Assembly: GCA_027487315.1 (NCBI GenBank)
Contig: JAIYDW010000058.1
Span: 1-33,131, forward strand
DNA length: 33,131 nucleotides
Direction: 5' to 3'
DNA from: Verrucomicrobiaceae bacterium
GTDB lineage: Bacteria; Verrucomicrobiota; Verrucomicrobiia; Verrucomicrobiales; Verrucomicrobiaceae
Under the pieces are notes generated by a model. It saw only the letters and a program-made list of their open reading frames with translations. It made no database searches and was not told the DNA's origin. Shown piece by piece: positions 1-33,131 of this stretch. Positions within the stretch are counted from its first letter, which is position 1; each line of letters begins with the position of its first letter. A program made the position numbers and the translations under genes.

Positions 1-3000
1 GAAGCCTTCGGCGATGGAGGACATGCCGAGGAGGGGGCCGCCGGATTGGAAGGCGGAGGCGGGGATGTGGAGGCGGTAGAGGCCGGGCTGGAGGCCGGAG
101 AAGAGGTAGGAGCCGTTGGGGGCGGAGGTGGTGGTGGCGAGGGGGGAGTCGATGCCGGGGGTTTGGGTGTTGGAGAAGAGCTGGACGGGGACGTTGGGGA
201 GGCCTTCACCAGAGTCGTAGCTGCCGTTGTCGTTGAGGTCGAAGAAGATGAGGTTGCCGACGGCGACGGTGCGTTGGAGGCCGATGTCGACGGTGAGGTC
301 GGAGCTGTCGTCGTCATCGTTGTCGGATTGGAAATCGAGACCGGTTTCGGTGGTGGCGTCTGTGGGGGCGGCGTTGGTTTGGAGGGTGACGATGGTGGTG
401 TTGAGGCCGGAGACGGCGGGGGCGGGGGCGTCGAGGGAGTCTTCGCCGAGGTCATCGTCTCCGGATTGGGTTCCGGGGAGGCTGGAGGCGCCGCGGAGCA
501 TGCCTGAGGCTTGGAATTCGGAGGGGGGAATGTGGACGAAGTAAGGTCCGGGCATGAGGAAGGTGAATAGGTAGCGGCCGCCGTCGGCGGTGATGGTGGT
601 GGCGACGGGGGCGGCGGTGAGGGGGTTGTCGCCCTGGCGGAAGAGGGAGAGGCGGACACCGTTCACGCCTTCGCCTTCATCGGCGATGCCGTTGCTGTTC
701 GAGTCGACGAAGACGAGGTTGCCGAGCTGGAGGAGGAGGGTGGGATCGAAGAAACCGAAGTCGACGGTGCCGTTGTCGCTGGTGCCGTTGGGGCCGGGTT
801 CGGTGGTAGGTGAGAGGGTGACGGCGCGGGAGACGATGTTGCCGAAGGGGCCGGGTTCGCCGTTGTCGTCATGATCGACATTGTTATCGGGATCGGGGGA
901 GGTGCCGAGGGAGCTGATCAGGCCGTCGAGGGCGCGGCCGGGCAGGAAGTTTTGGCCATTGATGACGACGATGAAGTCAGCGGCGGGGAGTCCTGTGAAC
1001 TCGTAGAAGCCTGGGACGCCGGCTTTGGAGAAGGTGGAGGTGGAGCCGTAGAAGACGTCGGTAGTGAGATCGAGGGAGCCGTTGGAGTTGAGGTCGAGGA
1101 ACAGGGAGATGGAGACATTGTTGAGGCCGGTCTCACCGATGCTGGGTTCGTAGAGGCGGTTGTTGTTGAGGTCCATCCAGACCTGGTTGCCGATGCTGGT
1201 GGTGCCGGTGGTGAGGAGGAGTCCGGCGTCCCAGGTGAGGTCGGATCTGCCGCTGGGGAGGGCGAAGGATTCGGTGCGACCGGTGGTGGGATGGGGGTCC
1301 GAGTCGTTGGCGTCGGAGGAGCCGAGGGGGCCGCGGGTGGTGAAGGTGATGGTGGGAGGGGCGACGAATTCGAGGAAGTAGGAGGCGGGGGGGAGGAGGT
1401 CGAAGAGGTAGAAGCCGGGGTTGCCGTTGATGTCGTCGGCGGTGGTGGTGGTGGCGAAGGGGGTGTTGGGGGAGGCAGCGTTGTAGAGGCGGACGGTGAC
1501 GCCGTTGGCGCCGCGGTGGGGGGCTTCGTTTTGGAGGCCGTCGATGCTGTTGTCGAACCAGACGTAGTTGCCGATGGCGGCGAGGGGTGAGGCGTCCTGG
1601 TGCATGCCCTGGTCCCAGGTTTGGTCGATTTCGTCGGTTTGGAGATTGGTGACGGGGAGGATGGCGGCGCGGAAGCCGCGGACAGTGGCGGGGGTGCCGT
1701 CGCTGTCATTGGCGTCGGTGGTGGTGTTGGCGGTGGAGGGGCGGAAGGTGGGGGGGGCGAAGATGACGGAGAAGTAGTTGCCGGGAGGCATGGAGGAGAA
1801 GAGGTAGTCGCCGCCGCCGGTGGTGATGGTGAAGCCGACGAGGGTGTCGGTGGCGGGGTCGGGGGTGTTGTCGCCATTGTCGCGGTAGAGTTCGACGCGG
1901 ACGCCGTTGATGCCGGGTTCGTTGGGGGACTGGATGCCGTCGCGGTTGAGGTCATTCCAGACGCGGTCCCCGTAGGCGACGGGGACGATGGGTTGGACGG
2001 CGATGCCGACTTTGACGGGTTCGGCGGAGGGGAGGGGTTGGTTGGTGTCGGCGAGGGTGGCGGAGATGCCGAAGGAGTTCCAGGCGATTTGGCCGTTGGT
2101 GGCGGCGTTGAGGGGGGCGCGCATGGGCCAGACGAGTTCGAACTGGTCGAGGGGGGCGAGGGTGCTGGTGCCGAAGTCGATTTTGAGGGAGCGGACGGTG
2201 GTGATGTCGTCGGGCGGGGTGGAGGACCAGGCTGGGGGTTGGGCGCCGGGGGGATTGGGGGAGAGGACCTCGGGGCGTTCGGGGTTGGACTGGGTGCTGT
2301 AGTAAACGGTGACGCCGGTGGGGGCGGAGAGGGGGCCTGCGAGGAGGGGGCGCCATTGGCTATCGCGAAGTTCGGAGGTGGTGATGACGCCGGTGTCACC
2401 GGGGAAGGGAAGGACGTCGATGAGGACGACGTTTCTCATGGGGACGTTGCCGCTGTTGCGGACAGTGAGGCGATAGTCGGCCTGGCCGCCGGGGATGGTG
2501 TTGCCGACGTCGGGGAAGCGGAGCCATTGGGAGTCGAGCTGGCCGCGGACATATTTGAAGGATTCGAGGGAGGGGGAGCGGGAGACGAAGTGGGAGGAGT
2601 TGTCGTTGGAGATTTGTTCGGTGCGATTGGAGTCGCCGTCGACGTCGTTGGTATCGGTGACGGGTCGGTTGTAGGCGATGGTGCCGAGCTGGGCGGCGGG
2701 GTTGACGGAGAGGTAGCCGTGGATGGTGTGGTTGGCAGAGGGGGTGCCGTCTTTGATGCGGGTATTGAACTCGATGGCGGAGGTGGTTCCGGCGGGGAAG
2801 GAGTGGGTGTAGCGCCAGCGGAGGAGGGTGCGGCCGGTGGCGTCGTAGTTGGGGAGGATTTCGAGGGTGGGGGTGGGGTCGGGGGCAGCGGCGCTGTTGT
2901 TGGTGGTGCGGAGGGAGAAGGAGCCGGGGAGGTAGTCGACACTGGCGGGGAGGAGGCACATGACGGTGGGGTTGACCATGGGGACGTCGGCGAACCAGGG

Positions 3001-4569
3001 AGTGTGGGCTTCGACACGGTAGCGGACGGTGTCACCGGGGAGGAGGGTGCCACCGGTGATCATGGTGGTTTCGACGTGGGGGACGGTGGTGGGATTGACG
3101 AGGGTGGTGTTGATCCAGGAGCTGAAGGCATTGATGACTTGGGTGCCGTTGTAGCTGGCGGTGAGTTGGGAGCGGTTGCTGATGGCGTTGCCGACGGTGA
3201 GGGTGGAGGAGGGGGTGTTCCAGCCGGTGAGGAGGGGTCTGCCTTCGAGGCGGAAGTCGTTGGTGGAGCTGTCGACGGGGAGGGTGCCGCATTGGAACTC
3301 GACATGAGAGACGAAGACGCCGGAGGGGAGGCCGAGGGAGCTGACGTTGAGGGAGGTGTTGAGGGGGAAGGGGCCGCCGGGCCAGGTGTAGAAGGTGCTG
3401 CCGGTGTTGCTGCGGCGATAGCGGATGGTGATGAAGTTGCCGGAGGGGGCGTTTTGCATCCAGGAGGGGGTGATGACTTTGGTGAGGTTGAAATTGGCGG
3501 GGATGGCGTCTGAGACGGTGAAGTTGGTGAGCGGGACGTTGCCGGCGTTGTTGGCGCCGAGGTACCAGGTGAAGGTTTGGTTGGGGAGGACGGTATCGTC
3601 GCCGACCCATTTCCAGGTGTAGCCGCTGGGGGAGGGGGAGAAGGCTTCGAGGTTGGTGGTCTGGGTGTCGGTGGTGGTGACGGTCGTGTTGTTGATGGTG
3701 GTGGCGTTGAGGGCGACGGAGTTGATGACTTGGGCGCCGGAGGCGAAGCGGGAGGAAGAGTAGAAGATGACGGGGGTGACGGTGCGGGAGGTGCCGGAGC
3801 CTGCGCCATTGAGGGCGGAGAGGGACCAGGTGATTCTGGTGGGACTGCCGGAGGTGCCGCTGCCGGAGACGGTGCCGCCGTCGGCATTGATGACGTTGGC
3901 GGGAAGGACCCCGACGGGGAGGGTATCGACGAGGGTGCCGCTTTGGAGGTTGAGATTGCCCGGGGAGGAGCGCTGGATGTGGATGGGGTAGCTGACGTTG
4001 GTGTTGACGAGGGCGGACCAGGGGCCGGTTTTGTCGACGCTCCAGCGATTGGAGGCGCTGGCGGTGGTGGTGATGGATCTGGAGGTGTCGTCGAGGTTGT
4101 CGCCTTCGGCGGTGACGGTCAGGGTGCGGGAGGTGGCATTGAGGGTGGGGCCTTCCTGGAAGCGGGCGCGAACGGTGAGGGTGCCTGCGCTGCCGGCGGG
4201 CAAGGGGTGCTTCATTTTGAAGACGACGGTGCCGTTTGAGTTCCAGGAGGGGGTGGAGACGGAGTCGACGTGGGTGGTGGGGACGAAGCTGTCGAAGAGG
4301 ATGTTGGAAGGGAGGGGGGCTCTGATTTCGAGATCTCTGGCATTGTTTCTGGTGGAGGCGACTGAGTAGCCGATGCGGTATTCGAAGGTCTGGCCGGTGG
4401 GGACGGGATTGGGGGCGGTGGTGGTCAGGTTGAGGAGGACGCTGACGTCGGCGGCGAGAGCGGAGGAGGGGGCGAGAGCGAGGAGGCAGAAGGCGATGCC
4501 GAGATGGACTAGCTTGAGCCCGCCGGGGGAGAACCGGGAGATGGACAAGCGAGAAGGGGGGGGAGGCAT
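1..4569 (-). CDS. Giant secreted SdrD B-like/DUF11 repeat protein, 3' end outside window
   Basis: One uninterrupted minus-strand frame of 1523 codons runs from the ATG at 4569 off the left edge, so the C-terminus is missing. The N-terminus is a good Sec signal peptide: basic residues, a hydrophobic stretch around residues 20-36 and an ALA-AD cleavage site near 39/40. Residues of about 40-860 are beta-rich and contain DUF11-like segments, recognised by phrases such as NAGNVPLTNFTVSDAIP and NSGNVPMRNVVLIDVLP. SdrD B-like units start near residues 866, 998, 1125, 1281 and 1436, each with a (V/I)GN.V(W/F).D.N.(D/N)G opening and a GxYLF strand. The last two are the longer type with HIP.S.F and a GDDDLGEDS motif, also found in the giant gene at 8776-26274. 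I infer an exported, Ca-stabilised fibre or adhesin. No Shine-Dalgarno is evident before the chosen start. The ligand and the mode of surface attachment cannot be seen here. Confidence 0.9.
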   Translation of the reverse strand, partial: MPPPPSRLSISRFSPGGLKLVHLGIAFCLLALAPSSALAADVSVLLNLTTTAPNPVPTGQTFEYRIGYSVASTRNNARDLEIRAPLPSNILFDSFVPTTHVDSVSTPSWNSNGTVVFKMKHPLPAGSAGTLTVRARFQEGPTLNATSRTLTVTAEGDNLDDTSRSITTTASASNRWSVDKTGPWSALVNTNVSYPIHIQRSSPGNLNLQSGTLVDTLPVGVLPANVINADGGTVSGSGTSGSPTRITWSLSALNGAGSGTSRTVTPVIFYSSSRFASGAQVINSVALNATTINNTTVTTTDTQTTNLEAFSPSPSGYTWKWVGDDTVLPNQTFTWYLGANNAGNVPLTNFTVSDAIPANFNLTKVITPSWMQNAPSGNFITIRYRRSNTGSTFYTWPGGPFPLNTSLNVSSLGLPSGVFVSHVEFQCGTLPVDSSTNDFRLEGRPLLTGWNTPSSTLTVGNAISNRSQLTASYNGTQVINAFSSWINTTLVNPTTVPHVETTMITGGTLLPGDTVRYRVEAHTPWFADVPMVNPTVMCLLPASVDYLPGSFSLRTTNNSAAAPDPTPTLEILPNYDATGRTLLRWRYTHSFPAGTTSAIEFNTRIKDGTPSANHTIHGYLSVNPAAQLGTIAYNRPVTDTNDVDGDSNRTEQISNDNSSHFVSRSPSLESFKYVRGQLDSQWLRFPDVGNTIPGGQADYRLTVRNSGNVPMRNVVLIDVLPFPGDTGVITTSELRDSQWRPLLAGPLSAPTGVTVYYSTQSNPERPEVLSPNPPGAQPPAWSSTPPDDITTVRSLKIDFGTSTLAPLDQFELVWPMRAPLNAATNGQIAWNSFGISATLADTNQPLPSAEPVKVGIAVQPIVPVAYGDRVWNDLNRDGIQSPNEPGINGVRVELYRDNGDNTPDPATDTLVGFTITTGGGDYLFSSMPPGNYFSVIFAPPTFRPSTANTTTDANDSDGTPATVRGFRAAILPVTNLQTDEIDQTWDQGMHQDASPLAAIGNYVWFDNSIDGLQNEAPHRGANGVTVRLYNAASPNTPFATTTTADDINGNPGFYLFDLLPPASYFLEFVAPPTITFTTRGPLGSSDANDSDPHPTTGRTESFALPSGRSDLTWDAGLLLTTGTTSIGNQVWMDLNNNRLYEPSIGETGLNNVSISLFLDLNSNGSLDLTTDVFYGSTSTFSKAGVPGFYEFTGLPAADFIVVINGQNFLPGRALDGLISSLGTSPDPDNNVDHDDNGEPGPFGNIVSRAVTLSPTTEPGPNGTSDNGTVDFGFFDPTLLLQLGNLVFVDSNSNGIADEGEGVNGVRLSLFRQGDNPLTAAPVATTITADGGRYLFTFLMPGPYFVHIPPSEFQASGMLRGASSLPGTQSGDDDLGEDSLDAPAPAVSGLNTTIVTLQTNAAPTDATTETGLDFQSDNDDDDSSDLTVDIGLQRTVAVGNLIFFDLNDNGSYDSGEGLPNVPVQLFSNTQTPGIDSPLATTTSAPNGSYLFSGLQPGLYRLHIPASAFQSGGPLLGMSSIAEGF

Positions 4570-4608
4570 CAACGGAGAGGGAGGAGCGAGGGGATCGAAA
4601 CGCTTGAC

Positions 4609-4637
4609 TGATAACTATGTAAATTATGATAATTATA
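4609..4637 (-). promoter_or_regulatory. AT-rich promoter region of the left giant gene
   Basis: This AT-rich island in otherwise GC-rich DNA lies 40-70 bp upstream of the ATG at 4569. On the minus strand a perfect TATAAT occupies 4637-4632. No convincing -35 box is seen; the hexamer at 17-bp spacing is TTCTTA. A 13-bp palindrome, AATTAT-G-ATAATT, spans 4622-4634. A near-perfect direct repeat, TGATAA(C/T)TAT, lies at 4609-4618 and 4627-4636. A similar TAATTATA core precedes the other giant gene. Promoter function is inferred from composition and position. Confidence 0.45.
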
Positions 4638-4799
4638 TTTCAAGGGAAAGAATGTAAGAAGTCAGAGAATTGTAACCGGACGGCATGGCGCGGCTTACCG
4701 AGACGCAGAAGGGAGGGAGATTTGCGGATTGCGAGGGGTGGGTGCCCTTGTGCGAGATACCTTTGCCGAAGGGTGGGTGAGTTCTTGAGTAAGACCGAC

Positions 4800-4950
4800 T
4801 CTCGAAAGGCTTGTCACCTTGCCCAGCGGCGGAGCGGCCTCGTTGGCGGCGTCAGCCGCTTGCCTGCTATTGATTGAATAGCGGGCTGCGCGACTTCTTT
4901 GCCACTGAGGCCGCTGCGCTCGCCGGATCCAAGTTACCCTCTTTTCGAGA
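4800..4950. repeat. Imperfect 151-bp palindromic element (REP/MITE-like)
   Basis: The outer arms TCTCGAAA (4800-4807) and TTTCGAGA (4943-4950) are perfectly complementary. Inside lie a second perfect 9-bp arm pair, AGCGGCCTC (4834-4842) and GAGGCCGCT (4907-4915), and small hairpins such as GCTATT-gattg-AATAGC. The nested complementarity spans the element and encodes no convincing protein. The segment TCACCTTGCCCAGCGGCGG (4814-4832) reappears with two differences at 32921-32939, suggesting a dispersed repeat. No target-site duplication or transposase was recognised. The rest of the gene-free stretch 4570-5039 shows nothing else I can name apart from the promoter and the inverted repeat at 4955-4998. 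Confidence 0.5.
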
Positions 4951-4954
4951 ACCG

Positions 4955-4998
4955 GTCTAGGACTCAAGAAGCGGTTCGCGAATCGACAAAGCCTAGAC
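4955..4998. repeat. Inverted repeat upstream of the GNAT gene
   Basis: Perfect 7-bp arms GTCTAGG (4955-4961) and CCTAGAC (4992-4998) flank a 30-bp loop that itself holds the palindrome TTCGCGAA (4975-4982). It ends 41 bp before the GNAT start codon. It could be an operator, an mRNA hairpin, or the edge of the neighbouring palindromic element. No function can be assigned. Confidence 0.35.
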
Positions 4999-5039
4999 TA
5001 TTCCGATGGAGTGACGTTAGAGTTGGTTGCCTGCTCACT

Positions 5040-5579
5040 ATGAATGAAGCCTTTTCCATGCGGCTTGCGCGCGAGGATGACATCCAGACATTGGAGGTTC
5101 TCATTCCGCTTTCGGTGCGCGCTTTGCAGGCACCTTTCTATTCGTCTGAGCAGATGGAGGCTGCGCTTGGACCGGTTTTTGGCGTCGACAGGCAGCTGAT
5201 CCGTGACGGAACTTACTTCATCGTTGAGCATGCCGGACAGGTTGTCGGTTGCGGTGGTTGGAGTCGCCGGCGAGCTGTTTTTGGCGGCGACAGCGCACGA
5301 CCTGCGGAGGACGATGCTCTTGACCAAGCGCATGAGCCGGCTCGCATTCGTGCTTTCTTCGTGCATCCCGATTGGGCGCGTCGGGGTATTGGTCGCCTCA
5401 TTCTTTCGGCTTGCGAGTCGGCGATCTGCTCTGCTGGCTTCCGTGAGGCGGTACTTGTCGCCACGCTCGCCGGCGAGCCGCTTTATGCTTCGTTTGGCTG
5501 CACTGTTGTTGAGCGTTACGAGGTTCCGCTTTCCGGGGGGCTTACACTTCCAGTGGTGCGGATGGCCAAGTGCTTTTAG
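5040..5579 (+). CDS. GNAT family N-acetyltransferase
   Basis: This 179-residue protein has the size and pattern of a single GNAT domain, which transfers an acetyl group from acetyl-CoA to an amine. The acetyl-CoA-binding motif A is clear at about residues 103-126: an IRAFFVHP strand followed by the R.RGIGR pyrophosphate loop and a helix. The core strand YFIVEHAGQVVGCGGW lies at about 59-74, and the C-terminal motif B strand continues as LYASFGCTVVERYEVPL. The ATG at 5040 places the first strand (MRLAREDD) at the usual distance from the N-terminus. The frame stays open upstream to 4899, but that stretch has no GNAT-like sequence. The substrate cannot be told. The gene is flanked by palindromic DNA, opposes its neighbours, and its codon use is less biased to third-position C, which hints at separate ancestry. 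Confidence 0.85.
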   Translation: MNEAFSMRLAREDDIQTLEVLIPLSVRALQAPFYSSEQMEAALGPVFGVDRQLIRDGTYFIVEHAGQVVGCGGWSRRRAVFGGDSARPAEDDALDQAHEPARIRAFFVHPDWARRGIGRLILSACESAICSAGFREAVLVATLAGEPLYASFGCTVVERYEVPLSGGLTLPVVRMAKCF

Positions 5580-5607
5580 ATTGGTTCTCGATTGGAAGCA
5601 GCGCATT

Positions 5608-5661
5608 GTGTCCTATCAGTCGAGTCACTAATTTTTGCAACCCACGCGCCTGACAGGACAC
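5608..5661. terminator. Inverted repeat between convergent genes
   Basis: The arms GTGTCCTATCAG (5608-5619) and CTGACAGGACAC (5650-5661) pair over 12 positions with one mismatch, around a 30-nt loop. It sits between the stop of the GNAT gene (5579) and the stop of the convergent propeller gene (5661), where a bidirectional terminator would be expected. The loop is long and no clean U-tract follows on the plus strand, so it could be a repeat element instead. Confidence 0.4.
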
Positions 5662-8189
5662 TAATAGCCCCAGATGCCACCGACGGCCAGTTCGGTGCCG
5701 TGCTTGAAGGTGGCGCGGTGCAAGATCATGCCATTTTCAACCAGGCGACCCTGACCGAGGGTGCCCATGCCTGCGGCGTCGGTGTTGTTGGAAGGGAGGA
5801 CGAGACTGAGCAGCGTGGAAGCTGGAGCGGAGCCGTCGATGGCAGTGCCTTTACGCATCACCACCGAATGTTGGGAATCGACCGTGATCTTTCCGCCAAG
5901 CAGCACCTGGTTCTGGCCCGCAGGGCTACGGCCGAGGCTGGCAAGCACCGCCCAACTGCCATCCGCCCCGGCATCGACGTTCTGGATGACCGCGAGAAAG
6001 GCGCCTCCAGACTTGGGCAGGGTTTGTCCTTCGCGCACCAGTAACGAGGGAGCGTTCGATCCCAGATTGCAGCGCCAGAATCCCACGTCGTTTGTGGAGT
6101 TGATGCCGGGGCCTTTGATCTGCGCCAGGAACAGAATGCTGCCATCGGTTGTGGCAAAGGTCTTGAAAAAGCGGTTCCAGCTGACTCCTGCAGGAAAGCC
6201 TGGCACCTGGCCGCGCGCCCAGGCCACGGAGTGCTTGGCACCGCTCGTGTGATTGAAGGACCAAATACCCTGCGCGGAGAAAGCGGAAGTCTTGTAGGTG
6301 GCCCGAATGACCGTGACGCCTGCGCTCACAGCCTCGCCGACGAAACTGCTGAACTTGGCGTCGGAAAACTGCTCGGCAGTGCCTGCGGGCGCCTCGCCTT
6401 TTTCCAAGGCCACTGCCGCGCTGCCGCTGAGAGCTTTCGTGAATACGGCGGCATTGCTGGCAACGGGCCGACCCATCAGAAAGGAACTGTAGGCCAAGCG
6501 GGTACCTGCGGCAGCCAGACGGGGGTTGAGCTGGCCATGCAGCACGCCTGAAATGCCGGACGGCCGACCTTCTCTCGCTTCCGTCAAAGCCAGTAACCCG
6601 GGTCGGGCAATCAGGCTGTCACTGTCCAAACTGGTGTTCGCGTCCGGTTTCAGGACCAGGTTCACGGCGGCCGCGGTGTTCTGCATTCCAGCCGCGCTGT
6701 GGATTTTAGCGATCGTGGAGTTGGCCGTATCTCCCGATAGAAAAATGGAACCGCCAGGGGTGAGGAGCGGAAGGAGCGAGCCACCGTTTTGCTTCCAGAG
6801 CGAGACCGTTCCGCTGGTGGAGCGCATGAGGCAGTAGGCGGTGCTGCCATCCGGGCTGAAGAAGGGGCGGAAAGGAGTGCCTGCTTTGACATTGGAGGAC
6901 ACCGAGCCCTCGCGGAGGAGGAGGCTGCTCATACCAGACGTGCCGGTCCAAAGGCCGCTGTTGTTGGCCGGGCTGACACCCGAACCGGAGACGCTGGCGC
7001 CAAACAGGGCCAAGCCAGCGCTGTTGAGCGTGGCATCCGCCAGGTTGGAGAACAGGGGGCCGGTCAATCCACCCGCCGCCTGCTTGGTGACAGCGGCGAT
7101 GCTACCATCCAGGCGTCCGCCAGAAATTCCCACGGAGCGAAACACTCGGCTTCCTGCCGGACCGGCCGCCATTTGTCCGCACAGACTGGCCCCCGAAAAG
7201 ACGAAGGCTCCTGTGGCCTGGACTTCTAAGAACAGGCGGCTAAGGCTTGCCGTTTGGCGGTCGTACAGCCAGGGGCCATCCGCAGACTGGATGAGCAGCA
7301 GGTGGCCGCTGGCGCAAAGATTCACCCCAAAGCCGGTGAAGACGGGCGAGGGCGGCACCAAGGTCTCCAGCAACGCGAAAGTGCGCAGGTCATAATGGTA
7401 AACCCGGCTCTTGGTATGGCAACTGATGTACAGGCTGCTGCCGCTGATGGCGATTGACTTGCCAAATTGCGCGCCATTGCCGGGTTCGGGATTCGGAATT
7501 TTGAAGGAGGTTCCGAACGGGTTCACCCCCAGCACGACTCCTGCCCCGGTGAAGGCACCGACCGAGTTGCGAGGGGAGCCCATGGCCAGGCAGGATCCCT
7601 CGATCGCAAGCGAGTCCCCCGGAGAATAGTCAATGGTCTCCTGCCACGTAGGCGTGCTCAGGAGATTGCCGGTTTTGGCCTCCAGCACGGCGCTAACTAC
7701 ATCGGTGGTGTCGGTAAAGCCGACGATGACCCGCCCGCCATCCGTGGCGAGGCCGGCGACATAGCGACTTGGAAAGTCCTTGCGCCAGAGGTAGGCGCCG
7801 GTGGCACAGTTGAAGGCCCGCACGCTTGAATCACCCTCGGAGACAACAACGAAGTCACCTGAAGCTGCCATGGCTCTGGACATGATGGCAAACGGGTAGG
7901 GCAATGTGGAGAGCAAACGGCGGGCAAGCTTGCCCGTGGCGTTGCTGTAAACGAGAACCTCACCGGCGGCAGGGACCTGCTCCCCCTTGCTGGTCACACG
8001 CTGGGTGCTTGGCTGGGCCACCAACGTCCAGGATTCGGTCACCACCGTATCGCCTGCGGAGGCACCGGGCGGCAGAGGCAGTTCGGAAACGATGCCGGTG
8101 CCGGCCTGTGAAGGCAACGTGGCAGCGAAGCCAAGCACAAGGCTGGTGACGGCAAGGGCAACAGGGCGCATTGGGGCGGTGAGACTCAT
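5661..8189 (-). CDS. Secreted beta-propeller-like repeat protein (NxxGxxAF-like)
   Basis: This is an 842-residue exported protein of unknown role. Residues 1-29 form a signal peptide with a hydrophobic run at about 10-24 and cleavage near SQA-GT; the ATG at residue 7 (8171) is an equally possible start. Residues of about 45-310 read as a quinoprotein/FG-GAP-like propeller, with phrases such as AFNCATGAYLWRKDF, VVSAVLEAKTGNLLSTPTW and GAQFGKSIAISGSSLYI. From about 385 onward a second repeat type appears: NSAGLALFGA at 389-398, then NNSGLWTG...LLLREG and NDVGFWRC...LLVREGQ. These resemble, from memory, the NxxGxxAF tandem-repeat (TIGR05002-like) proteins of Planctomycetes and Verrucomicrobia. 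No C-terminal PEP-CTERM or LPXTG signal is present. It is convergent with the GNAT gene and diverges from the NTF2-like gene. Codon use is less extreme than in the giant genes. Confidence 0.8.
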   Translation of the reverse strand: MSLTAPMRPVALAVTSLVLGFAATLPSQAGTGIVSELPLPPGASAGDTVVTESWTLVAQPSTQRVTSKGEQVPAAGEVLVYSNATGKLARRLLSTLPYPFAIMSRAMAASGDFVVVSEGDSSVRAFNCATGAYLWRKDFPSRYVAGLATDGGRVIVGFTDTTDVVSAVLEAKTGNLLSTPTWQETIDYSPGDSLAIEGSCLAMGSPRNSVGAFTGAGVVLGVNPFGTSFKIPNPEPGNGAQFGKSIAISGSSLYISCHTKSRVYHYDLRTFALLETLVPPSPVFTGFGVNLCASGHLLLIQSADGPWLYDRQTASLSRLFLEVQATGAFVFSGASLCGQMAAGPAGSRVFRSVGISGGRLDGSIAAVTKQAAGGLTGPLFSNLADATLNSAGLALFGASVSGSGVSPANNSGLWTGTSGMSSLLLREGSVSSNVKAGTPFRPFFSPDGSTAYCLMRSTSGTVSLWKQNGGSLLPLLTPGGSIFLSGDTANSTIAKIHSAAGMQNTAAAVNLVLKPDANTSLDSDSLIARPGLLALTEAREGRPSGISGVLHGQLNPRLAAAGTRLAYSSFLMGRPVASNAAVFTKALSGSAAVALEKGEAPAGTAEQFSDAKFSSFVGEAVSAGVTVIRATYKTSAFSAQGIWSFNHTSGAKHSVAWARGQVPGFPAGVSWNRFFKTFATTDGSILFLAQIKGPGINSTNDVGFWRCNLGSNAPSLLVREGQTLPKSGGAFLAVIQNVDAGADGSWAVLASLGRSPAGQNQVLLGGKITVDSQHSVVMRKGTAIDGSAPASTLLSLVLPSNNTDAAGMGTLGQGRLVENGMILHRATFKHGTELAVGGIWGY

Positions 8190-8383
8190 GATGAGAGAGA
8201 AATTACCTGACCGAAGCGAGCCGGGTATCGGACTTTCGTCGGAGCCAATCGGACGGAGCCTCGTCAGGCGGGGTGTTCTCTGGCTGAGCTCGCCGGATCA
8301 AAATGACAATCTTTTAACGTGGCGGGTCATGAAGATCCGGACCAGCTTCACTGAATTTGTTCAGCGATTGAATCTCGGGTGAT

Positions 8384-8728
8384 TTGACAGCATCATCGAC
8401 ACCAAGTCTTGAACTGCCACCTGTCATTGCGGCGTTTTTCCATGCGACCAACACTCGAGAGTTTGTGGCCTTCCTCAGCCTTTTTACCGAGGATGCGCAC
8501 GTCAACGATGAGGCCAATGATTACTACGGGGCGCAGATCGCGGAATGGATTGACCGTGCCACGGCGGAGGCGAAGCCGGTTGTTGAAGTTTGTGATGTGA
8601 CGAGTGACGGGGACGTGGTTGTTGTCACAGCTCTAGTCAGCGGATCGTTTCCGGGGAGTCCCATTCAGCTTCGTTATGACTTTACCTTGAGGGATTCCAA
8701 GATTGCGGAGTTGCTGATCCGAGCCTGA
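8384..8728 (+). CDS. NTF2/SnoaL-like family protein
   Basis: This small protein of 114 residues matches the usual length of a single NTF2-like cone fold. An N-terminal helix (PPVIAAFFHATNTREF) leads into FLSLFTEDAHVNDEA, then a YYG..I.EWIDRA helix, and ends in strands VVVVTALVSGSF and IQLRYDFTLRDSKIAEL. This is the typical order for SnoaL-like polyketide-cyclase/isomerase relatives, many of which have no known reaction. The frame has an in-frame stop at 8369 and contains no ATG, so TTG at 8384 is the only ordinary start. No clear ribosome binding site precedes it. A 17-codon ORF starting with ATG at 8329 ends at 8382, immediately upstream. The gene is divergent from the propeller gene and convergent with the giant gene. 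Confidence 0.75.
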   Translation: MTASSTPSLELPPVIAAFFHATNTREFVAFLSLFTEDAHVNDEANDYYGAQIAEWIDRATAEAKPVVEVCDVTSDGDVVVVTALVSGSFPGSPIQLRYDFTLRDSKIAELLIRA

Positions 8729-8750
8729 ACAAGGCTGACTGGAAGGAGCG

Positions 8751-8781
8751 CCGTAGCAGGCGTTCGCTCGTGTTGCTACGG
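8751..8781. terminator. Shared hairpin between convergent genes
   Basis: Perfect 8-bp arms CCGTAGCA (8751-8758) and TGCTACGG (8774-8781) enclose a 15-nt loop. The hairpin starts 22 bp after the NTF2-like stop and overlaps the TAG stop codon of the giant gene (8776-8778). Position and symmetry fit a bidirectional terminator. There is no strong U-tract on either side, so factor-independent termination is uncertain. Confidence 0.5.
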
Positions 8782-11700
8782 ATTGGGGAAGGTGAGGATG
8801 AGGGGGGAGGTGTTGGGGAGGCGCTGGAGGAAGAGGCCGCGGGTGGGGGCGAAGAGCGGGGTGGTGGTGAGGTCTTGGAAGGTGGCGTCGGATTGATTGA
8901 CCCAGCGGGTGCCTTGGGCGGTTTGCATGAAGAAGAAGGAATGGTAACCGGTGGTGCCGGGTTGGGTATCGCCGATCCAGAGGCGGAAGCGGTCTGAGGT
9001 GGTGGCGGAGGTGCCTGGGAGGAGTCCGGCGGTGGTGGTGAGGTTCAGGCTAGCGGGGCTGGCGGTGAAGGGGAATCCGGAGGCGATGAACTGGGTGCCG
9101 GGGCGGACGGTGAGGCGGAAGGTGTGGTCGCGGACGAGGCCGGTCCAGAGGAGGCTGACGGGGCTGCCGCGGCGATGGACGAGGAGGGCGCTGCCGGGGG
9201 CGAGGTGATCCGGGGCGGTGGTGTCTGTGGTCCAGGTGGCAGGGGTGCCGGACTGGAGCCAGCGGGCTTCGAACTGGTTGCTGGCGCTGTTGAAGAAGAG
9301 GGCGCGATCGGCGAGGTCGGCGTAGGCGCCGGCGGTGAGGATGGTGGAGGGCAGGAGGGTGTCGAGGGTCCAGTGTTCGCGGATGGCGGCGCGGGTGGTG
9401 CTCAGATCGGCAGGGAGTGCGGACGCGGTGTTGGTGGGCGCGGTGAGGTCGAGGACGAGGGTGTTGTCGTGGGAGATGAGTTCGTTGATCTCAAAGCGGT
9501 GGCCGTTATTGAGTTCGAGGTAGTAGTGGCGACCGGCGGTGAAGCTGGAGGCGATGTTGGCGGTGACTGGGAGGGTCACAGAGCCGTTGCCGGAGCGTTG
9601 GACGGAGCCGGAGTAGAGGGCGGGCTGGAGGAGGGGCTGGCTGAGGGATTGCTGGCCGGTGGCGAGGGTGGAGGTCAACCAGGCGTGGACGGGGGTGGTG
9701 GACTGGGCTTCAGGGGTGCCGTTGCCGTCGGCATCAAGGGCGACGGAGAGTCGGACGAAGCCTTGGGTCCAGCCGACAGGAGGAGCGAAGGTGAGGGTTT
9801 CCGTGCCATCTGGATTTTGGATGGTGGCGGCTGGGGATTCGAGGGCGGTCCAAGTGGATGGGCTGGCGGAGAGGTCGGCCAGGACTTGGAGCTGGTAGCG
9901 GGCGTCCTGGTGACCGTTGGCGGGGCGGGTGTAGGTGATGGACAGGCTGGAGGTGGTGTCGAAGGCGATGGAGGCGCGTTGTTCGAAGCCGCTGAGAGGA
10001 TCCAGTTCGAGGCCGTATTCGAGGAGGTTGGAGAGGCCGTCATTGTCGGCGTCTTGATCGGGAGCGGAGAGGCTGCCGAGGTCGTGACGGGACTGCCATT
10101 CGAGGTAGGTCTCGGGAGCTGCGGCGAGGGTGGTGTCGACGAGGGAATCGTCGCTGTCATCGGAGCCGCTGGCGAGCGTGAGGGTGTTGGTTTGGCGGAG
10201 GGAGTTCGGAGGCGGCGGGGCGGCGACGAAGGCGAAGTCGATGGTGAGATCGGTGTTGGAGTCGCCGAGGGTGGCGTTCATGGCGAGGGAGGCGCCGGTT
10301 TCGGTGCCGGTTTGGACGGGGGCGCTGCCGGGGGTCAGAGTGACAGGGGCGGAGTTGATGCCGGATTGAGCGGGGTTGGCATTGTCGATGCCGTCTTCGC
10401 TGAGGTTGTCGTCACCAGCGCCGGTGCCAGTGCGGGAGACTTGGCCGAAGAGCGGTCCGGGAGCGGGGGTGCCGCCGTTGAGGCTGATGAGCGGTTTGAA
10501 GTTGTCGGCAGCGACGTGGACGACGTATTGGCCGGAGGGCAGATTGGAGAAGAGGTAGCGACCGCCGCCGGACGTGAAGGTGGAGGCGAGTTGAGCGGCG
10601 GGGCCGGCGGGGTTGTTGGCATCGTAGAGAAGCATCCAGACGCCGTCGACACCTTCGCCCTCGTCGAAGCGGCCATTGGTGTTGAGGTCACGGTAGACGA
10701 TGTTGCCGACAGCGACGCGGTTGGTGTTGGAGGCGCCGACGAAGCCGAAGTCGATGGTGAGGTCGGTGATGGCTTCATTGGTGGCGTCGGAGTTCGCGAA
10801 GGCGCCGGTTTCGATACCAGGAGCGTTGGCGGCGGTGACGGGTTCGGAGCCGAAGGCGAGTTCGAAGGCGTTCGAGTTGGTGCCGGAGGAGGCGGGGTTG
10901 GCGCTATTGATGCCGTTTTCGTCGGCGTCATCGTCGGAGCCGTCGTCATTGCCGAAGCCGGGGATGGAGGTGGCGCCGAAGAGGACACCGGTGGAGGCGA
11001 AGGCGGAAGGAGGAATGTGGACGAAGTAGAAACCGGCGGTGGCGGTTTTGAGGAGGTAGGAGCCGTCGAGGGCGGAAACGGTCATGGCGACGGGGGTCGC
11101 GGAGAGGGGGTTGTCACCGACGCGGAAGAGGCGGAGGGGGACGCCGGAGATGGGTTGGTCGGTGCCGGCGGTGTAGCGACCGTCGAGGTTGACGTCATTG
11201 AAGACGAGGTTACCGACGGCGAGGGGTTTGGGGGTGAAGCCGAGGTCGACGGTGAGGTCGCTCATGTCATCCTGGGCGTTGTCACTGATGGCGAGGTAGC
11301 CGGTTTCGGTGGTAGCGTCGGTGGGGGCGGAGCCTGGGGTGAGGGTGAACCAGGGGGTGGCGACGCCGTTGATGGCGGGGTCACCGAGGTCGAGGCCGTC
11401 TTCGCCGACATCGTCGTCACCGGCGGTGGTGGGGACCGTGGTGGTGATGTTTTTGGAGGACTCGGTGTAGGCGAGAGGGGCACCGGGTTGGAACTCGGAG
11501 GCGGGGATGCGGACGCTGTAGGTGCCGGGGGCGACGCTGAAGCTGTAGGAACCGTCGGACTGGGTCTGGGTGGTGGCGGCCGGGGTGGTGGAGGTGGTGT
11601 CGTACCAGAGTTCGACATCGACGCCTTCGACGCCGGATTCGGTGGCGGGGTTAAAGATGCCGTCGCCGTTGATGTCGGAGAAGACGAGGTTACCGACGCT

Positions 11701-14700
11701 CATGCGAGCGGCGAAGCCGAAGTCGACGGTGGCGTCGAAGAGGTTGTCTTTGGCGTCGTCATCGGAGCCGAACAGACCGCCTTCCTCGATTCCGACGGGA
11801 GCGTGAGTGGGGGTGAGGGAGACGAGGGTGCTGGTGATGCCGTAGAGGTCGGGTTGGGGTTGGTCGAGGCCGTTTTCGCCGAGGTCATCGTCGCCGGCGG
11901 TGGTGCCGGTGAGGCTGAGGAGGCCGAAGAGGGGGGCGGTTTCGAGGAATTGGGTGTAGGGGATGTGAACGTAGTAGAAGCCGGGACGGAGGTCATTGAA
12001 GGCGTAGCGGCCGAGGGTGTCGGTGGTGGTGGTGGCGAGAGGGAGGTTCCAGCCGGGGAGGGAGCCGTTGGGGTAGAGTTCGACCTGGACGGCGGGGACA
12101 CCTTCGCCAGCGTCGGCGTGGTTGTTGCCGTTGAGGTCGATGAAGACGAGGTTACCGAGGCCGACGGATTCGTAGAAGCCGAAGTCGAAGGTGAGGTCGT
12201 GGTTGCTGTCAGCGAGAGCGTCGAGGTAGGTGCCTTCACCGAACTCACTGGAGTCGTTGGTGGGTTCGGTACCGAGGGCGAGGTTGAAGGGGGAGGAGCT
12301 GATGCCGGTGGTGGCGGGGGTGGTGGAGTCGATGCCGTTTTCGTCGATGTCATCGTCGATGCCGTTGTCGGTGCCGTTGCCGGGGAGGGAGAAGAGGCTG
12401 GCGAGAGCGCCACCGGGGATGAACTGGGAAGCGGGGATGTGGAGGAAGTAGTCGCCAGGAGTCAGGCTGGTGAAGATGTAGAGGCCGTTGAGGTCGGTGG
12501 AGGTGGTGGCGAGAGGCGCGGCGGATTGAGGATCCTCACCGGCGAGGAAGAGTTGGATGGAGACGCCGGAGGTGCCTTCACCGGAGTCGAAGCGGCTGTT
12601 GCCGTTGAGGTCGCGATAGACGAGGCTGCCGACGCCGACGGTGGTGTTGTTGGGAGGGCCGAAACCGAAGTCGATGGTGAGGTCGAAGTTGTTGTCGTAG
12701 AGGTCATCATCGGTGTTTCGATAACCGGACTCGGAATTGAAGTTCATGGGCGAGGAGCCGGAGGAGAGGGAGATGACGGCGGTGGAGACGCCGTTGACGG
12801 CGGGGATGCCAGCGGTGATGCCGTCCTGGCCGGAGTCATCGTCACCGGAGGCGTTGAGGGCCAAGGGGGCGAGGTTGGCGAGGGAGGCACCGGTGCGGAA
12901 CTGGGTGGCAGGGATGTGGACACGATAGTCTCCGGCGGAGAGGGAGCCGAAGAAGTAGTGGCCATCGGCGGCGGTGGTTTGGGTGAAGACAGGGACGTCG
13001 ACGCCGGGGGTCTGGCTGGCGCGGTAGAGTTCGACGCGGACGCCTGCGATGCCTTCACCGGAATTGTAGGTGCCATCATTGTTGAAGTCGACGAAGACCA
13101 GGTTGCCGAGGCCGACGGGGTTTTGGAAGCCGAAGTCGATGGTCAGGTCGACAGCGGAGTCGAAGTCGTCGTCGCTGCTGGCGTTGACGCCGGTTTCGCC
13201 ATCGGAGACGGTGGGGGTGTTGCCCGGGATGAGGGTAACGAGGCGGCTGGTGATGCCGGTGAGGGCGGGGTTGACGGCGTTGATGCCGTCTTCACCGACG
13301 TCATCATCGCCAGCGAGGCCTTCGGCGATGCTGACGGCGCGGAAGAGCGGCATGCCGGAGTCGAACTGGGAAGCGGGGATGTGGACGCGGTAGTTGCCGG
13401 CGGGGATGAGGTCGAAGAGGTAGGTGCCGCCGGATTGGGTGGTCGTGGTCTTGAGCGGGGTATTGAAGCCTGGGGTTTGGTTTTCGCGATAGAGTTCGAC
13501 GAGGACGCCGGAGACGCCTTCACCGGCATCGGCGCGGCCGTTTTCGTTGGCGTCGAAGAAGACCATGTTGCCGAGGCCGACGGAGCGGAAGAGGCCGATG
13601 TCGATGGTGAGGTCGGAGGAGGAGTCGAAGGCGTCGTCGGAGCTGGCGTCGGTGCCGGTTTCACCGGTGGTGGCGGTGGGGGCGCTGCCGAAGGCCATGA
13701 CGAAGTCCTGGGAACGAACGCCGGTGTTCCAGGGTTCGGAGGTGGCGAGGGAGTCCTCACCGACGTTGTCGTCACCTGGGACGGTGCCGGGGATGGGGAA
13801 GGTGGCGTTGAGGAGGCCGGAGGGAGTGAACTGGTCTTTGGGGAGGTAGACGAAGAAGGTACCCTGCCAGACGATGCTGAAGAGGTAGCGGCCACCGTTG
13901 GCGGTGGTGGTGGTGAGGAGGGGAGGATCGGTGAGGGGATTGTCACCGGCGTAGAAGAGCTGGACCCGGATGCCATTGACGCCTTCACCGGAGTCGGCGC
14001 GGCCGTTGTCGTTGTTGTCGACGAAGACGAGGTTACCGACACCGATGGAGCCTGGGGCGACGAAGCCCATGTCGAGGGTCATGTCGGCGTTTTCGTCGGG
14101 GAAGGAGTCGTCGAGGTTACCGCCGCGGCCGAACTCGCCATTGACGCCACCGAGGCCGGAGCCGACGGGTTCGTCGCCAGCGGCGAGGGTGACGAGAGGG
14201 CTGCGGGCTTCGGTGCCGCCGCCGAGGAACTGGACGGCGTTGGAGTCGTCATCGATTTGGTCATCGGAGTAGGCGCGGACGGGGCTGGCGAAGGGAGCGG
14301 CGTTGAGGGGGCCACCGACGATGAAGTTGGAGTTGGGGATGATGACTTGGTAGCGACCGCTGGGGTAGCCGAGGAAGGTGTAGTGACCGGCGACGTTGGA
14401 GGTGGTTTCAGCGACGTAGACTTCAGCGCCATTGCCGACGTCACCGTCGATATCACGCCAGAGTTGGACTTTGACGGTGCCGAAGCCGTTTTCGGTGGCG
14501 TCGATGCGGCCGTTGGAGTTGGAGTCGCCCCAGAGGGTGGAGCCGATGCCGACGCCGCTCCAGATGCCGAAGTCGATGGAGAGTTCGGTATCGGGGTCGT
14601 TGTCACCGTCGGCGATGGATTCGAGGCCTGGGGCGAGGGTGATGATGGGGCTGAAGAGAGGGGTGCCGGGGCCGCCGGGTTGGGCGCCGTTGTTGTCGTT

Positions 14701-17700
14701 GTTGACGCCGTTGTCGGCGGTGACGGGGGTGCCGCCGGTGACGCGGAGGGTGGAAGGAGGGGTGAGGCGGATGTAGACGGGGCCGACGGGGAGGTTGTCG
14801 AAGCCGTAGGCGCCTTGGGAATTAGAGACGACGGAGGTGATGAGGGTGTCAGCGTTGAGGCCGGTGCCGCCGATGGCGAGGTCGGCGCCGGGGTTGAAGG
14901 CTTCGAGAGTGACGCCAGAGACGCCGAGTTCCCAGAGGCTGCGGATGCCATTGTCGTCGGTGTCATTGAAGACCAAGTTACCGACGGTGATGCCTTTGAT
15001 GACGGAGGTGTAGGCGCGGGTGACGGAGCAGCCGTAGGCGTCAGTGGCGCGGAGGGTGAAGTTGTAGGTGCCGATGGCGGAGGGGGTGCCGGAGAGGGAG
15101 CCGGCGGTGGTGAGGGTGAGGCCTGGAGGGAGGGAGCCGGAAGCGAGGGTCCAGTTGTAGGGAGCGGTGCCGGTGGTGGCGGAGAAGGTTTGGGAGGCGG
15201 CAGCGCCGAGGTACCAGGTGGGGAGGGCTGGGGTGGAGATGGCGACGGCTGGGCAGACGGCGGTGATGAGGTAGTCTTCGACTTCACCGTCGGTGGCGAC
15301 GCCGAGGGAGTTGGTGAGAGAGAAGGAAGTGAGGCGGACGCGAACGCCGAGGGGGCGGTTGAGGACGGCGCCGATGGGGACGGTGATGGTGTAGGCGCGG
15401 GAGCCGGTGATGGTGGAATTGTTGACGAGGCGCTCGCCAACGTCTTCGAAGCTACCGTTGCTGTTCCAGTCGATCCAGAGGTTACCGCGGGCGGTGACGC
15501 CGATGGTGTTGGTGACGGAGATGGTGGCGGTGACGGAGGAGCCGGCGACGATGGTAGTGGGGAGGGTGAGGCCGTCTTCGTCGGAACCATCACCATCAGC
15601 GAGGAAGCCGGGTTGGCCGTCGGAGTCTTCGTCGATGTTGGTGCCGAGGCGGAAGCCCGGGCGGATGGAGTGGCGGGGGCCGTTTTCGCTAAAGCGGGTG
15701 AGGTGGTCGGCGGTGGCGGCGGTGGTGTTGGCGGAGGTGCCGGTGAGGGAGTCGGCGAGGTCACCGTAGTCCCAGCGGCCTCTGACGAGGAGGGTCATGG
15801 GGCGATCGGTGACGCAGAAGCCGAGGGGGTCAGTGGCGCGGACGGTGAAGGAGTAGGTGGCGGGAGCGCCGGTGATGGTGCCGGAGAGGAGGCCGGAGGA
15901 GGGGTTGAGGGTGAGGCCTGAGGGGAGAGAGCCGGAGGAGATGCTCCAGGAGTAGGCGGCCGCGACGCCGGTGGCGGTGAAGGTTTGAGAGTAGTTTTCC
16001 CAGTGCCAGGCATCAGGGAGGGCGGGGCCGGCGGGGGTGACGACGGGGTTGGGGCAGGTGACGGAGAGGGTGTAGTCACGGGTGCCGATACAACCTTGGT
16101 TGTCACGGGCTTCGATGCGGAACCAGTAACTGCCCTGGTTGGCATTGATGGTGCCATTGATGACGCCACCGCTGGAGAGAGTGAGGCCTGTAGGGAGGCT
16201 GCCGGAGCTGATGCGGAAGGTGCGGGGGGCGACACCGCCAGTGGCGACGAAGGCTTGGGTGTAGGAGCCGTAGACAGCGCCCGGGAGGACGGTGGTGGGG
16301 CTGATGGAGACGGTTGGGCAGGGGCGGAGACCGATGTCGATGGTGTCATCGGTATTGGTGGTGCCAGCGGAGCCGGGTTCACCGCCGGCGGTGAGGAGGA
16401 TGACCGGGGAGATGATGTCATTGCCAGCGGAGCCGAGCTGGATGCCGTTGCTATCGTCGTTCACACCGTTGTCCAGGTTGACGGAGGTGGTTGAGGCGAG
16501 GGGGTGGGTGCTGGGCGGGGTGATGCGGACGTAGTAGCGGCCCGGGGTGTAGGTGCGGAAATTGTAGAGGCCGGAGCTGTCGGTGGTGACGGTGGTGACG
16601 AGGGTGTCAGCGGCGGAGCCGGAGCCGCCGAAGGCATTGTCGGAGCCTGGTGAGAAGAGGCGAACGGAGATGCCGGAGATGCCGGATTCGGTGGTGCCTT
16701 TGAGGCCGTCATTGCTGGAGTCATTCCAGATGAGGTTGCCGAGGTTGAGGCCGGACCAGAGGCCGAGGTCGACGGTTAGGTTGGTGTTAGGGTTGGTGTC
16801 GCCATCGGTGATGGACTCGGTATTGACGGCCATGTTGATGACGGGGCTGGAGACGGTGGTGCCTGGACCGCCGGACTGGAGGGCGTTGCTGTCATTGTCG
16901 ACGTCATTGTCGAGGGCGACGGGGGTGCCACCGGTGGAGGGGAGGTTGGAGGGCGGGGTGATCTGGACAAAGTAGTTTCCGGGCCAGAGACCGGGGAAGG
17001 AGTAGGAGCCATCGGCGAGGGTGTTGACGGTGCCGATTTGCTGGCTGGTGGCGGAGTCAAAGAGGCGGACCTGGAGGGCGGAGATGCCGGATTCGGTGCC
17101 ACCGAGGAGGGCGTTGGAATTGAGGTCATTGAAGACGCGACCGCCGAGGGTCATGGGGATGGGGCGGTTGAGGAAGTCGCGATTGTTGATGTCGAGTTCT
17201 TCAACGGTGACGGCGATGTGGTTGATGCCATTGGCGGCGCCGTCGGCGTCGGTGATGGAGATCATGGTGTTAGGCAGGTCATGCTGGACGAGGAATTTGG
17301 CGGGATCTGAGATGGGGCCGAAGCGGTAGACGCCGAGGGCGTCGGTGACGAAGGTATTGAGCTGGGTATCTTCGGCGTCACGGAGGCCGTTGCCGTTGAC
17401 GTCGGTGAAGAGGCGGACGGTGACGCCTTGGACGGGGGTGTCGTCGACGGAGATGTCACCGGAGCGGTCGGCGTCGACGAGGACGCGGCCGCGGATTTGA
17501 GGGAGTTGGTAGTCTTCGAAGTCCTGTTTGGTGGGGAGGGCACCGGGGGCGACGGAGAGGCTGATGTTGGTGGGGACGCCGCCGTCGGCATCGGCCCGGG
17601 GTTTGTAGCCGAAGGGGACGGACTGGACGATTTGGAAGACGCCGGGGTCGAGGTTGTCGGCGCTGTAGAGGCCGGAGGCGTCGGTGGAGCGGGTGGTGAC

Positions 17701-20700
17701 GATATCATCTGCGGTGCCGATGACGTCGTCATTGCCGCCGTAGGTGAGGCGGACGATGACATTGGAGAGGGGTGTTTCGCCGGGGTCAGCGATGCCGTTG
17801 CCGTCGCCGAGGACGACGGAGCCGGAGATGGTGCTGGGTTTGAGGGCGAAGCCGAAGACGAGATCGGAGACGTTGCCGGTGATGGCGGCGAGGTTGGCGC
17901 GGCCGTCGGTGGGGCCATTGGGGTCGAGGGTCGGGGTGTAGGCGCGGCGGGGGAGGGAGCGGTCGAGGACGAAGAGGAGGATGTTGGCGGCGGTGGGGAC
18001 GCCGTTGGAGATGAAGGCGCCGGTGGATTCGGAGGTGGCGACGCGGTATTCGTCGATGGTGCCGTCTTTATCGAGGTCGATCTCGATGCGGACGCTGGCG
18101 CCGGCGAGTCCGGGTTCGGTGCCGTCGCGGACGCCGTTGGAGAAGGTGCCGCCACCGGCGCCGCTGTCGTCGAAGATGAGGCCGCTGAGGGTGTGGGTGG
18201 TGCTGGAGTGGCGGTAGCCGAAGATTTGGGTGAGGTTAGGCGTGGTGCTGGTGACGACGGGCCTGGAGCGGCCATCTTTGACGGCGTCGGGATCGGCGGT
18301 GGGGGTGGTGTTGTAGCCGAGAGGGAGGGAGGAGTGGAGGACGACGACGGTGAAGGTGCCGTCGGGGAGACCGGTGAAGCGGTAGTCACCGATGTGGTTG
18401 GTGGTGGTGGTGAAGAGGAGGTTGGTGCCGGCGGAGTCGAAGAGTTGCACGGTGATGTCCGGGATGCCATCCTCACCGCGGTTTTGGGCGCCGTTGCTGT
18501 TGTCGTCGTTGAAGACGCGGCCACCGAGGGTGCCGTTGTGGTCGCGACCGAAGTCCATGCCTTCGAGTTCCTTACCGGGGAGGACATCGAGGGTGTAGGC
18601 GAGGGGAGTGGTGGCGCGGGTGAGGCCTGCCGGGAGGTCTGGATCCGCGGCGTTGTAGGTGAGGGTGTAGGAGCCTGGGGCGACGAAGTGGGTGTACTGG
18701 CCGCCGGCGTTGGTGGCGACGGTGAGGTCGACGGCATTGCCACGGATGTCGGTGCCGATGATGCGGACGTCGACATTGGGGAGGCCGGGTTCGGCGGGGT
18801 CTTTGAGGGTGCTGCTGTCGACGTCATGGTAGACGTAACCTTCGATGATGGATTTCTCGATGAAGCCGTAGTCGGCGTTGAGGAAGGCCTGGGCGGGGGC
18901 GAGGTTGACGGCGACGCCTTCGGGGGTGGTGGGGAGCATGAAGCCGACGAGGCCGGCGTTGGAACTGGAAGGAGGAGCGATGACACTTTGTTCTTCGGCT
19001 TTGGCGACGTAGCGGCCTGGGGGGAGGAAGGGGAAGAGGTAGAAGCCGGAGGCGTTGGTGCTGGTGATGCCGTAGACGGGTTCGAAGGGGCCGGCGATGC
19101 CGTCGGCGTTGGAGTCGATGATGAGTTGGACGGTGGCGTCGTTGATACCGACTTCGTCATCGGCGTTGCCGGCGATGCCGTCGACGCCGTTGGGGTTGCG
19201 GATGCCGTTGCCGTTGAAGTCGTAGTAGATGAAGTCGCCGATGGAGGCGGTGTGGCGGTAGCCGAAGTCGGCGGTGAGGAAGGTGGTGGAAGTTCCGAGG
19301 TTGTCGATGAAGAGGGAATCGCTCATGCCGAAGAACTTCAGGTCCGCTCCCGCAGTGTCCACGCGGAAGCCATGGATGGGCTGAGTGGTGCCGAAGGTGG
19401 CAGCCTTGACGACGGTGATCCAGTAGGGTTGGGAAGAGATGTAGGGGGAAGCGAGGCCGGTATTCCAGTCGTAGGGTGAGCCGATTTGGATGGTGTTGCA
19501 ATTGGGGATCACGTTGCCTGTGGCGTCGAGAGGCGTGAGGCGGGCGGTGGAATTGCCGAAGCGCTCGGAGATAACGACGTAATCGTCAGAATTGTAGGGC
19601 AGATCGAAAAGCATGTCGTATTCCGAGCTGCCGTCAGGCGTGCCCTCACCGCGGTCATCAGCGATGTAATTGTTGAGGTCGGAATTGGATGCGGTGGATG
19701 AGGCGACTTTGGTAAAGTTGTCCGCACCGAGAGAGGCGATGGACTGGAAACCGCCTGAGATGACGACGCCGTAGTTGGTTGAGGAGGGGCTGATGGAGAC
19801 ATTGCGGACGATACCGCCTCCGCGGTTGACAACGTTCAGGCTCTTGGGGATGCCGCTATCAAGGATGTTGAGTTGGGTGAGTTCGAGGGTGTCGGCGGTG
19901 ACCAGGGTGACAGAGGAGGCGGAGGAGGATTGGACGATGGGGGTGGTGCCAGCGCGGCGAATTTGGACACCCGTGATGGGGATGTTAGAGGTGCCTTTGG
20001 AGACGTTGAGTAGCGTTGAGGTGTTGGAGACGGGAGGGGCAGGAGGGATGCTTGTTGGGGTGAGGTTGACACTGACGACGCCAGTGAGAGGAATGTGTCC
20101 GCTGACGAGAGCGACACCGGGAGTGGCGGGTTCGTTGGTGACGAGGTAGCGTCCGGCGTAGAGGTTCTCGAATAGGTAGCGACCATCAGCGCCTGAGGTG
20201 GTGGAGGCGACGAGGTTTTCGTTGGAGTCGAGGATGCCATTGGCATTGGAGTCGGACCAAAGTTTTGCGATGGCGCCGGGGAAGCCGGTTTCGAGGACGT
20301 CGACGATGCCGTCAGCGTTGGAGTCGATCCAGACAAGGCCACCAATGGTGCCGGTGGCGACTTCGGGTGGGCGGGGGGCGACACCGAAGTCACAGGTGAA
20401 GGAGGACTGGCCGGCAGCGAGGGTTCGGGTGAGGCGGGTGGCCGTGGTGGCAGCGAAATCGAGAGGAAGCGTGACAACATCGATGACGACTTGGTGGGTG
20501 CCAGCGCCGACGCCGGAGAGGGTGTAGAGGCCCTGAGAGTTAGACGTGGCGTTGCGCTCGGTGGCGTCGAAAAGGCTGTTGTTGTTGGCGTCGATGAAGA
20601 CGCGGACGCCTGGGAGGCCGGGTTCGTCGGCGTCTTGGTTGCCGTCCATGTTGTAGTCGGCCCAGACGAAGTCGCCGATGGATTCGGAGAGGGAGGTGGA

Positions 20701-23700
20701 GACGGTATTGCTGAGGATGGCGCCGAAGCCGAGGTTGATGGTGGCTTGGTTGGTGATGATGGGATTCGGGGGAGGGGCGGTGACGTCGACCTGGTAGGTG
20801 AGGGTGGGGACGTAGATGAAGCTGTTGGAGTCGGTGGTGGGGAAGGTGGCGACGCCGGAGGTGAATTGGGCCCAGCGGAAGAGCCCGTTAGCGGGGCTGG
20901 TGCCGCCATTGATTCGGTAGGTCCAGGTGAAGGTGGTGCCGCGGTTGCCGATGGTGGAGGGGCCGGGGGTGGGGCCGGTGAGTTTGGTGGCGGTGAGGCC
21001 GGTGCCTGAGAGGGTGATGAAGGAGGGGTCTGGCGCGACGATGGACTCGATGTTGCGAGAGGAGGTGAGGGTGGTGGAGACGTTGACGATTTGGGCGTTA
21101 TTGATGACGGAGGCAGGGCCGAAAAGGCCTTCGGCGGTGGTGAGGGGCGGGTTGGGGTTGCGGTCGTGAGCATCCCAGAGGTAGATGAAGGGTTGTTTGG
21201 AGTTTTCACCGGTGTTGTCTTCCAGTTCGCGGTAGCCTTTCCAGATATTGTCCGACCAGCGGGTGACGACGAGGTCGAGGTTGTCGTCCTGGGCGACGAG
21301 CATGATTTCGTTGGTGTTGAGGTCGGGTTGGAGGATGAGGGAGTTGGCATCCGCACCGAGAGGGATGGCGTCTGCCTCAGCGGACCAGGTGCTGGTGGTC
21401 GGGGACCAGGTGACGTATTTGACGCCGGCGAAGTTGTTTTGGGAGTAAGCGGCGACGAGATCGCCGGACTGGCTTTCGAAGGCGACAGCGAGGGTGGGGG
21501 CATCCCGGGTATTGAGGTCGGTTTCGACGACGTTGCCAGCGCTCCAGGAGGAGCCGTTCCAGATGCAGCACCAGGCGTCGCTGCCATCGGTGATGACGCC
21601 GACAGCGATTCTGTTGCCGCCGGGGTCGGAGGCGGCGGTGAAATGGCGTTTACGGCCCATGCCAGAGGGAGCGGTGCGGGAGGCTTCGGCGGTCCAGGAG
21701 GAGCCGTTCCAGAGGCGGTAGTAGACGTGATTTTGGCCGTTTTTGCCATAGAGAGCCATGGCGCGGCCGGTGAGGTTTTCGTAGGCGACGGCGAAGTCGA
21801 AGATGTTGTTGTTGTCTGAGGTGCCTGGTGCGAGCTGGATGCTGGAGTTCCAGGAGGAGCCATTCCAGATGATGGCGTGTTTGGAGTAGTTCCAGTCCTC
21901 GATGACCAGGGCCATTTCGTCGCTGTCGGGTTTGGCGACCATTTTCAAGCCGGAAGGTTCGGCGCCGGTGTAGGAGGTGATGCTGACGGGAGTGGTCCAG
22001 GAAGTGCCGTTCCAGACACTGAAGCGAAGCCTTTGGCCGCTGGCTTGGTAGCGATCTGTCCAGACGAGGATGGCGTCGCCGCTGAGCTGTTCGTAGGCGA
22101 CGGCGACACCGACTTCGGAGGTGGTAGCGGCCCTGCCGAGGGGATTGAGGGGGAGGTTGGTCCAAGCGGAGCCGTTCCACATTTGACCGACGATGTTGTT
22201 TTCGGTTTGTTCGAGGATGCCGGCGATGATTTTTTCGTCACGCTTGCTGGAGGAAGCGCCGACGATGAATTCGAGGTCGGCGGCGAGGGCGGGGGTGGTT
22301 TGGGTGGCGTCGAAGGAGCCGCCGTTCCAGGTGGCGGTGCGGCCATTGAGGAGGCCGTTGCGTGCCCAGTGTGCGGCACCGCGGGAGTCAACGCCGCAAG
22401 CGTCGGCAGCGACGTAGGAGTATTGGACGTCGAGGTAGGGGACGTTGTTGATGGTGCTGTCGATGGAGAAGATCTGGGCGTCACCGGTGTCGGTGCCCAT
22501 GGTGATGATGCCGATGCCGCGGTTGGAGGAGGGGTTATTGACCCAGCCTTGGACGGTGTTTCTGAGGTTGGTGGAGGTGACGAGTTTGTAGCCGACGGTG
22601 TTGGGGGTGAAGGAACCGAGTGAGAGGGAGCTGTTGTAGTCGAGGGCGCTGAAGGTGGTGCCGGAGGCCCAGCGACCGGCGCCGGTGCCGTTGGGGTCAT
22701 TCCAAGTGGCGACACCGACGTCCCAGGCGGTGTTGAGGGGGAAGAGGTTGACGGTTTGGTTGCTACGTGTGTTGGCGACACGAAGGCCGACGGTGGCGGA
22801 GAGGACGGTAGCGCCGGCGGGAATTTCGGTGGTGAGGAAACGAATGAGGGCCTGGCGCTGGGTGGCGGCGGAAGAGGGGCGGAGGATCATGTTGCCACTG
22901 GACAACACGGTGCTGGCGCTATCGGCGCGGATGTAGGTGTCATCGACTGAGGCGTCGACTTCGATCCGGACGTTGCGGACGCAGGTGATGACGGGGACGA
23001 AGGTGTTGGCGACGGAGGAGCTGGTGCTACCGAGGTTCCAGGTGACGGTGTTGGAGGCGAAGGTGGCGCCGGTGGAGGCGGAACCGGAGGTGTAAGTGGT
23101 GCCGGTAGGGATGGTGTCGGTGACGGCGACGTTGGTGAACTGGCCGACTTGCGGGTAGTTGGCCTGGAGGGAGTAGGTGAGGCGGGAGCCTGGGGCGACG
23201 GTGCCGGTGGGGCTGACGGAGAGGCTGAGGACACGCTTGAGGGCGAAGTCGATGTTCAGATTTTCTTCGGAGGGGAGGACGGTGACGGCGATGTGAGGGG
23301 GAGCGAGGGCGAGGCCGCCGGGGAGGTCGGGGTCGGTGAGGTCGACTTCGGCGATGTAGTTGTCGCCGCTGAGGTCGGTGAAGAGGTATTGACCGCGGTT
23401 GTCGGTGACGACTTCGCGGAGGTATTCGCCGGCGCCGGGGGCTTTGTTGTTGTTGATATCGCGGTAGAGTTTGACGGTGACGCGGGGGATGGCGAGGTCG
23501 CCGGAGTCGAAGACGCCGTTGCGGTTGAGGTCTTGGAAGACTTGGTCGCCGATGGAGGCTGGGCGATCGGCGAAGAAGCCGAAGTTGCGGCCGGAGGTGT
23601 TGGCGGTGAGGCTACCGATGGCGATGCGAGCGGGGCTGCTGGGTTTGAAGGTGAAGGGGTTGAAGAAGGTGGTCAGAGCGGGGGCGGTGGTGCTGACGGA

Positions 23701-26274
23701 GACGACGTAGCTGAGGCCAGGGGCGATGTTGGAGAAAGTGTAGGCGCCGCCGGAGGCGGAGGTGGCAGTGGCGATTTGGATGTCCGGCGCATCGACGGTG
23801 CCGTTGCCGTTGGCGTCGAAGTGGAGGGTGAGGGGGATGCTGTTGATGACGGTGTCATTGGCGGCCTGGTAGATGCCGTCGTTGGCGAAGTCGGAGAAGA
23901 CGAGGCCGGCGATGGTGAGGGTGCCGAGGGGGCGGTAGCCGAAGTCGATGTCGAGGCGATCGGTGGAGTTGGTGAGGGAGAGTCTGGCGAGGCCATTGAG
24001 GGGGCCTTCGGGGTCGGCAGTGAGTTGGTAGCCGGAGGGGACGCCGCTGTTGACTCTGACGACGTAGTTGCCGGTGGAGGTGCCGCCGAAGTTGTATTCA
24101 CCCTGGGCGTTGGTGGTGGTGGTGCGGACGAGGACGCCGTCGGCGGGGTTGCCGTCGCTATTGGGGTCGGTCCAGAGTTGGAGTTCGACATTGGCGAGGC
24201 CGGGTTCGTTGGCGTCGCGGGTGGCGTTGCCGTTCCAGTCCTGATAGACGAGGTCACCGACTCTGGCGCCGCCGACGGTGACGGGGGCGATGAGGCCGGT
24301 GGCGTACACTTTGTCGTCGTAGTCGACGGCGTAGCGGTTGAAGTATTGGCCGGGGGCCTGGGTGGTGGAGAGTTCGGCTTCGAAGAAGATTTCGAGGGTT
24401 TTGCCGACGTCGAGGGCGCGATTGATGACGAATTCGGGGCGGCCGGGGACGGTGGCGGAGGGGACGACGACGGTGTTGGCGGTGCGGGCGCCATTGATGA
24501 ACTGGTCGACGGTGCGGGTGTAGCGGAAGCCGTCGGGGAGGAATTCGCGGACTTTCCAGGGGGAGCGGTTGGGGCAGGCGCCGTCGTTGCGGACGACGAT
24601 TTTATAAATGACTTTGCCGCCGGGGGCGGCGGTGGTGGGGGTGACGGATTTGTCGCCATACATGATGGCGATGAAGTCGGAGGTGACGGTGTCTGCGGCT
24701 TCTTTGGGGGTGGGGAATTCGTTGGAGCGGATGGTGGCCTTGTTGGTGATGAGGCCGGTGGTGTTGGCGCGGACGTTGATGCGGAGGGTGCGGGTGGATT
24801 GAGGGGGGAGGGTGCCGAGGTTCCAGCGGAGGGCGCTGGGGCCGGCGTTTTGAGCGGGGGTGGCGCTGACGAAGGTGAGGGAAGCGGGGAGGGGGTTTTC
24901 GAGGATGGCGTTGGTCATCGGCAAGTTACCGAGGTTGGTGATGCGGACGTCAAACGAGAAAAGCTCGTTCGGGAGAACGATCTTTTTGGAGGCGACCATT
25001 TCGATCATGGGGGAGGCACTCAGGCCGATGACGGAGGGTTTGTAGTAACGCCAGACGTGGTCTTTGTTGCCGTATTCGCCGCCGGCGTCACCACCGAAAG
25101 TTTCGCCGAAGAGTTGGAGGTAACCGTTCGGATCGAAGGGAGCGCCGGATTCGCCTGGGTTTTTGAGGATTTTGACTTTGATGCGGCAGTATTCGGGGCG
25201 GTAGAGTTCTAGGCCACCCCAGGAGAGGCGGAGGGCTTTGGGGCTGGTGGAATCGGTCCAGCTGGTGGTGGGAGGGAGGGGGCTGCTGGGGGAGACTGCG
25301 ACACCGTAGTTCTCGCCATTGACGCCGACGAGGTCGAGGGCGGAGGTACCGCGGCGACCGGGGGTGTCTTTGGCGATTTCGCTGCCGGCGTAGCGGATGC
25401 GTCTCCAGGGGCCGACCTGAAGGGAGTTGCGCATGCGGTTGGGGTTGGAGGGGTTAGCGTCCCAGTAGGCCTTGTTGAAGCCCCAGGCATAGCCGCTTTC
25501 GGGACCGGCGACTGGGGTGCCGGTGCCCCAGGGGGTGTTGCCGCGGCCATCGGGGTCGATGATGGGTTTGCCGGGGGTCTTGACGCCGAAGCCGAACATT
25601 TGGTGGGCGTCCCAGAGGGTGGTGGGAATGATGGTGTCGCCCTTGTTGTTCTGGATGGCGTTGTCGCTGGTGCCGGGGTTTTTGTCGATCCCGCCGCTGT
25701 TGACCCAAGACTGCCAGGCGGTGGCGGGGTCGGTGGAGTAGAAGATGCCGGTGTCGCCATAGAGACCTGCGAGGGTGCCCCAGGGGATGCATTTGAGGTC
25801 GACGGAGAGGGCGGAGATGCCGAGGACGTTGGGACCGAGTGTGAAACCGGCGAGGTCGATGGGTGCTTGGACGTCGATGGGGCCCTGGCCATGGACGAGA
25901 GGGGACTGGCCCTTCATGGCGAGGGGCTGGAAGGTGCCGTTGTCCTGGACGACGCCGTATTCGGCGCCGACGATTTGGCTACCGACTGGCACGAAAAAGG
26001 TGGAGTAACCGCCCGCACCGGTTTTGGTGCCGGCGTTGGGGGTGGCTTTGAGGATGACGCCGACGGTGTCACCGGCTTGCATGAGGGGTTGGTTGGCGGC
26101 GGCGCGGGACTGGACGAGGGCGGTGGTTTCTTTGTCGAAGATCAGGTAATTGATCTGCATGTCGAGGTTGTGAGACCAACCTGTGGCACCACCGAAGAGG
26201 AGAAGAGTCACCAGGGAAATCCAAGCACGCCTGAGGAGGCGTGGGAGCTGGGAGGGAAAGTTCTGGGTGTGCAT
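8776..26274 (-). CDS. Giant secreted mosaic protein, 5832 residues, 23 SdrD B-like units
   Basis: A single intact 17.5-kb frame. The ATG at 26274 gives a signal peptide (basic RLLRR, hydrophobic about 17-33, cleavage near GWS-HN). Order of parts: N-terminal cap 35-415 of unknown function; two DUF11-like domains about 420-665; SdrD B-like units from 671, 786 and 906; DUF11 1014-1093; DNRLRE-like domain 1103-1288; propeller with eight WNGSSW-like motifs about 1300-1690; DUF11-like 1715-1850; units from 1865 and 1976; an unrelated insert 2065-2340; eight units 2343-3177; Ig-like (He_PIG) domains 3317-3498 and 3677-3760 around a GEVED domain 3500-3673; ten units 3763-5350, the last eight of the extended 158-residue type; a DxDxDG calcium-loop segment 5406-5426; and a TIGR02597-like C-terminal module about 5520-5832. 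No LPXTG or PEP-CTERM signal is seen. I infer a very long Ca-stabilised surface or matrix fibre with binding modules. The receptor and export route are unknown. Confidence 0.93.
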   Translation of the reverse strand: MHTQNFPSQLPRLLRRAWISLVTLLLFGGATGWSHNLDMQINYLIFDKETTALVQSRAAANQPLMQAGDTVGVILKATPNAGTKTGAGGYSTFFVPVGSQIVGAEYGVVQDNGTFQPLAMKGQSPLVHGQGPIDVQAPIDLAGFTLGPNVLGISALSVDLKCIPWGTLAGLYGDTGIFYSTDPATAWQSWVNSGGIDKNPGTSDNAIQNNKGDTIIPTTLWDAHQMFGFGVKTPGKPIIDPDGRGNTPWGTGTPVAGPESGYAWGFNKAYWDANPSNPNRMRNSLQVGPWRRIRYAGSEIAKDTPGRRGTSALDLVGVNGENYGVAVSPSSPLPPTTSWTDSTSPKALRLSWGGLELYRPEYCRIKVKILKNPGESGAPFDPNGYLQLFGETFGGDAGGEYGNKDHVWRYYKPSVIGLSASPMIEMVASKKIVLPNELFSFDVRITNLGNLPMTNAILENPLPASLTFVSATPAQNAGPSALRWNLGTLPPQSTRTLRINVRANTTGLITNKATIRSNEFPTPKEAADTVTSDFIAIMYGDKSVTPTTAAPGGKVIYKIVVRNDGACPNRSPWKVREFLPDGFRYTRTVDQFINGARTANTVVVPSATVPGRPEFVINRALDVGKTLEIFFEAELSTTQAPGQYFNRYAVDYDDKVYATGLIAPVTVGGARVGDLVYQDWNGNATRDANEPGLANVELQLWTDPNSDGNPADGVLVRTTTTNAQGEYNFGGTSTGNYVVRVNSGVPSGYQLTADPEGPLNGLARLSLTNSTDRLDIDFGYRPLGTLTIAGLVFSDFANDGIYQAANDTVINSIPLTLHFDANGNGTVDAPDIQIATATSASGGAYTFSNIAPGLSYVVSVSTTAPALTTFFNPFTFKPSSPARIAIGSLTANTSGRNFGFFADRPASIGDQVFQDLNRNGVFDSGDLAIPRVTVKLYRDINNNKAPGAGEYLREVVTDNRGQYLFTDLSGDNYIAEVDLTDPDLPGGLALAPPHIAVTVLPSEENLNIDFALKRVLSLSVSPTGTVAPGSRLTYSLQANYPQVGQFTNVAVTDTIPTGTTYTSGSASTGATFASNTVTWNLGSTSSSVANTFVPVITCVRNVRIEVDASVDDTYIRADSASTVLSSGNMILRPSSAATQRQALIRFLTTEIPAGATVLSATVGLRVANTRSNQTVNLFPLNTAWDVGVATWNDPNGTGAGRWASGTTFSALDYNSSLSLGSFTPNTVGYKLVTSTNLRNTVQGWVNNPSSNRGIGIITMGTDTGDAQIFSIDSTINNVPYLDVQYSYVAADACGVDSRGAAHWARNGLLNGRTATWNGGSFDATQTTPALAADLEFIVGASSSKRDEKIIAGILEQTENNIVGQMWNGSAWTNLPLNPLGRAATTSEVGVAVAYEQLSGDAILVWTDRYQASGQRLRFSVWNGTSWTTPVSITSYTGAEPSGLKMVAKPDSDEMALVIEDWNYSKHAIIWNGSSWNSSIQLAPGTSDNNNIFDFAVAYENLTGRAMALYGKNGQNHVYYRLWNGSSWTAEASRTAPSGMGRKRHFTAASDPGGNRIAVGVITDGSDAWCCIWNGSSWSAGNVVETDLNTRDAPTLAVAFESQSGDLVAAYSQNNFAGVKYVTWSPTTSTWSAEADAIPLGADANSLILQPDLNTNEIMLVAQDDNLDLVVTRWSDNIWKGYRELEDNTGENSKQPFIYLWDAHDRNPNPPLTTAEGLFGPASVINNAQIVNVSTTLTSSRNIESIVAPDPSFITLSGTGLTATKLTGPTPGPSTIGNRGTTFTWTYRINGGTSPANGLFRWAQFTSGVATFPTTDSNSFIYVPTLTYQVDVTAPPPNPIITNQATINLGFGAILSNTVSTSLSESIGDFVWADYNMDGNQDADEPGLPGVRVFIDANNNSLFDATERNATSNSQGLYTLSGVGAGTHQVVIDVVTLPLDFAATTATRLTRTLAAGQSSFTCDFGVAPRPPEVATGTIGGLVWIDSNADGIVDVLETGFPGAIAKLWSDSNANGILDSNENLVASTTSGADGRYLFENLYAGRYLVTNEPATPGVALVSGHIPLTGVVSVNLTPTSIPPAPPVSNTSTLLNVSKGTSNIPITGVQIRRAGTTPIVQSSSASSVTLVTADTLELTQLNILDSGIPKSLNVVNRGGGIVRNVSISPSSTNYGVVISGGFQSIASLGADNFTKVASSTASNSDLNNYIADDRGEGTPDGSSEYDMLFDLPYNSDDYVVISERFGNSTARLTPLDATGNVIPNCNTIQIGSPYDWNTGLASPYISSQPYWITVVKAATFGTTQPIHGFRVDTAGADLKFFGMSDSLFIDNLGTSTTFLTADFGYRHTASIGDFIYYDFNGNGIRNPNGVDGIAGNADDEVGINDATVQLIIDSNADGIAGPFEPVYGITSTNASGFYLFPFLPPGRYVAKAEEQSVIAPPSSSNAGLVGFMLPTTPEGVAVNLAPAQAFLNADYGFIEKSIIEGYVYHDVDSSTLKDPAEPGLPNVDVRIIGTDIRGNAVDLTVATNAGGQYTHFVAPGSYTLTYNAADPDLPAGLTRATTPLAYTLDVLPGKELEGMDFGRDHNGTLGGRVFNDDNSNGAQNRGEDGIPDITVQLFDSAGTNLLFTTTTNHIGDYRFTGLPDGTFTVVVLHSSLPLGYNTTPTADPDAVKDGRSRPVVTSTTPNLTQIFGYRHSSTTHTLSGLIFDDSGAGGGTFSNGVRDGTEPGLAGASVRIEIDLDKDGTIDEYRVATSESTGAFISNGVPTAANILLFVLDRSLPRRAYTPTLDPNGPTDGRANLAAITGNVSDLVFGFALKPSTISGSVVLGDGNGIADPGETPLSNVIVRLTYGGNDDVIGTADDIVTTRSTDASGLYSADNLDPGVFQIVQSVPFGYKPRADADGGVPTNISLSVAPGALPTKQDFEDYQLPQIRGRVLVDADRSGDISVDDTPVQGVTVRLFTDVNGNGLRDAEDTQLNTFVTDALGVYRFGPISDPAKFLVQHDLPNTMISITDADGAANGINHIAVTVEELDINNRDFLNRPIPMTLGGRVFNDLNSNALLGGTESGISALQVRLFDSATSQQIGTVNTLADGSYSFPGLWPGNYFVQITPPSNLPSTGGTPVALDNDVDNDSNALQSGGPGTTVSSPVINMAVNTESITDGDTNPNTNLTVDLGLWSGLNLGNLIWNDSSNDGLKGTTESGISGISVRLFSPGSDNAFGGSGSAADTLVTTVTTDSSGLYNFRTYTPGRYYVRITPPSTHPLASTTSVNLDNGVNDDSNGIQLGSAGNDIISPVILLTAGGEPGSAGTTNTDDTIDIGLRPCPTVSISPTTVLPGAVYGSYTQAFVATGGVAPRTFRISSGSLPTGLTLSSGGVINGTINANQGSYWFRIEARDNQGCIGTRDYTLSVTCPNPVVTPAGPALPDAWHWENYSQTFTATGVAAAYSWSISSGSLPSGLTLNPSSGLLSGTITGAPATYSFTVRATDPLGFCVTDRPMTLLVRGRWDYGDLADSLTGTSANTTAATADHLTRFSENGPRHSIRPGFRLGTNIDEDSDGQPGFLADGDGSDEDGLTLPTTIVAGSSVTATISVTNTIGVTARGNLWIDWNSNGSFEDVGERLVNNSTITGSRAYTITVPIGAVLNRPLGVRVRLTSFSLTNSLGVATDGEVEDYLITAVCPAVAISTPALPTWYLGAAASQTFSATTGTAPYNWTLASGSLPPGLTLTTAGSLSGTPSAIGTYNFTLRATDAYGCSVTRAYTSVIKGITVGNLVFNDTDDNGIRSLWELGVSGVTLEAFNPGADLAIGGTGLNADTLITSVVSNSQGAYGFDNLPVGPVYIRLTPPSTLRVTGGTPVTADNGVNNDNNGAQPGGPGTPLFSPIITLAPGLESIADGDNDPDTELSIDFGIWSGVGIGSTLWGDSNSNGRIDATENGFGTVKVQLWRDIDGDVGNGAEVYVAETTSNVAGHYTFLGYPSGRYQVIIPNSNFIVGGPLNAAPFASPVRAYSDDQIDDDSNAVQFLGGGTEARSPLVTLAAGDEPVGSGLGGVNGEFGRGGNLDDSFPDENADMTLDMGFVAPGSIGVGNLVFVDNNDNGRADSGEGVNGIRVQLFYAGDNPLTDPPLLTTTTANGGRYLFSIVWQGTFFVYLPKDQFTPSGLLNATFPIPGTVPGDDNVGEDSLATSEPWNTGVRSQDFVMAFGSAPTATTGETGTDASSDDAFDSSSDLTIDIGLFRSVGLGNMVFFDANENGRADAGEGVSGVLVELYRENQTPGFNTPLKTTTTQSGGTYLFDLIPAGNYRVHIPASQFDSGMPLFRAVSIAEGLAGDDDVGEDGINAVNPALTGITSRLVTLIPGNTPTVSDGETGVNASSDDDFDSAVDLTIDFGFQNPVGLGNLVFVDFNNDGTYNSGEGIAGVRVELYRASQTPGVDVPVFTQTTAADGHYFFGSLSAGDYRVHIPATQFRTGASLANLAPLALNASGDDDSGQDGITAGIPAVNGVSTAVISLSSGSSPMNFNSESGYRNTDDDLYDNNFDLTIDFGFGPPNNTTVGVGSLVYRDLNGNSRFDSGEGTSGVSIQLFLAGEDPQSAAPLATTSTDLNGLYIFTSLTPGDYFLHIPASQFIPGGALASLFSLPGNGTDNGIDDDIDENGIDSTTPATTGISSSPFNLALGTEPTNDSSEFGEGTYLDALADSNHDLTFDFGFYESVGLGNLVFIDLNGNNHADAGEGVPAVQVELYPNGSLPGWNLPLATTTTDTLGRYAFNDLRPGFYYVHIPYTQFLETAPLFGLLSLTGTTAGDDDLGENGLDQPQPDLYGITSTLVSLTPTHAPVGIEEGGLFGSDDDAKDNLFDATVDFGFAARMSVGNLVFSDINGDGIFNPATESGVEGVDVELWYDTTSTTPAATTQTQSDGSYSFSVAPGTYSVRIPASEFQPGAPLAYTESSKNITTTVPTTAGDDDVGEDGLDLGDPAINGVATPWFTLTPGSAPTDATTETGYLAISDNAQDDMSDLTVDLGFTPKPLAVGNLVFNDVNLDGRYTAGTDQPISGVPLRLFRVGDNPLSATPVAMTVSALDGSYLLKTATAGFYFVHIPPSAFASTGVLFGATSIPGFGNDDGSDDDADENGINSANPASSGTNSNAFELAFGSEPVTAANAPGIETGAFANSDATNEAITDLTIDFGFVGASNTNRVAVGNIVYRDLNTNGRFDEGEGVDGVWMLLYDANNPAGPAAQLASTFTSGGGRYLFSNLPSGQYVVHVAADNFKPLISLNGGTPAPGPLFGQVSRTGTGAGDDNLSEDGIDNANPAQSGINSAPVTLTPGSAPVQTGTETGASLAMNATLGDSNTDLTIDFAFVAAPPPPNSLRQTNTLTLASGSDDSDDSLVDTTLAAAPETYLEWQSRHDLGSLSAPDQDADNDGLSNLLEYGLELDPLSGFEQRASIAFDTTSSLSITYTRPANGHQDARYQLQVLADLSASPSTWTALESPAATIQNPDGTETLTFAPPVGWTQGFVRLSVALDADGNGTPEAQSTTPVHAWLTSTLATGQQSLSQPLLQPALYSGSVQRSGNGSVTLPVTANIASSFTAGRHYYLELNNGHRFEINELISHDNTLVLDLTAPTNTASALPADLSTTRAAIREHWTLDTLLPSTILTAGAYADLADRALFFNSASNQFEARWLQSGTPATWTTDTTAPDHLAPGSALLVHRRGSPVSLLWTGLVRDHTFRLTVRPGTQFIASGFPFTASPASLNLTTTAGLLPGTSATTSDRFRLWIGDTQPGTTGYHSFFFMQTAQGTRWVNQSDATFQDLTTTPLFAPTRGLFLQRLPNTSPLILTFPNP
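10225..14046 (-). repeat. Eight tandem extended SdrD units (about 158 residues each)
   Basis: Within the giant gene, units begin at residues 4077, 4232, 4388, 4547, 4705, 4859, 5019 and 5188, a spacing of 154-169 codons. Each shows VGN(L/M/I)V(F/Y).D.N, EG(V/I).GV.(V/I).L(F/Y), a Y.F strand, a HIP.(S/T).F-type motif (HIP in six of the eight), an acidic GDDD.GEDG(I/L)-like loop and a closing D(L/A)T(I/V)DFGF. Short DNA stretches such as CCGAAGTCGATGGTGAGGTC recur in near-identical form at unit ends (for example near 10746 and 12664), so the array is repetitive at DNA level too. Confidence 0.85.
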
Positions 26275-26306
26275 TAATGCCTACGGTAATTATAAGAAGT
26301 ATAATT
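26271..26306 (-). promoter_or_regulatory. AT-rich inverted repeat and start region of the giant gene
   Basis: A perfect 7-bp inverted repeat, AATTATA-agaag-TATAATT, spans 26288-26306 and contains a minus-strand TATAAT at 26294-26289. The start codon itself lies inside a perfect 10-bp palindrome, GCATTAATGC (26271-26280). If the TATAAT is the -10 box the mRNA leader would be only a few bases. No good -35 is seen. A weak TAGG lies 5 nt before the ATG. The inverted repeat could be an operator. The AT-rich stretch continues to about 26345. Confidence 0.45.
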
Positions 26307-26480
26307 GAAATGGTGGATTTGTAAATTGTATGTTTTGAGTTTTTGAGGAAAAGGGGAGAAAGATTGGGTGTTGGACGGGTTTTTTTGGGTTTTCGGGGGG
26401 GTAGGGTCGAGATTGGGCGGGTGAAGTCCTGCTGGGTGGGGTGTGATGCAGGGGCTTTTGCTGCGGAGGGGGGCAAGCCA

Positions 26481-26541
26481 GTGGTTGGCACCACGGCGGG
26501 TGAGCTTGCTTCACGACTGGTATTAGAGCGGCTTTGCCGCT
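26481..26541. other. Small hairpins in the 411-bp intergenic region
   Basis: Between the giant gene start and the hairpin array there is GTGGT-TGGC-ACCAC (26481-26494), an imperfect GTGAGC-tt-GCTTCAC, and AGCGGC-TTT-GCCGCT (26527-26541). No ORF with plausible protein sequence covers 26307-26550. The cluster may belong to the same family of structured intergenic repeats as the array to its right, or it may be part of an attenuated leader. No function is supported directly. Confidence 0.35.
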
Positions 26542-26553
26542 GCTATTGAGGTG

Positions 26554-26681
26554 GCGGACAGGAGTGTCCGCGCTCCTGGGGGTGCGCCTTTGGCGTTGGG
26601 GATGGGGGCAGACAGGAGCGTCTGCTTCACGGGGGGGCAGACAGGGGTGTCTGCTTCACGGGGGCAGACAGGGGTGTCGGC
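26554..26681. repeat. Array of four short palindromic repeats downstream of the dehydrogenase
   Basis: Four hairpin units of the form G(C)(A/G)GACA-GG(A/G)G-TGTC(T/C)GC lie at 26554-26571, 26608-26625, 26637-26654 and 26664-26681. Arms are 6-7 bp, the first and third are perfect, and the last has one mismatch. The last three are spaced 27-29 bp apart and share the flank TTCACGGGGG. The array ends 4 bp from the stop codon of the dehydrogenase (26686), so on the minus strand it is the immediate 3' untranslated region and may act as terminator or mRNA-end stabiliser. Confidence 0.65.
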
Positions 26682-26685
26682 TTCG

Positions 26686-29448
26686 CTATTTGAGGGTTTT
26701 GATGAAGGCGAGGACGTCGGCGAACTCCTGGGGTTTCAGGATGAGGTTCATGGGGGGCATGGGGGAGATGGGGGTGGCGGTGTAGCCTTCGGCGAGTTTG
26801 GCGTTGGGGTTGAGGAGGCTTTCGAGGATGTAGGCGGCGTCTTTGCGGGTGGCGATGCCGTCGAGGGCGGGGCCGACGGCGCTGCCCTGGCCCTTGAGGA
26901 CGTGGCAGTTTTTGCAGGCGGCGACGGGGTGGGTCCAGAAGATGGTGTCGCCACGGGCGGGGTCGCCGACGAGTTTGGAGGCGTCGTCTTCGACTTCGGG
27001 GATGAGTTCGACGAGGCTGACGTCATCGAAGAAGGTGTCGCCTTTGGCGACGTGGAGGAGGTTGATGCTGGCCTGGGGGCGGTCTTTGGAGTTGAAGATG
27101 ACTTCGACTTCGGTCCAATCCTGGTTGCGGGTGAGTTTGGGGGAGGTTTCAGCGCGGCCAACATGGTCATTGAGGCTGGCTTTGCCTTTGAAGGCGTGGG
27201 TTTTGATCCAGCCGCTGAGTTTGTAGTCGGTGTTGGGCTTGAGGGGGACGTTGGCGAAGAAGCTGGTGTCGGCGTCGTCGCGGGTGATGACGCGGAAGGC
27301 GTGTTTGCCGGAGTGGACGTTTTTGGGGTCGATGACGATGCCCCACTCAGCGCCGTCGTTGCCAGGTTTTTTGCCGTAGTGGCGGAGGGTCCAGGAGGAG
27401 GGGGTTTTTTTGTCTTCGGCGAGGTCTTCGAAGCCGGGGTTGGGGAGGAGGTTGGGGCCGGTTTTGTAGTTGAGGGCGTTGTGTTTTTTGCCGAGCATTT
27501 TGGCGGCTTCGGCGAGCCATTCGTCGGCTTTGACGACAGGGTCGGCGGCGAGTTTTTTGACGAGGGTTTGGATTTCGGGGGTGGTGGGGAAGTCGGCGAG
27601 TTTGATGAAGGCGGCGAGGCGGGTATTCAGATCCGGGTCAGAGAAGACGCCGGAGCCGAAGAAGAGGTCCTGGGCGGGTTTGTCGTTGCCGAGGGCGCGG
27701 ACGGCGTTGCGGCGGAGGGCGGGGTCTTTTGAGATGAGGGCGGCCTGGTGGACGGATGGTGCGAGCTTTCCGGTGCCTTGCAGGGTCCAGAGTTCGTTGG
27801 CGTTGCTTGGCGCGGCTGGGCAACCGTTGGGGTCGTTGGCAGCGACCATGAGGTGCTGGGCGGTGAGGCGGCGTTCGAGGATGCCGGAGGTGAGGGAGGG
27901 TTTTTCGGGTTTGGGGTTGGTGCCTTTGGCGACGATGCGGTAGATGCGGCCGCGGGAGTGGTCGCGGAGGTCGTTTTCGTGGGCGCCGCCGACGCCGGTG
28001 GTGGCGACGAAGCCGCCGCGTTCGAGGCTGGGGGTGGGGTTGTGCTGGATGATGAAGTTTTGGAAGTCGGCGACCCAGACGGCGCCGTCGGGGCCGACTT
28101 CGGCGTGGACCGGGGAGTTCCATTCGTCGGAGCTGGCGTAGAGGTTCATGTAGTCGAGGGCTTTGTAGCCGGCGCCGTCGGGTTGGACGTCCATGAGGGC
28201 GACGACTTTCATGGTGGGTTCGCAGACCATGGCTTTGCCTTGGAAGCGGTTGGGGAGGGCGCTGCTGTAGATGAAATTGGAGCCGGCGGCGGCGGTGTAG
28301 CCGCCGAAGACGTCGACCTGGCGGAAGTTGGGGGTGATGGTGTGGCAGGTGTCGACGACATTGATTTTTTTGGCGGTCTGGCCTTGGGAGCCTTCGGGGT
28401 AGGCGGTGGCGGGGATGCCGCCGAAGAAGATGGGGGCGCCGTTGGCCGTGCCGCCGAATTGGTCACCGGCGTCGTTGGTGCTGTGGGCCCAGGAGTTGTT
28501 GGTGAAGCGGTGGAGGAACTCGAGCTGGGAGCCGTCCGGTTTGAAGCGGTAGGTGCCCATGGCGAACTGCTGTTTTTTGCCGCCGACGATGCCTTCGATG
28601 CCGGAGTAGCCAACGCAGCCGTAGATCCAGTTGTCGAAGCCGTAGTGCAAATTGCTGGCCTGGGCATGGGTGTCACGGATGCCCCAGCCGTCGATGACGG
28701 TTTCGCGGATGTCGGCTTTGTCGTCGCCGTTGGTGTCTTCGAGGTAGATGAATTTGGGGGGGGCGGCGACGATGATGCCTTTGCGGGCGAAGACGATGCC
28801 GGTGGGGAGGTTCAGTTTGTCAGCGAAGACGGTGAATTTGTCGGCTTTGCCGTCGCCGTCGGTGTCCTCGCAGATCTTGACGCTGTCCTGGCCTTCACCG
28901 GAGTCGGAGATGCCGTGGGGGTAGTCGCGGGTTTCGACGACCCAACAGCGGCCGCGGTCATCCCAGGCGAAGGCGATGGGTTTGGCGATGTCGGGTTCGG
29001 CGGCGAAGAGTTTCAATTCGAGATCGGCGGGGACCTGGGTGCGCTCCATGCTGCCTTTGACGGAGAGGGGGAGCTGGAGGGTGAGGGGTTCGGGGCGCTT
29101 TTCGTAGTTGGCGACTTGGGGGTGGGGTTTGCGTTTTTCGGGGTCGCGTTGGGCGAGGAAGGCGTTGTAGGAGGCGACGCGGTCGGGGGCGAGTTTGGCA
29201 AGGAGGGTTTTGGCGGAGAGGTCGTCGCCTGGTTTGACGACGAGGTCGTAGGGGGCGTCGATTTTTTCTTTGGCGTAGTCGAAGTAGATGGCGTCGCGGC
29301 CGAGGTCGCGCATGGCGTCGTGGAGGGGGCCGACGGAGGTTTGGGCGGTGCCTTCGGGGTCGAGGTAGAGGACGCGGATCGGGTTGGCGAAGGAAGGGAG
29401 GGTGGTGGCCAGGGTGAGGGTGGCGAGGAGGAGGCGGGTGGGGGACAT
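26686..29448 (-). CDS. PVC-type membrane-bound dehydrogenase with C-terminal cytochrome c
   Basis: Residue numbers refer to the ATG at 29448 (920 residues), which gives a clean signal peptide ending PSFA-NP; an in-frame TTG at 29481 would only add 11 residues. After a short N-terminal stretch (about 24-100) that looks like a truncated ThuA-like region, residues of about 125-510 form the PVC-type dehydrogenase propeller (TIGR02604-like), with QVPADLELKLFAAEP, WDDRGRCWVVETRDYP, DTDGDGKADKFTVFA and EVGPDGAVWVADF. A helical HEAT-like part follows at about 560-650. Residues of about 665-820 look like a galactose-binding/CBM jelly roll (LLPNPGFED...SSWTL...HSGKHAFRV). The C-terminal about 90 residues carry a haem c site, CKNCH at 845-849, with MPPM as possible distal ligand. 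The protein is presumably a periplasmic sugar or alcohol oxidoreductase passing electrons to its own haem. The substrate is unknown. It is divergent from the PAS-AraC gene. Confidence 0.88.
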   Translation of the reverse strand: MSPTRLLLATLTLATTLPSFANPIRVLYLDPEGTAQTSVGPLHDAMRDLGRDAIYFDYAKEKIDAPYDLVVKPGDDLSAKTLLAKLAPDRVASYNAFLAQRDPEKRKPHPQVANYEKRPEPLTLQLPLSVKGSMERTQVPADLELKLFAAEPDIAKPIAFAWDDRGRCWVVETRDYPHGISDSGEGQDSVKICEDTDGDGKADKFTVFADKLNLPTGIVFARKGIIVAAPPKFIYLEDTNGDDKADIRETVIDGWGIRDTHAQASNLHYGFDNWIYGCVGYSGIEGIVGGKKQQFAMGTYRFKPDGSQLEFLHRFTNNSWAHSTNDAGDQFGGTANGAPIFFGGIPATAYPEGSQGQTAKKINVVDTCHTITPNFRQVDVFGGYTAAAGSNFIYSSALPNRFQGKAMVCEPTMKVVALMDVQPDGAGYKALDYMNLYASSDEWNSPVHAEVGPDGAVWVADFQNFIIQHNPTPSLERGGFVATTGVGGAHENDLRDHSRGRIYRIVAKGTNPKPEKPSLTSGILERRLTAQHLMVAANDPNGCPAAPSNANELWTLQGTGKLAPSVHQAALISKDPALRRNAVRALGNDKPAQDLFFGSGVFSDPDLNTRLAAFIKLADFPTTPEIQTLVKKLAADPVVKADEWLAEAAKMLGKKHNALNYKTGPNLLPNPGFEDLAEDKKTPSSWTLRHYGKKPGNDGAEWGIVIDPKNVHSGKHAFRVITRDDADTSFFANVPLKPNTDYKLSGWIKTHAFKGKASLNDHVGRAETSPKLTRNQDWTEVEVIFNSKDRPQASINLLHVAKGDTFFDDVSLVELIPEVEDDASKLVGDPARGDTIFWTHPVAACKNCHVLKGQGSAVGPALDGIATRKDAAYILESLLNPNAKLAEGYTATPISPMPPMNLILKPQEFADVLAFIKTLK

Positions 29449-29494
29449 GGCGGGGGAGGTGAGTGAGAATAACGAATTCAAATGGGTGATCGCA

Positions 29495-29524
29495 CGGACA
29501 TTGATTGTGTGAAATCGGACATTG
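29495..29524. promoter_or_regulatory. Candidate AraC-family operator: 21-bp spaced direct repeat
   Basis: CGGACATTG occurs twice in the same orientation, at 29495-29503 and 29516-29524, exactly 21 bp apart, or two helical turns. It lies inside the 113-bp region between the divergent dehydrogenase and PAS-AraC genes. AraC-family proteins commonly bind direct half-sites with this spacing. No clear -35/-10 pair could be placed for either gene. Confidence 0.5.
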
Positions 29525-29561
29525 GGGTTGAAGGGGTGAGAAGTGTGGGCAGGGTGGGGGG

Positions 29562-30305
29562 ATGGAGAAGCCGAGCGAATTGAGGAAACGCTTTTTGAAG
29601 CGGATGGGGGCGGAGAGTCCGTTTTATTTGTTGTTCAATCACCTGCCGAGGGTGTCGTTTTTTGCGAAGGATGAGGCGTTTCGGTTGGTAGCGGCGAACC
29701 TGCACTTTGTGGAGCGGCTCGGATTTAAGACGGAGGAGGAGGTGCTGGGGAAGGATGACTTCAGTTTGTTTCCGGCGCGGTTGGCGGAGAATTTTCGGCG
29801 CGATGATGAGGAGGTGATGCGGACGGGGGAGGCGAAGTTAGGGATCGTGGAATTGTTTTTCAATCGCCAGGGGATTCCGGACTGGTTTGTGACGCACAAG
29901 CTGCCGGTGTTCGATGATGCGGGGAAGGTGATGGGGATCATGGGGATCGTGCGGGCGCACGGGAGCGCGCCGGACGAGGTGTTTCCGCATCGGCAAATTG
30001 ATCGTGCGGTGGAGCACATTCGGACGCGGTTCCGGGAGAAGATTTCGGTGCCGGAGCTGGCGGAGCTGGCGTGTGTGTCACCGCGGCAGTTGCACCGGAA
30101 GTTTGTGGAGGCGTTTGGGATGAGTCCGCAGGCGGTGGTGATGAAGGTGCGGATTCAGGCGGCGTGCGAGCTGCTGGCGGATCCGGATCGGCAGGTGGGG
30201 GAGATTGCGCGGGAGGTGGGGTTTGCGGATCAGAGTTCCTTCACTCAACATTTTCAGAAGCACATGGGGCTGACGCCGTTGCGGTATCGGCGGCAGTTTC
30301 GGTGA
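29562..30305 (+). CDS. PAS domain-containing AraC family transcriptional regulator
   Basis: This 247-residue regulator has an N-terminal PAS sensor domain (about 22-132; LVAANLHFVERLGFKTEEEVLGKDDFSLFP, ending in LPVFDDAGKVMGIMGI) and a C-terminal AraC-type DNA-binding domain (about 145-247). Both helix-turn-helix motifs are visible: ISVPELAELACVSPRQLHRKF at about 161-181, and QVGEIAREVGFADQSSFTQHF at about 211-231, followed by the GLTPLRYRRQF signature. The PAS part is intact, but its ligand or signal cannot be read. A G-rich stretch (GGGTGGGGGG) directly precedes the ATG and may serve as ribosome binding site. It is divergent from the dehydrogenase with 113 bp between, which makes that gene and itself the natural targets. 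Confidence 0.9.
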   Translation: MEKPSELRKRFLKRMGAESPFYLLFNHLPRVSFFAKDEAFRLVAANLHFVERLGFKTEEEVLGKDDFSLFPARLAENFRRDDEEVMRTGEAKLGIVELFFNRQGIPDWFVTHKLPVFDDAGKVMGIMGIVRAHGSAPDEVFPHRQIDRAVEHIRTRFREKISVPELAELACVSPRQLHRKFVEAFGMSPQAVVMKVRIQAACELLADPDRQVGEIAREVGFADQSSFTQHFQKHMGLTPLRYRRQFR

Positions 30306-30358
30306 GGGGGATTACTGGCAGAAAGAAGGGGGGCAGAAAAAAGGGGAGAGGGATGGGG

Positions 30359-31462
30359 TTATTTTTTGGGTTCGGTGAGGATGGGGGTGGTGGAGATGGT
30401 GGCGGGGATGTTGCGGAGGTGGAGGTCGAGGAACTGTTGGACGCGTTGGTCGAGTTCGGGGCTGCGGAAGCCGTGGCCGCCGTTGGTCATGGTGATGAGG
30501 AGGGATTCGACTCCGGCTTTTTTCAGGGCGGCGTCGATTTCCTGGCCTTGGGCATAGGGAACGAGGGGGTCTTGGGTGCCGTGGGCGGTGAGAAAGGGGG
30601 CGTCACCGGGGGAGACGTGGGTGACGGGGGAGGCTTCGGTGGCGATTTCGGTTCGGTCTTGGACGCGGCCGCCGAGGAGGAGGGCTTCGGGGTAGTCGGC
30701 GGTTTTGCGGTCGACGGTGCTTTCCTGTCTGATCATGGTGAGGAAGTTTTCCGGGCCGAAGAAGTTGATGACGCAGGTGACTTGGCTGTTTTGGTCGAGG
30801 TGTTTGCCGAGGGTGCCTTCGAGGGATTTGACGTCGCCACTGGTGCCGAGGAAGGAGACGAGGTGGCCGCCGGCGGAGGTGCCCCAGACGGCGATTTTGG
30901 CGGGGTCGAGGTTGTACTCTTTGGCGTTGGCTTTGATCCAGCGGATGGCGGCTTTGCAGTCGTGGATTTGGGCGGGCCATTGGGCTTCGTTGGTGAGGCG
31001 GTAGCCGACGGAGATGCCGGCGTAGTGGCCGCTGGCGATGTAGGGGGCGATGTTGTTGATGCCGCTGGCTTTGTCGCCGCCTTTCCAACCGCCGCCGTGG
31101 ATGAAGACGATGACGGGGAGTGGGGTGGTGGCTTTTGGTGCTTTGGGGAGGTAGAGGTCGAGGCGCTGGCGGGGGTTTTCGGTGTCGGCGTAGGGGAGGT
31201 CGAGTTTGGCGTCGATGCCTTCGGGGAGTCGGGGCGTTTTGGGGCGGTTTTGGGAGGTGCGGGCGGTGACGGCCTGGTGCTCGGATTTGGAGATGAAGCC
31301 GTTCTTGTCGGTGTCGACGCGGTCGAAGTTTCGGCGGAGATTTTCGGGGAGTTCCTGGAGGGAGAGCTGGCCGTCGTTGTTTTGGTCCCAGGCTCTGAAG
31401 AGGTCGGGCTGCTGGGCGGAGGCGATGAGGGTGGTGAGGAGGAGGGCGAGGAGGGGCTTCAT
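30359..31462 (-). CDS. Secreted EF-hand plus alpha/beta-hydrolase esterase (BD-FAE/lipase-like)
   Basis: The chosen ATG at 31462 gives 367 residues and a compact signal peptide, MKPLLALLLTTLIASA-QQ; an in-frame GTG at 31480 would add six residues. Two EF-hand loops follow, DQNNDGQLSLQE (26-37) and DTDKNGFISKSE (50-61), both with the acidic ligands needed for calcium. The alpha/beta-hydrolase domain has the oxyanion motif HGGGW (122-126), the nucleophile elbow GTSAG with Ser196, a probable acid Asp298 (TQDPLVP) and catalytic His330 (GGHGF). The pattern fits the BD-FAE/Aes family, which includes acetyl-xylan and feruloyl esterases. A carbohydrate ester substrate is plausible but not shown. Its stop is 53 bp from that of the convergent PAS-AraC gene. 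The flavoprotein upstream ends 98 bp away. Confidence 0.88.
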   Translation of the reverse strand: MKPLLALLLTTLIASAQQPDLFRAWDQNNDGQLSLQELPENLRRNFDRVDTDKNGFISKSEHQAVTARTSQNRPKTPRLPEGIDAKLDLPYADTENPRQRLDLYLPKAPKATTPLPVIVFIHGGGWKGGDKASGINNIAPYIASGHYAGISVGYRLTNEAQWPAQIHDCKAAIRWIKANAKEYNLDPAKIAVWGTSAGGHLVSFLGTSGDVKSLEGTLGKHLDQNSQVTCVINFFGPENFLTMIRQESTVDRKTADYPEALLLGGRVQDRTEIATEASPVTHVSPGDAPFLTAHGTQDPLVPYAQGQEIDAALKKAGVESLLITMTNGGHGFRSPELDQRVQQFLDLHLRNIPATISTTPILTEPKK

Positions 31463-31560
31463 GGTTGGGGGGAGAAACACGCGGGGGGTGGGGGAGTTGC
31501 GTGGGGGCTGGGTTTTACACCGCAGAGAGGGGATGGCCGCAGAGGAGGGGAGTTGGATGG

Positions 31561-32850
31561 TCAGTCGAGGCTTTGGGCGATGGCTTGGCCGGCGAGGTGG
31601 GCGGTGGTCCAGGCGGCTTGGAAGTTGAAGCCGCCGGTGACGCCGTCGATGTCGAGGATTTCGCCGGCGAAGTGGAGGCCGGGGACGAGGCGGCTTTCCA
31701 TGGTTTTGAAGTGGACGTCGCCGAGGTGGACGCCGCCGCAGGTGACGAACTCGTCTTTGTTCATGCTTTTGCCGTCGACGGCGAAGGTGCAGGCGCCGAG
31801 TTCCTGGGCGAGGCGGCGGGCGAGGGGGCTGGGGAGGTGGGGCCAGCGGAGTTCGGGGAGGTTGGGGTGGAGGGGGGCGAGGGCGGCTTCGACGAGGGTT
31901 TTCCAGAGGCGGGTGGGGATGTCGAATTGGGGGTCGTTGAGGAGGCTTTTGCGGGGGGAGGTGGTGCGGAGTTGGTCGAAGCGCTGGAGGATTTGGGGTT
32001 CGGTGGCGCGGCCGGTCCAGTTGACGAGGATGTCGAAGCGGTAGTCGAGTTGCTGGAGGTGGCGGGCGCCCCAGGCGGAGACTTTTAATATGCCGGGGCC
32101 GCTGAGTCCCCAGTGGGTGATGAGGACGGGGCCGGTGGCTTGGAGGCGGAGCTTGGGGTCGGTGGAGAGGACCTGGACGGTGGCGTCGGGGACGGCGAGG
32201 CCGGGGAGGTCGGTGAGGCGGGGGTCGGTGATTTTGAAGGTGAAGAGGGAGGGGGCGGCGTCTTCGATGCGGTGGCCGAAGCTGGCGGCGAGGTGGGCGC
32301 CGATGGGGTTGCGGGTGCCGCCGAGGGTGAGGAGGAGGCGTCGGGTGGTGAGGGTTTCGTTGGGGGTGAGGTGGAGGTGGAAGGTGCCGTCGGGGGTGAG
32401 GGCGGCGGTGTTGAGGGCGGTGTGTGTGCAGACGATGACGCCGGCGTTTTTGGCAGCGGAGAGGAGGCAGTCGATGATGCTTTGGGAGGAGTCGGACTGG
32501 GGGAAGACGCGGCCGTCGGGTTCGATTTTGAGGGGGACGCCGCGGTTTTCGAACCAGGACATGGTGTCGGCGGGGCCCCAGTGGTTGAAGGGGCCGATGA
32601 GTTGTTTGGAGCCTCGGGGGTAGAACTGGGTGAGGGAGCGGGGGTCGAAGCAGGCGTGGGTGACGTTGCAGCGGCCTCCGCCGGAGATTTTGACTTTGCC
32701 GAGGACCTGGCTGGTTTTTTCGAGGATGAGGACGCGGGAGCCGGGGCGGGCTTCGGCGAAGGTGATGGCGCCGAAGAAGCCGGCGGCTCCGCCGCCTGCA
32801 ACGACGAGGTCGAAGGGGGGAGAGGAGGCGTCGGTGGGAGGGGCGCTCAT
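31561..32850 (-). CDS. HI0933/BaiN-like NAD(P)/FAD-dependent oxidoreductase
   Basis: This 429-residue flavoprotein has the hallmarks of the HI0933-like family: the dinucleotide-binding loop GGGAAG (19-24) after strand FDLVVAG, the family signature SGGGRCNVTH (56-65), RVFPQSDSS (114-122), a second glycine patch LTLGGTRNPIG (174-184), the C-terminal VTCGGV (369-374), and FAGEILDIDGVTGGFN (394-409), which closes over the flavin. Length is normal for the family and no key motif is missing. Members such as BaiN reduce enone-type substrates, but most are uncharacterised, so the substrate is unknown. There is no signal peptide, so it is cytoplasmic. It lies on the same strand as the esterase, with no overlap to suggest tight coupling. 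Confidence 0.92.
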   Translation of the reverse strand: MSAPPTDASSPPFDLVVAGGGAAGFFGAITFAEARPGSRVLILEKTSQVLGKVKISGGGRCNVTHACFDPRSLTQFYPRGSKQLIGPFNHWGPADTMSWFENRGVPLKIEPDGRVFPQSDSSQSIIDCLLSAAKNAGVIVCTHTALNTAALTPDGTFHLHLTPNETLTTRRLLLTLGGTRNPIGAHLAASFGHRIEDAAPSLFTFKITDPRLTDLPGLAVPDATVQVLSTDPKLRLQATGPVLITHWGLSGPGILKVSAWGARHLQQLDYRFDILVNWTGRATEPQILQRFDQLRTTSPRKSLLNDPQFDIPTRLWKTLVEAALAPLHPNLPELRWPHLPSPLARRLAQELGACTFAVDGKSMNKDEFVTCGGVHLGDVHFKTMESRLVPGLHFAGEILDIDGVTGGFNFQAAWTTAHLAGQAIAQSLD

Positions 32851-32920
32851 GGGTGGGCTACCATGGGCGCGGGTGAGGGGCGGGCCAAGGGTGAATTTTG
32901 ACCGGTGGTTGAGATGCTGG

Positions 32921-32939
32921 TCACGCTGCCCAGCGGCGG
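32921..32939. repeat. Short dispersed repeat copy
   Basis: TCACGCTGCCCAGCGGCGG matches 17 of 19 positions of 4814-4832, which lies in the palindromic element of the left intergenic region. This copy is also intergenic, between the flavoprotein start (32850) and the stop of the next gene (32958). The longer palindromic arms are not conserved around it, so it may be a remnant. Confidence 0.35.
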
Positions 32940-32957
32940 GCGATTTGTCGGTCTGGG

Positions 32958-33131
32958 TTAGGGGAGGGTGATGAGGCGGGTGGAGCCGTCGCTGAAGGTG
33001 GCGCGGAGGAGGGTGGTGCCGTTGGAGGAGATGACGCTGGAGAGGCCTTTGCGACCGAGGCCGGAGGGGTCGGTGGTGGAGAGGTTGGCGGGGGTGAGGC
33101 TGGTGAGGCGGGTGGCGCCGAGGTAGGGGGC
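32958..33131 (-). CDS. C-terminal end of an unidentified protein (5' part outside window)
   Basis: A minus-strand frame enters from the right edge and ends at the TAA at 32958-32960, giving 57 visible residues ending in LRATFSDGSTRLITLP. Codon use (strong third-position C) matches the certain genes nearby, which supports real coding. The segment is rich in Thr, Ser and Leu and looks beta-stranded, as in secreted Verrucomicrobia proteins. It is too short to assign a family. It is on the same strand as the flavoprotein gene, 107 bp upstream of it. Confidence 0.6.
   Translation of the reverse strand, partial: APYLGATRLTSLTPANLSTTDPSGLGRKGLSSVISSNGTTLLRATFSDGSTRLITLP

Follow-up and report, generated by a model that had tools for sequence, protein, structure and literature searches.

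A giant SdrD-like, predicted surface protein of a Verrucomicrobiaceae bacterium and its family with conserved ends and an expandable middle

Proteins with some resemblance to the one described here are known from several bacteria. Among them are the staphylococcal SdrD/MSCRAMM proteins (PF17210; PDB 10ps, 4jdz, 8vdk) and Giant1-5 of Apilactobacillus kunkeei, extracellular proteins of 3,000-8,000 residues with a distinctive N-terminal domain (PMC12863079). For the "giant genes" (>5 kb; Reva and Tummler, used in PMC5177795) of PVC bacteria, the expectation is that most encode surface proteins or PKS/NRPS. A further parallel concerns metalloproteins. The copper histidine brace is formed by an N-terminal histidine, freed by removal of the signal peptide, together with a second histidine (PMC10952591), and this combination has served as a search criterion for new metalloproteins (PMC12537917); the main text of the latter paper makes no mention of Verrucomicrobiota or SdrD.

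We analysed a stretch of 33,131 nt (the window), which is the entire contig C127 of a Verrucomicrobiaceae genome. It contains a giant gene of 17.5 kb (17,499 bp; 8776..26274, minus strand) that starts with ATG and runs through 5,832 codons with 0 internal stops. The computed mass of its product is about 612 kDa, with pI 4.3 (4.28) and net charge of -308. The initial annotation had noted the unbroken frame, which our reading bears out, and had argued from it that the gene is under selection. This can now be measured: across the full gene, dN/dS is 0.18-0.21 against two orthologues. They come from independent MAGs of the same genus and have 5,832 and 5,578 residues; the G003 orthologue lacks one 255-residue block as a whole, its other indels being single-residue gaps. 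The frame is evidently under purifying selection.

With the staphylococcal proteins, the window protein has the B-domain sequence and presumably also the Ca2+-stabilised fold in common. Its B units match solved SdrD structures in PDB at 1.3e-30, and Pfam SdrD_B was found at E 3e-107 and 8e-148 on two overlapping halves of the protein. In contrast, no MSCRAMM N-terminal ligand-binding region was matched, and neither an SD-repeat stalk nor a C-terminal LPxTG is present. The NCBIfam full-length SdrD model gives 154-199 bits, matched in the B region, against a cut-off of 2,500. Since it has the B units but none of the other defining parts that were tested, the window protein is, judged by these models, not a member of the SdrD family in the strict sense. 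It falls in the same size class as the PVC giant genes, being intact and having a predicted signal peptide; in the passages of PMC5177795 consulted, Planctomycetes are treated by size and not as a family, and the family delineated below is not described there. Giant1-5, compared by description only, are extracellular and likewise very large, with a distinctive N-terminal domain, but belong to a Gram-positive host, and a beta-solenoid N-terminal domain is reported for them.

An HMM iterated on the giant protein itself detected 23 B-like units (each with iE <= 3.3e-11), exactly the number counted in the initial annotation. In these units, D/N/E residues at Ca-loop positions are conserved in 101/103 cases, versus 90% for other D/N/E. 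Pfam further matched DUF11 three times, He_PIG three times and GEVED once, and NCBIfam model NF033679 (DNRLRE) gave 1.8e-15 at residues 1111-1283, so the DUF11, GEVED and DNRLRE parts proposed earlier are all matched by models. The propeller proposed for the following stretch holds in part: eight W[NS]x repeats, 49-55 aa apart, occupy residues 1316-1673, with no Pfam match and no convincing PDB match, and the putative propeller is read from this periodicity only. The layout is given in Table 1.

Table 1. Features of the giant gene and its predicted product (positions in the window; residues in the protein)
Feature	Positions	Strand	Description
Whole gene	8776..26274	-	5,832 aa; orthologues with dN/dS ~0.2
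Signal peptide (predicted)	26173..26274	-	residues 1-34 (RLLRR..WISLVTLLLFGGATGWS, then H); hydropathy and (-3,-1) rule, family comparison
Head domain	25015..26172	-	residues 35-420; without Pfam or PDB match; family-defining
His35, predicted first mature residue	26170..26172	-	invariant across usable heads
His406 (head numbering H372), DHxWxY	25057..25059	-	only other invariant histidine, 27/27
Two DUF11 domains	24265..25014	-	residues 421-670
SdrD B-like units 1-3	23332..24264	-	residues 671-981; HMM from giant protein
Third DUF11	22960..23247	-	residues 1010-1105
DNRLRE domain	22405..22959	-	residues 1106-1290; NF033679
Eight W[NS]x repeats of ~50 aa, propeller-like	21175..22404	-	residues 1291-1700
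SdrD B-like units 4-5	20122..20682	-	residues 1865-2051
255-residue block	19297..20061	-	about 2072-2326; missing en bloc from G003 orthologue
SdrD B-like units 6-13	16510..19245	-	residues 2344-3255
He_PIG, He_PIG, GEVED region, He_PIG	14989..16491	-	residues 3262-3762
SdrD B-like units 14-23	10501..14988	-	residues 3763-5258; last eight with ~155-aa period
Tail module	8779..10089	-	residues 5396-5832, ends at stop; first part (~107 aa) common across the phylum, rest distantly TIGR02597-like

Comparison with related genomes places the giant protein in a Verrucomicrobiota family that had no name so far; its members have conserved ends and an expandable middle. The head order consists of a signal peptide, a new domain of ~385 residues, two DUF11 domains, two or three B units and, in most cases, another DUF11, while a tail of ~440 residues at the stop codon is usual where the 3' end is present; the window protein has both this order and the terminal tail. 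The order is kept in every member reaching that far, with the exception of the C71 paralogue type, which is devoid of the second DUF11 (DUF11b). It was found in genera g1, g7, g8 and g9 of the window's family as well as in families f2, f4 and f83, and within the window's genus the full module order is strictly conserved. In G472, from another family, the head is followed by a DNRLRE domain, as in the window protein. The head domain is present in three copies in the window's genome, in 18/115 relatives, in 24/387 genomes sampled from the order and in 2/387 from a sample of the phylum, one of the two being the window's own.

Lengths lie between about 1,800 and more than 12,000 residues (1.8-12.1 thousand), several frames being cut by contig ends. 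Open frames in g8 comprise 3.9-12.1 thousand residues; they contain as many as 35 B units, and their He_PIG domains number in the dozens. Further, g9 reaches 9.4 thousand, and other genera and paralogues 1.8-3.7 thousand. One odd giant gene has thus become a definable family, and its lengths form a natural series for the question how bacteria tune the reach of their surface proteins. The module order, which the initial annotation could not assign to any named protein, is kept in the genus, its head part recurs across several families, and no paper describing it was found. Giant SdrD-like surface proteins are known as a class, but the head-tail family is new to the open-licence literature searched, where we found no description of it.

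The tail had been called TIGR02597-like, and this stands for its homologues more directly than for the window tail itself. The latter gives no match to TIGR02597 at E<=1; of 17 homologous tails, seven match weakly (best 1.2e-9), and the tail profile in turn detects, at 1e-19, proteins of the window's genome that are positive for TIGR02597. In view of both observations, the second part of the window tail is probably a distant relative of TIGR02597, even though the model does not match this tail. The window tail does not score above the curated cut-off of TIGR02597: all matches in its genome stay below 50 bits, and it is not listed among them. We found no paper on TIGR02597. A profile search of PDB with the tail returned nothing at E<=1, and an AlphaFold model from single sequence (pLDDT 38) was not used.

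The tail ends at most one residue from the stop codon in 8/8 (near-)full-length locus matches. In the g8 giants of 9.9-12.1 thousand residues, a homologue of it forms the very C-terminus, and members in f2 and f4 carry it too; at least one giant frame, in G011 (9,393 aa), ends without it. It also closes giants devoid of the head (G010, 7,896 aa; G276, 5,159 aa) and, in the window's genome, Asp-box/sortilin-like, DUF1349/Big_12 and B-only exported proteins. Because it ends such unrelated secreted proteins, we infer that it may be a sorting or anchoring module, a candidate for a phylum in which the display of proteins at the surface is poorly understood. Known anchors were not found in the giant protein: there is no C-terminal TM stretch, no terminal LPxTG and no lipobox, the single LPxTG being internal (residue 3111). 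TIGR04183, the T9SS sorting domain, reached only 0.0067, at an internal position. A search of the genome for SprA gave no match, the control search being likewise silent. As for features of T1SS giant adhesins, no ABC protein of the genome exceeds the LssB cut-off, and a Sec-type signal peptide is present instead. No partner gene common to all family members was found; a search for Prosthecobacter-type tubulin yielded one FtsZ-like match only.

At the opposite end, a signal peptide is predicted (hydropathy and (-3,-1) rule) in every member with the N-terminus present, and in the window protein cleavage is predicted just before His35. A histidine adjoins the profile start in 29/29 usable heads; the count was originally listed as 30/30, but L088 is a stretch-boundary artefact duplicating the head in L050. 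The residues preceding this histidine agree with signal peptidase cleavage at this very point; most heads have AxA before HNL, the window GWS before HNL. The larger count comes from the hits of a profile, the profile's own rows being cut to begin at the following N, and is free of the HNL-anchor bias that affects the first histidine in our alignment of 27 heads, anchored on that motif. This alignment represents 13 clusters below 70% identity and extends down to 38% identity. In it, H372 of DHxWxY is invariant (27/27), as are the W and Y after it, among 71 columns invariant in all heads. The ~385-residue domain has no match in Pfam, and a PDB profile search returned nothing at E<=1; the AlphaFold model (pLDDT 29, from three near-identical sequences) was not used.

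Taken together, these features make it fairly probable that the giant protein is an exported, Ca2+-stiffened rod, located at the surface or extracellularly and presenting the head domain. Sec signal peptide removal just before His35 would leave the head as a free N-terminus. The DUF11, SdrD-B, He_PIG and GEVED beta-domains would form the long rod, and Ca2+ bound in the DxNxNGxxDxxE loops of the B units would make it stiff; the assignment of fold and motif comes from homology, that of Ca2+ from analogy with SdrD. The C-terminal module would attach or sort the chain to the outer surface, a role paired with its occurrence at the end of unrelated exported proteins in the same genome. Evolution preserves head and tail, whereas the middle changes in both length and content. 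This would be expected of a stalk reaching out from the cell with tuned length, and the tip would do specific work, most likely adhesion or binding. The rod reading is supported by purifying selection on a frame whose orthologous set measures 5,832/5,832/5,578 aa, by signal peptides throughout, by conserved Ca-loop residues and by acidic pI. The surface or matrix role originally proposed is consistent with the signal peptides and module content, and would still be a deduction from them.

A different reading gives the head another task. It may be a histidine-brace-like metal-binding domain, the giant then being primarily not an adhesin but a long-stalked "angler" for metal capture or redox work; we consider this possible but unlikely. 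In its favour, the predicted mature N-terminus is histidine in 29/29 usable heads, mostly after AxA, and exactly one other histidine is invariant (27/27), with an invariant W and Y behind it. Histidine-brace and N-terminal-His metalloproteins such as LPMO, CopC, DUF4198 and Ang-1/2 are described with this arrangement (PMC10952591, PMC12537917): in them, as in the head, a histidine stands right after the signal peptide and is accompanied by a second. The likeness shown is one of histidine pattern. Genes for exported c-type haem proteins are also found upstream of the giant, PVC-type directly upstream in g1 (3/3) and CCP_MauG in four g8 members. On the other hand, the head matches no solved structure in sequence, two invariant histidines among 71 invariant columns are not decisive by themselves, and haem neighbours are missing from most other members. 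The two histidines hint at a possible metal site. That the head is a new N-terminal-His metal domain, freed by cleavage of the signal peptide and carried by a stalk that Ca2+ stiffens and that can reach 12,000 residues, acting as a surface "metal angler" or redox tip of extreme reach, must be rated unlikely, yet for a domain with no known Pfam or PDB relative it provides a precise and cheaply testable prediction. The CCP_MauG genes are di-haem and lie ~200 bp upstream of the giant (L081 2698-4653, L076 2206-4206, L073 3169-5142, and L103).

Should bulk alone matter, the giant would be a passive structural protein of a matrix or sheath, S-layer-like or filamentous. Repeat content of low specificity, acidic composition and very large size changes of the middle agree with this, but the sparse distribution (18/115, 24/387) and strong head conservation argue for a specific function, making the matrix reading rather improbable.

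The rod reading presupposes a real gene. In an assembly of 256 contigs, with the window being a full contig, repeat collapse is a fair worry. However, the longest exact repeat inside the giant gene is 23 nt and the B-like units have mean identity of 31%, so that short-read collapse is not expected; collapse or frameshift in the repeats is further contradicted by the equal length in an independent MAG. Although the MAG is fragmented and the C96 paralogue is broken into two frames (its G003 homologue being open over 3,156 aa), an artefact of assembly or annotation, or a decaying gene, is highly improbable given the 23-nt limit and the independent orthologue of identical length with dN/dS ~0.2. 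The giant gene is genuine and selectively maintained, not an assembly artefact.

The C96 paralogue (L026) itself is split into frames of 1,626 and 2,132 aa, by decay or assembly error; its counterpart in G001 stops at 2,855 aa, and that in G003 has the tail. Between G000 and G003, dS of the giant gene falls as low as 0.01 over one part (residues 800-1200) and reaches up to 0.26 in others, which suggests recombination inside the gene between species. A 2,265-aa ORF lies antisense to the giant gene (9124-15921, plus strand). We do not regard it as a gene, since its length is not kept in the G001 orthologue, where antisense frames reach 1,291 aa at most, and ascribe it to GC-rich coding.

In the interval that separates the giant gene from the haem-protein gene upstream of it, a short palindrome, GCAGACA-NNNN-TGTCTGC, is present three times (26604-26684). 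Related copies occur at the same place in G003 and, in the window's own genome, on contigs C85 and C162, the element forming a small dispersed palindrome family. On the other side, an 842-aa DUF7453/NxxGxxAF-repeat gene (5661-8189, minus strand) has GC skew markedly below its surroundings. It is missing from the same place in G001, where a second SdrD gene follows the giant after 0.9 kb. In the window, positions 1-4572 (minus strand) encode another SdrD/DUF11 protein, the second one here. It runs off the contig and has at least 1,524 aa; its G001 counterpart has at least 1,535 aa.
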